Part shown: positions 1 through 64,000 of the stretch, piece by piece
Layout of the letters: each line of letters opens with the position of its first letter
How positions within the stretch are numbered: the stretch's first letter is position 1
NCBI GenBank assembly: GCA_000381625.1
Contig: KB906767.1
Location: 1,962,629 to 2,026,628 of the forward strand
Direction: 5' to 3'
Origin: Bryobacterales bacterium KBS 96
GTDB lineage: Bacteria > Acidobacteriota > Terriglobia > Bryobacterales > Bryobacteraceae
DNA: 64,000 nt
Position numbers and translations under genes: made by a program
The notes under the pieces: model-generated
The model's input: the letters and a program-made list of their open reading frames with translations, nothing else
The model's database searches: none
Told to the model about the DNA's origin: nothing

Positions 1-9
1 GGTTCATAG

Positions 10-1023
10 CTAGGTAACGGCAAACAATCTCGCCAGCAAGAACGCCGGCAGATAGAGGAGTAAAATCGCGATTCCACACCAAAGGCCCGCGAAGGCCGCG
101 GCGATGCAAGCGTTCAAAACAATTAGTGAAAGGACACCGGCTTTCACCGCGGAGCGTATCCGCGGAGCCGATAACGAGCGAAATGCGCGCCAGAACGGTT
201 TGCCGATTCTATATAGAAGCAGCGCGAAAAACGGTAGAGCAAACGCACCTCTCTGCCCCTGAGGATAGACGAGAGCGACAAGGGCGCCCAATGAGACGAT
301 GAGCCAAACGCACGATATGGATGCGGCAATTCGCGTTCCGCCTCGCACCTCTCCTCTGCTCAGGGCCGTGATTCCGACGACGTAGCAGAGCGTCACCAAG
401 GCGGCCGGCCAGTGCGCGAAGGGAGCCAACAAGGCCGCCGTCAAACCAAGTGACAAATTCAGTCCGCGGCACAATCCCATGTTCAATGGCCCCCAAACCG
501 AGTGGTGTTTGCCCCAACTATCGTAAAGGAGCGCCGAAATGGCGGTCGCCAACGCGACAGCGCCACTAAGAGGCGAGCATATCCACGCGACCAAAACGCC
601 GCCGATTAGGAGCAAACCGCCGAACATGCTCGCAGCGGTAACGGAAATAGCGCCGCTTGGAATCGACCGTTCAGGACGTTCTACCGCATCGAGCTTTGCA
701 TCAAAGACATCATTCAGAACGACTCCACCGCCATAAAGGCCAGTCGTCGCAAGCAGCAGCAGCCACAATCTAACTGAATCCGCCGCGCCGGCTACGGCGT
801 AACCAGCCAAAATATCCGAGTGCGCAGTCAGGACATTTGCCGGGCGCATCAAGGACAGAAGCGCCCACCCGATCGACGGAAGCCTTGCGCGCGGCGCCAG
901 CGCTCTTCGTTCAGGCGAAGCGTTTGTCGAAGTCCCTGGCAGCATGAATGGAACCCGCGGGCTACGCGGCGCCGCACACCTCGTGCGGAATGCTTGCTGA
1001 CGTGTGCATCTTCCCGCTCTCAT
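10..1023 (-). CDS. UbiA-family prenyltransferase, EboC-like
   Basis: Integral-membrane prenyltransferase of the UbiA superfamily. Visible features are an Asp-rich motif (NDVFDAKLD) followed by ERPERSIPSG, a second short motif (LLYDSWGK) and about eight hydrophobic helices. The sequence MRPANVLTAHSDILAGYAVAG before helix 1 is typical of EboC-like members, which in other bacteria take part in exporting prenylated or cofactor-like small molecules; that role is inferred. The first ~30 residues are Arg/Pro-rich and unlike the family, and no Shine-Dalgarno precedes the ATG at 1023, so the ATG at 945 (MLPGTS) or one near 849 (MRPANV) may be the true start. The ORF stops cleanly at position 10, so the gene is complete. 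Its operon partners would lie outside the window. Confidence 0.8.
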   Translation of the reverse strand: MRAGRCTRQQAFRTRCAAPRSPRVPFMLPGTSTNASPERRALAPRARLPSIGWALLSLMRPANVLTAHSDILAGYAVAGAADSVRLWLLLLATTGLYGGGVVLNDVFDAKLDAVERPERSIPSGAISVTAASMFGGLLLIGGVLVAWICSPLSGAVALATAISALLYDSWGKHHSVWGPLNMGLCRGLNLSLGLTAALLAPFAHWPAALVTLCYVVGITALSRGEVRGGTRIAASISCVWLIVSLGALVALVYPQGQRGAFALPFFALLLYRIGKPFWRAFRSLSAPRIRSAVKAGVLSLIVLNACIAAAFAGLWCGIAILLLYLPAFLLARLFAVT

Positions 1024-1170
1024 AAAAACAATACTCTACCAGTTTCGCTTTGCCATTTATAAAGACGTTATAGTGTGTCAAGTGATTCGCTCGCCATCAG
1101 TCCCGGCTCGATCAATTCGAGAGCGACTCGTTCATGTTCCCTGATTGAAGAGGATCTGAGGAGATCTCAC

Positions 1171-3074
1171 GTGAAACGTACCAGGCATTTTGCCGGACTT
1201 GTTTTTATCATGTTGATGGCGCGCCCGTCGGAAGCGCAGGGATTCCGGCGCGTGGCGACTTATCGAGGATTGGGCGGCTTGGTCGCCTCGGCAGTCGGAC
1301 CAGGACAGCGTCCAGGGACGGAGCGCCTGTATTTGAGCTATCTGTACGTCGACCACACGATCGATGTGGTCGCTGTCGATCCCAATACAGGTAGAGATGA
1401 TGTGTTCTCCAATCCGGCTCCGACCGAATCGGGCGCACGGTGCATGACCGTAGGTCGGACGGAAACGTTTATTTGGGAACCTTGCCGCATGCACATTTTC
1501 TTAAGCTGGATGTCAAAGCCGGAAAATTGATCGATCTTGGCCGGCCGAGCCAAACCGAAGAATATATTTGGGATGTCGCTTTCGGCCGTGACGGCAAACT
1601 CTACGGCGCGACGTACCCGCAATCAAAGCTCGTGCGCTACGACCCTGTTTCCGGCGCTATGAAAGACCTGGGCCGGATGGACCCGGTGGAACAGTACGCA
1701 CATTTCGTGGCCGGCAGCGACGACGGTTTTATCTATGTTGGCATTGGCACGAGTAAGGCGAACATCGCGGCGTATGAAATTGCAACCGGGCGTCACCGCG
1801 AGATCTTGCCCGCGGAATTTCAAAAAGTCGGGCAAGCCTCTGTTTACCGGGGACAGGATGGGAAGGTCTACGGAAAACTAGGAAACAAGTTTTTCCGGCT
1901 TCAGGGCTGGACCGCGACGAAGATCACCGAGGATCAAGCAGCCGCACGGGTCGCGCTCAATCGATTGAAAGGCGGTCGCAGGGTCGGCGCTACAGGCCAC
2001 ACCATTCGAGTGACCACTCCATCAACCGGAGAGCTATCCGAACACACGTTCGACTACCGGGGAAACGTTCTGAATGTTTTCCGCATTAGCGCTGGTCCCG
2101 ATGGGCAAATATACGGGAGTTCTATTCTTCCGATTCACTTTCTGAGACTGAACGAAAGACAGGGGACGTTGTCGGACTTGGGAGATCTCGGTGGCGGGGA
2201 GATCTACTCTTTCCTGGCTCATGATGGGCGACTGCTCGCCGCCGCGTACGCCGGCATAGCACCTTTGATGGATTTCGATCCAGCAAAGCCGTTCAATGTC
2301 TCCGGCGATGAAAAGAATCCGGCGCTCATCGATTTCGAGGGTTCGGACGAAGGATGGCGTCCACAAGCAATGATAGAAGGGCCGGACGACAAAGTATTTA
2401 TCGGAGCGGTATCCGGTTATGGAAAGTTGGGCGGCCCGTTAGTCGTTTGGGAAGTAGCGAGCGCGAAGGTGAAGCAGTATCCGAATGTAGTGCAGGACCA
2501 AAGCGTGGTCACGCTCGCGCGATGGAAACATCTGATTGCCGGAGCGACAACGGTCGGCGGGGGAGACGGCAGCCATCCGACTGAGAAAGAGGCCAAGCTT
2601 TTCTTGTGGGATCCAAAGACTCGCCGGAAGGTGTTTGAAACCGCGCCTGTGCCCGGCGCTGGGATGATCACCGACCTGATTGCCGCGCCCAACGGTTTGA
2701 TTTACGGAATCGCGGGACGCTCCATAGCGGCGGTCGAGGTCGGGAAGAAAGCAACCACACTTCCGAAAGGGACACAATCCGTCGTATTCGCTTTCGACCC
2801 CGCGAAAAGAGAGGTCTCGATGCGAAAAATCGCTCCGTTCAGCGGTGTCGTGTACAACTCGGTGGCGATGGGCGCCGATGGAAAGATTTGGGGGCTCGCG
2901 CCGGCTGGGATTTTCGCGATCGATCCCAGAGACAATACTATTTCTCTGATAGCGTCCTCACCGACTCACATTACAGGCGGGTTTGAGATGCGCCGAAAGA
3001 CAATTTATTTCACTTCCGGAGCTGAGGTGTGGTCTTGGACGATGGCCGCGAAAGCACGTGGGAAGGCGAAATGA
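1171..3074 (+). pseudogene. Secreted beta-propeller protein with an apparent 1-nt frameshift
   Basis: Periplasmic or secreted protein of YncE/streptogramin-lyase-like propeller type; no enzymatic function can be assigned. The GTG start at 1171 follows a good Shine-Dalgarno (GAGGAG) and encodes a signal peptide (MKRTRHFAGLVFIMLMARPSEA). The reading runs to about 1455 (…GARCMTVG) and then continues only in another frame (SDGNVYLGTLPHAHFLKLD), open to 3074. Losing one T from GGT-TCG between 1455 and 1456 explains the break exactly, since both halves join into one blade-like sequence. The rest has propeller blades with repeated DGKLYGATYP/DGQIYGSSI-type turns. The intact ~540-codon downstream frame argues for a recent mutation or a sequencing/assembly error. 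Uncorrected, the product would be about 120 residues. Confidence 0.8.
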
Positions 3075-3094
3075 GCGTTGTGCATTGCGATGTT

Positions 3095-4240
3095 CTAGAT
3101 GTCGAAATTACGATGGGTGACAGTATACTGTTCCAATTTCTTTTCATCAACGCGGTATCCGACGCCAGGACCAGCGGGAAGGTGAATGGAACTATTTGAA
3201 AGTTGAATGGCAGGCGTGACCACATCGTCCAAGTACCAGCGACTGCTCGGTTCGACATCTGTTGGAAACGAGAAGAGGGGATGAGCGGCCAGCATCAAGG
3301 CTTGCGCGCTGCCAATGCCCAGTTCCGGCATTGTGCCCATCCAAACAGGGACATTGTGCTCAGAACACACCTGAATAATACGAAGCGCCTCCAGATACCC
3401 TCCAACGCGCTGCAACTTAATATTTACGACGCGGCAGGCTTCCATCTCGATCGCTCGCCGCGCATCCTCCGCGGTCTCGATGCTCTCGTCTAAACAAACC
3501 GGCGTGCGCACTTGCCGTTGAAGCTCTGTTGAGCCGTCGAAATTGTCTTTCCCAAACGGCTGCTCAAACATCATCAACGATTCATTGTCCAACGCAACAA
3601 ACGTGGAGAGGTCTGAAAGCGAGTAGTCGGCGTTCGCATCGACGAACAGCGGAAAGTTTCCAACCAAACTTCTAGCGGCTTTCACAACCTCGATATCGTG
3701 GGTCCGCTTTATCTTCAGTTTCAGTCGGCCATATTGGTAAGGATCGTAACGGCGTATCGCATCCTGTAACTCCGCAACATCGGGATAGAGTCCGATGGCA
3801 AGGCCGGAGGCTATCGGTCTGTCCGGAATCCCGAATAGCTGCCGCAAACTGAGATGACGGCGTTGCGCCACAAACTCCCATGCTGCGGTTTCCACAGCGC
3901 CGCGAACAAATCGGTTGCCGGTGAGCCGTACGAGGTCTTCTTCCAGCGCCAGCATGGACGGAAATTCACGATTCAGCACGGCAGGGAGCACGCTATTTAC
4001 CAATTCAGATTCGCAGCCTTCCGGAGTTTCGGATGAATAGAAATCGCCGCCCATTGCCGAAGATTCTCCCCAGCCGTGATACGCGCCATCTCCCAGCCGG
4101 AGAAGGATCGCCTCTTTGCGGATGACCTCGCCCGAGCTAATCCGAAACGGTTCACGCATCGGAATGCAAACGCGGAATAGATCGGCTTTTGTTAGGACAA
4201 TGGGGCCGGAATTGGCCGCCAAAGTGAAAGGATTGAGCAT
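3095..4240 (-). CDS. Enolase-superfamily enzyme, MLE/OSBS/NAAAR subgroup
   Basis: TIM-barrel enzyme that abstracts an alpha proton from a carboxylate substrate. Catalytic residues are visible: a K-x-K pair on the second strand (K174, K176 in RLKLKIKRT), metal ligands D201 (VDAN), E226 (FEQP) and D251 (CLDES), and a sixth-strand lysine K275 (NIKLQRVGG). Two lysines on opposite faces mark the muconate-lactonizing subgroup (o-succinylbenzoate synthase, N-acylamino-acid racemase, dipeptide epimerase) rather than the dehydratases of the mandelate-racemase subgroup. No other menaquinone gene lies near, so MenC is unlikely; racemization or cycloisomerization within the local catabolic run is more plausible. 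An operator-like site (4262-4276) lies just upstream of the ATG, which has no obvious Shine-Dalgarno. Confidence 0.85.
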   Translation of the reverse strand: MLNPFTLAANSGPIVLTKADLFRVCIPMREPFRISSGEVIRKEAILLRLGDGAYHGWGESSAMGGDFYSSETPEGCESELVNSVLPAVLNREFPSMLALEEDLVRLTGNRFVRGAVETAAWEFVAQRRHLSLRQLFGIPDRPIASGLAIGLYPDVAELQDAIRRYDPYQYGRLKLKIKRTHDIEVVKAARSLVGNFPLFVDANADYSLSDLSTFVALDNESLMMFEQPFGKDNFDGSTELQRQVRTPVCLDESIETAEDARRAIEMEACRVVNIKLQRVGGYLEALRIIQVCSEHNVPVWMGTMPELGIGSAQALMLAAHPLFSFPTDVEPSSRWYLDDVVTPAIQLSNSSIHLPAGPGVGYRVDEKKLEQYTVTHRNFDI

Positions 4241-4261
4241 GAGATCAAACAGGCGCGTCCA

Positions 4262-4276
4262 TTATGGATTGTATAA
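4262..4276. promoter_or_regulatory. Predicted IclR operator, site 1
   Basis: TTATGGATTGTATAA matches the near-palindrome TTATRCANTGYATAA at 14 of 15 positions. It sits 21 bp upstream of the enolase-superfamily ATG in the 64-bp gap between that gene and the upstream IclR gene. The same motif recurs at 5084-5098 and, degenerate, at 9951-9965. Assignment to the local IclR protein is inferred from location. Confidence 0.55.
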
Positions 4277-4304
4277 CGCCTTTTGATTCACAAGGAGCGA
4301 ATCG

Positions 4305-5096
4305 CTAGTGGCCAAGCTTCTCCTGGATCGCCGCGGCCGCCGCCAGTAGGGCCCGGCTGGCGGCCGGGAGTTTGGTTTCGTTAAACCGCGTAGCCGGACC
4401 AGAGATGCTGAGAGCAGCCACCGGGGTCTGATTGGCATCGAGAACCGGCGCAGCAACACAAAACGCTCCGAGCATGCTTTCTTCGCGATCCAGAGCATAA
4501 CCGGCCGACCGGATTTTCTGAAGGTCGGCTTTAAGGGCGCTGATCGTTGTTAGCGTATGGTCGGTTTGCTTCGGCATTCCGCATTCCTTCAGCAGGCTGC
4601 GAACCTCGTCGGGAGGCAAAAAGGCGAGATGCGCCTTACCAAGCGCGGTGGAATGCAAACGGTCGCTACCCCCGACTCGCTCGGCAAGCCGAAAGCGCTC
4701 CCTGCTTTCGCGCACATCGACATATCGGATGCTTCCGCCGTCCAGAACGCCCAGGTTTACGGTCTCTCCGAATTGATCGCGTAAAGCATCGAGATACGGG
4801 CTGGCGACAGAAACCAGATCTTTCCGGCGCAGCTTCACATTTCCCAGATCGACGAGTTTCGCGCCAAGTTGATACGTTTGATGTTCTTTGCTGATGTATC
4901 CGTGTTCGGCGAGCGTGTAGAGAATGCGGAACACCGTATTTTTGTTCAGCCGTGTCTCCACCGAAATCTGATGAAGCGAAAGGTGCTGCTGTTCGGATCT
5001 CCCAAAGACATCGAGAATGTCGAGGGTTTTTCCCAAGACTTCAATGTAATAAATATCAGACTTTCGGGTGTTCACGACTCGCATTATACAATGCAT
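4305..5096 (-). CDS. IclR-family transcriptional regulator
   Basis: Cytosolic ligand-responsive regulator. Residues ~15-75 form the winged helix (LSLHQISVETRLNKNTVFRIL, then HGYISK); the remainder is the IclR effector domain (GSIRYVDVRESRERFRLAERVG; HSTALGKAHLAFL; GYALDREESMLGAFCVAAPV; ALSISGPATRF). It lies in a co-directional run between a DegT aminotransferase and the enolase-superfamily gene and probably controls both. Neither the ATG at 5096 nor the ATG at 5084 has a Shine-Dalgarno, and both lie within a motif that also contains a perfect TATAAT; a leaderless transcript starting near the GTG at 5075 is possible. Confidence 0.93.
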   Translation of the reverse strand: MHCIMRVVNTRKSDIYYIEVLGKTLDILDVFGRSEQQHLSLHQISVETRLNKNTVFRILYTLAEHGYISKEHQTYQLGAKLVDLGNVKLRRKDLVSVASPYLDALRDQFGETVNLGVLDGGSIRYVDVRESRERFRLAERVGGSDRLHSTALGKAHLAFLPPDEVRSLLKECGMPKQTDHTLTTISALKADLQKIRSAGYALDREESMLGAFCVAAPVLDANQTPVAALSISGPATRFNETKLPAASRALLAAAAAIQEKLGH

Positions 5097-5098
5097 AA
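5084..5098. promoter_or_regulatory. Predicted IclR operator, site 2 (autoregulatory)
   Basis: TTATACAATGCATAA is the best of the three sites (near-palindrome TTATRCANTGYATAA). On the minus strand it overlaps a TATAAT hexamer (complement of 5083-5088), which would place transcription start near 5075, next to a GTG codon of iclR. Binding here would block RNA polymerase, as expected for negative autoregulation. Confidence 0.55.
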
Positions 5099-5147
5099 CG
5101 GCACTTTTGTCCGTTCGCAGCGACTCGGTAGCGCCGCACGGCGGCGA

Positions 5148-6407
5148 TCAGATTGAATTTGCCGCTGGTGAGTAGCGCGATGCAACTGCCGAAATAGCGG
5201 CCGCAATCTGATGCACGTGCGAGTCTTTCAGATTTTCGTTCCAGTGAATCGCGATCACTTCATCCAATGCGCGCTCCGCGTTGGGACACAATCCGGGCTC
5301 AAAAATTTGTGTTCCCCATTCGCTAAACGGATAGCCGGAGGTTCCGTAAGTGGCCGGTTTGGTAAACAGGGGGGAGCGATAGAGCGGGTCAACAATATAG
5401 CGTACCCAGGCAGGCACTCCTTCAGCCACCAGCGCCTCGCCAAATTGCTGTGTGAGCGCGGCGCCCCGCGCATCCTTCACTCGCAAGAAATAGAGCCAGT
5501 AGGAATGCTTTGTCTTTGGGGAGACGTAAGGAGGGTTGACCATAGGAACGTCGGCTAACAACCGGTCCAGTAGCTCCGCCGCATGACGCCTGCGTCCAAC
5601 AACGTCTTTCACTTTCCGGATTTGTCCAAGGGCCACCGCCCCCTGCAACTCCGACATTCGATAGTTTTGGGATAGGAACAGAAAACGGGCAGCTCCGAGA
5701 GTATGGATATCGCGCGGCCACGCTTTATCCGAGAACAAAGCGGCGCGCTGAAAAAGGCGCCGATTACGAGTGACGACCAGCCCTCCTTCGCCGCAAGTGA
5801 TGTGCTTACTCTGCTGCAAGCTGAAACAAGAGATGTCGCCAATAGTACCGGCCAGTCTGCCATTGTGCTCCGCCCAATAGGCTTGTGAACAATCTTCTAT
5901 CAGCGTCAGGCCGCGCGCGTCGGCTAAACTGCGCAACGAATCCATATCGCACATCTGGCCGGCGAGATGGACGGCGATGATGGCGCGGGTTCTTTTTGTA
6001 AGCCTTCGCTCTACATCCACCGGATCGAGCGTCATTGTCCGCGGTTCGACATCACTGAAAACCGGTATTGCGTTTTGCCATAGAACAGGCAAAATACTTC
6101 CAATATCGGTGATGGGCGGAACAATCACCTCATCCCCTGGTTCGAGGTCCAATGCGGCCACACAGAGATGCACGGCAGCCGTTCCGCTCGAGCAGGCGAT
6201 CGCGAACGGCAGCTCCACCATCGCCGCGAACTCCCGCTCCAGGCGCTTTACCATCGACCCGCCGTTCTTGCTTAAACACCCGGAACGCAGGGCCTCCAAC
6301 ACCAAACCCTCTTCCGTTTCGTCGAATGTACGTCCGGCGGCATTTTGAAAGTGAGGCAACGCCTCGCGTACCGTTTTGAGTCCGCCTTCAATAGCAAGAG
6401 TATTCAT
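5148..6407 (-). CDS. DegT/DnrJ/EryC1/StrS-family aminotransferase
   Basis: PLP-dependent aminotransferase (fold type I) that transfers an amino group to a keto-sugar or keto-cyclitol. The PLP lysine is K201 in CFSLQQSKHITCGEGG; ACSSGTAA (~71-78) binds the phosphate and EDCSQA (~171) carries the PLP-pyridine Asp. At 419 residues it is somewhat longer than sugar aminotransferases. There is no signal peptide, so it is cytosolic. Its ATG overlaps the stop of the Gfo/Idh gene by 4 nt; in antibiotic and aminocyclitol pathways such a pair makes or breaks amino-sugars (oxidation to a ketone, then transamination). Two more DegT genes lie at 29080 and 33084. Substrate unknown. Confidence 0.92.
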   Translation of the reverse strand: MNTLAIEGGLKTVREALPHFQNAAGRTFDETEEGLVLEALRSGCLSKNGGSMVKRLEREFAAMVELPFAIACSSGTAAVHLCVAALDLEPGDEVIVPPITDIGSILPVLWQNAIPVFSDVEPRTMTLDPVDVERRLTKRTRAIIAVHLAGQMCDMDSLRSLADARGLTLIEDCSQAYWAEHNGRLAGTIGDISCFSLQQSKHITCGEGGLVVTRNRRLFQRAALFSDKAWPRDIHTLGAARFLFLSQNYRMSELQGAVALGQIRKVKDVVGRRRHAAELLDRLLADVPMVNPPYVSPKTKHSYWLYFLRVKDARGAALTQQFGEALVAEGVPAWVRYIVDPLYRSPLFTKPATYGTSGYPFSEWGTQIFEPGLCPNAERALDEVIAIHWNENLKDSHVHQIAAAISAVASRYSPAANSI

Positions 6408-7453
6408 GAGACCAATGACGCCCGGTGTTTCACCTGAACGGTTCGGCCTTCCCGCGCGGATTCATAAGCGGCCTCAGCAACAGCGACCGCGGCGCGACCA
6501 TCTTGCCCGGTCACGGATGGAGATCTGCTTTCTAAGATGCTGTTCACAAATTCCTGGTGCTGGGCCTGATAGGATTTCATACGGACGTTCGCGAGCATGC
6601 CTTCTCCCGCCCAGTCAATGGGCGCCTGCTCCGCGATGACAGTCCAGTTTCCTTCCCGGCCAAGCCGTAGTTGTCCGTAGGCGTCAAGCTCTAAAATTCC
6701 CGTTTCACCAACGATGCGCGCGCCGGAGGCCGTATGCGGAAATCCAGGAGACGGAATGTCCCAGGATTCCCAAACTGTAGCCATGCATCCGGAGGTCAGG
6801 GAAAGAAGCGCCATCGTTGACGCTTCGTTCCCGCTCTTGCGATCGCGTTGAACGTGCGCGGCAACGGAAGTGACTTCCGCACCGGTAAACCATCGAATCC
6901 GATCGATGTTATGGACAGCATGACCAATGAATGTTCCGACGTTTTCCGGCCGGCTCTGCCAGGGCGGCAGCGACGCTAAGCCGCCGGACGCGAGAATCAA
7001 CTCTTCGATCATACGGACCTGCCCAATTGCACCTTCACGTAACAAGCGGTGCGCCTCGATGTTGCACACGCGGAAGCGCTGGCCGTACATGATCATTAAA
7101 TTGACATGCGCATTCTCGACGGCGTCCAGAATGCGGTCACATTCTTCGACCGATGTGGCCATTGGCTTATCGAGCAGTACGTGTTTGCCATGCGATACAG
7201 CAAGTAGCGCCTGTGCGCAGTGTTCGCTGTGCGGCGTACTGATCAGCACTGCGTCGATATCCGGTGCGGTCGCCAGCGCCTCAACGGACGCTTCGCAGCG
7301 CACGTTGTACTCGGCCGCTAGCGCCGGAGCCCTTGAGCCTCCGGCAATCGCAATCAGCTCCGCATTATTCAAGTAGCGGCACACGGTCTCCGCGTTAGTA
7401 CGCCCCATGAAGCCGGCGCCGACAATCCCAATATTGACCTTCTTCATATTCAA
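6404..7453 (-). CDS. Gfo/Idh/MocA-family oxidoreductase
   Basis: NAD(P)-dependent sugar or cyclitol dehydrogenase, cytosolic. The Rossmann motif is GIVGAGFMG (~9-17). The family EKP motif appears as DKP with the catalytic lysine at K96 (LLDKPMA), and HAVHNIDRI supplies H181 and D184. Length (349) is normal. Translationally coupled on both sides by 4-nt overlaps (FAH-family gene upstream, DegT gene downstream). Oxidation of a hydroxyl to a ketone that the DegT enzyme then aminates, or the reverse in catabolism, is the natural inference. Confidence 0.92.
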   Translation of the reverse strand: MNMKKVNIGIVGAGFMGRTNAETVCRYLNNAELIAIAGGSRAPALAAEYNVRCEASVEALATAPDIDAVLISTPHSEHCAQALLAVSHGKHVLLDKPMATSVEECDRILDAVENAHVNLMIMYGQRFRVCNIEAHRLLREGAIGQVRMIEELILASGGLASLPPWQSRPENVGTFIGHAVHNIDRIRWFTGAEVTSVAAHVQRDRKSGNEASTMALLSLTSGCMATVWESWDIPSPGFPHTASGARIVGETGILELDAYGQLRLGREGNWTVIAEQAPIDWAGEGMLANVRMKSYQAQHQEFVNSILESRSPSVTGQDGRAAVAVAEAAYESAREGRTVQVKHRASLVS

Positions 7454-8379
7454 CTGCGATACTCACCGGCAATTCGGTTTTCAAGCACCCCAATTCCTTC
7501 TATCTCGGCACGCATCCGGTCACCCGGTTTCAGCCGGATGCCGCGTGCTTTCCCCACGCCGTCGGGAGTGCCCATCGCAATCACATCGCCGGGTTCCAAT
7601 GTCAGCACTGAAGAGATGTAAGCGATGGTTTGCGGAATATCAAAAATCATCTGAGATGTATTGGAAGACTGCATCACGTCCCCATTTAGGGAGAGCTGCA
7701 AGTTGAGCTGATGCGGGTTGGTAAGTTCATCCGCGGTGACGATTTCGGGACCGAGCGGCGCGCTGCCATCAAACCATTTACCAAGCAGCCAATCGAAAAA
7801 CGGATCGAACTCACGGACGTTACGTCCTTCCATGCCTGCATTGAATTTGCGTTCACTGATATCGTTAATGACGCTATACCCGAACACGTACGATAGAGCG
7901 TTCGCATCGCCTATATCGCGGCCGCGCTTGCCGATGACGACCGCAAGCTCCACTTCCCAGTCGAGAAACACATTGTTCTTGCCTAAATGAATCAAACCGC
8001 CTGGCCCGTTCAGAGTTGTGGACGGCGGCTTGCAAAATACCTGCGGGGTGATCCGCTCTTCCCCATTGACAGCGCGGAAGCCACTCTCGACAATGTGCTT
8101 CCGAAAATTACCAGCGAGGGCGAGCAATTTCGGAACATCCCGGATGGGAGCATCCAAACGTAAATCCCGATATTGAAAAACAAGGTTCGAATCCGACGCC
8201 GCGGAATCTGCCAGCACTCGCACGGAATCCAATGAACCTTCCTCCAGAAGGCCGGTAATGCTGAACAATCCACGGCCGTTCAAGCGCTCCGCAGCCGCAG
8301 TCAGGTCGATGACTTCATCACCGTGTCGCAAACCCAGATGGACTTCATTCGAAGGATGGAAAAATCGTAAAAATCGCAT
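7450..8379 (-). CDS. Fumarylacetoacetate hydrolase (FAH)-family protein
   Basis: Metal-dependent hydrolase or decarboxylase acting on 2,4-diketo or 2-keto-acids. Metal ligands are E142 and E144 (LDWEVELAVVIG) and D173 (INDISER); QVFCKPPSTTLNGPGG and the C-terminal GDVIAMGTPDGVGKA are the usual family blocks. Length (309) is typical of bacterial members such as 2,4-diketo-3-deoxy-L-fuconate hydrolase, but also of acylpyruvases and ureidoglycolate-lyase-like enzymes, so specificity cannot be read from sequence. Overlaps the Gfo/Idh gene by 4 nt and follows the amidohydrolases by 9 bp. A lactonase-like amidohydrolase plus an FAH hydrolase suggests non-phosphorylating sugar-acid catabolism. Confidence 0.92.
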   Translation of the reverse strand: MRFLRFFHPSNEVHLGLRHGDEVIDLTAAAERLNGRGLFSITGLLEEGSLDSVRVLADSAASDSNLVFQYRDLRLDAPIRDVPKLLALAGNFRKHIVESGFRAVNGEERITPQVFCKPPSTTLNGPGGLIHLGKNNVFLDWEVELAVVIGKRGRDIGDANALSYVFGYSVINDISERKFNAGMEGRNVREFDPFFDWLLGKWFDGSAPLGPEIVTADELTNPHQLNLQLSLNGDVMQSSNTSQMIFDIPQTIAYISSVLTLEPGDVIAMGTPDGVGKARGIRLKPGDRMRAEIEGIGVLENRIAGEYRS

Positions 8380-8388
8380 GTTTGGTTG

Positions 8389-9156
8389 CTAAAGCTGAAG
8401 CAGACGACGGGCGTTACTGCAACAAATCGATTCCCGCGCTATGTCCGAAATGCGTGCGTGCAAAATCTTTTCGAGGTTGGCCCGCCCGTGCTGGATAGGA
8501 GCGGCGCTCCCAAATAGAATTTGTTCGTGTCCGCATTCCTCTACCAGCTTGCGGATAGCTTCGTATCCCATCACGCAGGACGTTTCCAGGTGGACCGTTT
8601 CGTACTTCTTCAAATACGCCACGGACGCCCGAATCTCGTGAAGGTAGTTCACGCCGGAGAGTATCCAGGGGACACGAGGATGGCGCTCAATCAGGCCAAA
8701 CATCGAAGACAGATCCAAACTCGGCACGCCCCAATTCATGATGGCGCGCATCGATAGGAGCACTGGAAATCGCAAGGCAGCCGCCTGCTCGCAGATGACA
8801 TCGACAAAGGATTCGAACAGTGGATGAAAGCTGTGATGCTGCGGATAGAGCCTGATCCCACGAAATCCTTGAGCCCGGCACAAGGCTAAGTCGTGAATGT
8901 GGCTTCCGATGCGGTGCGATAACTCGAAAGTCCCCAGACAGGCAAAGGGAATAAAACATTCCGGATATTCGCGAGCGGCACGTCCGACTTCGATGTTGCC
9001 GTCGTCCCAGTTCACGAACAGGCTCCGTGTTGAGCAGATACATGCCCGCTCAATACCCCATTCAGGGAGCTTCTGCGCGACATCACCGGGACTGGATATG
9101 GAAACGGGCCAATAGGGCCACTTGCCGATGAAGGCGTTTACGTCCAGCACCATCAC
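8389..9156 (-). CDS. Amidohydrolase_2-fold protein lacking metal ligands
   Basis: TIM-barrel protein of the amidohydrolase-2 group (ACMSD/lactonase-like) that seems to have lost its metal site. The N-terminal HxH is replaced (VLDVNAFIG), the mid-barrel His positions are gone (PVLLSMRA; PWILSGVNY), and the terminal FG[ST]D is FGSAAP. The upstream neighbour, of the same length and fold, keeps all of them. The two overlap by 4 nt. I read it as a non-catalytic partner, or an enzyme with changed chemistry, rather than a hydrolase; the frame is intact and the C-terminal block (RESICCSNARRLLQL) is conserved, so it is not decayed. Confidence 0.85.
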   Translation of the reverse strand: MMVLDVNAFIGKWPYWPVSISSPGDVAQKLPEWGIERACICSTRSLFVNWDDGNIEVGRAAREYPECFIPFACLGTFELSHRIGSHIHDLALCRAQGFRGIRLYPQHHSFHPLFESFVDVICEQAAALRFPVLLSMRAIMNWGVPSLDLSSMFGLIERHPRVPWILSGVNYLHEIRASVAYLKKYETVHLETSCVMGYEAIRKLVEECGHEQILFGSAAPIQHGRANLEKILHARISDIARESICCSNARRLLQL

Positions 9157-9890
9157 GCGAGTCCCATCAAGCGGAGGATATTGCCTCCGAGGATCTTCTT
9201 GAGCCCGTCCGCGGCTACATTCGTATCACTTACTTTCGAGAGTTGAAAATAGGGATCTAGTAGCGGAATATCGGTGCCGAAAATAATTTTCTCCGGACCC
9301 AACTCCCGGACACAAGTCTCCAGGAATCCTGTATCGATTGTCGAGCTTGCCGTCTCGAGATAAAGGTTCGGGTAGCGCTTGGCCGCCATAATGGCCCGAT
9401 TCCAGTCTCCATGGGCATAAGGCTGGGCTGCGGCGTGCGCCATCATAAGCCGGCATTCGGGAACGGCCGCCATCAAATATTCGCATTCGAGAGGAGTGGC
9501 ATGCGCCAGAATCGGAAATCCAAGATCCACAGTCTTCTCAAGAATTGGAATGGTTGCAGGTTCGGCGATTGTCATTTGAGGCGTGGAGTAGATCTTCAAA
9601 CCACGCATCCCGTAGTCGTTTGCACAGCGCTCCAGTTCCTGCAACGCTTCCTCGCCAAAGCGCGTGGAGTGCAGACTGGCGTAGCCGATAATGCGATCGG
9701 GGAATTTTCTCATTTCTTCGTAAAGAAGACGATTCCCTTCATGCATGTCGTAGAACAGCGCAGTCAAATCGGTGCAGCAGATTTTCTCGAAGCCTATTTC
9801 GTCGGCGACCCGGACCAGATGCTCGCCGTCGACGTCGATCTGGAGACGCGTTGACTTGCCAATGTGCACGTGTGCATCAATCATCATCAC
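9153..9890 (-). CDS. Amidohydrolase_2-family metal-dependent hydrolase
   Basis: TIM-barrel hydrolase, probably a lactonase or decarboxylase of the amidohydrolase-2 group. Metal ligands are present: HxH in MIDAHVHIG (H7, H9), His in FPILAHATPLE and in MMAHAAAQ, and the terminal Asp in IIFGTDIPLL. Length 245. The frame opens with GTG-ATG-ATG; one of the two ATGs (9887 or 9884) is the likely start, and the Shine-Dalgarno is weak. It heads the minus-strand run of five genes with 4-9 nt junctions. An operator-like site lies ~60 bp upstream. It probably opens a lactone or a similar intermediate that the FAH and Gfo/Idh enzymes handle; substrate not determinable. Confidence 0.9.
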   Translation of the reverse strand: MMMIDAHVHIGKSTRLQIDVDGEHLVRVADEIGFEKICCTDLTALFYDMHEGNRLLYEEMRKFPDRIIGYASLHSTRFGEEALQELERCANDYGMRGLKIYSTPQMTIAEPATIPILEKTVDLGFPILAHATPLECEYLMAAVPECRLMMAHAAAQPYAHGDWNRAIMAAKRYPNLYLETASSTIDTGFLETCVRELGPEKIIFGTDIPLLDPYFQLSKVSDTNVAADGLKKILGGNILRLMGLA

Positions 9891-9950
9891 GCTTTAGTAA
9901 CCCTATCCTGAAATGGCGTCGCGGAATCCACAACCGGCACCCTTCTGGAA

Positions 9951-9965
9951 TACCACATTGTATAA
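9951..9965. promoter_or_regulatory. Predicted IclR operator, site 3
   Basis: TACCACATTGTATAA matches TTATRCANTGYATAA at 12 of 15 positions, with the right half intact. It lies ~61 bp upstream of the first gene of the amidohydrolase-FAH-Gfo/Idh-DegT run. Confidence 0.45.
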
Positions 9966-10053
9966 CGTGTTTGCCACTCACAAACCCAAACCTTTTGCGA
10001 CCTAGGGCAAACGGCCGAAGATGGCCGCAAGCAGTTTTGGGCCGAAAAATATC

Positions 10054-10068
10054 TTTCACCAGGTGAAA
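10054..10068. promoter_or_regulatory. Perfect palindrome TTTCA-N5-TGAAA, site 1
   Basis: TTTCACCAGGTGAAA is perfectly palindromic (7-1-7) and shares the TTTCA-N5-TGAAA frame with 28956-28970 and 33034-33054. It sits in the divergent region between the catabolic run and the symporter. Candidate operator of a dimeric regulator, possibly the hybrid regulator at 34292-35476 (inference). Confidence 0.55.
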
Positions 10069-10159
10069 TGCCGGCAAGATTAGACGGCCGACCGGACACA
10101 TCAAAACAGACGTGAAAACTTCGAATAACGAGCAAAAGCGCTATAAGCATTAATTTTCA

Positions 10160-10175
10160 TTTGTCATACCCAAAT
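10160..10175. promoter_or_regulatory. TTTGWCATNSCCAAW element, copy A
   Basis: TTTGTCATACCCAAAT resembles copies at 13321-13336 (TTTGACATAGCCAAAT) and 23245-23260 (TTTGACATCGCCAATG). It is partly palindromic (TTTG-N7-CAAA) and lies upstream of the symporter gene. Confidence 0.45.
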
Positions 10176-10280
10176 GTTGATTGACTGTATTTGACTACAT
10201 GGGATAAGGTCAAATGTTATCGAAGTGATGGGAAGCACTGGAGTGCTCCAATTTGTGGCCATACATCCGGATTGCTACCT

Positions 10281-12017
10281 GTGACAGAACTTCGCCTCAC
10301 CCTTCCCGACTACATCGTCATCATCGGCTACTTCCTCGTCGTGCTTTGTGTTGGCTTGTATTTCAACAAACGCCAGGCAGCTTCGCGGGATTACTTTGCG
10401 GGAGGGCACCAGGTGCCCTGGTGGCTCGCGGGCATTTCGCATTACATGTCCAGTTTCAGCGCTTTTACATTCATTGCCTATTCGCAAATAGCGTATACGG
10501 ATGGATGGGTGGCGATTACTCTATTCTGGGTGACTACACCCGCATGCATCATCGGCGGACTGGTTTTCGCCCGGCGCTGGCGTCGCGCACGGGTTATTAC
10601 GCCGGTCGAGTTTCTTGAAAAGCGTTTCAACGCCCCCATGCGGCAACTGTTCGCGTGGGCTGGCATTCCGGTAAAAATCTTCGACGATGCCTTGAAGATC
10701 TTTGCGACGGCGCTGATACTCTCGGCAAGCGTAGGCATCGAGATTAAAACTGCGATTGTAGCCTGCGGGGCAGTGACCGTCACCTATACGCTCTTGGGTG
10801 GTTTGTGGGCCTTGGTCGTAACGGATTACGTCCAATTCCTGATGAAGATCGCGGCCATGCTGCTGCTGCTTCCGCTGGCCGTGTGGCGCGCGGGAGGCCC
10901 GACGCACGCACTGCGAGGTCTACCTCCGGGCTTCCTACATCCGACCGGGGGACCCTACGGGTGGACATACATTCTCAGCTTCACACTGCTCGTGATCATC
11001 AGCTACAACGCAACGTGGGCGCTGGCGCAGAAATACTATTCCGTTCCGGACGAGCGCTCGGCAAGCAAAGCTGCCTATTTTTCCGCGGCGCTCAATTTTG
11101 TAGGAACACCTCTCATGTTGTTGCCGGCAATCATCGGCCGCAAGCTGTTGCCCGACCTGATCGCGCAGCATCGAACGGCGGACACCTACGTATTGCTGGT
11201 TCTTGAGCTTCTTCCAGTGGGGATGGTGGGGATCATCGTCGCCGCGATGTTTTCGGCAACAATGGCGGCAATCAGCGCCGATCTAAACGCGATTGCAAGC
11301 GTACTAACTCGCGATTTCTACCTTCGCATACTAAGGCCGAAAGCGAGCGAAACAACGCTGGTCCGCACTGGCAGGCTCTTCACGCTTGCGCTAGGGACAG
11401 TTGTTGTCGGCCTGAGTCTCTGGGTTGCGCTGAGCCATCAGGAATCTCTGTTTCACGTCATGGTGACGGCCTTCGGGTTGCTGCTCGCCCCCACGATGCT
11501 GCCGGTTCTAGCGGGGTTGACGGTGCGCTGGCTGACATGGAGAGGCGCCCTGTCTGGGTTCCTTGTTGGCCTCGCGACCGGAATGGGAACTCTTGCGACA
11601 AAGACGTGGTACCTGCCAACGCTGCATAACTTTTCGCCGGAATGGGCCAACTACACCTTTGAAGGAATATCGATTTTCGTCAATATCGGCGCCACCTGCC
11701 TGGGATTGTGGCTTGGCAGCACGCTTCCAGCGCGGGACGCGAAAGAACAGGCACGGATTGCGCTATTTTTTCGCGATCTCGATACTCCCATCGCGCCTGG
11801 AGAAGTTCATAAGGACCAAGACGACTCTGCCCGCCCCGCACTGGGAGCTGGAACGATGGTGGTGGGTCTGCTGCTTGTTCTCGCCGGGTTGTTCGCTCGC
11901 TCGGCGGAGGCTCGCTCAATCGATCTAACGCTTGGGCTGGCATTGATGGGACTTGGCGTCAAGTTCCTTACTGCCGCGCGGCAATCGAAAAAGAAAGACT
12001 TTCAAATACCCGTATGA
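10281..12017 (+). CDS. Sodium:solute symporter family (SSS) transporter
   Basis: Inner-membrane Na+-coupled transporter with ~14 hydrophobic helices. It opens with LPDYIVIIGYFLVVLCVGLYF and SRDYFAGGHQVPWWLAGISHYMSSFSAFTF, the SSS signature in which the first broken helix and the Na+ site lie. The frame is open from 10191, but that extension (CYRSDGKHWSAPICGH) is unlike the family, so I chose the GTG at 10281 (MTELRLTLPDY); its Shine-Dalgarno is weak. The stop overlaps the ATG of the DUF4861-like gene by 4 nt. Divergent to the catabolic run; probably imports its substrate (a sugar, sugar acid or related compound; inferred). Confidence 0.92.
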   Translation: MTELRLTLPDYIVIIGYFLVVLCVGLYFNKRQAASRDYFAGGHQVPWWLAGISHYMSSFSAFTFIAYSQIAYTDGWVAITLFWVTTPACIIGGLVFARRWRRARVITPVEFLEKRFNAPMRQLFAWAGIPVKIFDDALKIFATALILSASVGIEIKTAIVACGAVTVTYTLLGGLWALVVTDYVQFLMKIAAMLLLLPLAVWRAGGPTHALRGLPPGFLHPTGGPYGWTYILSFTLLVIISYNATWALAQKYYSVPDERSASKAAYFSAALNFVGTPLMLLPAIIGRKLLPDLIAQHRTADTYVLLVLELLPVGMVGIIVAAMFSATMAAISADLNAIASVLTRDFYLRILRPKASETTLVRTGRLFTLALGTVVVGLSLWVALSHQESLFHVMVTAFGLLLAPTMLPVLAGLTVRWLTWRGALSGFLVGLATGMGTLATKTWYLPTLHNFSPEWANYTFEGISIFVNIGATCLGLWLGSTLPARDAKEQARIALFFRDLDTPIAPGEVHKDQDDSARPALGAGTMVVGLLLVLAGLFARSAEARSIDLTLGLALMGLGVKFLTAARQSKKKDFQIPV

Positions 12018-13294
12018 CTATAAGCCGAATTGCATGGTTGTTCCTGATGGGCGCGTCCGCCCTTGCGGCTGAGACAACCGCTACGGGCAACGAATGGCTG
12101 CTGCCCAATTTCGCCTATCGATTGAGCGTGGAAGTTTCGAACTCAGGACGCATGCCGGTGCAGGCGCTCGCGACGGTGCCGGTAGCCAAAGCACGGGCTG
12201 TTGCGCCGGATTTTCCGGGCCGGATTGCCTTCGCCGTGGTCCTCAACGGGGCTGGTTCAGCACAGCCGGTAACAATCGTCGCCTCACAGGCGGACGACCT
12301 TGACGGAGACGGCATTCCCGATCAATTTGAATTTCCGGTCAGCCTTGCCGCCGGCGAGCGTCGCCGGGTCGATATCTATTATTCAACGACGCTCGACGAC
12401 TCAATCTCATGGCCGAAACAGGTACAGGCGAAGCACAGCTATGGCTACAACCGGCAGGTTGCCGCGATCGAGTCTGAACTGATTGGCTATCGCACATATG
12501 GCGGCTTTTTCCTGGACGTGCAGGCGCGAGAGGCGGGAAGCCGTGGTCTCTATAATGACTTTGCCGCGTACGTCCCGCCAAGGTTAAATTTCCAAAAAGG
12601 GCGCGATGTTCTCCACATTGGCGACACCCTTGGGCTAGGCGGAATTTTCCTGCGGCGCGAAAACAGGCTCTACCAGCCGCCGATGAATGTCCCCGACTAC
12701 GCGCACAAACCTTCGCCCGAAATGGTTCCCCACTACCGCGTGATCGCACAAGGGCCGTTGCGCGCCATTATAGAAACGACCTTGGAACCATGGACGATCG
12801 ATGGGGATATCGTCAATCTAAAGGCGCAATATTCCATCGATGCCGCCAAAACATTTGTGCGCTGCCGGTTTGAAGCGATCCCCATTCGCGTGCAACCATC
12901 GCACGAATACGAAGTGGGAATCGGCATCCGCGATCTGCCCAACGAATCGCTGCTACCGGCGCCAGGTCGATTGATTGTTACCGGACAGCAAAATCAACGC
13001 GACGGCAAGATAGGGCTGGCGCTCTATTTTGACGAGAAACAATTCTGGTCGAGTGCCCCCGTACGGACTTCGGAATCGAGCAATCAGGCCGTTGTCAGCA
13101 AAACGCAGCTTAAGCCGGGACAGGCCGTCAGCGGCGAATATACGGCGACCGCAGCGTGGACCGGCAGTGGAATCAAAGATCCCGGAACGGCCCTGGCGGC
13201 GCTTACCACGGCCGCAGCGCAACATATCGATGTCGGCGACTTCGTATTTGCCAGGAACCCACACCCCGAGAACATCGACGCAGAATCGCACTGA
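12014..13294 (+). CDS. Secreted DUF4861-like protein
   Basis: Exported protein (signal peptide MTISRIAWLFLMGASALAA) resembling DUF4861, a family often found beside pectin- or glycan-degrading enzymes and of uncertain activity. Markers are ASQADDLDGDGIPDQFEFPVSL (~95-115, a calcium-type DxDGDG loop), IYYSTTLDD, and the GDTLGLGGIFL and MVPHYRVIAQGPLRAIIETT blocks. The same module forms the C-terminal half of the protein at 15209. Coupled to the symporter by a 4-nt overlap, which ties it to processing of the transported substrate. At 426 residues it holds the module alone. Confidence 0.75.
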   Translation: MTISRIAWLFLMGASALAAETTATGNEWLLPNFAYRLSVEVSNSGRMPVQALATVPVAKARAVAPDFPGRIAFAVVLNGAGSAQPVTIVASQADDLDGDGIPDQFEFPVSLAAGERRRVDIYYSTTLDDSISWPKQVQAKHSYGYNRQVAAIESELIGYRTYGGFFLDVQAREAGSRGLYNDFAAYVPPRLNFQKGRDVLHIGDTLGLGGIFLRRENRLYQPPMNVPDYAHKPSPEMVPHYRVIAQGPLRAIIETTLEPWTIDGDIVNLKAQYSIDAAKTFVRCRFEAIPIRVQPSHEYEVGIGIRDLPNESLLPAPGRLIVTGQQNQRDGKIGLALYFDEKQFWSSAPVRTSESSNQAVVSKTQLKPGQAVSGEYTATAAWTGSGIKDPGTALAALTTAAAQHIDVGDFVFARNPHPENIDAESH

Positions 13295-13307
13295 TATGGA
13301 TTTGACG

Positions 13308-13336
13308 TTGACAATATGTTTTTGACATAGCCAAAT
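13308..13336. promoter_or_regulatory. Conserved 29-bp element, copy B
   Basis: A 29-bp stretch (TTGACAATATG, two bases, then TTTGACATAGCCAAAT) matching 23 of 29 positions at 23232-23260. It lies ~70 bp upstream of the GTG at 13408. The second TTGACA could also serve as a -35 box with TAATCG 18 bp downstream. Confidence 0.5.
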
Positions 13337-13407
13337 AGCACGAGCTAATCGTAGCTTGGCATAGAACGAAGGCTACCGCAGTATTTCCGGAATAATGGAG
13401 AACCAAT

Positions 13408-15198
13408 GTGACCTATCGACTCCTGTTCATCACGTTGTTTTCTGTGGCAATTGCTTCGGCAACACCTGAAAAGGGAGCAAAGCTTCCTTGGTATATGCAG
13501 GAGACGGCAATGTCGCCCAACGGGCGACTGACGTTTCTCGACAAACCCTGGTGGCCCCGCGCTAAAGCACTGGCCGACGGACAGAGTTTCTCGCTCGATT
13601 TGAATCACGATGGCCGTCCCGACACACTGATCGAACGTAAAGACGGCAATATCGTCGAGATCATCGATGACAGCGGTCGCTCGTCCGATATCGCGACCAA
13701 TAAGGCCGATGTCGCTTATGTCGTCAGCTCTAAGGGCAGCGGTCTGGTCGATCGCATGATCGTCTACATCGACAACGATGGAGATGACAAGGCTGACGAA
13801 ATGGAAATTCGCCATTATCGCGACGGCTATCTTCGTTACGCCTGGTTCGGCGAAAATTACGACCGGGACGGCCAGCAAATCTTCGCCCTGAAGGATTGGA
13901 GTTATGCCGGAGGGAGCGATTTCGACAGCAAGTTCCGGGGCAATGTTGATTTCTACCTGAATAAATACGATCCGGAGACCCGAACCTGGGTACCCCTTTC
14001 GGAGTGTCCGTTTATTTTCTGGGACCGCGACCATGACGGGCGCGGCGATATTGTATTACGCGTTTCAGCCGCGCCTCTTTCGAGCAATACGGGCAAGGAC
14101 ACCGATTACGCAAACAACTACAACTACATGTGGGCGGAGAAGGCGACGCCGCTCCGCGAAATCGGAAACATGAATGTGCGGTTCAGTTACAACCTAGATC
14201 CGAGTCCGCGCCTGGAACCGGAAAAGAAGCCACACTACACTTTCGGATTCAACATGGTGGGAGCTCAACCCTATTCATATCCTGGCATGAGATATACCAA
14301 TCTCCGGCGAAGACCGCCACAAACAGTGGTGCGTGTTCCCGAAAACCAGGGCATCAACATCGCTTTGCATTATCCGGCACAACGAACGGGTTTCACTTGG
14401 GACGAGGCTCGGACCGTCTTCCGATGGGAAGGCCAATTCTGGATCTATGAACGGGAATATATGCCGAATACCGGCGGCCCGGTGATGCGGTGGAACATGC
14501 GGCGCGAGTATTCGCCTAATCCCTCCAGCGAGCATAAACTCTACTACTCCGACGTCGACAAGCGATACCATCTCTACGGCGCACGCGAGGGATGGATGGA
14601 AGTGGGCCACCTGGTGAACAAAGAAAAAGACCTGGAGTTTCGATATTTTGATACAAACGGAGACGGCTATCTCGACACAACACAGGTCTTTGAAGGCGCG
14701 AACCCCGTTCCGGTGCGGGTCAGCCACGTCACGGATGTTCGGACACAAGCCGTTACGCTGACGCGCGATTGGCTTCAGGCCGATTACAACAATAGAGTGC
14801 TGCCAGGGGCAATTCGCGAAGACGAACGACTGATTGCCGTGTTGAAACCAGTTGCTCCAATCCCACTGGCTGCCGCCTACGAAGAGGCAGCGGCAAAGTC
14901 TGAAACAGCCGAGCGACGACGCTACTGCCTGGATATTGCGCGGGAATTGTATTTTCTAAAAGCGCGAGATATCTTCTACACCCAAACTGCCGCTGGTCCT
15001 TATCCCCAAATGAATCCGGCTCCGAAGAGCATGAGAATTATAACTGCCGGGCCGGTGGACGGCGGATTCACGCTAGGCGACTCGCTCGTCTATTGGCAAC
15101 GATCGAAACAGATCGAGCAGTTTGTACAGAGCTACGGCGCGGGAAAAATTGACGATGCGGTGAGCGCCGCGGAAGAACTTAGGAAATCGCTTCCATAG
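13408..15198 (+). CDS. Secreted Asp-rich calcium-loop protein
   Basis: Exported protein of unknown function with signal peptide (MTYRLLFITLFSVAIASA). The GTG start at 13408 is preceded by GGAG. It holds at least four DxNxDGxxD-type loops (D64-D72, D122-D130, D206-D214, D415-D423), a pattern of EF-hand/dockerin/thrombospondin-3-like calcium sites. The N-terminal ~450 residues resemble the N-terminal half of the next protein (LVDRMIVYIDNDGDDKADEMEI against AVVEYRDTDHDNGLDEMAI; KLYYSDVDKRYHLYGAREGWMEV against KIYYSPIDRRFHLLGADAAWLKV). The C-terminus is helical. It starts a two-gene unit, 10 bp ahead of 15209. No catalytic motif recognised. Confidence 0.75.
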   Translation: MTYRLLFITLFSVAIASATPEKGAKLPWYMQETAMSPNGRLTFLDKPWWPRAKALADGQSFSLDLNHDGRPDTLIERKDGNIVEIIDDSGRSSDIATNKADVAYVVSSKGSGLVDRMIVYIDNDGDDKADEMEIRHYRDGYLRYAWFGENYDRDGQQIFALKDWSYAGGSDFDSKFRGNVDFYLNKYDPETRTWVPLSECPFIFWDRDHDGRGDIVLRVSAAPLSSNTGKDTDYANNYNYMWAEKATPLREIGNMNVRFSYNLDPSPRLEPEKKPHYTFGFNMVGAQPYSYPGMRYTNLRRRPPQTVVRVPENQGINIALHYPAQRTGFTWDEARTVFRWEGQFWIYEREYMPNTGGPVMRWNMRREYSPNPSSEHKLYYSDVDKRYHLYGAREGWMEVGHLVNKEKDLEFRYFDTNGDGYLDTTQVFEGANPVPVRVSHVTDVRTQAVTLTRDWLQADYNNRVLPGAIREDERLIAVLKPVAPIPLAAAYEEAAAKSETAERRRYCLDIARELYFLKARDIFYTQTAAGPYPQMNPAPKSMRIITAGPVDGGFTLGDSLVYWQRSKQIEQFVQSYGAGKIDDAVSAAEELRKSLP

Positions 15199-15208
15199 AC
15201 CGGTTGCA

Positions 15209-18157
15209 ATGACTATGAGAGTTCCTCTGGTCGTGTTGCCGCTCGCCGCGGCTTCCCTGCTCTGCTTGTCTCCACGCCACAAGGCGACGCCGGCGCAAGA
15301 ACAAGGTCACAAGCAGGAATTGTTCAAGCGCATATTCGGTGAAAAGATCGTGTCGTTCGATCCCGCCGCGGTTGCGAAGGTCAAGACGATGAGACCGGGA
15401 GAGCGTCTGAAACTCGATACTGACGGAGATGGAAAAATCGATACCGTCTATTTCATCGACGACGATCCGAAGAACCAAGCTGAGTTTCGGCCTATTGTCG
15501 TGAAAGCCATCGATCAGGACGGGGATATGGCTCACGACGGCGATGCGGACCTAGACAGTGACTTATATGTAGCGGGTTGGCATGGCGACGGAACCGTCGA
15601 CGCCGTGGTGGAGTATCGCGATACCGATCACGACAATGGCCTGGATGAAATGGCCATTTACACCTATTCCGCGCGGAATTCCAAGCTGGGCACAGATGCC
15701 ATTCAGGTCTGGTGGTCGCGTGATACCGGGCATACCCATCAACTGTGGAATACGATCAACTATCGCTATCAGCAACCTGAATGCCAGTTCCGGACGGCTT
15801 TCGGTGGCGACGAGGTGTTCTCGAGCTATATCTTCGATAGCGTCCATGGAATCTGGATTCCTAGCTGGGAGAATCCGTTCGCGTTTCACGACGAGGATGG
15901 AGACAATCTGGCCGAGGTAGCGATTCGATTTTCAGGCTCCGAAAACCGAATGGAGAGCATGCGGTACAGCTTCGATGCCGACAACGATACGGCCGGCGAC
16001 AATCCGCATGATTACGACTTTTCCTTTTCATGCCTGTCCTCGCGTGACGCAAAGGGCGAAGCTACAATTCCCGTCCCGCCCGCCCTGATGGAACGTATTG
16101 AGTTGCGTGGAGCACCGGTGGAGCCACTGCTCGCATGGCAAAACGCGCGGGAATTCGGCGAGAACGCGCCGTGGAAAAAGGTGATGTTCACCTGGGTAGA
16201 GAACGACAACAATATCGACTCGCGACCGAACGGGGACCCGCACGAAAGATGGGAAGGCGTCATAACCCCAGGCGCCGAACAGTTTCCGCAAGTGGGCGGT
16301 CCCGCAGTAAGCCCCTTCAACAGCCGTTACGAACTGGATCTCGATAACAGCGGGAAGATGAAAATCTACTACTCGCCGATCGACAGGCGCTTCCATCTTC
16401 TCGGCGCCGACGCAGCTTGGTTAAAGGTAGATTACAACTACGACGGCAAAGTAGACATGGAATTCCGCTACATAGACGCCGACCATGACGGTGTCATCGA
16501 TACGTGGGAAGTTGATATCGATGGCGATGGCAAATCCGATCGATCTTTCCACGTCGAACATTCGCCATGGCAAATCGTTCCACTTACGTACAAGTCCATG
16601 ACGAGTCGCTACAACTCGGCGCTCGACGACGCTCTCGCCCAGAATCAAGCGCTCATTGATGCAATGAAAGGAGTGTTGGCGTCAGCCGAGAGCGGTTTCC
16701 GGCAAGACGAGGTGGAATCGTACTTTACTAATGATCTTTTGAACTACCGCAAGGACGATGGAGTGGGGGAAAAAATCCGCAATAGCCGCGAAGGCACACG
16801 ATACTACCAGGATTTGATTCGCGAGCGTTATTTTTTCCGTTTGAGCAAATTGCTCGCACCGCAACCGGACTTCCTACGCCGCGTGAAGGCGCTGTACAAT
16901 GCGGGCGATTTTTCCGGCGCCGCAAGACTGCTGCAAAAGCATTTCCCTGCCTCCGTTCAGGATCGTGCCGGCTGGTACGGCGATTTCAGAAGCCGCTTCG
17001 CTGTCGACGTGGCGAATCCCGATTCGACGTGGAGACTGAACGAGCCGATTGTTTTGGATATCGCGGCAATTCGAAAGGCTCTACCAGATTTCAACTCTCG
17101 TAATTTTGTGTTGACAGAGTATCCGCGCCGGATTTGCAATCGAGAAATCGCCAGCCAGGCTGACGACCTGGACGGCGACGGTAAAGCCGATCAGATTGTA
17201 TTTCTGGCGAATTTGCGGCCCCACGAAACGGCGCACTACTGGATCTACTACTCGCCCGCTGGCGAACGGAACAACAATTATGCCCCGAACACCGCAGCGA
17301 CGGAGCAGTGGCCGGGAACCACGGATGGCCTTGGGTGGGAGTCAAATCGAGTTGCCTACGTGTTCAACGGAGGTCGAATGGAGTTCCTGGGAAAGAAGGA
17401 GCGTGCTCTCGTGCTGAAGTCTTTGACTCCTTCACAGAACTATGATTCGGAACACGACTGGGGAATGAATGTTCTGAGTTCCGGCGAGACGGCCGGAATA
17501 GGCGGCCTCACTATCTGGGACGGTGACAAAGCGCTTCCGGCCTTTAACGGCGCAGGAGGAAAGGTAGTGAGCATTAAGCGCCGCATTGTCGCGAGCGGGC
17601 CCGTGCGGACCACGGTAGCAGCGATATTGACTGGCATCGGCGCCGGGCAGAATCGATACAACGTCGAGGAGCAATTCTCGATTTACGCGAATGGCCGCTA
17701 TTCCGAGAATCATGTCCGCATCGTGTCAACAAAAGGATCACGAGCGATACGGCTCGGTCCCAGTTTCATAAGAATGCCGAACGATCGCTCGTTCTTCAAT
17801 GCGGCCAAAGGCTATTTCGGTTCCTGGGGCAGGCAAAACAATATCGTTCAGGAGGTCGGACTAGGAGCTATCTTCCCTATCGGTATCGCCTCGTTGCGTG
17901 ATGGGGAGAATGAACGGCACATCGTGTTGCAGACGACGCCCGGTAACGAACTGACGTACTACACGATAGGCGACTGGCGGCGCGGCCGTACGTTTCCGGT
18001 CGCGCCAATTGTCACAAACTGGGAAAAGGAAGTGAAAGCTCTGGCGGCAAGAATTCACGACCCCGTTCGCGTGGCAATCGGCAGCCGCGAGAAATCCGTG
18101 GCGTCGTCCTCAATCCCCGAGCAGCCAACACCGAACCCGCGCGCAAGGCCCAACTAA
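15209..18157 (+). CDS. Secreted calcium-loop/DUF4861-like fusion protein
   Basis: Exported 982-residue protein (signal peptide MTMRVPLVVLPLAAASLLCL) that joins the two architectures upstream: residues ~40-480 are an Asp-loop region like 13408-15198 (DTDGDGKID, DQDGD, DTDHDNGLDE, DYNYDGKVD, DADHDGVID, DIDGDGKSD), then a helical linker, and from ~585 a DUF4861-like module (ASQADDLDGDGKADQIVFLANL, IYYSPAGERNNNYAPNT, SSGETAGIGGLTIWDG) like 12014-13294. Six or more calcium-type loops suggest an extracellular, calcium-stabilised fold. Carbohydrate processing is inferred from neighbours only. It ends 4 nt into the convergent GAF gene. Confidence 0.75.
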   Translation: MTMRVPLVVLPLAAASLLCLSPRHKATPAQEQGHKQELFKRIFGEKIVSFDPAAVAKVKTMRPGERLKLDTDGDGKIDTVYFIDDDPKNQAEFRPIVVKAIDQDGDMAHDGDADLDSDLYVAGWHGDGTVDAVVEYRDTDHDNGLDEMAIYTYSARNSKLGTDAIQVWWSRDTGHTHQLWNTINYRYQQPECQFRTAFGGDEVFSSYIFDSVHGIWIPSWENPFAFHDEDGDNLAEVAIRFSGSENRMESMRYSFDADNDTAGDNPHDYDFSFSCLSSRDAKGEATIPVPPALMERIELRGAPVEPLLAWQNAREFGENAPWKKVMFTWVENDNNIDSRPNGDPHERWEGVITPGAEQFPQVGGPAVSPFNSRYELDLDNSGKMKIYYSPIDRRFHLLGADAAWLKVDYNYDGKVDMEFRYIDADHDGVIDTWEVDIDGDGKSDRSFHVEHSPWQIVPLTYKSMTSRYNSALDDALAQNQALIDAMKGVLASAESGFRQDEVESYFTNDLLNYRKDDGVGEKIRNSREGTRYYQDLIRERYFFRLSKLLAPQPDFLRRVKALYNAGDFSGAARLLQKHFPASVQDRAGWYGDFRSRFAVDVANPDSTWRLNEPIVLDIAAIRKALPDFNSRNFVLTEYPRRICNREIASQADDLDGDGKADQIVFLANLRPHETAHYWIYYSPAGERNNNYAPNTAATEQWPGTTDGLGWESNRVAYVFNGGRMEFLGKKERALVLKSLTPSQNYDSEHDWGMNVLSSGETAGIGGLTIWDGDKALPAFNGAGGKVVSIKRRIVASGPVRTTVAAILTGIGAGQNRYNVEEQFSIYANGRYSENHVRIVSTKGSRAIRLGPSFIRMPNDRSFFNAAKGYFGSWGRQNNIVQEVGLGAIFPIGIASLRDGENERHIVLQTTPGNELTYYTIGDWRRGRTFPVAPIVTNWEKEVKALAARIHDPVRVAIGSREKSVASSSIPEQPTPNPRARPN

Positions 18158-18582
18158 TCCGCATCCGGCGCCGCCGGCATATGAGAAGCCCTGGCAATCA
18201 GCTCGTCTAACTCGGTTTGCGTAAACTCCCGTTCGTTCGGAAACGCAATGCCCACGACGGCTCGTACATCGCCGGCCGCATTCGTCACCGGCACTGCCAC
18301 CGCAGCTTGTGCATCCACCGCTTTTGCGCCGGGCCTCACATTGCCAGATCGATCCTCTTTGAGATTGCAGGTGTGGATCGGTTGCTTGCGCTCAAGCGCC
18401 AATCCGGCCATACCTTTCCCTTTGGGCACCCAGGCCACGATCTGCTGGACATGAGGAGGGATATTGATGGCCGTCGCCAGCTTCAAACCGTCGTTTTCAC
18501 GCAAATGAATGGTTCCAGCGGTTCCATCATGCTGCGCAAGAAAATTTCGGAGCCAGTGCTCCAATTCAATGGGAGTGCTCAT
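18154..18582 (-). CDS. GAF domain-containing protein
   Basis: Small cytosolic single-domain GAF protein of about 142 residues. Blocks are GTIHLRENDGLKLATAINIP, VPKGKGMAGLALERKQPIHTCNL and AVAVPVTNAAGDVRAVVGIAF, the usual sheet core that binds a small ligand. No output domain is fused, so it may act as a stand-alone ligand sensor or a redox-type GAF enzyme; C in HTCNL is the only notable Cys. The frame opens at 18624, but the ATG at 18582 (MSTPIEL) has AGGA five bases upstream and is preferred. Neighbours give no direct clue. Confidence 0.85.
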   Translation of the reverse strand: MSTPIELEHWLRNFLAQHDGTAGTIHLRENDGLKLATAINIPPHVQQIVAWVPKGKGMAGLALERKQPIHTCNLKEDRSGNVRPGAKAVDAQAAVAVPVTNAAGDVRAVVGIAFPNEREFTQTELDELIARASHMPAAPDAD

Positions 18583-18647
18583 AGCTGTCCTATCTATCCT
18601 GGCGCAAGAAATCCGATCTGCCAATGGCTAACGGAGGAACAGCGGCC

Positions 18648-19112
18648 CTACTCTGGAACCACGGCGATAGCCTCGATCTCAACCAGTGCGCCTTCGCTCA
18701 ATCCGGCCTGCACCAGCGTCGCGGCCGGTGGATGATCCATATCCAAATACTGGGCGCGAACCTTTCTCAGCGCCGCAGTATCGGAAAGGTCCTTCACAAA
18801 ATAATTGATTTTCACGACGTCTTTGAAGCTTGCGCCGCCCAAAGCCAGGCAGCGCTTCAGATCTTCAAAAGTGTTCCTGGCCTGTGTTTCGAAATCACGC
18901 GGCAGTGTCCCATCGGGCTTTGCGCCGCCACGGCCGGAAATGAAAATCATCTTTCCGGGCATTGATGTCACCACGTGCGTATACCCTGGCGGCCGGTGTC
19001 CATCGAGATTCAGAAACTGCTTTGCCATTCGTTTGACGGGCGCGGCGCCGACACCGGCAAGCGCGCCAAGCAGAAAGGAAAATGCCAAAAATCGAGCAGT
19101 TCTTTTTCGCAT
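18648..19112 (-). CDS. Exported RidA/YjgF-family protein without the catalytic Arg
   Basis: RidA-fold protein (GKMIFISGRGG; FETQARNTFEDLKRCLALGGASFKDVVKINYFV; LVEIEAIAV) preceded by a signal sequence (MRKRTARFLAFSFLLGALAGVGAA), so probably a periplasmic trimer. In classic RidA an Arg in a PARxxV context binds the imino-acid carboxylate; here the site reads HPPAATLV, so enamine/imine deaminase activity is unlikely in the usual form. I chose the ATG at 19112 because upstream codons are unlike the family and run into the divergent gene. Only 49 bp separate it from the divergent cytochrome gene at 19162, so the two may be co-regulated. Confidence 0.85.
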   Translation of the reverse strand: MRKRTARFLAFSFLLGALAGVGAAPVKRMAKQFLNLDGHRPPGYTHVVTSMPGKMIFISGRGGAKPDGTLPRDFETQARNTFEDLKRCLALGGASFKDVVKINYFVKDLSDTAALRKVRAQYLDMDHPPAATLVQAGLSEGALVEIEAIAVVPE

Positions 19113-19161
19113 CGCGAAAAGAATAGCATGATTACCGAAGCCCTGATAGAATCGCCTCCAC

Positions 19162-22149
19162 ATGCGCGTCCGATTCATCCTGTTTGGCTTGGTCATATTG
19201 TTTTCCGCCTGTTCAAAGAAAAACCCCGAAGAGCAGGCCATGACTCCGGAAGATTCAATGAGAGCAATGCACCTGAGCGACGATTTTCATGTCGAACTTT
19301 TCGCCGCCGAACCACAAGTGATGAGCCCCGTGGATATGGCGTTCGATGAGAGCGGAAGGGTTTACGTCGCCGAAATGATGGACTATCCGGATGACCCGCT
19401 TCCCGGCAAGCCGATTCTTTCGCGGATTCGTTTACTGGAAGACACGAACGACGATGGCAAGATCGATAAGACCACAGTATTCGCCGACCATGTTCTGGCG
19501 GTGAGTGGGATTATGCCGTGGAAGGGCGGGCTGATTGTCACAAGCGCGCCAGACATCTTATACATGAAAGACACGAATGGTGACGGCAAGGCCGATATAC
19601 GCCAGGTTTTGTATACCGGGTTCGCCAAATTGAACCACGAGACCCGGATCACGAACCCTCGTCTGAGCGTCGATGGCTGGGTTTACTGCTCGAACACCGG
19701 CAACGATGGTCACATCACTTCACCGGAACATCCGGAAATGGCGCCGGTACTGGTGCGCGGAACGGATTTCCGCTTTGATCCCGTCACTGGCAAAGCTGAG
19801 GCGGCTTCGGGACCGGCACAGTTTGGCTCGACATTCGACGATTTTGGCAACCGATTCATCACGCAAAATACCACGCACATCCGCCAGGTGATTGTACCGA
19901 TGCGATATCTTGCTCGCGCTCCGCTTCTTGAAGTGAGCGCGGAAGCGCAGGACATCTCCGACCATGGCCGTCCTTCGGCGCGAATGTATCCGTTGACCGG
20001 GCCACAAGAATGGCGCAAGGAGCGTACCGAGCTACGCCAAAAGCGCTACAACGACAACAAATTGAATGTTACCGAGCAGGTCGGCGGTTGGTTCACAGCC
20101 GCATCCGGCGGCACGCTTTATAACGGCGATGCGTTCCCGAAGGAATACGTGGGCAATGTTTTCACCGGCGACGTCAGCGGCAATCTGGTACATCGCGACG
20201 TGATCCTTCCGGATGGCGCCACACTTCGAGCCCATCGCGCAAAGGATAATGTGGAATTCCTGGCGTCGACAGATGTCTGGTTTCGGCCCTGCCACTTTGC
20301 GAATGCGCCCGATGGGAATCTCTACATGATGGACATTTATCGCCAAGTCATCGAGACTCCCGAATCAATTCCCGAAGAGATCCGAAAGAAAATCGATTTC
20401 TACAACGGCGACAGGATGGGCCGAATTTACCGAATCGTTCCGAATCACGCTTTGCGCCACGGCAACTTGAAAGTAAATCTTGGCGCCCTCAGTTCCTCCG
20501 ATCTGGTGAAACAGCTCGCCAACCCAAACGGATGGAACCGTTGGACGGCTGAACGTCTGTTACTGGAGAGGCAGGATCGTTCGGCAGTTCCAGATCTCAA
20601 GGTCATGGCTGCTAGCGGCCCGTCGTCTGAAGGAAGAGTGCATGCGCTCTGGCTTTTGAAATCCTATTCATCACTGTCGCCGGAATTGGTGGAAAACGCC
20701 TTGAAGGATCCGGACCCAAGAATCCGGCAGAATGCACTGCAGCTCAGTGAGACGTTCCTGAACGGGTCGAAACTTCTAGCAAATGCCGCCCTTGGCGCGG
20801 CCGCGGACTCGGATCCTCGTGTTCAGTTTCAAGCCGCGCTCACTCTGGGCGATTTGAAGGATCCAAAAGCTTTGGCAGCGCTGGTACAACTCGCGCATGA
20901 GCGATCTTCGGACCCTTGGTTCCGGGTGGCGATACTGAGTTCCGCCGCCGATTCGGCATCGCCTTTTTATCATGCGTTGCTGGCTAAGGGTGAATCGTGG
21001 ACTGATCCGCAAATGCTGATCGAACTTTCCTCTCTCATTGGAGCGCGTCAGAATACGGAAGAGCTTTCGCGGTGGTTTGCCAGTCTGCCCAAACTGAGCC
21101 ACCCGGACGCCGCGCTCGAAGGGCTGACGCGAGGATTGAAACTCGCAAATGCCCGCAACCTCAAGGTTCCGGGCGCGGAGCAGGCGATCACACCACTGCT
21201 TAACTCGAAGAACCAGCCTGTGCAGACTGCCACATGGGAAGCAGCGCGCTATTTCGAGATCGAACCGGTTATACGCCAGGCGATGAAAGATGCCGTAACT
21301 CCCGGAGTGCCGAAAGCAAAGCAGATTCTCGCCATCCGGGCTTTGCGCGGCGGCCATTTCAACACGGTTGCGCCTACTCTGGAACAAGTTCTCCAATCAT
21401 TACCTTTACCCGACGTTGAAGCGGCAGCGATCGATTCTCTAGCGGTGTTTGAGAATCCCGAGGTCGGACAAATCATCCTCAAACACTGGAGCACCTTTAC
21501 TCACGACGGCCGCGATCACGCTCTGGATGCGCTAGTCCTGCAAAAGAATCGAGTTCCGTTGCTTTTAAAAGCAATCGAAAGCGGCCAGGTGAAACCATCG
21601 GCTCTTGATCCGAGCGTGAGGACACATCTTTATGAAAATCCCGACCTAGCCATCGTCAAACGATCTCGCGCCTTGCTCGCGAGCACAAGTACGGATCGTG
21701 GCAAGCTGGTCGCAAGCTATCGGGATGTATTGACAATACAAGGAAATGTGGAACACGGGAAAATACTCTTCGCAAGCAATTGCGGCCGTTGTCACATGCC
21801 GCGAATGAAGGGCGGTCGCGTCGGACCCGACTTGTCGGGAATCAACAACAAAACCAAGGAAGAGCTGCTCACGGACATCCTGAGTCCTAGCTATGCCATT
21901 GAACCAAGATTCATCAACTATGTCATCACCACGAAAGATGGATACATATACGATGGCGTCATATCCAATGAAACACCCGGTTTGGTGACCGTGCGAGGTG
22001 GCGGCGAAGATCGTGATCACACTGTGCTTCGGAAGAATATCGTCGAGAGCCATCCTTCTTCCATCTCGCTAATGCCGGAAGGCTTTGAGCAAACACTGAG
22101 CAAGAAAGATATTTCGGATATCATTGCCTACCTTCGCGGCGGGCTGTAA
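19162..22149 (+). CDS. PVC-type propeller/HEAT/cytochrome c lipoprotein
   Basis: Lipoprotein (MRVRFILFGLVILFSAC lipobox) with a six-bladed PQQ-like dehydrogenase propeller (~25-420), a HEAT-like helical region (~440-800) and a C-terminal cytochrome c domain with CGRCH at residues 874-878, followed by GGRVGPDLSGI and the ILSPSYAIEPRFINYVI block of the 'heme-binding domain' family. Such proteins, common in Planctomycetes and Acidobacteria, are thought to oxidise sugars or alcohols in the periplasm and pass electrons to the heme; the substrate here is unknown. Length (995) is typical. It faces a Tat amidohydrolase gene convergently, with a hairpin between them. Confidence 0.88.
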   Translation: MRVRFILFGLVILFSACSKKNPEEQAMTPEDSMRAMHLSDDFHVELFAAEPQVMSPVDMAFDESGRVYVAEMMDYPDDPLPGKPILSRIRLLEDTNDDGKIDKTTVFADHVLAVSGIMPWKGGLIVTSAPDILYMKDTNGDGKADIRQVLYTGFAKLNHETRITNPRLSVDGWVYCSNTGNDGHITSPEHPEMAPVLVRGTDFRFDPVTGKAEAASGPAQFGSTFDDFGNRFITQNTTHIRQVIVPMRYLARAPLLEVSAEAQDISDHGRPSARMYPLTGPQEWRKERTELRQKRYNDNKLNVTEQVGGWFTAASGGTLYNGDAFPKEYVGNVFTGDVSGNLVHRDVILPDGATLRAHRAKDNVEFLASTDVWFRPCHFANAPDGNLYMMDIYRQVIETPESIPEEIRKKIDFYNGDRMGRIYRIVPNHALRHGNLKVNLGALSSSDLVKQLANPNGWNRWTAERLLLERQDRSAVPDLKVMAASGPSSEGRVHALWLLKSYSSLSPELVENALKDPDPRIRQNALQLSETFLNGSKLLANAALGAAADSDPRVQFQAALTLGDLKDPKALAALVQLAHERSSDPWFRVAILSSAADSASPFYHALLAKGESWTDPQMLIELSSLIGARQNTEELSRWFASLPKLSHPDAALEGLTRGLKLANARNLKVPGAEQAITPLLNSKNQPVQTATWEAARYFEIEPVIRQAMKDAVTPGVPKAKQILAIRALRGGHFNTVAPTLEQVLQSLPLPDVEAAAIDSLAVFENPEVGQIILKHWSTFTHDGRDHALDALVLQKNRVPLLLKAIESGQVKPSALDPSVRTHLYENPDLAIVKRSRALLASTSTDRGKLVASYRDVLTIQGNVEHGKILFASNCGRCHMPRMKGGRVGPDLSGINNKTKEELLTDILSPSYAIEPRFINYVITTKDGYIYDGVISNETPGLVTVRGGGEDRDHTVLRKNIVESHPSSISLMPEGFEQTLSKKDISDIIAYLRGGL

Positions 22150-22174
22150 AGATTTGTTCCGGGAGGCGTCCGCA

Positions 22175-22199
22175 AGGCGGGTTTTGAATCAACCCGCCT
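22175..22199. terminator. Hairpin between convergent genes
   Basis: Perfect 9-bp stem (AGGCGGGTT / AACCCGCCT) with a 7-base loop, between the stop codons of the cytochrome gene (+) and the amidohydrolase gene (-). It includes the last codons of the latter. No U-tract follows on either strand, so it would be a weak or Rho-assisted bidirectional terminator. Confidence 0.4.
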
Positions 22200-23127
22200 G
22201 ATTCGCAGTAATCTTCAGCAATCGCGAGGCATTGCCGTAGAGCATCTTCCGCACGGCGGCATGATCTGGAGCCAGTCTCCGTACTGTCGCAATCTGTTGG
22301 GCTCCAACACACTTGTTCCCGGCCCCCACCACATCCTCGCAATCGCTTCCGAACAAAAGCTTGTCCTGGTGGCGCTTCAGAAAATCCCGAGCGTTGTCTT
22401 CATCTCGCAGAAAAGCATTCAATCCCGATCCGGCTGAAAGGTCACCGTAGCTATTGGGGTAATCGGAAAGGAGGCGGTCAGTAATGCCGCCCGGAGTTAC
22501 GCGGCCCTTTGGATACAGAACCGGCTGCTGACAATTTTTGTCGATATTTGCCCACCAAGTCTGCGCATGTCCGATGAAATTCACCGTGGGATATTTTTCG
22601 AGCAATTTGTGGAACCGTTCAAACCGCAGGTTGTAAGTTTCGTATTGAAAATGCATCAGCACGGGCACCCGATAGTCTTTGGCAATATCCGCGATCAGCT
22701 GCATATATTTCGAATCGCAATCGACGTGAAATTTCTGCTCGCCGATCCCGATGGCGCCCGCCTTCAGATATTTCTCGATCACCGGTTTTGTCGCCGGGAT
22801 ATCGGGCAGTTCGTTGGCAAAGAAGGCGAACCGTTCGGGATGCGCCTTCGCAAGCGCGATCACCGTATCGTTGCCGCCGCAATTTGCGGCGAGCCCATAC
22901 TTCGATCCGGCCGGGAGCAGGATGGTCTTGCCGATGCCCATCGTGTGCTGGTGCGCTATCAGCTGCTCATTGTTCCGGCCGTGATAATTCGTGTGCTGGT
23001 GAATGTCAATAATTGGTTCTGTCGATGCTTGAGCCAGCGCTGCACATACCACTCCCAAAAAGGTTCGCCGTGAATATGCCTTTAGCCGATCAGGTCTTTC
23101 TACTCTATTGATTTTAATTCGCATCAC
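22189..23127 (-). CDS. Tat-exported amidohydrolase_2-family protein
   Basis: TIM-barrel hydrolase exported folded through the Tat pathway (YSRRTFLGVVCAALAQA, with the twin Arg about 20 residues in). Metal ligands are intact: HxH in IIDIHQHTNYHG, His in VPVLMHFQYET and in VNFIGHAQTWW, and Asp in LLFGSDCEDVV. Periplasmic location, where a metal enzyme of this fold would need prior cytosolic loading, explains the Tat signal. The frame opens with GTG (23127) then ATG (23124); no clear Shine-Dalgarno. Upstream lie a conserved 29-bp element and a long-range inverted repeat. Substrate unknown; possibly a lactone made by the neighbouring propeller dehydrogenase (inference). Confidence 0.88.
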   Translation of the reverse strand: MMRIKINRVERPDRLKAYSRRTFLGVVCAALAQASTEPIIDIHQHTNYHGRNNEQLIAHQHTMGIGKTILLPAGSKYGLAANCGGNDTVIALAKAHPERFAFFANELPDIPATKPVIEKYLKAGAIGIGEQKFHVDCDSKYMQLIADIAKDYRVPVLMHFQYETYNLRFERFHKLLEKYPTVNFIGHAQTWWANIDKNCQQPVLYPKGRVTPGGITDRLLSDYPNSYGDLSAGSGLNAFLRDEDNARDFLKRHQDKLLFGSDCEDVVGAGNKCVGAQQIATVRRLAPDHAAVRKMLYGNASRLLKITANQAG

Positions 23128-23136
23128 AATGGTTGA

Positions 23137-23185
23137 AAGCTATCGACAAGCGCCGCGACTGCTCGGCAATAAGAATCGATAGCTT
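23137..23185. repeat. 10-bp inverted repeat in leader of the Tat amidohydrolase gene
   Basis: AAGCTATCGA (23137-23146) and TCGATAGCTT (23176-23185) are perfect inverted copies 29 bp apart, directly upstream of the start codon. It could fold in the mRNA leader or hold two half-sites; no motif decides. Confidence 0.4.
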
Positions 23186-23231
23186 CACTTGGTCTTAAGA
23201 TTCTCACAACGTATCACATTGTTATGTCGCA

Positions 23232-23260
23232 TTGTCAATATGCGTTTGACATCGCCAATG
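23232..23260. promoter_or_regulatory. Conserved 29-bp element, copy C
   Basis: TTGTCAATATG, two bases, then TTTGACATCGCCAATG: 23 of 29 positions match 13308-13336. It lies ~105 bp upstream of the minus-strand amidohydrolase. On that strand it includes TTGACA with TGATAC 16 bp downstream, a plausible promoter. Confidence 0.5.
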
Positions 23261-23357
23261 CCACACACTGAAGGTGGAAAGGGGCAGGGGTTTCAGCTTT
23301 CCGCTGGAAACCGGCCATCTCATCCCTATCTTTGGGCTTCTTGTGTGGACGAGGCCG

Positions 23358-25505
23358 TCAGTTTTCGAGAACGAGGACCTCATATTCGTTTAGGCGGGGA
23401 ATGAGGGCCTGAAGCCGGCCCGACTGATCACGAGTGAGCGGGACCGGACGGCGATCCCAGAGGGTGTATGCCCTGGACGCATGGATTTGTGGAGTCAGCG
23501 CGATCCGCACGTTGAAAATTGGCACAATGTGGCGAATGGGACGAGTCATCTCGCCCGTGAAGTTCACTAGATGTACGAGCGTGCGGCGGCGGTCCCTTTG
23601 CGTACGGACCACAACCTCGACCGAACCCGGCGCGTTCTCGACAAGCACAGGCGGCGCTGTGCGCCGGCCGGTATTGGCGAGAAGCTCCATCAGCTCTGGT
23701 GTGTGAAATTTGGTAATGGTATCGCCGATATCGCCGCTGAAGTAAATAACATGGCCTTTCCCAAGGTCGTTGATAACCAGTCCGGGATCATTCGATAGGT
23801 TGGGGACACCGTCGTAGCGGCCCGCGAGTTGTACCGTGTATTTCAAGACGGCTTTGCCGGTTTTCGGAACGACCGGAACGTAGTAAACAGGCGACGGAAT
23901 AAATTCGCGTTTCAGGCCATTCAATAGCTTGCTTTCGGAAACCGGCCGCATATAGTCCCAGCGGCGGGGGCCAAATATCTTCTGACCGGCGCTCGCGCCG
24001 AATGCCTCCGCGAGGGCGAAATCGTTCCGGAGAATGCCGGTTTCGTCATAACGCGAGGTTTCGAAGTCGGCCACCAGATTACCGCCCTGGCGGACATAAT
24101 TCTGAAGCCGCGCTGCAATCTTGCCGCTCATACAAGCGACATTGGGTAGAAAGATTGCGTCGTAGCGATTGAGATCGCCGGTCTCAAGCGCGACATCGTC
24201 AAACACATCAAAAGGAATATGCGCGCGGAGAAGCGGCTCGCTAATACCGGAAAACTCTGCATCGACATTGCCTATTTCACTGCGCGGTGTCGTGCGGTTG
24301 ATGTCGATTAGCTGCGCAGGGGATGCGGCATAGAAATTGGCAGTAACGTCGGACCAGACGACCGCCACCCGCGCCGCTGAATGTGTTTGCGAATAATATT
24401 CGCTGTTCTTCGCTAGAAAGCTGTTCATGGCGGCAAGCGTCGCCATCTCCGGTTGTTCGAACTCAAAAGGCGTGATTCCCATCCAGGTGCTGGCGGCATT
24501 GGCGATTGTGTCGGCATAGAGGAGGCGGATCTCGGGATCGGGCAGCAGCGAGAAAGTCCAGGGCTTGTGGCTGACTGCGGAAAAGATGACGCGGGGCTTG
24601 CCGGCCGCCTGTGTTTCAAGCAACCGCGCCGTGAGGCCGGGTTTCCAGAGAGGAACGTGCGTGAGATCGCCGCCTAGGAAACCGCCTTCACTGCCGAGCA
24701 GATCCTGTTCTTTGACGAGTACGCGATTCAAGCGGCCCGTAGCCCAATTAGCTCCGCGAACCCCACCATTCATATAAAGAGCGATGTTGGGATTTACCGA
24801 CTTTAAAATGGAGCGAGTGTCACGCAGAAAATCCGCAATGCTGTCCGCCTGAAACTCCAATAGCTGCTGAAATCGTTTGCCGGTGCGTACGCTTTTCGGC
24901 GGCATATCCGAGCCGTAGCGCGCGCGGAATTTTGCGCGGCAGTATGGGCAGTAACAAGTGTCAGGGCGATAGACGGGCCCATCGTAGAAAATGCCGTCGA
25001 TAGGATAAGCGGCTAAATCGCGTATGACTTGAAAGACCCACTCGCGCCAGGGAGTATTGACGCAAAAGTCGGCGCCAGTATCGTAGACGCCGTCGAGCGG
25101 TTTGCCATTCTCGCGAATCTGGCGCCAGTCCGGATGTTGCGCGGCAAAGCGCATCGAATAATAGTGGACGTCGAAATAGATGAAGGTGCGAATGCCGCGC
25201 TTTTTCGCCTGGGGAAGATAGCGGCCCAGGTAGTCGGGATGAGGGGCGGCTGCTAGCTTCGATTTAAAAAAGAATTGCCGGTCATCAAGGCCGCCGGTCA
25301 TACCCATGACTTCGAAGTGCTCCGTGTTAAACCCGAGCAAGGCTTGTTGCTGCGCGAGCTGCGCCGGATCGCGGTAGTCGATCCGGCTCATGCTGGTGGT
25401 CAAGTCAATGATGCGAAGCGGTTCGCGCTCCCACCAAGACTGTTCGGCACAAAGGATTCCGAATGCGGCAAATGCGCCAAGCAGCAGCGAAAGAGATCGC
25501 CTCAT
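23358..25505 (-). CDS. Secreted GHL6-like glycoside hydrolase with trimerisation-like domain
   Basis: Exported (signal peptide MRRSLSLLLGAFAAFGILCA) glycosidase-like protein of 715 residues. The N-terminal TIM barrel (~30-380) shows GIRTFIYFDVHYYSMRF, the strand IDGIFYDGPVY and the Cys cluster CYCPYCRAKFRARYG, characteristic of hypothetical glycosyl hydrolase family 6 and related GH-A/alpha-amylase-like barrels. A beta-galactosidase-trimerisation-like Rossmann region follows (YDAIFLPNVACMSGKIAARLQNYVRQGGNLVADFET), then a C-terminal beta domain. D in FYDGP is a likely active-site residue. The start codon lies 1 bp after the stop of the TonB receptor gene, so uptake and hydrolysis are co-expressed. 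Confidence 0.82.
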   Translation of the reverse strand: MRRSLSLLLGAFAAFGILCAEQSWWEREPLRIIDLTTSMSRIDYRDPAQLAQQQALLGFNTEHFEVMGMTGGLDDRQFFFKSKLAAAPHPDYLGRYLPQAKKRGIRTFIYFDVHYYSMRFAAQHPDWRQIRENGKPLDGVYDTGADFCVNTPWREWVFQVIRDLAAYPIDGIFYDGPVYRPDTCYCPYCRAKFRARYGSDMPPKSVRTGKRFQQLLEFQADSIADFLRDTRSILKSVNPNIALYMNGGVRGANWATGRLNRVLVKEQDLLGSEGGFLGGDLTHVPLWKPGLTARLLETQAAGKPRVIFSAVSHKPWTFSLLPDPEIRLLYADTIANAASTWMGITPFEFEQPEMATLAAMNSFLAKNSEYYSQTHSAARVAVVWSDVTANFYAASPAQLIDINRTTPRSEIGNVDAEFSGISEPLLRAHIPFDVFDDVALETGDLNRYDAIFLPNVACMSGKIAARLQNYVRQGGNLVADFETSRYDETGILRNDFALAEAFGASAGQKIFGPRRWDYMRPVSESKLLNGLKREFIPSPVYYVPVVPKTGKAVLKYTVQLAGRYDGVPNLSNDPGLVINDLGKGHVIYFSGDIGDTITKFHTPELMELLANTGRRTAPPVLVENAPGSVEVVVRTQRDRRRTLVHLVNFTGEMTRPIRHIVPIFNVRIALTPQIHASRAYTLWDRRPVPLTRDQSGRLQALIPRLNEYEVLVLEN

Positions 25506-25506
25506 A

Positions 25507-28500
25507 TCAGAACAGAAACTTAATGCCGAACTGTACCTGGCGAGGATCGCCGGCGCTCGTGATTCTGCCCACGGTGGAGGGGACCGAGATGTTGGTCGCC
25601 GGATTACCTAAATTCGTGTGATTCGGAAAATTGAAAAATTCACCACGAAGTTGCGCCTTCACTCTTTCAACGATGGAGAAATTCTTCAGGAAACTGACGT
25701 CGAACACCATGTCTCCAGGGCCAAATAGGCTGTTGCGAGCCGAGTTGCCGTAAGTGAACGGAGTGGGAAGGGAGTAGACGGAAGGGTCGAACCATTCGCT
25801 GATGCCGCGGTCCGACCGCGACAGCGCTCCGGAGCCATTTGCATTAGGACGCGTGGCGCGCCAACCGGTCTGCGTCGCGGTAATTCCTAAACTGAAAGGA
25901 GTTCCTGTACGCAGATACGTAATGCCCGCGATTTCCCAGCCGCCAACAAGCGCATTAAGAGCGTTTCCCGCATTGTTCAAGAAAGCCTTCCCTCTGCCGA
26001 CTGGCAGTTCATAAGAATAGGCGGCGGTAAAGACGTGCCTTCGTACGCCGTCGGTGTTGCCGCGATCGGCGCTTACGTTATAAGGATCCTGAGGCCCTCC
26101 TACGGTCGGTGTATCGTCGAGTGAACTGGTCCAGGCGTATTCAAGCTGGAAGGTCAGGCCGCTCGAGAAGCGCTGTGTGGCTTCAAGTTGAAGTTCGTGC
26201 ATGGTAGAGTCGCCGCCGCTGGCGAGGACCAGAATATCGGCCCATGGCTGATAGGGGCGGTTTGGCTGCAGCGTAGCGGGAATCTGCTGTTGGGAAAGAT
26301 TGATGGGGTAGTTGTACCAGGGCAGATGGGTGCTGCGGTTGCCGACGTACGAGGCGCGCACGCCCAGGTTCTTTGCCAGTTCGTGTTCAACCGTGAAATT
26401 CCATTGGTATGACTCGGCGTTTTGCAAATTGCGTTGAACGGCGGTGATGCTCGGGTTGGGCGAGAGCTTGCTATTGCCGGAAAAAGGATTTGCCAGCGTC
26501 AAAGTGGGAGTCCGGCCGGCGGCGGATTCAAATGTTTCAGCTAACAGGAACGGCGGATTGCTAAAACCCAACTGGCGGAACCCGATAAACAAAGGCAGGA
26601 AACTCGAGTAGACTCCGAAGCCTGAACGGATAACGGTTTTGCTATCGCCGAACGGACGATAAGCAAAACCAATACGAGGCTGCCAGTTGTTCTTGTCTGT
26701 TTGGATTAAGGTATTCGAAAGGCCGAGGCTTTGCGCAAAGGCGATAGGGTAAGCGTTAACCAGCGCTTGCTGCGTTCCCGACGGATACTGATTGCCGGCC
26801 AGATACAGTTTGCCGGATGCCGGATCGAATTGCGCCATCCTGCCGTCACGCTCCGACCAGGGAATCTGGAGCATATACCGGAGTCCAACGCTGAGGCTGA
26901 GATGGGACGAGACCTGGATGTCGTCCTGGACATAAGCGCTATAGCGAGTGGAAGAAAAGACCTCGGCGGGGTTCGCCGACGATCGGTATGTGGCATTGGC
27001 ATCGCCCAGCATGAAATCGGCGAAGGCATTCGCAGGGGCCGCAGTCGTCGTGGCGCTGGTATAGCGTCCGGTGAAATCGAACCGCCCGAGGCCGGCGTTG
27101 TTCACCGAGCCTGAACCCAAGCCGCTGACCGATGGATTCGAAGCGACCCGATAAACGGCAAAATCGAACCCAGTCTTGATGGTGTGCTTTCCGCGAACAA
27201 TTGTGAGATTGTCGATGTATTGCGGCGTGTCTTCCGGCGGCACTTGGGCGCCTCCATAGTCGCCGATGGACGTGTAGGAAGTGATATTGATATTCGGCAG
27301 TCCGCCGTAATCGACGGGATACAAGCCCGGAAAGAGTGAACGGGGATCGAAGTTCTGGTTCATTCCCTGACGAGCGGACGCATGCGAAAGATAACCGAAG
27401 CGCGCCTCATTGACGACTGTCGGCGAAAACGTATGCGTATAGGTTCCGTTAATGCTCTTAGTGGTATAGCCGCCATTCTGCCAGGAGCCATAGCCGATCG
27501 GGTAATTTTGCGCGACGAAGTAGGGGTCGCCCTTCGAATAATTGGTATTGACAAAGAAGCTGTCGTTATCGGAGAGCCTATAGTCGAGACGAAGGCCAAA
27601 TCGGTATACATCGTACTTGTTGGGAACCGATGCAATATAGTTCTGCAACGTGCCGCCCGAAGCGCCCGGCAGATTGGGTCCAGGATATTTCGCCGCGAGA
27701 GCCTGGGCACGGGAATCGAGGCGGTCGTTGGGAATCTGGTTATTCGGGAACGGGTCGCCGCTAAGCGGATCGATGATGGTGGCAAGTCCGGCGAAGTTGC
27801 CGCTCTTCATGGCGTCGGTCGGAACTGAAAGGCCCGATGTCGTAAGGGAGCTGCGCTCCAAAAGATCCTCAAAGCTGCCAAAGAAGAAAAGCTTGTTTTT
27901 GATAATGGGGCCGCCGAGCGTTGCGCCCACTTCGTTGCGATTGAAGGCCGGCTTGGGCTGGCCGGTCTGGAAGAAGTTTTTGGCGGCGTACTCGCGATTG
28001 CGATTGAACCACAAGGCGGATCCGTGAATCTCGTTGCTACCGCTCTTCGTAACAACGGTGACTGAAACTCCGCTTTCAAACTCCGCCTTCATGCTGCTGG
28101 AATCAATTTTGAACTCGCTGATGGCGTCAACAGAAGGCTGCGTGGACAACCCGTGCTTATACGAATAAGCTCCGCCGCCGTTGCCGGAATCGTTGTAACC
28201 CACGCCGTCCACGTTGAAAGAAATGCCGCCCCAGTATGGACTGCCCGCGACGCGTGGATTATTGGCATTGTCCGTGGTCACCCCGGCTGAGATACGAATG
28301 AGCCGGTCTACGGTGCGGCCGTTCAAGGGAACAGTGGTAATGGCATTCGATTGGAGGATGTTGCCGACGGTAGCATCCTCTGAATTGACGACGGGAGCAG
28401 AAGAAGTCACTTCGACCGTCTGGTTGAGGGAACCGGGAGCAAGGACGATATTGACACGGGCTGAGCGATTGGCCAGCAATACAATGTCTTTTGTGACGCT

Positions 28501-28773
28501 CGGTCGAAAGCCGCTGAGTTCCGCCTTGACTGAATAAGTGCCCGGCGGCAGATTTGTAACCGTATACTCGTTCACACTGGAAACCGCCCTATACTCGATG
28601 TTTGTGTCTTGATTCACAATGACAATAGACGCTCCGGTAACTGTGGCGCCGGAAGTGTCGGTTACGGTTCCGAGTATGACTCCCGTAATGTTCTGGCCAA
28701 ACGAAGCGCAAGCGAGTACAAGCCCGACAAGTATGGCCAGTCTAAGCTTTGAAAATGACTTCACAATGATCAT
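25507..28773 (-). CDS. Oar-like TonB-dependent outer-membrane receptor
   Basis: Outer-membrane receptor for large substrates. The signal peptide (MIIVKSFSKLRLAILVGLVLACASFG) is followed by a carboxypeptidase-regulatory domain (GVILGTVTDTSGATVTGASI...FRPS), the plug (VVNSEDATVGNILQSNAITTVPLNGR; PYWGGISFNVDGVGYND) and a long 22-strand-type barrel ending in Phe (QFGIKFLF). I chose the ATG at 28773, which has GAGGGGG upstream, over the frame opening at 28809. About 1,088 residues, as usual for Acidobacteriota Oar-like proteins. It heads an operon with the GHL6-like gene and resembles the second receptor at 37261 (shared PYWGG/NYWGG plug block). Confidence 0.9.
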   Translation of the reverse strand: MIIVKSFSKLRLAILVGLVLACASFGQNITGVILGTVTDTSGATVTGASIVIVNQDTNIEYRAVSSVNEYTVTNLPPGTYSVKAELSGFRPSVTKDIVLLANRSARVNIVLAPGSLNQTVEVTSSAPVVNSEDATVGNILQSNAITTVPLNGRTVDRLIRISAGVTTDNANNPRVAGSPYWGGISFNVDGVGYNDSGNGGGAYSYKHGLSTQPSVDAISEFKIDSSSMKAEFESGVSVTVVTKSGSNEIHGSALWFNRNREYAAKNFFQTGQPKPAFNRNEVGATLGGPIIKNKLFFFGSFEDLLERSSLTTSGLSVPTDAMKSGNFAGLATIIDPLSGDPFPNNQIPNDRLDSRAQALAAKYPGPNLPGASGGTLQNYIASVPNKYDVYRFGLRLDYRLSDNDSFFVNTNYSKGDPYFVAQNYPIGYGSWQNGGYTTKSINGTYTHTFSPTVVNEARFGYLSHASARQGMNQNFDPRSLFPGLYPVDYGGLPNINITSYTSIGDYGGAQVPPEDTPQYIDNLTIVRGKHTIKTGFDFAVYRVASNPSVSGLGSGSVNNAGLGRFDFTGRYTSATTTAAPANAFADFMLGDANATYRSSANPAEVFSSTRYSAYVQDDIQVSSHLSLSVGLRYMLQIPWSERDGRMAQFDPASGKLYLAGNQYPSGTQQALVNAYPIAFAQSLGLSNTLIQTDKNNWQPRIGFAYRPFGDSKTVIRSGFGVYSSFLPLFIGFRQLGFSNPPFLLAETFESAAGRTPTLTLANPFSGNSKLSPNPSITAVQRNLQNAESYQWNFTVEHELAKNLGVRASYVGNRSTHLPWYNYPINLSQQQIPATLQPNRPYQPWADILVLASGGDSTMHELQLEATQRFSSGLTFQLEYAWTSSLDDTPTVGGPQDPYNVSADRGNTDGVRRHVFTAAYSYELPVGRGKAFLNNAGNALNALVGGWEIAGITYLRTGTPFSLGITATQTGWRATRPNANGSGALSRSDRGISEWFDPSVYSLPTPFTYGNSARNSLFGPGDMVFDVSFLKNFSIVERVKAQLRGEFFNFPNHTNLGNPATNISVPSTVGRITSAGDPRQVQFGIKFLF

Positions 28774-29079
28774 CGATCGTCCCCCTCTGGAGTAGGAAGA
28801 GGCTAACACGATCGCCGGTAAGTCCGCCCACTTTTTTCTCAGGCGGCCCTGGCAGGGTACGAACGGAGCAACTCTGCTTTGATCAGTACCTTGATTTCAA
28901 CGGCTTAGCGACTACTTGGAGGATTCCGTCGGCGCCCGGACGACAACGGCAAATATTTCAGAGAGTGAAAAAAATATAAATGGCAGGCCTTTTCTGATCC
29001 AATGGCGATGCTGGCGATAGAATGATGTGCATCTATCGAGCGGGAATATGCTGTCCTACTCGCAGACTGAGGTTTTCAG
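28774..29079. other. Divergent intergenic region, TonB receptor / Tat-DegT
   Basis: 306 bp between divergent start codons. Apart from the TTTCA-N5-TGAAA site at 28956-28970 and a TATAAA hexamer at 28975-28980, which could serve the plus-strand gene, I see no gene or RNA. Confidence 0.5.
28956..28970. promoter_or_regulatory. TTTCA-N5-TGAAA operator candidate, site 2
   Basis: TTTCAGAGAGTGAAA shares the arms and 5-bp spacing of sites 10054-10068 and 33034-33054. It lies between the divergent TonB receptor and Tat-DegT genes, next to an AT-rich TATAAA-containing stretch. Confidence 0.55.
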
Positions 29080-30429
29080 ATGATCCCCTGGACCAGAAGA
29101 TCGTTCCTTGTCAAGACCCCCGCGTTGAGTGTGGCAACTCCAGCACTGGGGATTGCGTTTGGCGCCGCTAAAGGTGTCGGTGGGGCCGGCAAGCCGGCCT
29201 TGCTTGGCGGTCCGAAGATTCGTTCCGAAAAGTTTCCCAGTTGGCCGGTTTCGGGCGAACTGGAGGAGCGGGCGCTGATTGAGACGTTGCGTAGCGGCCG
29301 TTGGTATCGCGGCAACGGACAACAGACAAAAAAGTTTGAAGACGCATACCTAAAATTAACCGGCGCACGGCATTGCCTGGCGACCGCGAACGGGACAAGC
29401 GCGCTGTACGTTGCACTGAACGCACTGGGCATTGAGGCGGGCGATGAGGTCATTGTTCCGCCCTACACATTTATCGCAACGATCAATGTAGTGTTGCGAC
29501 AACATGCGCTACCCGTATTCGTCGACACGAATATTAATACGTTCCAGATAGACGCAACAAAAATTGAAGCGGCGATCAGCCCGCGCACAAAGGCGATTAT
29601 TCCCGTCCACCTGGGCGGTTCTGCCTGCGATCTGGATACGATTCTTTCCGTGAGCCGCAAACATGGCATTCCCGTAATTGAGGACGCTTGCCAGGCGCAC
29701 TTGGCCGAGTGGCGCGGCCATAAGGTCGGCACGTATGGAAAGGCCGGCTGCTTCAGTTTCCAGGCATCGAAGAATTTGACGTGCGGCGAAGGCGGCGCCA
29801 TTCTGACCGACGATGATGAACTATACGAGCGCTGCTATACGTTTCATAACAACGGAAGCGGGCTGAAGGCGCCCGGCGGTAATTTCGCATATTCAGGAAC
29901 CGGTGACAACCGCCGCATGGTGGAAATGGAGGCCGCGCTCTTATTACAGCAGATGACGCGGTTAGAGGAGCAATCGCAGCGCCGCACGGCAAATGCGTTG
30001 TATTTAACGTCGCTGATAAAGGAGATTCCGGGTATTACCCCCGCGCAGATGCACGATGGTTGCACGCGAAACGCTTATCACCTTTACATGTTTCGTTATC
30101 GAAGAGCGGAGTTCGCTGAACTTCCTCGCACAACCTTTCTCAAAGCACTCACTGCCGAAGGCATACCGGCTTCGCGCGGGTATTCTCCGTTAAATAAAGA
30201 GCGGTTCCTGAAAGCGGCGTTGGAATCGCGGTCATATCAAAAGCTGTTCCCCGAAAACGTTCTTAGGAATTGGGAAGAACGTAACGAATGTCCCGCAAAT
30301 AATCAGCTTTGTTCCGAAGCCGTATGGTTCACGCAGAATATGTTTTTAGGAAGCAAGAGCGATATGGACCAGATTGCTGAAGCGATTCGCAAGATTAAGA
30401 AGCATGCCGGAGAGCTGACGGCTGCTTAG
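29080..30429 (+). CDS. Tat-exported DegT/DnrJ/EryC1/StrS-family aminotransferase
   Basis: PLP-dependent sugar-aminotransferase fold with an N-terminal Tat signal (WTRRSFLVK, then a hydrophobic stretch TPALSVATPALGIAFGAA). The start is secure: ATG 29080 with GAGG 8-9 bases upstream. The PLP lysine is K231 (CFSFQASKNLTCGEGG); TANGTSALY (~102) and EDACQAHLAE (~201) are the other cofactor blocks. Closest in type to aminocyclitol/AHBA-like aminotransferases with the QxSK...GEGG motif. Length 449 reflects a ~40-residue leader. A folded PLP enzyme in the periplasm is unusual, as it needs an amino donor there; it may have a non-transaminating role. Ends 4 nt into the convergent ceramidase-like gene. 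Confidence 0.88.
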   Translation: MIPWTRRSFLVKTPALSVATPALGIAFGAAKGVGGAGKPALLGGPKIRSEKFPSWPVSGELEERALIETLRSGRWYRGNGQQTKKFEDAYLKLTGARHCLATANGTSALYVALNALGIEAGDEVIVPPYTFIATINVVLRQHALPVFVDTNINTFQIDATKIEAAISPRTKAIIPVHLGGSACDLDTILSVSRKHGIPVIEDACQAHLAEWRGHKVGTYGKAGCFSFQASKNLTCGEGGAILTDDDELYERCYTFHNNGSGLKAPGGNFAYSGTGDNRRMVEMEAALLLQQMTRLEEQSQRRTANALYLTSLIKEIPGITPAQMHDGCTRNAYHLYMFRYRRAEFAELPRTTFLKALTAEGIPASRGYSPLNKERFLKAALESRSYQKLFPENVLRNWEERNECPANNQLCSEAVWFTQNMFLGSKSDMDQIAEAIRKIKKHAGELTAA

Positions 30430-31766
30430 AATCGCCTTTCTTCAAGGTTTCGCAGCAAATCCATGGCAGCATCCGTAAGAAGCTTGGATGCCGACGCATT
30501 GACCCGAGCAGCTACCACCTCATAGCCTTCCGACGCGCTCGCGCCGGCGTTGGGTATATAGCCGATATAGTCGTTCGATAGCCCAAGGAACAGAGTTGTG
30601 GGAAAACCAGATCGCTTCCGAATATCTAGGGCTATATCGACGAAGGCCTCGCCGGGAAACGTGATCAAGACGGTTTGGCCGATTCGAATTGCTGTCATTT
30701 CAACTTCCAGCATCTTCGGGTCATTGCCGTCGGCCTCATCGTAAAGACGAGCATAATATTCTTCGATGCTGTCGAAGAGTACGGCCTGTTTAGCCTGAAG
30801 CATTTCCTCATTGGCGGAATTGCCCTGCGATTCCAGCCGACGCAGATGCTTCATTGATTCCTCGCGGTGTTTCGTCATCTTTTCTAGCGGTTCATAGTGC
30901 TTTAGAGGAAGTCTAATTCGCTTCGTGCGAACTGTCACGGAGAATTCTTGCACGCTAAGCTGAGTGAGCCCATTCAGAACGAAGCGGGCGAGCCGCCGCC
31001 CGAGTTCCCGAGCTTTTTCGAAAGTTCGAAACGGATCGATGACGCCGATCGCACTTAGATTACTTTTGTGTCCGATACTGAGGTCGCCCTCCGCTCCGTT
31101 AAAGAACAACACTTCAGTTTGCTCGCCTAGTTCTCCTTTTAAATATTCCGCCGTGAAGAACGGAAAATCGGCAGTAATCGAAAGCGTGTTGGGTCCAAGC
31201 ACCGTGGGATGGCACGCATAGCAGACGACTATCGCAGACGGACTGCCGTTCTCTTCTTCAACAATCAACACTCCCGCGTATGGATCTATCGGTTTGCCGT
31301 CATCTGTTCGGCGATTTACCGCAACCTGTTCCACCGGCACTAAGCCGGCGCGAAGACGGCTGCGTTTCCTTTTAGCCATCGCGTGTTCGACACTGCTGAC
31401 AATGCGTTTGCCTAAAACGTCAATATAGGACGTGTCAAGATCCTGTACCTGATTAAAGAAGTGTCTAAACGTAGCAGGACCGCAATGGGTGTGAGTAGCG
31501 GATATTACGATATGAGCCGCGGGAATGCCAGTCCGAAGGCAGATCTCTTCACGCACGCGATCGGCCAACTCACGATCGATCCCAATGATCTCGACGCTGA
31601 TGAGCGCCACGATCGTTGTTCCGTCGTCCACGACAAGCGCCCGCGCGTGCAGGTCGTCATGCACTCCCTGCGCCACTCCGCTGCGGGCGGCAAAGCCAGC
31701 CATCTGGCTACCGAGCGGCGGTGTAATGATTTCAGAATGGACGCCCACACGAAATTCAAGCGCCAC
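30426..31766 (-). CDS. Neutral ceramidase-fold protein, cytosolic
   Basis: Resembles the N-terminal catalytic domain of neutral/alkaline ceramidases. Zinc-site blocks are present: VISATHTHCGP, CYACHPTVLG, FPGEAFVDI and SNDYIGYIPN. EGDLS aligns with the ceramidase GDVSPN loop that holds the nucleophilic Ser. At 446 residues it lacks the C-terminal beta domain of true ceramidases (~650 residues) and has no signal peptide (MALEFRVGVHSEIITPP), so a cytosolic amidase on another substrate is likelier. The start overlaps the end of the AGE-epimerase gene by 11 nt, so the two are translated from one message. Confidence 0.85.
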   Translation of the reverse strand: MALEFRVGVHSEIITPPLGSQMAGFAARSGVAQGVHDDLHARALVVDDGTTIVALISVEIIGIDRELADRVREEICLRTGIPAAHIVISATHTHCGPATFRHFFNQVQDLDTSYIDVLGKRIVSSVEHAMAKRKRSRLRAGLVPVEQVAVNRRTDDGKPIDPYAGVLIVEEENGSPSAIVVCYACHPTVLGPNTLSITADFPFFTAEYLKGELGEQTEVLFFNGAEGDLSIGHKSNLSAIGVIDPFRTFEKARELGRRLARFVLNGLTQLSVQEFSVTVRTKRIRLPLKHYEPLEKMTKHREESMKHLRRLESQGNSANEEMLQAKQAVLFDSIEEYYARLYDEADGNDPKMLEVEMTAIRIGQTVLITFPGEAFVDIALDIRKRSGFPTTLFLGLSNDYIGYIPNAGASASEGYEVVAARVNASASKLLTDAAMDLLRNLEERRF

Positions 31767-32967
31767 GGCGCGGTCTTCCTTTTCGCTCGATCATTCTTTC
31801 TATCGCCTGCAGGCTCAACATCAGAAAGCGAGGTTGATGATAATTTTCAACACGGACCATGTCCGATGCCGGCGTGACCTGTCGGTCCCCCGTAAGTTGC
31901 CAGAGCGGTGAATTCAGGCAACGCAGGGGAAACCGCATCCGCGTATACATTTCAAGTTCGGCGTGAAATTCGAGCGCCCAGGGATCGCCGGTCTCTTCGA
32001 TCATTAGTAGCGACCCTATGAGCGCCTCCTGGTGCGGAAATAACGTCTTGTCGAGCGTCCAGATATTCCGATCCACATCAATAAGGTTGCGGAATAGCCC
32101 TCCGTAAATCCTGTCCCACGCAACTTCACAATGCCGGCGGAAATGCGCAGCGGCGGTATCGAACAATAAATCGTCACTTCTACGCCGCGCTTCAGATAGG
32201 ATCATCCAAAGGGTTTCGATGGAGTGTCCCGCATAAACCAGTCGCTCGTACTCATTTTCAGGATGTGAAAGATCGTGGCAAATCAGTTCGTTGAAGAGCC
32301 GGAATCGCGGATTAAAGTGGCGGTCGAGAAAAGCGGTTATCGATCGATTGAGCAAAGCTTCCAGATCGGTATCGGAACGCCAGTCGAGCATCTGTGACAG
32401 CGTGCGAATCAAAACCATCCAGACGCCTCCGATTCTCGCTCCGGGAAACGGTTGCGCGCCGGGTCCCAGATATGTTTCGCCAATCGACGGATGGTAATCG
32501 GGGCGATCGTAGTGGCGGACGCACTTAAAGACTAAATCCCGGGCCTCGTCCCAAAACATCCCGTCGCCCGTCGCCTTTGCGAATTCTGCCAACCCTTCGG
32601 CGACGAACATATCTCCGTACACTTCGGTGTCCGCCGCGCTCGCCGGCGTGCCGTCACGGTTCAATAATTTAGGCCGCAATTCATCCGGATCGTTGGGCTT
32701 GCTACGCTTCAACAACTCAATCGATGCAGCCGCGATATCGAGATATCTTTGTTCACGGCTAATATTGTTGAAGAGGTACGCAAAAACCCAAACGCCTCGG
32801 CCTTCGTACCACGTGCGCTTTTCGTCAGACACTCGCTCGCCGTTGGGGCGCACCGCGCAGAGAAAGCCGCCGTATTCCGGATCTATTACGTAACGTTCGA
32901 GAAACGGCAGGAAGTCATCGAACAGGTCGCGTTGGTATTGCGCATACCGTCCACGTAAATCATGCAT
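31756..32967 (-). CDS. AGE-family (N-acylglucosamine 2-epimerase-like) epimerase/isomerase
   Basis: Cytosolic (alpha/alpha)6-barrel sugar epimerase/isomerase. Family blocks are GGFLCAVRPNGERVSDEKRTWYEGRGVWVFAYLFNNI (~34-70), DMFVAEGLAEFA, GHSIETLWMILSEA with the conserved catalytic His, and LFPHQEALIGSLLM with a second His. Length 403 fits AGE and related mannose or cellobiose 2-epimerases; specificity cannot be told. It heads a two-gene unit with the ceramidase-like gene and is divergent from a DegT gene, with a perfect 8-5-8 inverted repeat between them. Confidence 0.9.
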   Translation of the reverse strand: MHDLRGRYAQYQRDLFDDFLPFLERYVIDPEYGGFLCAVRPNGERVSDEKRTWYEGRGVWVFAYLFNNISREQRYLDIAAASIELLKRSKPNDPDELRPKLLNRDGTPASAADTEVYGDMFVAEGLAEFAKATGDGMFWDEARDLVFKCVRHYDRPDYHPSIGETYLGPGAQPFPGARIGGVWMVLIRTLSQMLDWRSDTDLEALLNRSITAFLDRHFNPRFRLFNELICHDLSHPENEYERLVYAGHSIETLWMILSEARRRSDDLLFDTAAAHFRRHCEVAWDRIYGGLFRNLIDVDRNIWTLDKTLFPHQEALIGSLLMIEETGDPWALEFHAELEMYTRMRFPLRCLNSPLWQLTGDRQVTPASDMVRVENYHQPRFLMLSLQAIERMIERKGRPRRGA

Positions 32968-33033
32968 AAACAGACAATTGGCGCCACATCCGGTCCGAAC
33001 AGGAGTCTAGCAGAGGCCTCGCGGCAGCTCGGA

Positions 33034-33054
33034 ATTTTTCACTTCCTGAAAAAT
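33034..33054. promoter_or_regulatory. Perfect 8-5-8 inverted repeat, TTTCA-N5-TGAAA site 3
   Basis: Arms ATTTTTCA (33034-33041) and TGAAAAAT (33047-33054) flank CTTCC, in the 116-bp gap between the divergent AGE-epimerase and DegT genes. Same core and spacing as the sites at 10054 and 28956. Strong operator candidate for both promoters. Confidence 0.65.
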
Positions 33055-33083
33055 CGCTACAAGATATCCATAGCTGCGAGAAC

Positions 33084-34298
33084 ATGCACTCTGTGCCCTC
33101 ATTAGCAATCCTCGGTGGACCGGCGCTCCGTAACCGCCCTTTTCTCCGGTGGCCTGTCTTTGCCGAGGCCGATCGCGCCGCACTGCTAAAAACGTTTGAA
33201 AGCGGCGAATGGGGCGGCTACGGCGCCGCAGTCCAACAATTTGAAGCTGAGTTCGCAAAAGCTCACGATTCTCGCCATGGGATAACCACGGCCAACGGAA
33301 CTCTTTCCCTCGAAGCGGCGTTGATCGCGTGTGGCATCGGCCCGGAAGATGAAGTGATTGTTCCTCCTATCAGCTTTGTAGCTACAGCTACCGCCGTGCT
33401 GCGAGTGGGAGCTATTCCTGTTTTTGCCGACATAGATTTACGGACTTATAATCTCGATCCATCGAATGCCGCCGCCGCCATAACTCCCAGGACCAAAGCA
33501 ATCATCCCCGTACACTTTGCCGGTCACCCCGCTGATATGGATGCTCTGATGCCACTGGCTGCTCGTCACGGACTCGCGGTCATTGAGGATTGTGCGCATG
33601 CACATGGCGCTTCCTGGAAATCGCGGAAAGTCGGGAGCTTCGGTAATTTCGGATCGTTCAGCTTCCAACAATCCAAGAATATGACCGCTGGTGAGGGAGG
33701 CATTCTGATAACCAGCGATTCGAGGCTCGCCGAACTGGGATGGTCGTATGGAAATCAGGGAAGATCGCCGCACGGAGCCTGGTATCAGCATGATCGTCTG
33801 GGCACAAATCTTCGGTTGACCAGTCTGCAATCGGCGCTGCTCAGCGTGCAGCTCAGACGTCTTCCTACGCAATTGGCACAGCGTGCGAAGAACGCGGCGC
33901 GACTCCGTGCGGGTTTAGGCGCCGGCTCAATTCTATGCGCACCGGAGTTCGATCCACGAGTTACCGGCCACGGACTGCACCTGTTTGTCATGCGGCTGAA
34001 CGCACAACGTTATCCGGAACTTTCGAGAGACCGCGTCGTCGAAGCTCTGATTGCCGAAGGCATCACAGGAGCGTCGTGCTACCCTTATCCGCTTTACCGA
34101 AATAACTTGTTTCAAAATCATGGGCACAGGCTGTTGCCTTGCCCGAATGCCGAGCAAATGGCGCGGCAATGCTTGTGGCTCACAAATGATGTGCTGCTGG
34201 GTAGCGCGGAAGACGTGGACGATGTGCTGAGTGCGATCGCAAAAGTGACTGAATTCGCGGAAGAACTTCTTGCCGCGAATACGGAGAGATCTCAGTGA
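33084..34298 (+). CDS. DegT/DnrJ/EryC1/StrS-family aminotransferase
   Basis: Cytosolic PLP-dependent aminotransferase (404 residues). PLP lysine K198 in SFSFQQSKNMTAGEGG; TTANGTLSLEAAL (~68) and EDCAHAHGA (~168) are cofactor blocks; RLTSLQSALLSVQLRRL is the family dimer-interface block. No leader. It belongs to the same QxSK...GEGG subgroup as 5148 and 29080. It is divergent from the AGE epimerase and convergent (7-nt overlap) with the hybrid regulator gene, so all are probably under shared control. Confidence 0.92.
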   Translation: MHSVPSLAILGGPALRNRPFLRWPVFAEADRAALLKTFESGEWGGYGAAVQQFEAEFAKAHDSRHGITTANGTLSLEAALIACGIGPEDEVIVPPISFVATATAVLRVGAIPVFADIDLRTYNLDPSNAAAAITPRTKAIIPVHFAGHPADMDALMPLAARHGLAVIEDCAHAHGASWKSRKVGSFGNFGSFSFQQSKNMTAGEGGILITSDSRLAELGWSYGNQGRSPHGAWYQHDRLGTNLRLTSLQSALLSVQLRRLPTQLAQRAKNAARLRAGLGAGSILCAPEFDPRVTGHGLHLFVMRLNAQRYPELSRDRVVEALIAEGITGASCYPYPLYRNNLFQNHGHRLLPCPNAEQMARQCLWLTNDVLLGSAEDVDDVLSAIAKVTEFAEELLAANTERSQ

Positions 34299-35476
34299 CG
34301 CGCGGCTGGTAAACCCGATCGAGAGGGAATGCGGCGGAACAGTACGTCATTTGGATACAGACGATCCACGTTCTGGGCGGTGATTAGCTGATGTTTCGTA
34401 AACACGGCTGCGGCGCCGGTTTCCCGCCGGAGAAGAGTGTGGGCAATACACATAATAGATTCGCCGTAGGTTTCTGGAAAGTAGCCGATCGTGCCGATGA
34501 GGTGTGTGTTCGGCTTGCGAAGCTCACGGCGCGCCTCAATCGCTCCGCCCTGCCCTACGACTGCGTATTCGCCTTCCCATCCCGCCTTATCAAAGGCGCT
34601 TAAGGCGCCGAGCGCGCAGGGATCGTTCACTGCCCCAAGCAGAATGCGGCGGGAATGGGTTGTGCGGAGGTGGCGGCGAACCAGTTCCATAGTTCCTCCA
34701 AACTGTCCTTTCCCTGTGAGCCGCACCACGTTTCCTATATGGCTAATCGTTTCCCGGACACCTGACTCGATCCCGGCAAGCCGCGAGCGGAGCAGCGACC
34801 CGGCCATTGAGAGTTCAACCAGAATCAACTCGTCCACTCGGCCGTTCCAATTCTTATTTGCCCAACGCCCGAGCGCCCGGCCACCCATAATTCCCGCAAG
34901 CTGATTGTTCCCCCCGAAGTAAGTCGCCCCCGGATGCGCCGTTCCCATGGCAATCAATGGAATATGAGCCGAACGAAATTTCGCGGCGATGGCGGGCGCA
35001 ATCTGTTCGTCGAATTGGTGCTCGATGGCAATATTCACTTTTGCATCGATCAAAGCGTCGGCATTACGGAGCGCCAGATCGGGGTCAAACCCGTTGTCAA
35101 GCAAAATCAGATCCACTCGATGCCGGCGAGCGGCCTGAACGATACTGTCGCTCCATTCCTGAGCGAATGTACAGTCTTCGCCCTGCGACGCATAGCCAAA
35201 CCGGTACTGAGGCGCATTACAAATTTTCACCCGTGAGCGATATGTGTTGCGCCCTACCTTCTCAATCAGGCCCTGTTGTTCAAGCGTGTGGATTAGACGA
35301 AATGCCGTGGTGGTGCTGATGCTGGTCCGGGCGACCAAGTCGCGAAGGCGTAGAACCTCCGTGTCCGATGAGAACGCTTTGAGAAGCTCGCAAGCCCTTC
35401 GGACCGCTTCCACTTTATAGATATCGTCCGATTCAAACGGCAATGTCTTCGCTTCGCCGGTGAGAGAGTAGCTCAA
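34292..35476 (-). CDS. Hybrid regulator: IclR-type HTH plus periplasmic-binding-protein-like domain
   Basis: Cytosolic transcription factor with an unusual join. Residues ~20-80 form an IclR-like winged helix (LRLRDLVARTSISTTTAFRLIHTLEQQGLIEKVGRNTYR). Residues ~95-380 are a type I sugar-binding-protein/LacI-effector-like domain (VDLILLDNGFDPDLALRNADALIDAKVNIAIEH; HIPLIAMGTAHPGATYFGGNN; DPCALGALSAFDKAGWEGEYAVVGQGG; IGYFPETYGESIMCIA) instead of the IclR effector fold. The binding domain implies a sugar-type inducer. Candidate owner of the TTTCA-N5-TGAAA sites and of the TTGAC-CCT-GTCAA repeat upstream of its own start (inference). No signal peptide. Confidence 0.85.
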   Translation of the reverse strand: MSYSLTGEAKTLPFESDDIYKVEAVRRACELLKAFSSDTEVLRLRDLVARTSISTTTAFRLIHTLEQQGLIEKVGRNTYRSRVKICNAPQYRFGYASQGEDCTFAQEWSDSIVQAARRHRVDLILLDNGFDPDLALRNADALIDAKVNIAIEHQFDEQIAPAIAAKFRSAHIPLIAMGTAHPGATYFGGNNQLAGIMGGRALGRWANKNWNGRVDELILVELSMAGSLLRSRLAGIESGVRETISHIGNVVRLTGKGQFGGTMELVRRHLRTTHSRRILLGAVNDPCALGALSAFDKAGWEGEYAVVGQGGAIEARRELRKPNTHLIGTIGYFPETYGESIMCIAHTLLRRETGAAAVFTKHQLITAQNVDRLYPNDVLFRRIPSRSGLPAARH

Positions 35477-35542
35477 GTTCGTATCCTCTCGTTAAACCAA
35501 ACGTATCCGCAACGTAGAAGACATAGTTTTATCGTTTTCCGA

Positions 35543-35555
35543 TTGACCCTGTCAA
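35543..35555. promoter_or_regulatory. Inverted repeat TTGAC-CCT-GTCAA upstream of hybrid regulator
   Basis: Perfect 5-3-5 inverted repeat 67 bp upstream of the hybrid regulator start. The following bases (GTGCGTTTGA) recall copy C of the 29-bp element (ATGCGTTTGA). Possible autoregulatory site. The rest of the 284-bp gap (35477-35760) shows no gene. Confidence 0.35.
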
Positions 35556-35760
35556 GTGCGTTTGATTTTTTGGCATTCGGGCGCCACGATGAAAATACCT
35601 TCATGTCGAAGTCTATAAAAAATGGCCGCCCGGCGTTGCCACGATTTCCGTGTCCCATGGAGAGAGCCATTTGTCACGAAATGCACTGAACGATTTGCGG
35701 AGCATCCATCGGCGTCAACAATCTTTGGCCCAATCCGAAGGCACTCTTCAAAATCTCAGT

Positions 35761-37116
35761 TCACCGCTGCTGCACGCGCGTCATCAATGAAGCAACGCTT
35801 TGCGCCACGATCTCTTCCACATCTGGAGTGAACGGCGCCGGCTGGCCGTACGCTATCATCGCTCCGCCGCCTTCATAACCGCCTTCCTTAAGCACTCGGC
35901 GCGACGGAATGTACGCGAACACATCATTCGTGTAACCGGCCACCCAAAGTTTGTCGAAACCATACTCCCGCTTGAAACGCAGCGAATAATCGACCACCAC
36001 TTCGCCGCCCAGCGCGATAAAGGTCAGGTCTTTGCCAAATTGCCACACCTCAATCGGATAGGAGTGATGATCCGGTAGCTTGCCCTTTCGGTCGAGTATT
36101 TGCAACATCAACTCAGCATGTCTACGGAGAAGAGCGTCTTTTGAGTGAGTCCGGCTTTCTAGTTCCTCCCGTGAAGGCGCCTTCTGAAAGGGCAGATTCA
36201 CGCTTACAAAGGCAACGGTCAGAGGACCCTGCACCGTCCGCATCTTCGCGTGCAAGACCTGGTCTACAGCAGCAGCAATCGTCTGCCCATAATTAACCGC
36301 AAGCTCCACTGTGTGCCGCGGCATCGGGTTCGCATCGGCTCCGCAGTCCTGCACGAACATCGCAACAGCGCTCGGATAACTTTTCTCAAGCTCCGCCTGC
36401 GCGTACCCGGCCCAATCTCCATTGATTTGGTAATCGCTCAAAACTGTGTTGTGACAGGCATATCCGAAGACGATCGCTCGCAAGCTGTGGTCCGGAGCTC
36501 GCACCGCCAGCACGGGAACATCCTGCTCAACCGGACCCGGATATTCTCGATGGCCAACGCGACGCCGGTTCACGGCCACTCCGGCAAAACCTTGTTCAAA
36601 CGATAGCTCCGCCGGAGCAAGATTTCGAATCGATTTACCAATTACTTCCACTACCTGGTCTTGCAAATGCGCCGTATACGCGCGAATCACCTTCCTGTCG
36701 GCGTCGCCCAGTGGATAAGCGGGCGAGAGCATATCGCCAACGACGGGCGCGCTATGCGTGTGCGATGAATTCAGCGCTACTCTTTCGCGTGGAAGACCAA
36801 ACTTCTGTTGAACGCGCGCAAAGATCGGCTCCGATACCTCACCCGGAAACCCGAGCAGATCGGAAGTTACAAGCACGGTTACTGCTCCGGTATCGTCCTT
36901 CAAAGCGAGAGCTTTTACGAAGATGTGCTGCCGGATGCCTTCCGACGGGTGAGTGCGAGCGGCGTAGCCACCCATCCAGATTGGCTGTGAGGGCGTAATG
37001 TCTACGCGCGCAACACCCGCATCCCATGCCGCCGAGCCTGAGACGGCGCAGATAACACCCGCCATTATGAGATGAGCCACGCGCCAGAGGGCAGGCCTGT
37101 TTATAGTGATGGGCAT
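35761..37116 (-). CDS. Exported neutral ceramidase-fold protein
   Basis: Secreted relative of 30426-31766. ATG 37116 is chosen because GGAGG lies six bases upstream; the frame opens at a GTG at 37131 that would swallow this Shine-Dalgarno. Signal peptide ~1-30 (WRVAHLIMAGVICAVSGSAA). Zinc-site blocks: LNSSHTHSAPVV, GYACHNTVLSD, LGGEVVVDY, TNDVFAYIPS. The nucleophile loop reads DCGADANP instead of GDVSPN, so the ceramidase Ser is missing, and the C-terminal domain is absent (about 451 residues). True ceramide hydrolysis is doubtful; a zinc amidase on another secreted substrate is possible. It lies downstream of the second TonB receptor. Confidence 0.85.
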   Translation of the reverse strand: MPITINRPALWRVAHLIMAGVICAVSGSAAWDAGVARVDITPSQPIWMGGYAARTHPSEGIRQHIFVKALALKDDTGAVTVLVTSDLLGFPGEVSEPIFARVQQKFGLPRERVALNSSHTHSAPVVGDMLSPAYPLGDADRKVIRAYTAHLQDQVVEVIGKSIRNLAPAELSFEQGFAGVAVNRRRVGHREYPGPVEQDVPVLAVRAPDHSLRAIVFGYACHNTVLSDYQINGDWAGYAQAELEKSYPSAVAMFVQDCGADANPMPRHTVELAVNYGQTIAAAVDQVLHAKMRTVQGPLTVAFVSVNLPFQKAPSREELESRTHSKDALLRRHAELMLQILDRKGKLPDHHSYPIEVWQFGKDLTFIALGGEVVVDYSLRFKREYGFDKLWVAGYTNDVFAYIPSRRVLKEGGYEGGGAMIAYGQPAPFTPDVEEIVAQSVASLMTRVQQR

Positions 37117-37194
37117 TATGAACCTCCGCACAAATAGTTGATTGCGTCTTTAAGCCCAGAATTCGCCTAAATCTTGCCCGGACTTTGCGCGGCG

Positions 37195-37207
37195 GTGATT
37201 GTATCAC
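37195..37207. promoter_or_regulatory. Inverted repeat GTGAT-TGT-ATCAC
   Basis: Perfect 5-3-5 inverted repeat ~80 bp upstream of the exported ceramidase-fold gene, in the 144-bp gap after the TonB receptor. A GntR-like operator or chance; nothing else supports it. Confidence 0.25.
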
Positions 37208-37260
37208 TCACAGGGTCCAATAAACACCAGCCTCTTAAAACTCGATTGCGTACACAAGCC

Positions 37261-40200
37261 TTAAAACATATACTTCAGCCCGAGCTGGATGACGCGCGGG
37301 TTCCCGGTCCCTCCCAGGATTTTACCGGCGTTCGGAGTCGCCAGGCCTCCGTCTCGAGTATCGGCGATCGCCGCGCTAGGATTTCCCAAGTTGAAATGGT
37401 TGAAGGCGTTAAGAAAATCGCCGCGCAATTGAAGCGAGTGATTCTCGGTAATGAAGAATCGCTTTTGGACGCCGAGGTCCCAGTCCCAGAAACCAGGTCC
37501 GTAGATGCTGTTACGCGACGAGTTCCCCCATTGCCAGGGTTGTGGTGCCTGGAACGCCGCAGTATTAAACCATTGCACGCCGTTCACAACATCGTGCGAA
37601 CCAGATTGGCCGGCGTAGACCGATGCGCCGCTTACGGCGTCCGCCCGACCTCCTTGCCAACCCACGATCGTCGAGGGAACGTTGAAGGTGACAGAAAACG
37701 GAGTGCCTGTCCGGTACATCGTGATTCCCGAAACAGACCAGCCGCCGATCACGCCGTCCAGAAATCGATTTGAAATATTCACCAGGCGATTACGCCCCAC
37801 CGGGATTTCATACAGATAGTTCACGCTGAGTATTTGGCGCGGGATCGAATCCGTGTTTCCGTACTCCGCGCTGGTGTTGTTTGGATTTTGTGGACCGCCC
37901 ACTAGCGGCAAATTGTCCAAACTGCGGGTGTAGGAGTAATTACCTTGAATCAGAAAACCTGAAGCAAATCGCCTGTTGACCTCTAATTGCAATTGATTGA
38001 AGTTTACGCTACCGCCGCTCTGCGTCGCGTTGATCTGGCTCCAGGGTTGATAAGGACGCTGCGCCTGGATCGGCACATTCGGCTGCTGGATGTTGGGCTT
38101 GTTGATGTCGCCGGCATACCAGAACATGTGATGCGTTTGGGCTCCAACGTAGGAGGCGCGGACGGCCCAATCGTTGGTGAGCTGTTGTTCCAAGGTAAAA
38201 CTCCACTGCTGCATGATCGGGTTTACGAGATTCCGCTGCGTCATATAGATCAACGGATTGGCCGCGGGGCCCTTTTGAGCGCTACTCGGAAACGGATTTT
38301 GGAACGTGAGATCGGGTAAAAACGGCGATGTTGGATTGCCGGGCAATTGGGAGCTGAAACTGGAACCGGAACGCCACGGTGGATTGAAAATGTTTTCGTG
38401 AGCGCCGATGAATCCCGGAATGAAGTTATAGTAGATACCCCACCCGCCTCGAATAACCGTTTTTGTTCCGGAGAACGGGCGATAAGCAAATCCGAATCGC
38501 GGCGCGAAATTGTTGGTATCGGCGCTGAAATACGACTTTGGCCAGCCGGCCTGTTGAGTGGTTTCGAATGGATAAGCCGACATCAGCGACGCAATCGCAA
38601 GAGGCGGAGTGGTGACGGTGTCCGAGTCCTGCGGAAGAGCTAGTTTATTATTTTTCAGATCCAGGAAACTGACGCGATCGTCGCGCACCCGCCACGGCGA
38701 TTGGTAGACATAGCGAAGGCCGTAATTTAGTGTGAGTTTGGAGTTCACCTGAAAAGTGTCTTGTGCATAGAACTCCCAATCTCGCGAGTAAGTCACAATC
38801 TCGGTGAGGGGACCGGCGAAATTGGAACTTGAGGCAGTTCCCAACAGGAAATCGGCGAAAGTGTTTCCCTGAGAACTCCCTGCTCCCGGCCATCCTTTGT
38901 TGCCAGTCCAGGCGCCGGTAAAGGACAAGGTTCCCAACGGATTGCCGAGCGATGCCGAGAGCGCCGGGCCACCTTGGCGGATGTAGTTTTTATATCCGGT
39001 TTCGTCCGCCCCGAACTTGAACGTATGGCGGCCCGCAACCTTGGTGAAATTATCGATAAACTCAATATCGTACTCCGGGAACGGATAACCTTTACCGTAG
39101 TCGTAGAACATGCCGGTATAGCCGGTCATCGACATTTGTGGAAGGCCGCCGTTATCGACGATCGGCAACTGCGGAAACAAAGACTGCGTCGGATAATCTG
39201 TGTTCTGGCCGGTTCGCACGCTGGCATGGACAACCCAGGCGGCGCGAAATTCATTGATTGCCGTGGGACTGAATGTGTGGATCTCCGTTGCGTTGACCAG
39301 GAAATCGGTGTAACCATAGTCGGCGTTGTTTCCATAGTTGGCGGGATAACCGCCGCCCGACAGAGACCAGGGAGAACCTTTGGACCAGTGGAACACGCCG
39401 TTCAACGAGTCAGAGGATGAAAGCTGGCTATCCATTCGGAAATCAACACCGTTGATCCCCGCATTGTTTGGCACGGCGGCGGTGTAGTTAGGCGAGCCAT
39501 TGGGAAGCCCGAGCGAACTCGGGTTGGTTGGCGCTGGCAGGAACTTCAGCAGGGCGCTTGACTGGGGCGTAATCATGCTTGCCGGAATCTGATTATTCGG
39601 AAATGCCTTTCCGGTAAACGGATTGTAGAGTTGTGTTCCCTTCACACAAACGCCGCCGGAAAATGTTGTACAAAGCGCGGAGAAATCCCCATTCCGCATG
39701 GCCATGGAGGGCAGGTTAAGCCTCGCGGTGTTTGAGAACTTGTCACGGACGCCGCGATACGCGCCATAAAAGAATAGTTTGTTTCTGAGAATGGGACCGC
39801 CCAGCGACGCGCCAAATTGATTGAATTTCGAATCCGGCCGCTGCTGTCCCGCCGCGTTTAGTAAAAATTGATTGGCGTTCAGCACGCTGTTTTGCAGATA
39901 TTCGTAAGCGAGCCCGTGGAATGTATTGTCGCCCTGCTTCAGCATCATCGTGACCGTGGCGACGTCCCGGTATTCCGCATTCTGATTCCCGCTATCGACC
40001 CGGAACTCCTGCATCGAATCTGGAGACGGAAGGTTGGCGGTGCCCAGAGCTGGTACGCCGGACGTATACGCCGCGCCACCGTTGCCGACATCGTTCACAC
40101 TGATGCCGTTCAGAGTAAAGTTGTTTCCGCCCCAGTAATTACTGCCGGAGATCCGTGGGTTGTTTCCCGCCGTCGACACTCCCGGCGCGAGCGCAAGCAG

Positions 40201-40677
40201 GCCATCAATCGATCGAGTGGCCAGAGGTAGTTCGGAAACCTGTTTGCTCCCTAGGGAACCGCCAATCGTCTGGCTGTCTGTGTGAATCAGCGGCGCCTGA
40301 TTTGAAACTTCCACTGTTTGCTGAACACCGCCAGGCTGTAATGTGAAATTCTGACGTACGGTTTGCGCGGAAAGAAGTTGGATGTCCCTTACCTCGACGG
40401 TCTGAAACCCCTCTTTCGCCGCGCTAATTCGATAATGACCGGCGAGCAGGTTTGGCGCCGTGTACGATCCACTATTATCGACAGTCGCGTCAACGGAGAC
40501 TCCGGTGCCCTCGTTCAGAACTGTGATGATTGTGCCGGGGGCGGCGGCCCCGGAAGAGTCGCTCACGTAGCCGACAATCGATCCCATAATATTCTGAGCA
40601 TTGCCGTGGAGGGAGATCAAGATCGCACAACAGATCATGATGGCCGCCCTGATTTTGAACTGAAATTTCTTATCCAC
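37261..40677 (-). CDS. Oar-like TonB-dependent outer-membrane receptor
   Basis: Second large receptor, 1,138 residues. Signal peptide (MDKKFQFKIRAAIMICCAILISLHGNA), carboxypeptidase-regulatory domain (GSIVGYVSDSSGAAAPGTIITVLNEGTGVSVDA...), plug (PLIHTDSQTIGGSLGSKQVSELPLATRSIDGL; NYWGGNNFTLNGISVND) and barrel ending in RVIQLGLKYMF. GTG start at 40677 with AGGAAA upstream. A good promoter (TTGACA-18-TAGAAT on the minus strand) lies 40-69 bp before it. It probably imports a glycan or other bulky ligand; the neighbouring ceramidase-fold gene follows on the same strand. Confidence 0.9.
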   Translation of the reverse strand: MDKKFQFKIRAAIMICCAILISLHGNAQNIMGSIVGYVSDSSGAAAPGTIITVLNEGTGVSVDATVDNSGSYTAPNLLAGHYRISAAKEGFQTVEVRDIQLLSAQTVRQNFTLQPGGVQQTVEVSNQAPLIHTDSQTIGGSLGSKQVSELPLATRSIDGLLALAPGVSTAGNNPRISGSNYWGGNNFTLNGISVNDVGNGGAAYTSGVPALGTANLPSPDSMQEFRVDSGNQNAEYRDVATVTMMLKQGDNTFHGLAYEYLQNSVLNANQFLLNAAGQQRPDSKFNQFGASLGGPILRNKLFFYGAYRGVRDKFSNTARLNLPSMAMRNGDFSALCTTFSGGVCVKGTQLYNPFTGKAFPNNQIPASMITPQSSALLKFLPAPTNPSSLGLPNGSPNYTAAVPNNAGINGVDFRMDSQLSSSDSLNGVFHWSKGSPWSLSGGGYPANYGNNADYGYTDFLVNATEIHTFSPTAINEFRAAWVVHASVRTGQNTDYPTQSLFPQLPIVDNGGLPQMSMTGYTGMFYDYGKGYPFPEYDIEFIDNFTKVAGRHTFKFGADETGYKNYIRQGGPALSASLGNPLGTLSFTGAWTGNKGWPGAGSSQGNTFADFLLGTASSSNFAGPLTEIVTYSRDWEFYAQDTFQVNSKLTLNYGLRYVYQSPWRVRDDRVSFLDLKNNKLALPQDSDTVTTPPLAIASLMSAYPFETTQQAGWPKSYFSADTNNFAPRFGFAYRPFSGTKTVIRGGWGIYYNFIPGFIGAHENIFNPPWRSGSSFSSQLPGNPTSPFLPDLTFQNPFPSSAQKGPAANPLIYMTQRNLVNPIMQQWSFTLEQQLTNDWAVRASYVGAQTHHMFWYAGDINKPNIQQPNVPIQAQRPYQPWSQINATQSGGSVNFNQLQLEVNRRFASGFLIQGNYSYTRSLDNLPLVGGPQNPNNTSAEYGNTDSIPRQILSVNYLYEIPVGRNRLVNISNRFLDGVIGGWSVSGITMYRTGTPFSVTFNVPSTIVGWQGGRADAVSGASVYAGQSGSHDVVNGVQWFNTAAFQAPQPWQWGNSSRNSIYGPGFWDWDLGVQKRFFITENHSLQLRGDFLNAFNHFNLGNPSAAIADTRDGGLATPNAGKILGGTGNPRVIQLGLKYMF

Positions 40678-40716
40678 CGCGATTTCCTGATTTCGAATTT
40701 TTAGTGCGAATACGGG

Positions 40717-40746
40717 ATTCTAGAATGAGGTTGCAGCGTTTGTCAA
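40717..40746 (-). promoter_or_regulatory. Sigma70-type promoter of the second TonB receptor
   Basis: On the minus strand, -35 TTGACA (complement of 40741-40746), 18-bp spacer, -10 TAGAAT (complement of 40717-40722). Start of transcription would fall near 40710, giving a ~33-nt leader. Confidence 0.6.
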
Positions 40747-40759
40747 TGTCACAAGCTCG

Positions 40760-40781
40760 TTTCATAGTGTCAAATGTGACA
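40760..40781. promoter_or_regulatory. Overlapping inverted repeats upstream of TonB receptor promoter
   Basis: TTTCATAGTGTCAAA (40760-40774) is one base off TTTCA-N5-TGAAA. It overlaps a perfect repeat TGTCA-AATG-TGACA (40768-40781). Both lie just upstream of the -35 box, an activator-type position. The rest of 40775-40959 shows no gene. Confidence 0.4.
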
Positions 40782-40959
40782 AATCGCGTGGCTGTTTTTC
40801 GCGTGACGAAATATTTGGCTTCTTTACCGCCGGCCCTGTTACGATCGAGGCTTATTTTCTTCAGGCGCGGCGGCCGCGGCATTCTCACGGCGCGCCACGG
40901 AAAGCGCCGATACGACAACCCCGGCGCTGCCGGGTTAGCGATCCTTCAAATCGAAACGC

Positions 40960-42639
40960 TTAACGACCCCAAACAAGGTTCTTAGGGTAGAACGTGATTT
41001 GCAATCCCGCCGTAAGATTTCTTCTGGGGGCACCAAGGGCCGGAATCAAGTATCGCTCGAATTGTACAAACGCGCTTCCAACCACGTCAGGCCGAAGCAG
41101 CCATTGACCATTTGCGGAGATATCTGTCTGTGTCCCGCCACCGGGCAAAAACAGATTGCCCGTTTTTGTCTGCCGGAAAGAGAGCGTGAGTTTATCCTGA
41201 GCTGACCACCAATACGTGGATGAAGCTAAATATGCGCGCGCGTCGCGGCCGACCCAACTTCCCAGCAAGTAGCCGCGGTTCGTGTACGCATCGCGGTATT
41301 GATCGTTCCAGTAGATAAACTGTCCGCCTTCATCCCCTCGATACAGCCATGTCGAATATGTCTCGAATCGGAGATCCAAGTGGCGCAATCCGGGCAATTG
41401 GGTGACGTAAATGCCGGGAGCCCAGGCAGAACGCCGGGGGCTATCTAACGGATTTGGCTCGTCGTCAGCCAGTGAATCGGAGTAAATTGTCACAAAACGT
41501 CTGATTCCCGGCACACGCCAACGGAAATCGAACCCGCTGCGCCGATCGCCTGGATCGTTCCGCGAACCAAAGGCCGTGTTCCCTGTACTCGATGTGCTAA
41601 AAAAGCTACGAAAGACAGCCGCGGTGGTTAACGGATGGCCGACACCACCAAATATCGCGCTACGTGTGGCGCCCAATTCCAGATTTTCGGTTAGCTGAAA
41701 CGTGATCTTTTCCGCGTTGATGAAAGGCCGGGGAGGATACGCGTGCCCAGATAGCTTTCCAAGAAGCATTTGGGTTCGAATGTGGCCGAGAAACCGGAAA
41801 GGGCCGGGCAAAACCCACGGCGTTTGCTGAGCAATCCTGAGTGCGTAGAACGGCTCGGCGTTATTACTGAAGTGAAAGGCGCTGTCGTCCCCAGGACCCC
41901 ACCACACACTCTGTTTCCCGAAGGTAACGTTGAAATCGCCAAAACGGACGCCAACATACATCTCCAACGGATCGAATTTGCTCGTCGACGCTATTCTCGC
42001 CGCTGGCTGAGCCGGAACACCATCAACAAAGCCCAATAAATCTTGTACGCCCTGTTCGTATGGACCTCTACTACCCGCTTCCTGGTACTCGCCGCGAAAG
42101 TAGCCGGAGAAACGTCCCAGCGTTCCGAAAGCCGAAAAGCCGGCCACCGCGTTTGTGCCAGCCTCGTAGGGTCGCCCATAATCGTTGACTATCGTTTGGC
42201 CAAAGTGATAGCTATCGCGTAAAGGCGTCCCCGATATTTGGAAAAGTCGGCCATAGATAGATTCGATTCGAACTTGCGCGTGCCTATCACTTTCACCGGT
42301 AAATTCACGTTTCAAAACGGCTATGAGCTCTTCCGCATCGTCGTTCGTTGCGCCGTTTGAACTTTTCGTGCTATGCCGTGACGCGATATCCTCCGCTTCT
42401 TCCACGAGGAGCAGACATTCCGACCGAGTCCAAGGCGCGGCAAGACCCTCCTCGTCCGGCGCGTAACCCATCGCGGCCAGACGCTTCAGGGCCGGGTAAA
42501 TCCAGCTATCAAGTGGAATGTAAACCGGTCCGGCTGCAACTCTTCCGGTGTCGCTCGAGAACGCGTCAAGAGGCGCCACACTCAGAAACGCAACAGTTAT
42601 TCCAAGCGCCGAGCGAGCTAGAAGGGAGCAATACCGCAT
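40960..42639 (-). CDS. Wzi-like capsule/exopolysaccharide assembly outer-membrane protein
   Basis: Outer-membrane barrel with signal peptide (MRYCSLLARSALGITVAFLSVAPLDAFS) and an N-terminal helical segment (VYIPLDSWIYPALKRLAAMGYAPDEEG), then a Wzi-type barrel (YVGVRFGDFNVTFGKQSVWWGPGDDSAFHFSNNAEPFYALRI; GLQITFYPKNLVWG at the end). In enterobacteria Wzi nucleates capsule on the surface; here it is adjacent and divergent to the export genes, which supports the same job. 559 residues, longer than E. coli Wzi (~480) because of the N-terminal segment. Confidence 0.82.
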   Translation of the reverse strand: MRYCSLLARSALGITVAFLSVAPLDAFSSDTGRVAAGPVYIPLDSWIYPALKRLAAMGYAPDEEGLAAPWTRSECLLLVEEAEDIASRHSTKSSNGATNDDAEELIAVLKREFTGESDRHAQVRIESIYGRLFQISGTPLRDSYHFGQTIVNDYGRPYEAGTNAVAGFSAFGTLGRFSGYFRGEYQEAGSRGPYEQGVQDLLGFVDGVPAQPAARIASTSKFDPLEMYVGVRFGDFNVTFGKQSVWWGPGDDSAFHFSNNAEPFYALRIAQQTPWVLPGPFRFLGHIRTQMLLGKLSGHAYPPRPFINAEKITFQLTENLELGATRSAIFGGVGHPLTTAAVFRSFFSTSSTGNTAFGSRNDPGDRRSGFDFRWRVPGIRRFVTIYSDSLADDEPNPLDSPRRSAWAPGIYVTQLPGLRHLDLRFETYSTWLYRGDEGGQFIYWNDQYRDAYTNRGYLLGSWVGRDARAYLASSTYWWSAQDKLTLSFRQTKTGNLFLPGGGTQTDISANGQWLLRPDVVGSAFVQFERYLIPALGAPRRNLTAGLQITFYPKNLVWGR

Positions 42640-42970
42640 TACACTTAGCAGACCGCAGGCGCGCAGATGTTACGCACATTGCATCGGCAACACAAAGGCC
42701 TCAGCTCTTTTAGTATGGACCGCCAGTCTATAGTGCGGTGTTCCAAACGTGTAAAGAACTTGCGACAACAGCGGCTGAAAACGTTCCGAGGGCAACGATT
42801 CTCCGCTTTACAAGCAAGTTCTGACTGGGCATCTTTTTTCATTTCCGAATGACGCCGCCACTCGAATCGACAGGCAATCGCGCAAATTGTAAAACCGTTG
42901 TAAAAACCACGATATCGTGTGCCAAACACCTAGAGATTTTCGTTCGACAACGTCAAACTGATGTTCATAC
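42640..42970. other. Divergent intergenic region, Wzi / export operon
   Basis: 331 bp. The right half holds the 11-bp direct repeats and GATA motif (42887-42919). The left half is unremarkable apart from a weak GTGTAAAGAAC-TTGCGACAA pair near 42750. No gene seen. Confidence 0.5.
42887..42919 (+). promoter_or_regulatory. OmpR/PhoB-type direct repeats at export operon promoter
   Basis: Two 11-bp units, TTGTAAAACCG (42887) and TTGTAAAAACC (42898), followed in register by a unit with GATA at its third base (42911-42914). The same three-unit layout occurs at 52731-52763. Phased 11-bp direct repeats are the usual target of OmpR-family dimers. They precede the Wza-like gene by ~52 bp. Confidence 0.6.
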
Positions 42971-45631
42971 GTGATCCGCTTTCGACAGAGAATCTCGAGT
43001 TTCGGCCAACGGTATGGGCTGGAAATCGCGCTACGAAACATCGGCAGTTCTTCCCTCCGTCTCCAGCACGCAAAGCCAGTCTTATCGATTCTGTTGTCGA
43101 TAACTCTATCGTCAAGCCTTTTAGCGCAATCGCCTTCACTTCTACCGTTCAGCCAGACCAGGCGAACGCAGTCACAGTTCGGAGAACAGTTGGGCCAGTA
43201 CCAGCCTTGTACGCCTGCCGACTATGGCGATCCGACAGCCGATTGCATCCCATCAACTGGACAACAGGCGGGCTATTCGACTTACAACGGTTTAAGTGAT
43301 TTCGACTCTTACTCAAGCTTCCCGGCAGGGCCACGTTTGCCATCGAGCGATCTATCGCCCGAACGGCCAAGTGGATTGCGCGAGACTCCGTCCGCGAACC
43401 AGCCACTCTACACCCCTAAGGATCCTCCCACCGAATTTCAACGCTATGTAGCCGGGTCCATTGGTCGAATGCTTCCACTCTTCGGGGCGACTCTATTCGA
43501 ACATGTCCCGGCAACCTTTGCTCCACTCGACCGTGCTCCCGTTAGCGCCGATTATGTAATCGCATCCGGCGACGAACTGCAGATAGCGGTGTGGGGTCAA
43601 CTCAATTTTTCCCTCCGACGGATCGTGACTCGAACTGGCCAAATTCTGTTGCCGGACGCCGGCCCGATTTCCGTTGAGGGGATGAACTATCTCCAAGCCG
43701 CTTCCGCGATCAAATCGAGGCTATCGCACTTTTACAAAAATTTTGACGTAAGCGTCACTCTATCTCGTCTTCACTCCATTCAGATTTTCGTCGTCGGAGC
43801 CGCACGGCGTCCCGGCAGTTACACCGTGAGTTCCTACAGCACTCTGGTGAATGCCATCTTCGCGTCGGGCGGCCCGTCTTCGCGCGGTTCAATGCGAAAC
43901 ATCCAGTTGAAACGGGGAGACCGAACGATAAAGCACTTCGATCTGTATCAACTCCTTGTGAATGGCGATAAGTCGCAGGATGCACAACTCGTTCCAGGAG
44001 ACGTCATCTTCATTCCTCCTGCCGGTCCCCGCGTTGCCATCGCCGGAAGCGTTGGAAACGCCGCAATTTATGAAATTACGCCGGACACCACTCTAGCGGA
44101 CGCGCTAAAACTGGCGGACGGCCTCTCGCCTCTGGCGCTGATGAACCAAGCGTTGGTCGAACGGGTCGGCGAGGACTCCGCCCTCCAGGTACTGCACGTT
44201 TCCATGAATTCACAAGGACTTCGGACCCAGCTATGCAACGGCGACATCATCCGTCTATTGCCTATCGTGCCGCGCTTCGAAAATGCTGTCACCTTGCGCG
44301 GCAATGTGGCCAACCCTGGCAGGTTTCCCTGGAAACAGGGCATGCGGTTGAGCGACCTGATCCCTGACAAAGAATCTCTCCTGACTCGAGATTACTGGAA
44401 GGCACAAAATGCATTGGGAAGCCCGGAAGAGCCAATCGACGGAAGTGGCTCGGAAGCACTGGGCCAGGCGCCTCAGGCGAGCGCAAACAGCGGAGCGCAC
44501 GGCGACGGACAGACCTCAACCGCGAGCAATCCTACAGGTGGCACACTACCCGTTAGTTTTCAGGAGCAGAAGCGGAACACGCAAGGGGACGCATCTCTCG
44601 GCGCCGCGATGAGTCCCGATACTGTTCCGCCTTTGCGAACTTTTAACCCTCGTTATACTGTTCAACCGGCGGTTCCGGAGATCAATTGGGAGTACGCCGT
44701 AATAGAACGGACCGACCGGGCTACGTTGGAGACTCGAACCATCGCGTTCAACCTTGGCAAACTCGTCCTCTCTCACGATGAAACGCAAGATCTACGGCTT
44801 CTTCCGGGAGATGTAGTGACAATCTTTTCTAAAGCAGACTTCTCGGTGCCGCGTTCTCAACAGCGCACACAGGTGAGGATCGAAGGAGAAGTCGCAATGG
44901 CCGGGGTCTATACCGCGCTGCCGGGCGAAACGCTGCGGCAGATCCTCACTCGGGCTGGAGGGGTCACCTCCAATGCCTATATATATGGCGCTCAACTCAC
45001 TCGTGAGTCCACGCGCCGGGAGCAGCAGAAGCGGTACAACGACTTCCTCGATCAACTGGATCGTGAAGTAAGTCAGGCGGCATCAAATCTATCCGGTCGA
45101 GTTACATCGCCACAGGAAGCGGCAACCGCTCAGGCTTCCGTTGCAAGTCAGCGCGACATGATCGAGCGTCTCAGAAAAGTTGCCATGAACGGCCGCATTG
45201 TTCTGAATATGAGTCCGGATGATCGAGGAATCAATGCATTTCCCGATTTGCCGCTCGAAAACGGCGACCGGCTATACGTTCCAAGCAGGCCATCTACCGT
45301 TAACGTAATCGGAACGGTATACGAGCAGGCGTCTTTTCTCTACGAGCCGGACTATCGAACCGGTGACTACCTCAAGAAGGCAGGCGGACCTTCCCGCGCA
45401 GCGGATCGAAGTCACATGTTCATCGTCCGTGCCGATGGATCGGTTATCAGCCGCAAGACAGGGTCCACGATGTTCTCGAAGAGCTTCGACTCACTCCCTA
45501 TGTTTCCAGGCGACACCTTGGTGGTGCCTACATACATCAACCGTACTACGTTTGTCCGCAGTCTGATCGACTGGTCGTCGATTCTAAGCAATTTTGGTCT
45601 TGGAGCAGCGGCGATAAATGTCTTGCGTTAG
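42971..45631 (+). CDS. Wza-like polysaccharide export protein with SLBB repeats
   Basis: Periplasmic/outer-membrane channel component for exopolysaccharide. After a signal-like region (PVLSILLSITLSSSLLAQ, ~37-54) and a low-complexity linker comes the poly-export domain (DYVIASGDELQIAVWGQLNFSLRRIVTRTGQILLPDAGPISVEGMNYLQA, ~195), then several SLBB beta-grasp repeats (HSIQIFVVGAARRPGSYTVSSYSTLVNAIFASGGPS; PRVAIAGSVGNAAIYEITPDTTLADALKLADGL; TQVRIEGEVAMAGVYTALPGETLRQILTRAGGV; STVNVIGTVYEQASFLYEPDYRTGDYLKKAGGP). At 886 residues it is much longer than Wza (~380) owing to extra SLBB repeats and an insert near 490-570. GTG start at 42971; a later start is possible. First gene of the export operon. Confidence 0.9.
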   Translation: MIRFRQRISSFGQRYGLEIALRNIGSSSLRLQHAKPVLSILLSITLSSSLLAQSPSLLPFSQTRRTQSQFGEQLGQYQPCTPADYGDPTADCIPSTGQQAGYSTYNGLSDFDSYSSFPAGPRLPSSDLSPERPSGLRETPSANQPLYTPKDPPTEFQRYVAGSIGRMLPLFGATLFEHVPATFAPLDRAPVSADYVIASGDELQIAVWGQLNFSLRRIVTRTGQILLPDAGPISVEGMNYLQAASAIKSRLSHFYKNFDVSVTLSRLHSIQIFVVGAARRPGSYTVSSYSTLVNAIFASGGPSSRGSMRNIQLKRGDRTIKHFDLYQLLVNGDKSQDAQLVPGDVIFIPPAGPRVAIAGSVGNAAIYEITPDTTLADALKLADGLSPLALMNQALVERVGEDSALQVLHVSMNSQGLRTQLCNGDIIRLLPIVPRFENAVTLRGNVANPGRFPWKQGMRLSDLIPDKESLLTRDYWKAQNALGSPEEPIDGSGSEALGQAPQASANSGAHGDGQTSTASNPTGGTLPVSFQEQKRNTQGDASLGAAMSPDTVPPLRTFNPRYTVQPAVPEINWEYAVIERTDRATLETRTIAFNLGKLVLSHDETQDLRLLPGDVVTIFSKADFSVPRSQQRTQVRIEGEVAMAGVYTALPGETLRQILTRAGGVTSNAYIYGAQLTRESTRREQQKRYNDFLDQLDREVSQAASNLSGRVTSPQEAATAQASVASQRDMIERLRKVAMNGRIVLNMSPDDRGINAFPDLPLENGDRLYVPSRPSTVNVIGTVYEQASFLYEPDYRTGDYLKKAGGPSRAADRSHMFIVRADGSVISRKTGSTMFSKSFDSLPMFPGDTLVVPTYINRTTFVRSLIDWSSILSNFGLGAAAINVLR

Positions 45632-45639
45632 CGAAACGA

Positions 45640-46839
45640 GTGACCACAGTGTCGAGTTCTGAAGCACCTGTCGCGGAGAAGCCGGATAAACTTGCCGATT
45701 CTCATCGGCAGAACGGCGAGATATCCTTTGCCGACATATTCGCTACGTTGTCTGGTCATGCACGCACGATCTTTTGGACGATGTCCATTACGGCGCTCGT
45801 CTCGACCGTGGTTGCGTTTCTGATTCCTGTCGAATATACCGCCGAAGCGGTCATTCTCACACCAGAGCACGCTGAATCATCGCTGTCGGCAATGGCGCAA
45901 TTGGCTGGGGTGGGGCCGGGTATGGGGTTATCGGGTCTAAGTCTACTCTCGGGCTTCGGCCTCCGCAATCCTTCGGACCTGTATGTCGGCATTTTGGAAA
46001 GCCGTACCATCGCAGATGCGCTCATTAATCGATTTCAGCTAAAAAAAGTTTACAACGACAAATATTTGCAACGTGCTCGCAAACATCTCGCTCGCAGGAC
46101 GACTATTAAGGCTGGCAAAGATACTCTCATTCACATTCAGGTCGACGACCGCGACCCTACGCGCGCTGCTAAGCTCGCCAACGCCTACGTTGAGGAATTA
46201 TCTCTTCGAAACACAACAGTAGCTCTGACGGAAGCATCTCAGCGCCGTTTGTTCTTCGAACAACAGCTTACGAAAGAGAAGAAACTGCTCGCGGCGGCCG
46301 AAGTCGCGCTAAGAGACACGCAGCAGTTCACCGGACTAGTCGTACCGAGCGGTCAGGCTGAAGCCCTCATCCGGTCCGCGTCGCAACTACATGCCGAAAT
46401 TATGAGTAGGGAAGCACAGCTCGCAGGAATGCGGTCTTACGTTGCTGATGACAATCCTCGCTTACAGATGGTAAACCGCGAGCTCGCCGCACTTCGCTCT
46501 GAGCTGGCCAAGCTTGAAACTGGCGAGCACGTTGCGGGCACACCAGAAGTGCCGGTCGGAAACCTTCCACAAGCTGGGCTCCAATACCTCCGGAAATACC
46601 GGGATGTGAAATATCACGAGGGCCTTTACGAGGCGTTATCCAAACAATACGAGGCTGCTCGCCTGGATGAGGCGAAAGCCGCGCCCCTAGTTCAAGTGAT
46701 CGACAACGCTGTTGTTCCGGAAAGAAAAAGCTGGCCACCACGCACTCTGATCATCTTGATAAGCACTGTCCTTGCGGCGTTGATCTCTAGCCTTTGGATC
46801 CTCGTCGGCAGCAAACCTGTACGGCAAAATGACGCGTGA
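45640..46839 (+). CDS. Wzz-like polysaccharide co-polymerase
   Basis: Inner-membrane chain-length regulator (PCP family) with two membrane helices (~43-63 and ~370-390) around a periplasmic coiled-coil domain. Blocks: VEYTAEAVILTPEH, IHIQVDDRDPTRAAKLANAYVEEL, RRLFFEQQLTKEKKLLAAAEVALRDTQ and the pre-TM2 VIDNAVVPERKSWPPRTLI. No C-terminal tyrosine-kinase domain, and no separate kinase lies in the locus. GTG start 8 bp after the export gene's stop. Confidence 0.9.
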   Translation: MTTVSSSEAPVAEKPDKLADSHRQNGEISFADIFATLSGHARTIFWTMSITALVSTVVAFLIPVEYTAEAVILTPEHAESSLSAMAQLAGVGPGMGLSGLSLLSGFGLRNPSDLYVGILESRTIADALINRFQLKKVYNDKYLQRARKHLARRTTIKAGKDTLIHIQVDDRDPTRAAKLANAYVEELSLRNTTVALTEASQRRLFFEQQLTKEKKLLAAAEVALRDTQQFTGLVVPSGQAEALIRSASQLHAEIMSREAQLAGMRSYVADDNPRLQMVNRELAALRSELAKLETGEHVAGTPEVPVGNLPQAGLQYLRKYRDVKYHEGLYEALSKQYEAARLDEAKAAPLVQVIDNAVVPERKSWPPRTLIILISTVLAALISSLWILVGSKPVRQNDA

Positions 46840-46881
46840 GTCTTAGGCAGACTTGTCTGTCAGCACTTCTTCGGTCCGATT

Positions 46882-48183
46882 ATGTCTTCTCGCCGGCTAC
46901 TTATAGAGAACATCGCGTCCCTTACCGTGCTACAGGGGCTTAACTATGCCGCTCCGCTGATTACGCTGCCTTATCTCGTCCGAGTACTGCAGCCCTCCCA
47001 TTTCGGACTCTTGTCGTTTGCTCAATCGATAGTGCTCTATTTCGACTTCTTCACCGATTTTGGATTCAACTTCAGCCAGACCAGAGCCATTGCCGCATGC
47101 AGGGCAACGCCCGATTCCGTTTCTAAAATTTTCTGGACAACCATTTACGCAAAGATCCTGTTGATGTCGATCAGCGCGGTTGCGCTCACGGCGCTGGTCG
47201 CCTTAACGCCGAAGTTGCGCGAAACTCCGAGCCTGTACGCAGTCAACTTTCTGTACGTTATTGGCACTACATTCTTTCCAATCTGGTTCTTTCAAGGCTT
47301 GGAACGGATGAAGCTTGCCGCCGCCTTCTTCGGAGCGGCGCGCCTCTTGACCATACCGGCCCTCTTTCTCTTTGTCAGGAGTCCGCAAGATTACGTGATC
47401 GCCGGCGCCATCCAGGCTAGCGTTGAAGTAGCGGCCAGCATTCTGGCGTGGCCGATTATATTGAGATCCCTAAGGCTGAATTGGTATCCGCCTTCCATTC
47501 ACGACATCTCAGATACCTTGAGGAGAGCATGGCCGCTTTTTCTCTCGGCGTCCGCGTTTCAACTGAGCGCTTCAAGCACAATCGTTATTCTTGGCTTCAC
47601 GGCAGGTGAGATCGAAGTCGGCTACTTCAATGCGGCTGACAAATTGATCAAAGCGTCGATCGCGGCGCTGAATCCCCTGGGGCAGGCGCTCTTCCCCCAT
47701 ATCACTGCCGCGAAGCTACGGTCGGCGGCATCGGCATTGCACCTCATTCGAAAGAGCTTCTTCGTCGTGGCCCTCGTGTCAATATCCATATCCATAGCAA
47801 CTTATGCCTGGGCCCGACCTGTTTGCCAGATCATCCTGGGGAGGTCGTTCGAGCATTCGATCGTCGTCCTCCAGTGTCTCTCGCCGCTGCCGTTGCTATA
47901 TGGCGTCAGCAATGTCTTTGGCACGCAAACCATGCTTGTTTTCGAGATGGATGCAATGTTTTCGAGGATCATGTTATTCACGGCAATCATTGCATTGCCG
48001 GCAACGGTTATGTTGAGCGCGTCGTTCGGCGCCGTCGGAGCCGCTGCCGCTTCAGTCACAACGGCATCGTTCATGGTCGCGGCAATGTTGTTTGCTCTTC
48101 ACTCAAAGGGAATGCATGTCTGGCGGCGCCCAAATCCGCGGCTGGCATGCCTTGCGGAAGTTTCGCGTCTAAAGGTGGATTGA
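46882..48183 (+). CDS. Wzx-like oligosaccharide flippase
   Basis: Polytopic MOP-superfamily flippase (433 residues, ~12 helices) that moves lipid-linked repeat units across the inner membrane. Typical opening: IENIASLTVLQGLNYAAPLITLPYLVRVLQPSHFGLLSFAQSIVLYFDFFTDFGFNFSQTRAIA; IWFFQGLERMKLAAAFFGAARLLTIPALFLFV follows. It starts 42 bp after the Wzz gene and ends 3 bp before the polymerase, so is in one operon. Confidence 0.92.
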   Translation: MSSRRLLIENIASLTVLQGLNYAAPLITLPYLVRVLQPSHFGLLSFAQSIVLYFDFFTDFGFNFSQTRAIAACRATPDSVSKIFWTTIYAKILLMSISAVALTALVALTPKLRETPSLYAVNFLYVIGTTFFPIWFFQGLERMKLAAAFFGAARLLTIPALFLFVRSPQDYVIAGAIQASVEVAASILAWPIILRSLRLNWYPPSIHDISDTLRRAWPLFLSASAFQLSASSTIVILGFTAGEIEVGYFNAADKLIKASIAALNPLGQALFPHITAAKLRSAASALHLIRKSFFVVALVSISISIATYAWARPVCQIILGRSFEHSIVVLQCLSPLPLLYGVSNVFGTQTMLVFEMDAMFSRIMLFTAIIALPATVMLSASFGAVGAAAASVTTASFMVAAMLFALHSKGMHVWRRPNPRLACLAEVSRLKVD

Positions 48184-48186
48184 ACC

Positions 48187-49575
48187 ATGACGCCCGCCAT
48201 TCTTATATCTCGCCATCCGCGGACTGCTGTGCGCTTGAGCGGGCCGTTGAACCGGGCCGCGGTTGTGGTTGCAATCCTGGTCACTCTCACGAGTTCTTTC
48301 GATATTTTCCTGGTCCTCGAGGCCGGTGGCAACTATCGCTTTTGCCAGATCATTACGCCGGTTCTAATTTGCCTCGCCATCGTGAAAGCAGCCAGATGCG
48401 GAACAATTCCGGTTTTGGGCGCCCTTCCACTGTCAATCTGGTTTCTGTTTCAAATTCTGTTCATTCCAGCCGCTGGTTTTTGGCCTAAAAGTCTCGGCTA
48501 CTGTCTATGGCTACTGCTCAACTTCGGCCTGCTCTTCTCATATGTCCAGCTATTCGGCGACAACTTCACCTTATTGACAAGAGTATTGCGATGGTATGTA
48601 TATTCATTTGCCTTGATTGCAAGTTTTGGGATCGTGCAATTCATTCTGCCAGTGCTAGGCTTCGGCGGTCTGTTTGTAAAGCAGTGGTGGATTCCGGGCG
48701 AGTTGGCAAGAGTCAATGGTTTCAGTTATGAACCGTCTTATTTCGCAACGTATTTACTGGTAGGGTTTGTATTCACGGGCGCACTTCGAAGAAATCGCTC
48801 GTCGCTACTCCCATCGATAAATCTGCTTGCCATCTATTGGTTGACGGCAATCGGCATAATCCTCTCGTCAAGCCGAATGGGGATCGTTTTTTTGTTTGTT
48901 GATGTATTTCTATCCCAACTGAAGCCGTGGTTTTCCTTTTTTGCCGATTTTCTCAAGGGCCACATTATCTTCTTTAAATTGCGCGCATTACTTCCCTCGT
49001 TCTTGTCAATCGCTTTTCTCGGCGTAATCGTGGTAGGCGCTTCAACGGCCATAGAGAGAAGCCCGGCGATCGCCCTGATGTTTCTGAATGGGACCGGCAT
49101 CTCCGATACTGCCGCGCATTCGGTGATTGAGCGAGAAAATGCTCTTGGAGAGACGCTTACCGTATTTCTGGAACACCCGCTGATTGGACGAAGTTTGGGA
49201 GGCGTCTCTGCGGCGATCGCGGACCTGCAGGGTGAAAAGGTGAATTCGTTTGAAGCGTCAAAGAATTTCGAGGGGATGAGTGTTTTCGCCGAAGCTTTAG
49301 CCGCAAGCGGCGTTATCGGCATTATTCCATTTGTTTGGTTCCTAGTGACGACCATTCTGAAACCGGTGCGGCTGGCGCGACTGGCTTCGCCGTTCTATTC
49401 AGTGCTCCTCCGCGCGTTGGTGCGATCACTTGTCTTTGCCTGGGCGATCCTGCAGTTTAACCAGAACATGCTGCGCCCGTACCTATGGGTGCATATTGCG
49501 ATTCTTGTTACTGTCTACACGGCAGCTCTTCAGTCGGCAAACGCGCCCGCCGACCTGCACAGTTCATCACGATAG
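48187..49575 (+). CDS. Wzy-like O-antigen/exopolysaccharide polymerase
   Basis: Polytopic membrane protein (462 residues, ~11-12 helices) with a periplasmic loop containing ENALGETLTVFLEHPLIGRSLGGVSAAIAD, the HPLxGxxxGG motif of Wzy_C/O-antigen ligase proteins. Polymerisation of undecaprenyl-linked repeats is inferred from position in the operon after the flippase. AT-richer than its neighbours, as common for Wzy. Its last 46 nt overlap the 3' end of the convergent GT4 gene. Confidence 0.85.
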   Translation: MTPAILISRHPRTAVRLSGPLNRAAVVVAILVTLTSSFDIFLVLEAGGNYRFCQIITPVLICLAIVKAARCGTIPVLGALPLSIWFLFQILFIPAAGFWPKSLGYCLWLLLNFGLLFSYVQLFGDNFTLLTRVLRWYVYSFALIASFGIVQFILPVLGFGGLFVKQWWIPGELARVNGFSYEPSYFATYLLVGFVFTGALRRNRSSLLPSINLLAIYWLTAIGIILSSSRMGIVFLFVDVFLSQLKPWFSFFADFLKGHIIFFKLRALLPSFLSIAFLGVIVVGASTAIERSPAIALMFLNGTGISDTAAHSVIERENALGETLTVFLEHPLIGRSLGGVSAAIADLQGEKVNSFEASKNFEGMSVFAEALAASGVIGIIPFVWFLVTTILKPVRLARLASPFYSVLLRALVRSLVFAWAILQFNQNMLRPYLWVHIAILVTVYTAALQSANAPADLHSSSR

Positions 49576-50735
49576 CCCCGAGTCGTTGGTTGCATCGCCT
49601 GGGCAAGCACATTGCAAACGTTGTCGCGGTACGCCTGAAGAGTAAATCGCTGCCGCCACTCTCTTCTAGCTCTTCTAACGACCATTTCCACACTTGAGTT
49701 ATCCATTCGCAACACTGACAGGATGCGGGCAGCGAGGGCTTCCACTGTGGCAGCTTCCGCCAAAAATCCCGTTTGATTGTTATGTAGAATCTCTGGAATT
49801 CCGCCAACGGGAAAAGCAACCACCGGAATTCCCGCACTATATGCTTCCAGAATTACCCTGGTGGTCGCTTCTGACGCCGAGGAGGGGACGACCAGTAAAT
49901 CCAGATCGGAGTACACCTTCGCCATATTCTCTTGCCAGCCGATAAAATCCACTGAGAGTTGTTCGCTTGATGCGATCACTTTTCCGTAGTACTCGGTGCC
50001 CGAAAACATCGGCGCGCCAACGATTGCAAACCGGCAGTCGGGAAATTCTTTGGAAACAAGCTTCGCTGCTCGTACGAACTCAAGTTGACCCTTTTCAACT
50101 TCTACTCGGCCAACAACGCCAATCCTTCGTATTCTGTGTGATACCCGTGGCCGTCCGGCCGTTTCCGCGACACCGTTGTAGAGTACATGAAGCCGCTGAG
50201 GTTCTACATATTCCCTGAGCGGGTCTGCAGCATGTTGACAACAGGCGATTACGTGAGCGCTTGCCAGTTCCAGAGCTTGGCCGGTCAATGTGACAGCCGA
50301 GTGCTGAAGTAACCGGTTATGGCAATGAAAAACGAGAGGAATGCCCGTTCTGTACGCAATCCAGGCAGCCGGCGGAACCAACCTGGGAGCGTTTACATAC
50401 AGCAAGTCGATTTCATCGGTTTTTGTTAATGCCGCGAGAGAACTGACCATCCTCGGAAGTTCGAACGCATACTTCAGAACTTGCGCCAGAGGCTTCTTTT
50501 TGCTTGCGTAGATACCGCATGCAACGGTGTGGGTTCGGTATCCACGCTTTCGAAGCGCCGCTGAAAAGGGACCCTCACCAGGAGTTGCGACAGAAGGTCG
50601 CCATCCTCGAGCCGAAAGCGCCGGGAGCATGTCGAGAAGGCTTCGTTGCCCGCCACCCAGGTTCGAAAACTGATCAATACATAGAATGTTTACCGGAATC
50701 TCAGCCTCATCGACGAGGTTTGCAAGCTCGTTCAT
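49530..50735 (-). CDS. GT4-family glycosyltransferase
   Basis: GT-B fold retaining glycosyltransferase, cytosolic face. N-terminal LCIDQFSNLGGGQRSLLDMLPAL; C-terminal nucleotide-sugar site with RIRRIGVVGRVEVEKGQLEFVRAAKLV and the EX7E motif (EATTRVILEAYSAGIPVVAFPVGGIPEIL). 401 residues. Donor and acceptor unknown. Overlaps the upstream GT4 gene by 4 nt; both extend the repeat unit primed by the transferase at 51958. Confidence 0.92.
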   Translation of the reverse strand: MNELANLVDEAEIPVNILCIDQFSNLGGGQRSLLDMLPALSARGWRPSVATPGEGPFSAALRKRGYRTHTVACGIYASKKKPLAQVLKYAFELPRMVSSLAALTKTDEIDLLYVNAPRLVPPAAWIAYRTGIPLVFHCHNRLLQHSAVTLTGQALELASAHVIACCQHAADPLREYVEPQRLHVLYNGVAETAGRPRVSHRIRRIGVVGRVEVEKGQLEFVRAAKLVSKEFPDCRFAIVGAPMFSGTEYYGKVIASSEQLSVDFIGWQENMAKVYSDLDLLVVPSSASEATTRVILEAYSAGIPVVAFPVGGIPEILHNNQTGFLAEAATVEALAARILSVLRMDNSSVEMVVRRARREWRQRFTLQAYRDNVCNVLAQAMQPTTRGYRDELCRSAGAFAD

Positions 50736-51865
50736 CTTGGTGATCCAATCGCGAAATCAAAATTCCGGCTGCTTGGTTCTGGTGTTGTTAAGCCGAATAG
50801 GATACTGGAGATCTCACGCCGAAAGACCTCCTTGGAGAAGGGGGCAACATGAGAGCGAAGCTCCGCCGGCATCAGATACTTCTCCTCTCGTTCGAACTCT
50901 TCGACCGCGGCTTCGAGGTGGTGTTCGCCAGGCTCCGAATAGAAGAATCCGCCGCACGGATTGGAAAGCGGAACGGTCTCGAGCACTCCTCCTCTTCCCA
51001 GGGCAATCACTGGCTTGCCGCTGGCCAGCGCCTCCACTGGGACAATACCGAAATCTTCTTCGCCCGGAAGAACAACTGCGCGGCAATGTGCATAGAGGTC
51101 GCGGAGTTCGGAATCGGGCACTCTTCCGCAGAACTCAACGGTTTCTCCGGCCATGCTCTTCAACCGCGAGTATTCCGGGCCGCCACCGACAATTTTCAGA
51201 CGTCTTCCTGTTCTCGTGAAGCAGCGAACCGCGTCGGCAATGCGTTTGTAGGCCACCAGTTCTGAAACGATAAGGTAGTAATCGTCCGCGGCGCCGGTGT
51301 AAAAGCTCTCGATGTCGACGGGTGGATAGATGACTTCAGATGAACGCCGATAAACTTTCCAGATACGGCTCTGCACGTTTCGGCTGTTGGCGACGAATTC
51401 GTCGACACGCGTCGCGGAGGTCGCGTCCCACAAACGCATATAGTTGGCCAGAGGAGCCATTAAGGTGCGCTTCAGGCTCGAACGGGTCCATTCGTGCAGA
51501 TACGCCGGGTATAGGTCCCACAAGTAGCGCATCGGCGTGTGGCAATAACAGAGGTGGCGGGTATTTGAAGAGGTCAATACGCCCTTAGCCGGACCGGACT
51601 CGCTGCTGACTATCAGGTCATAGCCACGCAGGTCGAAGTGTTCGAGGGCAATCGGAGTGAGTGGTAAACATGACCGGTAATGCCTGCGGAGCGGATTGAG
51701 AAACGAAGCAGTTATTTTATGGGAGCGAATAAAAGGCGATACGCGCTCCGGGTCATAGAAAAGTGTAAAGATATCCGGCTGCGGGAGGACCCGGCAAAGC
51801 TCTTCGACGACTTTCTCACCACCTCGCATTCCAAGAAGCCAGTAGTGAACTATCGCGCACCGCAT
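50732..51865 (-). CDS. GT4-family glycosyltransferase, mannosyltransferase-like
   Basis: GT-B fold enzyme (377 residues). N-terminal AIVHYWLLGMRGGEKVVEEL and CYCHTPMRYLWDLYPAYL are characteristic of WbaZ-like mannosyltransferases; the C-terminal half has KRIADAVRCFTRTGRRLKIVGGGPEY and EX7E in EEDFGIVPVEALASGKPVIALGRGG. Mannose specificity is a guess from these blocks. Second gene of the minus-strand unit 52629-49530, 92 bp after the sugar transferase. Confidence 0.9.
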   Translation of the reverse strand: MRCAIVHYWLLGMRGGEKVVEELCRVLPQPDIFTLFYDPERVSPFIRSHKITASFLNPLRRHYRSCLPLTPIALEHFDLRGYDLIVSSESGPAKGVLTSSNTRHLCYCHTPMRYLWDLYPAYLHEWTRSSLKRTLMAPLANYMRLWDATSATRVDEFVANSRNVQSRIWKVYRRSSEVIYPPVDIESFYTGAADDYYLIVSELVAYKRIADAVRCFTRTGRRLKIVGGGPEYSRLKSMAGETVEFCGRVPDSELRDLYAHCRAVVLPGEEDFGIVPVEALASGKPVIALGRGGVLETVPLSNPCGGFFYSEPGEHHLEAAVEEFEREEKYLMPAELRSHVAPFSKEVFRREISSILFGLTTPEPSSRNFDFAIGSPR

Positions 51866-51957
51866 CGGGCACTCTCCGGGAATCTATCGAGCGTCTCTAA
51901 TTTGCGCAAACGGCGCCGCCTGACATCCCACCGATTGGGTTCGTATTTTCAAATTGT

Positions 51958-52629
51958 TCACCAGGCGTCCTTACCTGTCAGTACGCGCGGGAGCGTAAGA
52001 AGCAGAATTTTGAAGTATAGTGAAACGGACCATTTTCGAATCAAAAGGAGATCCAAGCGGCGGCGTTGTGAATACGTAAGCCGGCTACGCCCATTGACCT
52101 GCCAGAGCCCGCTGAGTCCGGGTCTGGCCGACACGATCAGCGCGGTATCGGACCCGTAGTACGTATCCAGTTCCTGCCGGGTCAGCGGCCGAGGTCCAAC
52201 GAACGCCAGGTCGCCCCGAACGACATGCCAGAGCTGCGGCAATTCGTCGAGGGAATAACGGCGGCAAAACGCTGCGAAACGGCTGGACACCTGCACGTTC
52301 TTTTTGTTCGGGGCAAGCAAGGGCGCTTCGGTAGCGGACAACCGGTGAACGAAACTCAAGCGCTTCTCCGAGTCGCCCTTCCACATCGTCCGCAGCTTCA
52401 GAAGCCAGATCGCCCGGCCACCGTGCCCTACGCGCCGATGGGCGACGAGCGGCGATCGCCGTGAAATCGCAACCACGATGATGGAGGCCAGAACGAGAAT
52501 CGGGAACGAAAGGACCAGCAATGCGCCCGCAATCAGCCGCTCCCCCATATTCACCACCTTCCAGATAGCCGCTTGAGACTGAACCGGTGGCAGATCGAAC
52601 GCGAAATATCCGATGTCGATTGACGGCAC
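51958..52629 (-). CDS. Initiating polyprenyl-phosphate sugar-phosphate transferase
   Basis: Monotopic phosphoglycosyl transferase (bacterial sugar transferase family) that links the first sugar-phosphate to undecaprenyl phosphate. One membrane re-entrant helix (ERLIAGALLVLSFPILVLASIIVVAI, ~30-55), then LLKLRTM, the Asp-Glu catalytic pair in RRYSLDELPQLWHVVRGDLAFVGPRPL and GLSGLWQVNGRSRLTY. At 223 residues it is the short form without the N-terminal four-helix domain of WcaJ. GTG start at 52629 has AGGA close upstream. Promoter at 52651-52678. Confidence 0.92.
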   Translation of the reverse strand: MPSIDIGYFAFDLPPVQSQAAIWKVVNMGERLIAGALLVLSFPILVLASIIVVAISRRSPLVAHRRVGHGGRAIWLLKLRTMWKGDSEKRLSFVHRLSATEAPLLAPNKKNVQVSSRFAAFCRRYSLDELPQLWHVVRGDLAFVGPRPLTRQELDTYYGSDTALIVSARPGLSGLWQVNGRSRLTYSQRRRLDLLLIRKWSVSLYFKILLLTLPRVLTGKDAW

Positions 52630-52650
52630 ATCCTGAACTTAAAGCAGTTG

Positions 52651-52678
52651 ATAATAAAGCGTGTTCAAACCTTGTAAA
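52651..52678 (-). promoter_or_regulatory. Sigma70-type promoter of the sugar transferase gene
   Basis: On the minus strand, -35 TTTACA (complement 52673-52678), 16 bp, -10 TATTAT (complement 52651-52656). The -35 box lies within a TTGTAAAA direct-repeat site on the other strand. Confidence 0.5.
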
Positions 52679-52693
52679 AGTGTTGTAATCCTC
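52672..52693 (+). promoter_or_regulatory. 11-bp direct repeat pair overlapping the sugar transferase promoter
   Basis: TTGTAAAAGTG (52672) and TTGTAATCCTC (52683) are 11 bp apart, as at 42887 and 52731. The site covers the -35 box of the minus-strand promoter, so a bound regulator would interfere with or modulate it. Confidence 0.5.
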
Positions 52694-52730
52694 GAAGGGG
52701 CTGGCAAGAGCAAACTAGCGGCCAAGCCCG

Positions 52731-52763
52731 TTGTCGAATTATTGTAAAAGTTTGGATAAAAGA
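52731..52763 (+). promoter_or_regulatory. OmpR/PhoB-type direct repeats at regulator promoter
   Basis: Units TTGTCGAATTA (52731), TTGTAAAAGTT (52742) and TGGATAAAAGA (52753). GATA lies at the third base of the last unit, exactly as at 42887-42919. Suggests autoregulation of the regulator gene that starts at 52813. Confidence 0.6.
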
Positions 52764-52812
52764 ACGGCAGCAGTCGCTCCACACCAAAGGAACGCCGGCG
52801 AAAGCGGGTAGA

Positions 52813-53496
52813 ATGTCAACTAAAATGCAAACGATCCTTGTCATCGATGATGATGAGAGCTTGCGCGACACCATCGGCGTGATGCTCGAGCGGGAACATT
52901 TCATTCCGATATTTGCGGCTGACGGCAAGAGCGGCTTTGACAAGGCCATAACGCTCAAACCACAACTTCTGCTGGTCGATTTAAGGCTCCCCGGGATGAG
53001 CGGAGCGGAAGTGTGCAGGCAACTTCGCGCCGACAGAATTCAGACTCCCATCATCGTGCTAAGCGCCGTTGGTGAAGAAATCGACAAAGTTTTGCTGCTC
53101 GAAATGGGGGCGGACGATTACATCGTGAAGCCATTCGGCACAAGAGAGTTGCTGGCACGAATCAGAGCTTTGCTGCGCCGAACCGCTTCCGATACTAAAG
53201 TCCTTCATTTCGGAGACGTGGAAGTTGACGTCGATCGCAGGAATACGACGCGCCGCGGCCGCGAGGTGAAGCTGACGCCGGCCGAGTACAATCTGTTGCT
53301 CTACTTCTTGCAAAATCCCGACCGCGCGTTAACACGGGACGTGCTTCTCAACTCGGTTTGGGGGTATGAGTCCTATCCGAATAGCCGAACTGTCGACGCA
53401 CACGTAGTAAGGCTACGCCAGAAACTGGAGCCGGACCCCAACATACCGCGGCACTTCATCACTGTACATGGAGTGGGCTACCGTTTTTTGCCCTGA
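52813..53496 (+). CDS. OmpR/PhoB-family response regulator
   Basis: Cytosolic two-component regulator: receiver (~6-120) with phospho-acceptor D56 (LLLVDLRLPGM), acidic pair IDDDE, and K106 (DDYIVKPFG), followed by a winged-helix domain (~135-227; VKLTPAEYNLLLYFLQNPDRALTRDVLLNSVWG and SRTVDAHVVRLRQKL). Length 227 is standard. First gene of a five-gene unit ending with a histidine kinase at 56042, its likely partner. Direct repeats fitting such a regulator lie upstream of this gene and of the exopolysaccharide export operon. Confidence 0.95.
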   Translation: MSTKMQTILVIDDDESLRDTIGVMLEREHFIPIFAADGKSGFDKAITLKPQLLLVDLRLPGMSGAEVCRQLRADRIQTPIIVLSAVGEEIDKVLLLEMGADDYIVKPFGTRELLARIRALLRRTASDTKVLHFGDVEVDVDRRNTTRRGREVKLTPAEYNLLLYFLQNPDRALTRDVLLNSVWGYESYPNSRTVDAHVVRLRQKLEPDPNIPRHFITVHGVGYRFLP

Positions 53497-53511
53497 CGGG
53501 GACCATCCCCA

Positions 53512-53886
53512 ATGGCATTCATTTTAATCGTCGAAGACAGCGATGATATTGCGCCCCTGGAAATTGCTTTAGCCTCTGTAGATGGCCTCACGGTTAAGCT
53601 GCTGACAAACGGCCGGCGCGCGTTGGAGCTGCTACGGATGGAAACCCTCGAGTTGGCGGCAGTCATCACGGATCTCCATTTACCGCTTGTAGACGGCTTC
53701 GACCTAGTGGCCGCAATACGTGCTCAGGAACGCTATAGACGTTTGCCCATAATTGTCGTGAGCGGTGACAACGACCCGGATGTCCGCAATCGCATTCGCA
53801 CGTTAGGAGCGGATGCATTCTTTACTAAACCCTACTCGCCTGCTGAAATACGCCATACGTTAGAAGGCTTGTTATATGCGCCATAG
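53512..53886 (+). CDS. Single-domain CheY-like receiver
   Basis: Stand-alone receiver of 124 residues with VEDSDD, phospho-acceptor D54 (VITDLHLPLVDG), VVSGDN and K106 (FFTKPYS). No output domain; it may act as a phosphate sink or phosphorelay partner for the kinase at 56042 alongside the OmpR-type regulator. 15 bp after that gene, and overlaps the outer-membrane gene by 11 nt. Confidence 0.92.
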   Translation: MAFILIVEDSDDIAPLEIALASVDGLTVKLLTNGRRALELLRMETLELAAVITDLHLPLVDGFDLVAAIRAQERYRRLPIIVVSGDNDPDVRNRIRTLGADAFFTKPYSPAEIRHTLEGLLYAP

Positions 53887-55240
53887 GCTACCGTTCGTGC
53901 TCCTAGTTCTTGCAATGAAAGTCTGCGCCCAGGAGAATACCGACAATTCAGCAACGATGAAGCAGATTCTGGAACGGTTGGATACTCTGGAGAAGGAAAA
54001 TAAGCAGCTCGTCCAGGACGTTCAATCGTTGCGTCAGGAACTCGCCGCCTCTCATTCTACTGCCCCTACGGCAGTTTCCGCCAACGGTCAGCCGAATCAG
54101 CCTTCTGTCGATGAGCGCCTTTCAGTTCAGGAGCGCCGAACGGCAGAGCAGGCGCAAACCAAAGTGGAAGCCGCGCACAAATTTCCGATACAGCTAAACG
54201 GAATGCTGTTGTTTAATGCGTTTGCTAACATCGGCAATAGCACCGCCGAATACTCAGACAACTATAGTCTACTCACTGGCCCCAACAGGGCCGGAGCAAC
54301 CGTTCAGCAAACTTTATTGGGTCTGAACTTCGAGGGCCCGCACCTGCCGGGGGACGGGCGTGTCAACGGGTTCTTAACAATGGACTTTTACGGCGGCAGC
54401 GCCGACCCGGCGTATACGCGACTCAGACTCCGCCGCGCGGGCATTTCGTTCGATTGGAAGAATAGAAGTTTCTCGATCGGGCAGGACAAACCGCTCATCT
54501 CGCCGTACGCGCCCGATTCTCTTGCCGAAGTTGGCGTTCCTCCTCTCGCCGGCGCGGGCAACCTATGGCTGTGGGTGCCGCAAGCGCGCTACGAAGAGAG
54601 GCTGCACATTGGGACTGACACAGGCTTCACCGGCCAACTCTCCCTAATGCAAACCGAGGAGAGCTACGCAACTATTCCAACTCCATTAGCAAACACGTTG
54701 GAAGAAGCGCGGCCGGCCGTCGAGGGACGTTTCGCATTTTGGCACAACTTCGACGATACAAGGAGATTTGAATTTGCTCCCGGATTTCATGTGAGCACAA
54801 CTCACGTTGGAGGAATGTCAGTCGGCTCGCACATCGGCTCGTTTGACTGGCTTGTCGTGCCGGCCTCCCACGTGCAATTCAGCGGAACTGTTTTTAAGGG
54901 GCAAAACGTAGCCAGTCTGGGAGCTCTGGGAAATGGTTTTGCGATTACGCCCGGCGGCGCCGTTCGGCCGGTGAAAAGCGCCGGAGGCTGGGCACAAGTT
55001 GCCTTTCCAATCACAAACCGCTTGACACTAAATATTTTCAGCGGACTGGAGAACGACAATAACTCCTTCCTTGCTGCCTCAAGTGTTGTACATAACTGGA
55101 CCTACGCTTCCAACGTCATGTACCATATCGGCCCGAACGTTGTAATCGGCATGGAGGCCTTGCAGATGCGCACGCGCTCCCTTCTCGGCATTAGAGGGAT
55201 TCAAAATCACTATGATCTGGCGCTCGGCTACCTCTTCTAA
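53876..55240 (+). CDS. Outer-membrane beta-barrel protein with coiled-coil N-terminus
   Basis: Exported (MRHRLPFVLLVLAMKVCA) protein of 454 residues. A coiled coil (~25-60, MKQILERLDTLEKENKQLVQDVQSLRQEL) precedes a barrel of alternating strands (PIQLNGMLLFNAFANIG; LRLRRAGISFDWKNRSFSIGQDKPLISP) that ends in an aromatic (LALGYLF). The layout recalls trimeric porins with an N-terminal coiled coil (OprP/DcaP-like), but I cannot name a substrate. Translationally coupled to the CheY-like gene. Confidence 0.78.
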   Translation: MRHRLPFVLLVLAMKVCAQENTDNSATMKQILERLDTLEKENKQLVQDVQSLRQELAASHSTAPTAVSANGQPNQPSVDERLSVQERRTAEQAQTKVEAAHKFPIQLNGMLLFNAFANIGNSTAEYSDNYSLLTGPNRAGATVQQTLLGLNFEGPHLPGDGRVNGFLTMDFYGGSADPAYTRLRLRRAGISFDWKNRSFSIGQDKPLISPYAPDSLAEVGVPPLAGAGNLWLWVPQARYEERLHIGTDTGFTGQLSLMQTEESYATIPTPLANTLEEARPAVEGRFAFWHNFDDTRRFEFAPGFHVSTTHVGGMSVGSHIGSFDWLVVPASHVQFSGTVFKGQNVASLGALGNGFAITPGGAVRPVKSAGGWAQVAFPITNRLTLNIFSGLENDNNSFLAASSVVHNWTYASNVMYHIGPNVVIGMEALQMRTRSLLGIRGIQNHYDLALGYLF

Positions 55241-55334
55241 ACAACTCGCTCGCAACGAACTGGGCGCGCGGCAAACGATTTCATGGATCGTTTGCCCACG
55301 CGGCATCGCGCCTGCCGCCTCATCCGCCTTCAAG

Positions 55335-56045
55335 ATGTTAGCCGTGCTTTTCACAATCGCGTCGTTTGGGCACGTTTACGCCGGAACGGTCGCTGGCTAC
55401 ACGCAGTTAATACGATCCCGCGACTCGGCTGTCCGGAAAAAGGCGGACTTATCGGGCGTCGTCGTATGGCTCACTTCAACCGAGAACCCGGCCCAGCGTA
55501 CCGCGGGCAAGCACGCCCAAATGCTCCAGAAGAACAAGAAGTTTTCTCCGCACATTCTCCCAATAGAAACTGGAACCAGCGTTGACTTTCCGAATCTCGA
55601 TCCGATTTTCCACAATGCGTTTTCAAATTATGATGGCCAGCTTTTTGACGTGGCGCTCTATCCTCCCGGATCGTCGAGAACGGTTCACTTCGATAGACCC
55701 GGCATCGTAAGGGTGTTTTGCAACATTCATCCTTCCATGTCGGCGATCATTGTCGTCGTGAATTCAAATCATTTCACGACAACAGATCGAAATGGACGAT
55801 ACGTCCTTTCTCATGTAACACCAGGCAAATATCAGCTCCATTTTTTTCACGAGCGCGCCACGGCGGAAACGCTTTTGAAGCTCACTCAAAATATTGTGGT
55901 TGACGATGACAACGAACCCGTGAAAGTGGCGACCGTGACGATTTCAGAAGCCGCTTATTTGCCGGTGGCTCACAAGAACAAGTATGGTCAAGACTATCCT
56001 GTTGATGGCGACAAAGTCGACGGATACCCTCTGCAAATAAAATGA
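55335..56045 (+). CDS. Exported cupredoxin-domain protein
   Basis: Small periplasmic blue-copper-like protein. The start at ATG 55335 (MLAVLFTIASFGHVYAG) gives a normal signal peptide; the frame is open from 55212, but that would overlap the barrel gene and bury the signal. Copper ligands are visible: His in PIFHNAFS, then Cys, His and Met in VRVFCNIHPSMSA. A C-terminal carboxypeptidase-regulatory-like beta domain follows (TTTDRNGRYVLSHVTPGKYQLHFFHERA). Its stop overlaps the kinase start by 4 nt, which suggests it feeds or senses a signal for the kinase (redox, copper or a small ligand; inferred). Confidence 0.82.
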   Translation: MLAVLFTIASFGHVYAGTVAGYTQLIRSRDSAVRKKADLSGVVVWLTSTENPAQRTAGKHAQMLQKNKKFSPHILPIETGTSVDFPNLDPIFHNAFSNYDGQLFDVALYPPGSSRTVHFDRPGIVRVFCNIHPSMSAIIVVVNSNHFTTTDRNGRYVLSHVTPGKYQLHFFHERATAETLLKLTQNIVVDDDNEPVKVATVTISEAAYLPVAHKNKYGQDYPVDGDKVDGYPLQIK

Positions 56046-57817
56046 AGGCATTTCCTTTTCACGGGAACTCCCTGCTATGGCGCATTCTCCTTTCCACCTC
56101 GCTAGCGGTGACCGCCGTCTTCGCGCTCACGGGTTGGATGGTGCAGAGATATGCGGCGACTGTCAGCAAACACAGCCTGGAAGAAGAAGTCCGAACCAGC
56201 TTGCAGGCATACGAATCGCTTTGGGGCGCTAAAGTCCACAATTTGACTTTGATCAGCCGAGTCATGAGTTCCATGTCCGACGTCAGGGCGGCTTTCATGA
56301 CCGGCGATCAGGCAACCATCCGAGACACAGCGGAACAATTGTGGTCACAAGTTTCCGACGAGGGCGCTAACTTTCTGGTACTGGATCCAGCTGGGAAAGT
56401 GATCACTTCCCTGGGCGGCCGTCCTGATTTCTCAGTGAACCCAGCTCTTATACAAGCGGCTCGCACTCACTTCCCCGAACAAGTCTCCGGGTATGCTACC
56501 CGCGGAACGCACCTCTATTACGTCGTTCTCACGCCGGTGTACGTGCAGGCGCAGAACGAACAGGGATTATTAAATATTCTTCTGGTCGCCCTGGACATCG
56601 ACAATACGCTGGCCTCTGAACTCAAGAACTCGACGCACGGCAGCGACTTCGTATTTGTGAGCTCCAATCAAGTGATCGCGGGCACGCTGCCTGGGGTAAC
56701 CGCGTCGGACCTGCGCTCAGGAATGAGCGTACAGGACCGCGTTCGGGCGGTCAAATTGCACGGTCATGACTATCTTCTTCTTGGCACAACGTTACACGAT
56801 ACCACGGGGCAATTTTTAGGCGAGCTCTTTGTGATCCGGTCGTTCGCTAAACCGCAAGCGACCCTAGCCGGACTGCGGCGAAACGTGGCCGTGTTTTGGA
56901 CGGCTGGCATTATCGTGGCGCTTCTTTTGACTTACGTTCTTTCCAGACGTGTGCTGAGACCCGTAAGAACTTTGGATCGCGCGGCCGACGAGGTCACCCG
57001 GCGTAATTATGATTATCGGGTGCCGGTCGAAACAGATGACGAACTCGGCCGGCTGGCTATCACGTTTAATCAGATGTGCGACTCGATTCAACACGCACGT
57101 GAGGATCTGATTCGACAGGAGCAGATTTCGACGATCAGCCGTCTGTCAAGCTCCATTGTCCACGATCTACGGAATCCTCTGGCGGCAATCTATGGCGGCG
57201 CCGAGATGCTGGTCGATGCGGAGCTTTCCTCGGAGCAACAGCGGAGACTGGCTGCGAACATATACAGCTCTTCCCGACGGATCCAGGAGTTGCTGCAGGA
57301 ATTGCTCGATGTTTCCAGAGCAAAAAAGAAGCCAGTGGAGGCATGCAAGCTGATTGACATTGTGGCCTCCGCGCGAGATGGACTCATACGGAGCGCCGAA
57401 CTGCAGTCAGTTTCCATCACATGCGAGATTCCGGAAGACGTCGAAGTTGTTGTGTCACGAGATCGTCTGGAACGCGTTTTCGTCAATTTGATCGGCAACG
57501 CGATTGACGCCATGCCGGAGGGCGGAAGCGTACAAGTCAGTGTCCGTTTCGAGCCCGGCAACTTGATCGTTCTCATCGAAGATTCCGGCTCGGGAATTTC
57601 AGATGAAGCGTGGCCGAACCTCTTCCGGCCGTTTGCGAGTTTTGGCAAAAAGAATGGACTGGGATTGGGGCTCGCGCTATCAAGGCAATCGCTCCTGGAC
57701 AGCGGGGGTGATCTTTGGGTGGAAAAGAAAGCGACACCTGGCGCTCGATTCGTGATGCGCCTGCCGGTAAGCGCCGGCGTGCCGGCAAATTTGCCCCCCG
57801 TTAATTCACTCCTATAG
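56042..57817 (+). CDS. Membrane sensor histidine kinase
   Basis: Inner-membrane kinase of 591 residues: TM1 (~15-35), a periplasmic Cache-like sensor (~40-280; FLVLDPAGKVITSLGG), TM2 (~285-305), HAMP (RRVLRPVRTLDRAADEVTRRNYDYRVPV), H-box with phospho-accepting His374 (SSIVHDLRNPLAA), N-box (VFVNLIGNAIDAMPEGG), G1 (EDSGSGI) and G2 (GLGLGLAL). Probably phosphorylates the two receivers encoded 2-3 kb upstream in the same unit. Overlaps the cupredoxin gene by 4 nt. Confidence 0.95.
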   Translation: MKAFPFHGNSLLWRILLSTSLAVTAVFALTGWMVQRYAATVSKHSLEEEVRTSLQAYESLWGAKVHNLTLISRVMSSMSDVRAAFMTGDQATIRDTAEQLWSQVSDEGANFLVLDPAGKVITSLGGRPDFSVNPALIQAARTHFPEQVSGYATRGTHLYYVVLTPVYVQAQNEQGLLNILLVALDIDNTLASELKNSTHGSDFVFVSSNQVIAGTLPGVTASDLRSGMSVQDRVRAVKLHGHDYLLLGTTLHDTTGQFLGELFVIRSFAKPQATLAGLRRNVAVFWTAGIIVALLLTYVLSRRVLRPVRTLDRAADEVTRRNYDYRVPVETDDELGRLAITFNQMCDSIQHAREDLIRQEQISTISRLSSSIVHDLRNPLAAIYGGAEMLVDAELSSEQQRRLAANIYSSSRRIQELLQELLDVSRAKKKPVEACKLIDIVASARDGLIRSAELQSVSITCEIPEDVEVVVSRDRLERVFVNLIGNAIDAMPEGGSVQVSVRFEPGNLIVLIEDSGSGISDEAWPNLFRPFASFGKKNGLGLGLALSRQSLLDSGGDLWVEKKATPGARFVMRLPVSAGVPANLPPVNSLL

Positions 57818-57859
57818 CCCAAAAGCCATTCTGGATCGAGGTGATCGAGGAATCCTCCT

Positions 57860-58792
57860 TTACCTTCGATCGCTGTGACTCGTAACATACCACCGGGCCT
57901 TATAGGCGTGCTCCGATAAAACGACTTCCGATGCGGGTCTCAACAATTGCAGCTTGTATGTCCACCAGACACCGCGTTCGGATTTCGTATACACGATTTG
58001 ACCATCTTTCGGATTGATCGATAGGCTTTTTACATTTGAAATTCCACTGAATACTTCGAATGGCGAAAAGCTTGCGTCTTCCGGATGAAAGATGAATACC
58101 TGAGCGCTGGTAGTCAGGAACAGAACGGAATTATCATGAGCCAGAACGAGGTCATGCCCGCCGCGAATCGGAAGCGAAAAGCTACGCTTAAGCGTCATCG
58201 TGAAGGCCGTGATTCCAGTTTGGGAAATCGCAATTTCCGCAAGCTCGCGGTCACCGAGAGCCCAAAGAACGTTACGATCCGGATCCCATTCCACTCCGTG
58301 CGCTCCGGTGAGTGGGAAAGACGCGAGGACACGCTCGGAGATTTTCCTGTCGAATAATAGAAGCCGGTCTCCCGAGCCGCCATGCGAGAACGAGGCGGCG
58401 GCGACAATTAAGCCATCGGGCAGCAACGCGGCCGAATGGGCGTTGCGGACCGCCGCATAGAAGAGGGTATTTCCTGTCCCATGCTCCACCAGCGCAAGGC
58501 CGTTACCCGACGACGTGATCAGGATCTCCTTTCCGTCGTCGACCGGCTTGCACTCATCTGTCCCTGCAAAATCTGACATCAACCTGAGCGGCAACCCCGC
58601 GCTGCGCTCGGGACGCCAGACCCATTGTGTTTTGAATACATCCCCGCCGTGATGCCGTTCTATTGCTCCTTCCAGGACCTGTGCGCTACCGCAAATCAAG
58701 AGGTGAGATGTCCGCGCAGCCGATCGAAGATCGCCGGCGCAACACATAGCGAGGGTGATCGCCAACAATAGTTCATTATTCCTCCGTGGCAT
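57860..58792 (-). CDS. Secreted beta-propeller protein (DUF6528-like)
   Basis: Exported (signal peptide ending ~DLRSA) YncE-like propeller of 310 residues. Recognisable blades: KEILITSSGNGLALVEHGTGNTLFYAAVRNAHSAALLPDGLIVAAASFSHGGSGDRLLLFD and GAHGVEWDPDRNVLWALGDREL. Resembles DUF6528 proteins; no activity known. Convergent with the kinase gene; may be unrelated to its neighbours. Confidence 0.75.
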   Translation of the reverse strand: MPRRNNELLLAITLAMCCAGDLRSAARTSHLLICGSAQVLEGAIERHHGGDVFKTQWVWRPERSAGLPLRLMSDFAGTDECKPVDDGKEILITSSGNGLALVEHGTGNTLFYAAVRNAHSAALLPDGLIVAAASFSHGGSGDRLLLFDRKISERVLASFPLTGAHGVEWDPDRNVLWALGDRELAEIAISQTGITAFTMTLKRSFSLPIRGGHDLVLAHDNSVLFLTTSAQVFIFHPEDASFSPFEVFSGISNVKSLSINPKDGQIVYTKSERGVWWTYKLQLLRPASEVVLSEHAYKARWYVTSHSDRR

Positions 58793-58835
58793 GAAACGTC
58801 TTCTGGATGAGTATAGATCTGTTTTTCATGTCGCT

Positions 58836-58857
58836 TTGCGACAACCTTGTGAAGAAT
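58836..58857 (+). promoter_or_regulatory. Weak 11-bp direct repeats upstream of cytochrome fusion gene
   Basis: TTGCGACAACC (58836) and TTGTGAAGAAT (58847) show 11-bp phasing like the regulator sites at 42887 and 52731, with poorer match. Lies ~150 bp upstream of 59003. Otherwise the 210-bp gap shows nothing. Confidence 0.25.
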
Positions 58858-59002
58858 TGTCCGGATTTTCTTCTGGCGGAGCTATGTAGTCTCGGACGCA
58901 ACTCCATATAGCTGGCTTTACGAAAGTTTCACAACGTAATAACGACCCTTACCGGATCGCGATTCTAGACTATTTCCAGAAGGCCTCAACAAGTGCATCT
59001 GT

Positions 59003-60409
59003 ATGAGTCAAATGAATCTTTATAAACTTTGCACAATCTCGTTACTGTTCGCGGCGGCAGGAAGTTCTGCAACGGCCCAAACTCCCGCTAATACGGGATC
59101 TGAACGCCCCGCTCAGGCAGACAACTCATCCTCCGATCTCGCGAAACTTTTAGGGATAACGTTTCCGGCCAACTCACAATCTACCGTCGTGCTGGCTAGA
59201 GACGGAAAGCAATACCTGATCGACGTTGCCGCAAGGACCATAAAGGAAACTCACGGCCAATTCTCGGGAATCCCACGGCCAGTATCCGGCCAAGGAGGAC
59301 AAGCGGCGGAGTTGTTCGCCAAAAACTGTGCGACTTGCCACGGACCCGGCGGCAAAGGCATCAAGTCCATAGGGACGCCTGATTTCACGGACCCTGCCTT
59401 CCAGAAGAGCGTGAGCGCAAGCGCAATGCAAACGGCTATTCAAAAAGGCAAGGGCGGAATCATGCCGGCTTGGTCCGGCAAACTCACAGACACACAAATT
59501 TCAAGCCTGGTCACATATATTCGTTCATTTGCTCCCGGTTCGGAAAACCAGCCCAACGGCCCCTCCACAAGCAGTACCGCCACAGGCTCATCCGAACAAG
59601 CGAAGTCGAAACCAAACATCTATGAACCAGGGGATGATGTCGTCGTCAGCTTGCCCACCGGCAGGCCTACGGACCGTCATGGCGTTTACGTGAACTTTGC
59701 TCATCGATTCCCTTATGATCCGGCCTTCACCGGAATGGAACGAGGCGCGCAGTTGTTTGGGCTGGACGGTGTTGCTATTCCCTCTTTCGGCTTCCGATAC
59801 GGTGTGACAGACGATCTGTCCGTAAGCATCTTCCGAGCCCCTTCGCTGATCAATCGTCCCATTCAGTTGATGGCTGGGTACAACATCCTGGAAGAGCGCA
59901 AAGGCAATCCCTTGAACCTGATGGTTCGCGTATCGATCGAAGGGCAGGACAACTTCCGCAAGAATTATACAGAGAACATAGAGGGCGTCATTTCGCGTAG
60001 CATCACGTCGCGAGCGCAGTTCTATCTCGTGCCGACTGTATCTTTCAACGACCGGCGTCTGGAACAGCCCGCGGGCTATCTGTCTAGTCAGATCCCAGCG
60101 GTTCCCGGAGTAAACGCCTTTTCTTTGGGAACTGGCCTGGCAATTGATATCCGGCCATCGGTCGCTCTGCTGGCGGAGGTTATTCCCACGCTGGTGAATG
60201 CTAGGGAACTTGGCATCCATCGACCAGTCTTCTCCTTCGGAATTCAGAAGAAGATTTGGCGTCACGCGTTCACTCTGGCGTTGACAACTAGCCCGGGGAC
60301 TACCGTCTCACAACGCGCCGGCACACGTGCGCAGTTTTTGAACGATCCAAGCGCGGACACCTTGGGAGGTTTGGTCCTTGGCTTCGATCTGACACGGCAG
60401 ATCAAATAG
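59003..60409 (+). CDS. Cytochrome c / outer-membrane barrel fusion protein
   Basis: Exported (signal peptide MNLYKLCTISLLFAAAGSSATA) 468-residue protein. Residues ~95-180 form a class I cytochrome c (heme motif C109-A-T-C112-H113; likely axial Met in GGIMPAWSG). A Ser/Gly/Pro linker follows (~180-205), then a DUF5777-like beta-barrel region (~210-468; GRPTDRHGVYVNFAHRFPYDPAFT; LFGLDGVAIPSFGFRYGVTDDLSVSIFRAPSLI) ending in VLGFDLTRQIK. The two parts are usually separate proteins in electron-transfer clusters. It may place a heme at the outer membrane. The start may be Met1 or Met4. No oxidase lies nearby. Confidence 0.82.
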   Translation: MSQMNLYKLCTISLLFAAAGSSATAQTPANTGSERPAQADNSSSDLAKLLGITFPANSQSTVVLARDGKQYLIDVAARTIKETHGQFSGIPRPVSGQGGQAAELFAKNCATCHGPGGKGIKSIGTPDFTDPAFQKSVSASAMQTAIQKGKGGIMPAWSGKLTDTQISSLVTYIRSFAPGSENQPNGPSTSSTATGSSEQAKSKPNIYEPGDDVVVSLPTGRPTDRHGVYVNFAHRFPYDPAFTGMERGAQLFGLDGVAIPSFGFRYGVTDDLSVSIFRAPSLINRPIQLMAGYNILEERKGNPLNLMVRVSIEGQDNFRKNYTENIEGVISRSITSRAQFYLVPTVSFNDRRLEQPAGYLSSQIPAVPGVNAFSLGTGLAIDIRPSVALLAEVIPTLVNARELGIHRPVFSFGIQKKIWRHAFTLALTTSPGTTVSQRAGTRAQFLNDPSADTLGGLVLGFDLTRQIK

Positions 60410-60648
60410 CGTGACAGGACGCTCAGGGGCAATCCGGAACACCAATGCGAAAAGCGAGAGACATCAGTGAGGGCCGCGCTCCGCGCGCCATAGTCATCAA
60501 TGAACGATTCGTTTCGTTTACGTATTATTTACAGCTTTCCAACACCTCAGTTTCCAATCGGTTCCCATACTGGACATGTGTTGAGCGAGTCCTTTCTCCC
60601 GAATCAACGCGAAGGGCAATAGCAGCCTGAAGACAGGCAGACGTACTC

Positions 60649-62148
60649 ATGAAGAAGAAGGTCCTTTTTTTCTTTCCCGCCTTTTCGAGTCAGGAAGCAA
60701 CAGCACCCTTGGCGATTCTGGCTTTAGCTACGCCTCTCGAACGCGCCGGCTATGAAGTTCGAATTATCGATTCCACCATCACGCCCAACTTCCAGCAGCA
60801 AGTAATATCGGAACTCGAAGATTCACTTTGCCTGGCAATTTCGCTTGTCACCGGGCCTATGATACGCGAGACCGCGCAAATCGCGAAGGCCGCGAAGGCG
60901 GTCTATCCGGATAAACCTGTAATTCTCGGCGGCTGGCATCCATCGCTCCTCCCCGACCAGACCTTAGCGTGTCCCGACGTCGACGCGATTGTCGTCGGCC
61001 AAGGCGAGGAAGCTCTGGTGGATATGGTGCGGCATATCGAAGCAGGCGAATCGTTTAAGGGCATACCCGGCGTTGCCTACAAGGAAGATGGAAAGCTTGT
61101 TTTCAATACACCGCGCGCGCTTAGGCCCATCCGGGAATTGCCGCCAAAGGCATATCACTTGGCGGACTTTGACGCTTACGAGCGTGTTTGCGGACGGCGA
61201 TGGGCAATGTATACATCAAGCCTTGCATGCCCCTTCAACTGTGCGTACTGCACGAATGAAGGCCTGTACGGACGCAAATGGAATGCTTTAGAAGCCGATC
61301 AGGTCGTCGACGAAGTTACCGATCTGGTATCGCGTTATGGACTTCAATTGCTGTGGGTAGTGGATGACAATTTTCTCGTCGATCGTAATCGCGCGGTCGA
61401 CATCGCCGAAGGCTTAGTGCGCCGCGGCGTCAAGTTCGATTGGAGTATTCAGGCTTCAACGAATTTGGTTACCCGGTTCACCGTGGAGGAATTGAAGCTG
61501 CTTCGCCGCGCTGGTTTATCCCAGGTTTCGCAAGGGGCGGATTCCGGTTCAAAAAAAATCCTTCACCTCATGAACAAAGACTTTCAGAAGCTGGAGACGA
61601 TTTACCTGGCGGCCGACATGTTGAGCCAGGCCGGAATTCGCCCTTCTTTCAACATGATCTTTGGTTTTCCCGGAGAGACGGAGGTGGAACGCCGCGAATC
61701 CATTAGTCTCATCATGAACATCTGCCGGCGCTATCCGCAAGCCGAATTCTGGACCAACATTTTCACTCCATATCCGGGCTCCCCTATTATGAAAAAGGCG
61801 TTTGAGCTCGGCATCCAGGTGCCCAAGACCTTTGAAGGTTGGGCCGACTTCTTTCCGCGCTACACCGTTCTTCCGTGGCTGAACGGCGCGCAGCACGAGC
61901 GCGTACAGCGCATGCGAGAGTACTTGCGCGTGGCCTTCAATCGCGTTCCGATCGGAGTCCAGAAGAAGCACCCGGTAACCCGTCTGGTGCACCGCACGAT
62001 CAGTTTGCCGGCGCGCTGGCGGCTGGAGCATGGCGTCTACGGAGCGCCAGTCGAACTCTGGCTTAAGAACAAAGCCAACAAGGCATTCCCACCGCCCAAA
62101 CCCAAGATCGATGCCCAACGGCTCTCAAGTGAGGTGGTGTCGTGTTAG
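60649..62148 (+). CDS. B12-binding-domain radical SAM protein
   Basis: Two-domain radical SAM enzyme (499 residues): an N-terminal B12-binding-like Rossmann region (~1-150; KVLFFFPAFSSQEATAPLAILALATPLERAGYEVRIIDSTI; PVILGGWHPSLLPDQTL) without the DxHxxG cobalt-binding motif, then a radical SAM barrel with C194-x3-C198-x2-C201 (CPFNCAYC) for the 4Fe-4S cluster. FNMIFGFPGETEVERRES is the typical late-barrel block. Probably modifies a lipid or small molecule; the lack of the cobalamin His motif leaves B12 dependence open. Overlaps the next, paralogous gene by 7 nt. Confidence 0.9.
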   Translation: MKKKVLFFFPAFSSQEATAPLAILALATPLERAGYEVRIIDSTITPNFQQQVISELEDSLCLAISLVTGPMIRETAQIAKAAKAVYPDKPVILGGWHPSLLPDQTLACPDVDAIVVGQGEEALVDMVRHIEAGESFKGIPGVAYKEDGKLVFNTPRALRPIRELPPKAYHLADFDAYERVCGRRWAMYTSSLACPFNCAYCTNEGLYGRKWNALEADQVVDEVTDLVSRYGLQLLWVVDDNFLVDRNRAVDIAEGLVRRGVKFDWSIQASTNLVTRFTVEELKLLRRAGLSQVSQGADSGSKKILHLMNKDFQKLETIYLAADMLSQAGIRPSFNMIFGFPGETEVERRESISLIMNICRRYPQAEFWTNIFTPYPGSPIMKKAFELGIQVPKTFEGWADFFPRYTVLPWLNGAQHERVQRMREYLRVAFNRVPIGVQKKHPVTRLVHRTISLPARWRLEHGVYGAPVELWLKNKANKAFPPPKPKIDAQRLSSEVVSC

Positions 62149-63653
62149 ATCGGCCAAGCCGGAAGGTCTTGCTCTTTGCCCCTCCATACCAAGGAAAAGT
62201 CTTTGGCCCCCCGCTTGGTTTGCTGAGTCTCGCGGCGTCTATTCGAGAAGAAGGCTTTACGCCTGTAATCGTGGACGGCACAACCACTCCGAACTTCCTG
62301 GACGTTATCTCAAAAGAGGTAGCAGACGCCTTCGCTTTCGGCATTTCCCTTCTGACCGGCCCGATGATTCGCGATGCTGTCGCCGCCAGTCACGTCGTGC
62401 GAAAGGTCCGGCCTGAGTTGCCGATCATATATGGCGGATGGCATCCTACGCTGCTCAGCGCACAAACGCTGCACGAAGGCTTCGTGGACATCGTGGTACG
62501 CCATCAGGGAGAGAAGACCCTAACCGAGATTCTCAAACGGCAATCTGCCGGCGCTCCTCTCGATTTGGTTGCTGGTTGCTGGTTCAAACGCGGCGGCAAA
62601 ATTGTCGCGAACGGCGACCGTCCCTCATCTCCTCTGAGTAGTCTGCCTTCGCCGGCTTACGACTTGGTCGATTTCGAATCGTACGCGCGGGCTACCGGGA
62701 GCCGAAAGCTTCCGTACGCCACCAGCATCGGTTGCCCCTATGCGTGCAATTACTGCACCGATATGGTTTTCTACAACCGGCGATTCAATCCTCAGACCGT
62801 GTCGGGCGTCGTTAGCGAGATTGTTCACCTTGTGAAGACATATGCGCTCGATGAGATCGCCCTTGTCGATTCCAATTTCCTTGTCGACACGCGGCGCGCG
62901 ACAGCACTGGCGCGTGGCTTCATCGAAAGCGGAATACACTTTCACTGGACATTTCAGGCATCCACCGATCTTCTGTGCCGGCTCAGCGATGAGGACGTCG
63001 CGCTGCTCGCCGAAAGCGGCGTCAACCATATCGGCTTTGGCACGGAATCCGCCTCTCCCGAGATCCTACGCAAGATGCGCAAAGCTCATCAAAAGATCGA
63101 AGACATGTTCGAGGCGGCTCGGAAGTGCAGAGATGCCGGCATCCGTGTCACGTACAACCTGATATTCGGTTATCCCGGCGAAGAAGATTGCCACCGCCGG
63201 GAAACTCTGCGCGTTATGGGCCAGATCGCCTCAGAATTTGAAAATGTAACGTTTTCTCCGAACCTGTTTACGCCCTATCCTGGAATTCCGATCTGGCCGG
63301 AACTGCGCGAAGCCGGCTTACGCGAGCCGCAATCGCTCGAAGAATGGGCGTCAGTTGGTCTGGGTCAAGCCGAGTTGCCCTGGCTGAACGAAAGAGCAAG
63401 TTCCGAGCTCGCGCGCGGCATGTCGTATTTCATGCTAGCGAATCGATTATCCAAGGTCATCGGCAGATCGCACTCGATCGCCGGCCGCAAAGGAATGCGG
63501 CTTTTACAAAAGCCTCTGCACTGGCGTTTGAAGCATCACGTATTCGCCTTGCCGCTGGAACTCTGGGTTTCGATGGCGCAGCATTGGCTGGTGGTTCGCC
63601 GCTCGCTACTGACGGGAGAGCCTTTAGGGCGGCAGATGAAAGAGGCTCGGTGA
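62142..63653 (+). CDS. B12-binding-domain radical SAM protein, paralog
   Basis: Paralog of the preceding gene (503 residues): FGISLLTGPMIRDAVAASHVVRKVRPELPIIYGGWHPTLLSAQTL aligns with its neighbour's AISLVTGPMIRETAQIAKAAKAVYPDKPVILGGWHPSLLPDQTL. Cluster cysteines C198, C202, C205 (CPYACNYC); YNLIFGYPGEEDCHRRETL. GTG start 7 nt inside the previous gene, so translation is coupled. Two adjacent paralogs suggest successive or alternative modifications of one product. Confidence 0.9.
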   Translation: MLDRPSRKVLLFAPPYQGKVFGPPLGLLSLAASIREEGFTPVIVDGTTTPNFLDVISKEVADAFAFGISLLTGPMIRDAVAASHVVRKVRPELPIIYGGWHPTLLSAQTLHEGFVDIVVRHQGEKTLTEILKRQSAGAPLDLVAGCWFKRGGKIVANGDRPSSPLSSLPSPAYDLVDFESYARATGSRKLPYATSIGCPYACNYCTDMVFYNRRFNPQTVSGVVSEIVHLVKTYALDEIALVDSNFLVDTRRATALARGFIESGIHFHWTFQASTDLLCRLSDEDVALLAESGVNHIGFGTESASPEILRKMRKAHQKIEDMFEAARKCRDAGIRVTYNLIFGYPGEEDCHRRETLRVMGQIASEFENVTFSPNLFTPYPGIPIWPELREAGLREPQSLEEWASVGLGQAELPWLNERASSELARGMSYFMLANRLSKVIGRSHSIAGRKGMRLLQKPLHWRLKHHVFALPLELWVSMAQHWLVVRRSLLTGEPLGRQMKEAR

Positions 63654-63670
63654 TTCGTCTCGGGAGACAT

Positions 63671-64000
63671 ATGAACGTACTGCTCACACACAGCAATCAT
63701 GTCTTCTCCGACGAAAAGCAGCGCCAAAAGATGGAGCCCTATCCGCCTCTACAAACAATCCTGGCAGCCGCTGTGTTGCGTAAGGCCGGTTTAGCGGTTG
63801 ATGTCTGTGATACCGCTCTTGACTCGCCGGAAGAGGTTTTGACAAGGGCGATTCGAAAAGCGGCGCCTTGTCTGGTCGTCGTTTGCGAAGATGATTTCAA
63901 TTTCCTAACGAAGATGTGCTTGTCCCGCAACAGAGAGCTGGCCTTTTGGACGGCGAACCTCGCGAGCGAGTACAACTGTCCCAGTGCGGTACACGGATCT
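63671..64000 (+). CDS. B12-binding-domain radical SAM protein (partial, 5' end)
   Basis: Open from ATG 63671 to the window end (110 codons). Starts MNVLLTHSNHVFSDEKQRQKM and continues PYPPLQTILAAAVLRKAGLAVDVCD, the opening of a cobalamin-binding-like Rossmann domain; CLVVVCEDDFNFLTKMCLSR follows. The DDFNFL-KMCL block also occurs in other rSAM proteins of this class. The radical SAM barrel would lie beyond the window. 17 bp after the previous gene, so third of a run. Confidence 0.7.
   Translation, partial: MNVLLTHSNHVFSDEKQRQKMEPYPPLQTILAAAVLRKAGLAVDVCDTALDSPEEVLTRAIRKAAPCLVVVCEDDFNFLTKMCLSRNRELAFWTANLASEYNCPSAVHGS

Follow-up and report, generated by a model that had tools for sequence, protein, structure and literature searches.

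Heteromers built from an enzyme and a catalytically dead relative are known, mostly as isolated cases. In trypanosomatids the AdoMetDC prozyme, an inactive paralogue, activates the enzyme; an active and a dead paralogue cooperate there, as is proposed for the products of the two amidohydrolase genes described here, which we call A and B. The prozyme is unlike this pair in having another fold, in being eukaryotic and of narrow range, and in showing no export pattern. Within the amidohydrolase superfamily, a dead chain serves as a structural partner in the inactive dihydroorotase of some (Pseudomonas) aspartate transcarbamoylases and likewise in the pseudo-dihydroorotase of fungal CAD-like proteins (PMC4581275). 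The inactive dihydroorotase is the nearest known case that we found, although its partner is a transcarbamoylase of a different fold, whereas the presumed partner of B is its own active paralogue. We considered and rejected the possibility that B is itself the pseudo-dihydroorotase of an aspartate transcarbamoylase, since no transcarbamoylase was present among the 28 proteins scanned against Pfam in the window (the whole stretch of 64,000 nucleotides that was analysed).

In fold, A and B resemble the Amidohydro_2 decarboxylases ACMSD and gamma-resorcylate decarboxylase, and the A profile matches 3s4t with an E value of 6.4e-18; the likeness to an ACMSD-type decarboxylase is one of fold and profile. 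Those decarboxylases are homodimers of active chains, whereas in the A/B pair one half is dead. We found no description of a tandem active/inactive amidohydrolase pair in the literature searched, whose coverage took in a minority of the subscription journals. Pseudoenzyme partners as such were already known; what would be new here is a pseudoenzyme family that is tied to its active paralogue and is unusually old and wide.

The junction between the two genes in the window reads ...GCGTGATGGTG..., with a 4-nt overlap (GTGA) if B starts at GTG, or alternatively a 1-nt overlap (TGATG) if it starts at the ATG of the next codon (Table 1). Both proteins match the Pfam profile PF04909 (Amidohydro_2; 92.6 bits for A and 52.9 bits for B, against a gathering score of 26.4), and they align with each other end to end (23% identity, E 1e-14). 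Predicted from its own alignment, A forms a confident barrel (pLDDT 93.8), and B, likewise predicted from its own alignment, has an intact fold (pLDDT 94.3, pTM 0.93). The top Foldseek matches include gamma-resorcylate decarboxylase, the uncharacterised amidohydrolase 3cjp, LigJ, LigY and ACMSD. These profile matches, the end-to-end alignment and the predicted barrels bear out the initial annotation, which had described two overlapping genes of common fold, the downstream one with an intact frame: B is open throughout and its fold is predicted to be complete. As judged from the residues at the aligned positions, the ligand set of a metal-dependent amidohydrolase (HxH, His, His, Asp) is present in A and absent from B. 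The loss of every metal ligand from the downstream gene, also noted at the outset, was thus confirmed residue by residue, with Asn7, Phe9, Arg102, Ser135, Gly168 and Ala218 standing in their places.

Table 1. Features of the A–B locus, numbered from the first letter of the window.
Feature	Position	Strand	Description
A	9153-9890	-	245 aa, Amidohydro_2, full ligand set (expected catalytic subunit)
B	8389-9156	-	255 aa, Amidohydro_2 paralogue, all ligands lost (putative pseudoenzyme subunit)
A stop / B GTG start overlap	9153-9156	-	GTGA
A His7-x-His9	9864-9872	-	HxH, beta-1
A Lys99	9594-9596	-	beta-4
A His130	9501-9503	-	beta-5
A His152	9435-9437	-	beta-6
A Asp207	9270-9272	-	beta-8
B Asn7-x-Phe9	9130-9138	-	replaces HxH
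B Arg102	8851-8853	-	replaces Lys
B Ser135	8752-8754	-	replaces beta-5 His
B Gly168	8653-8655	-	replaces beta-6 His
B Ala218	8503-8505	-	replaces beta-8 Asp
FAA hydrolase, GFO/IDH/MocA, DegT, IclR and MR_MLE genes	3095-8379	-	context, after B on the same strand
Symporter (SSF) and DUF4861 genes	10191-13294	+	context, divergent

Close relatives of the window's B (above 250 bits) were present in five other genomes among the 237 of the window's family, one of them as a contig-end fragment, and one further close relative, L136, came from a phylum-wide sample. All the full-length ones (L002, L021, L022, L023 and L136) lie directly downstream of an A gene. Aligned as five rows, the full-length B genes of this subfamily keep at most one ligand each: the first His of HxH is kept in L002 and L023, and the other ligands are kept in none of the five. 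A sixth gene, L136 (DxN and FGSG), was compared at its first and last motifs. Because these close relatives retain so little of the site, the ligand loss in the window's B is not a matter of chance, and the conservation check suggested in the initial annotation yielded no ligand-retaining orthologue in the same context among the relatives examined.

What was first seen as a local oddity is real in the window, but it belongs to a wider protein family that is old and widespread. In the 237 genomes we found 76 B places, distributed over 43 genomes (E 1e-30), and an A gene (threshold at least 152 bits) lies within 300 nt at 69 of them. The order is A followed by B in 59 of these close pairs and the reverse in eight, with two pairs on opposite strands; of the seven remaining B places, four abut the end of a contig, and for the other three the genome encodes an A at a different location. 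Overall, A is present (E 1e-30) in 42 of the 43 B-bearing genomes, the exception (G098) being the genome whose B is a contig-end fragment. A scan of named genomes gave 76 loci from about a dozen bacterial groups and from archaea, the record titles naming Acidobacteria, Armatimonadetes, Zipacnadia, WS1, Omnitrophota, Planctomycetes, Verrucomicrobia, Bacteroidetes, Fodinibius, Poribacteria, Chloroflexi, Hydrogenedentota, Bathyarchaeota and Thaumarchaeota. Either A or a degenerate form of it, A', stands beside B in 70 of the 76; among the six loci without an adjoining A, the B gene runs up to the end of a contig in three, and the others are split (L075, L090 and L119), with A or A' elsewhere in the genome. 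In the phylum-wide sample 15 of 396 genomes gave a match at E 1e-20, and the family is therefore widespread but patchy.

Of the 97 distinct A>B pairs examined, 71 have a possible start codon for B inside a 4-nt overlap with the stop of A. No A–B fusion was found among the 34 open frames of at least 400 codons with a match in the fetched loci. Nor did the neighbours (128 of the 161 listed were included in their alignment) reveal a shared neighbourhood pointing to a reaction for the wider family, the commonest Pfam families accounting for 6 of 94 and 7 of 128 neighbours among the matches listed. Three loci from Niabella (L072, L092 and L093) carry two complete A–B pairs in succession, in which each A has its own Tat-type signal and neither B has one.

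The contrast between the two proteins at the metal site extends through the whole family. Counted over 102 distinct rows, the A ligands are kept as His in 96, His in 96, His in 97, His in 101 and Asp in 98, and the beta-4 position holds Lys in 84 and Glu in 11, which we take to be what is expected of the metal-bridging group. Among 101 distinct B rows, covering all subfamilies, the first His of HxH has become Asn in 91, the beta-4 Lys has become Arg in every one and the beta-6 His has become Asn in 83; the beta-8 position is Gly in 46, His in 35 and never Asp. Among the 76 named loci the constancy of Arg102 and His108 owes something to the search itself, since the scan query covered that stretch; the beta-4 Arg is also found in 35 of 35 B rows that were collected independently of that scan, and within the set used for the 89-protein tree it is absent from the B of L156 and L157. 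For all 69 proteins of the B alignment Amidohydro_2 is the sole Pfam match, and NCBIfam gives no match at all (E 0.001); the dead half will therefore probably be annotated with a hydrolase function. The named loci contributed 68 of their 79 B proteins to this alignment, to which the window's B was added, the omissions being L048, L111 and L116 (partial) and eight duplicates of other rows; omitted from the A alignment were the partial L064, the degenerate A' of L107, L115 and L120, and duplicates.

To place the two proteins relative to one another we used a tree of 89 proteins from 46 sources, hand-picked from 166 loci and the window to cover the subfamilies. The 37 B rows fall on one side of a single branch (support 100/99), those of the distant B-first pairs (L010, L128, L133, L134, L135 and L143) included, and the A rows fall on the opposite side, grouped with solitary amidohydrolases. 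The split remains when the ligand-flanking columns are removed, with support of 69/92 and in 67% of 200 bootstrap trees; because support falls in this way, two origins of B are possible, and a single origin is favoured, not proven. From one further tree three partial rows were dropped. Branching in the A half of the tree is largely matched by that in the B half (Mantel distance correlation r 0.92 over 37 pairs, with 0 of 2,000 permutations as high), L157 being placed differently in the two halves. In 17 of 17 close comparisons the dN/dS of B lies between 0.04 and 0.26, and that of A ranges from 0.01 to 0.36; the comparisons share sequences, and since both they and the 97 pairs are related among themselves, the numbers overstate independence. 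By these ratios B is under purifying selection.

Partly degenerate tandem partners were also seen elsewhere in the tree. At L009, L013 and L044 one member of a tandem Amidohydro_2 pair keeps HxH, the beta-6 His and the Asp, has Ile for the beta-4 Lys and Thr for the beta-5 His, and groups with the active side. At L130:630-2280 the second-listed member of a tandem pair has N-H-R-H-H-E at the ligand places; it too groups with the active side, and a B-like partner may have arisen here independently. Tandem partners have therefore degenerated outside the B clade as well.

Export signals were sought with a motif rule rather than a trained predictor (a start codon, a twin-arginine motif and an uncharged hydrophobic stretch), which was satisfied at 34 of 2,263 random points, and they were counted in same-strand A>B pairs scoring at least 190 bits, the distant B>A subfamilies being left aside. 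Among the 97 pairs, a Tat-type signal is found on A only in 43, on B only in eight, on neither in 46 and on both in none. If the signals were independent, the chance of zero double-signal pairs would be 0.007, a figure that makes the case look stronger than it is because the pairs are related. Some pairs are doubly degenerate and have no intact metal site (L107, L115, L120 (= L163), L158, L162, L165 and L166); their A' is derived from A, has Tyr and His in place of HxH, Lys and Asp, and mostly comes after the B gene. By eye, the signal is on B and not on A' in L107, L115, L120, L162 and the split pair L090/L165, and it is on neither partner in the split pairs L075/L147 and L119/L148. The degenerate A' pairs thus seem to follow the one-signal pattern too.

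The Tat pathway exports folded proteins, and complexes carrying one tag are known (PMC4273604, PMC10924467). Because Tat takes folded complexes with one tag, the simplest reading of the sequences is that in the tagged lineages A and B are folded and exported as one unit. They would in this respect be like the Tat hitchhiker complexes such as E. coli PaoABC, which are folded heteromers with the signal on one partner only (PMC4273604); in contrast to PaoABC, the tagged partner differs between lineages, being either A or B, and the window pair has no tag. The one-signal pattern is the strongest indirect clue to a complex, and it comes from relatives of the window pair. Being without an export signal, the window pair itself should be cytoplasmic.

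These computed patterns, that is the ligand loss with the predicted fold retained, the pairing, the co-diversification, the selection and the single signal per pair, lead us to propose, with a probability of about 70%, that A and B form an obligate heteromer in which A is the catalyst and B a pseudoenzyme subunit. In this complex A would hold the sole metal site (HxH, Lys or Glu, His, His, Asp) and perform the chemistry. B would be an old pseudoenzyme with the same barrel, with Asn, Arg and other residues where the metal site used to be, and would most likely pair with A like the halves of the ACMSD homodimer, supporting the shape of A and contributing residues to the pocket in which A binds its substrate. 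The gene overlap would couple the synthesis of the two chains, and in many lineages the folded pair would leave by Tat on the signal of one partner. B has lost the catalytic residues, has kept the fold (as predicted) and remains under selection, as expected of a pseudoenzyme partner, and its recurrence in many bacteria and some archaea suggests a working partner rather than a decayed copy. Weighing against the heteromer are the pairs that are split in the genome, the lack of any fusion among the frames inspected, the untagged state of the window pair and the weaker support for one B clade once the ligand-flanking columns are removed. The heteromeric complex suggested in the initial annotation has accordingly gained in plausibility from the near-obligate pairing, the co-diversification, the purifying selection and the one signal per pair, and physical contact between the chains is the part of it that we still infer.

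The positions conserved in at least 85% of the 69 B rows (window numbering) lie largely around the barrel mouth. They comprise Asn7, Trp13 and Pro14 after beta-1, Asn75, Pro76 and Trp86 after beta-3, Arg102, Pro105, Tyr107, His108 and Tyr110 after beta-4, and Asp140 and Arg142 after beta-5; the window's B deviates from the consensus at 75, 76, 86, 107, 110, 140 and 142. The ACMSD monomer is inactive because its substrate-binding Arg comes from the neighbouring subunit (PMC9021598), and for this reason we regard B as most likely a substitute for one half of such a dimer. More tentatively, and as something possible rather than probable, B may be an ancient lineage that has been paired with its active paralogue through most of its history and that forms a composite site with it. 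In such a site A would give the metal, and residues of B at the ends of beta-1, beta-3, beta-4 and beta-5 would cross the interface to the substrate; an equally good reading is that these conserved residues serve to bind a ligand of B.

If the heteromer is real, this would be an old and widespread family in which the dead half has evolved in step with the living half through several subfamilies, offering many natural replicates of one enzyme/pseudoenzyme arrangement, and assays of the live half by itself might show no activity. If the composite site is also real, many genes labelled 'amidohydrolase' would be half-enzymes, inactive in assays of the single protein.

Other roles for B have to be weighed against the heteromer. 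LigI, a metal-free lactonase of the wider superfamily, is a precedent for B being an independent metal-free enzyme that uses its conserved pocket residues to act on the substrate or product of A, and both the purifying selection on B and its own conserved residues at the pocket mouth would agree with this. We nevertheless consider it unlikely, as it leaves unexplained why the signal is on A or on B but never on both, and the loss of seven consensus positions in the window's B would be odd for a fixed catalytic site. It is also possible to see B, as the initial annotation did in its second suggestion, as a ligand sensor or allosteric subunit that modulates A by binding something resembling the substrate in its dead pocket, since the residues most conserved in B lie for the most part where strands end and in the loops that surround the opening of the pocket; this conservation is equally compatible with an interface, however, and with no regulatory link or ligand seen we judge a sensor to be quite improbable. 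Finally, a decaying duplicate kept by chance is scarcely credible and was rejected, for although its catalytic residues are gone and relaxed selection could explain one genome, the open frames, the invariant residues common across phyla, the low dN/dS in every comparison and the single B clade across bacteria and archaea contradict decay.

For the window's own subfamily, the surrounding genes give some indication of what the putative A–B heteromer may act on. In the four named relatives, whose loci each cover only part of the region, DegT is near the pair in all four, FAA hydrolase, GFO/IDH/MocA, IclR and DUF4861 in three, and MR_MLE and the symporter in two. Two NCBIfam matches were above cut-off, MR_MLE (a menC-type model, 236 against 201) and a general symporter model, and the remaining matches for the operon proteins were below their cut-offs. 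The combination of an oxidoreductase, an enolase-superfamily protein, an FAA hydrolase and a transporter suggests catabolism of a sugar-acid-like compound, for which A/B would perhaps be a lactonase, decarboxylase or hydrolase. There are two DUF4861 proteins in the window (12014-18157), one of which recurs beside the A–B operon in relatives; the literature search gave no paper on this family. Elsewhere in the window, a solitary Amidohydro_2 protein with a full ligand set (22189-23127) lies beside a DUF7133/cytochrome c gene and has a very long tree branch, and the gene at 34292-35476 encodes an IclR-type DNA-binding domain and a periplasmic-binding-protein-like sugar domain in one protein, an unusual combination.
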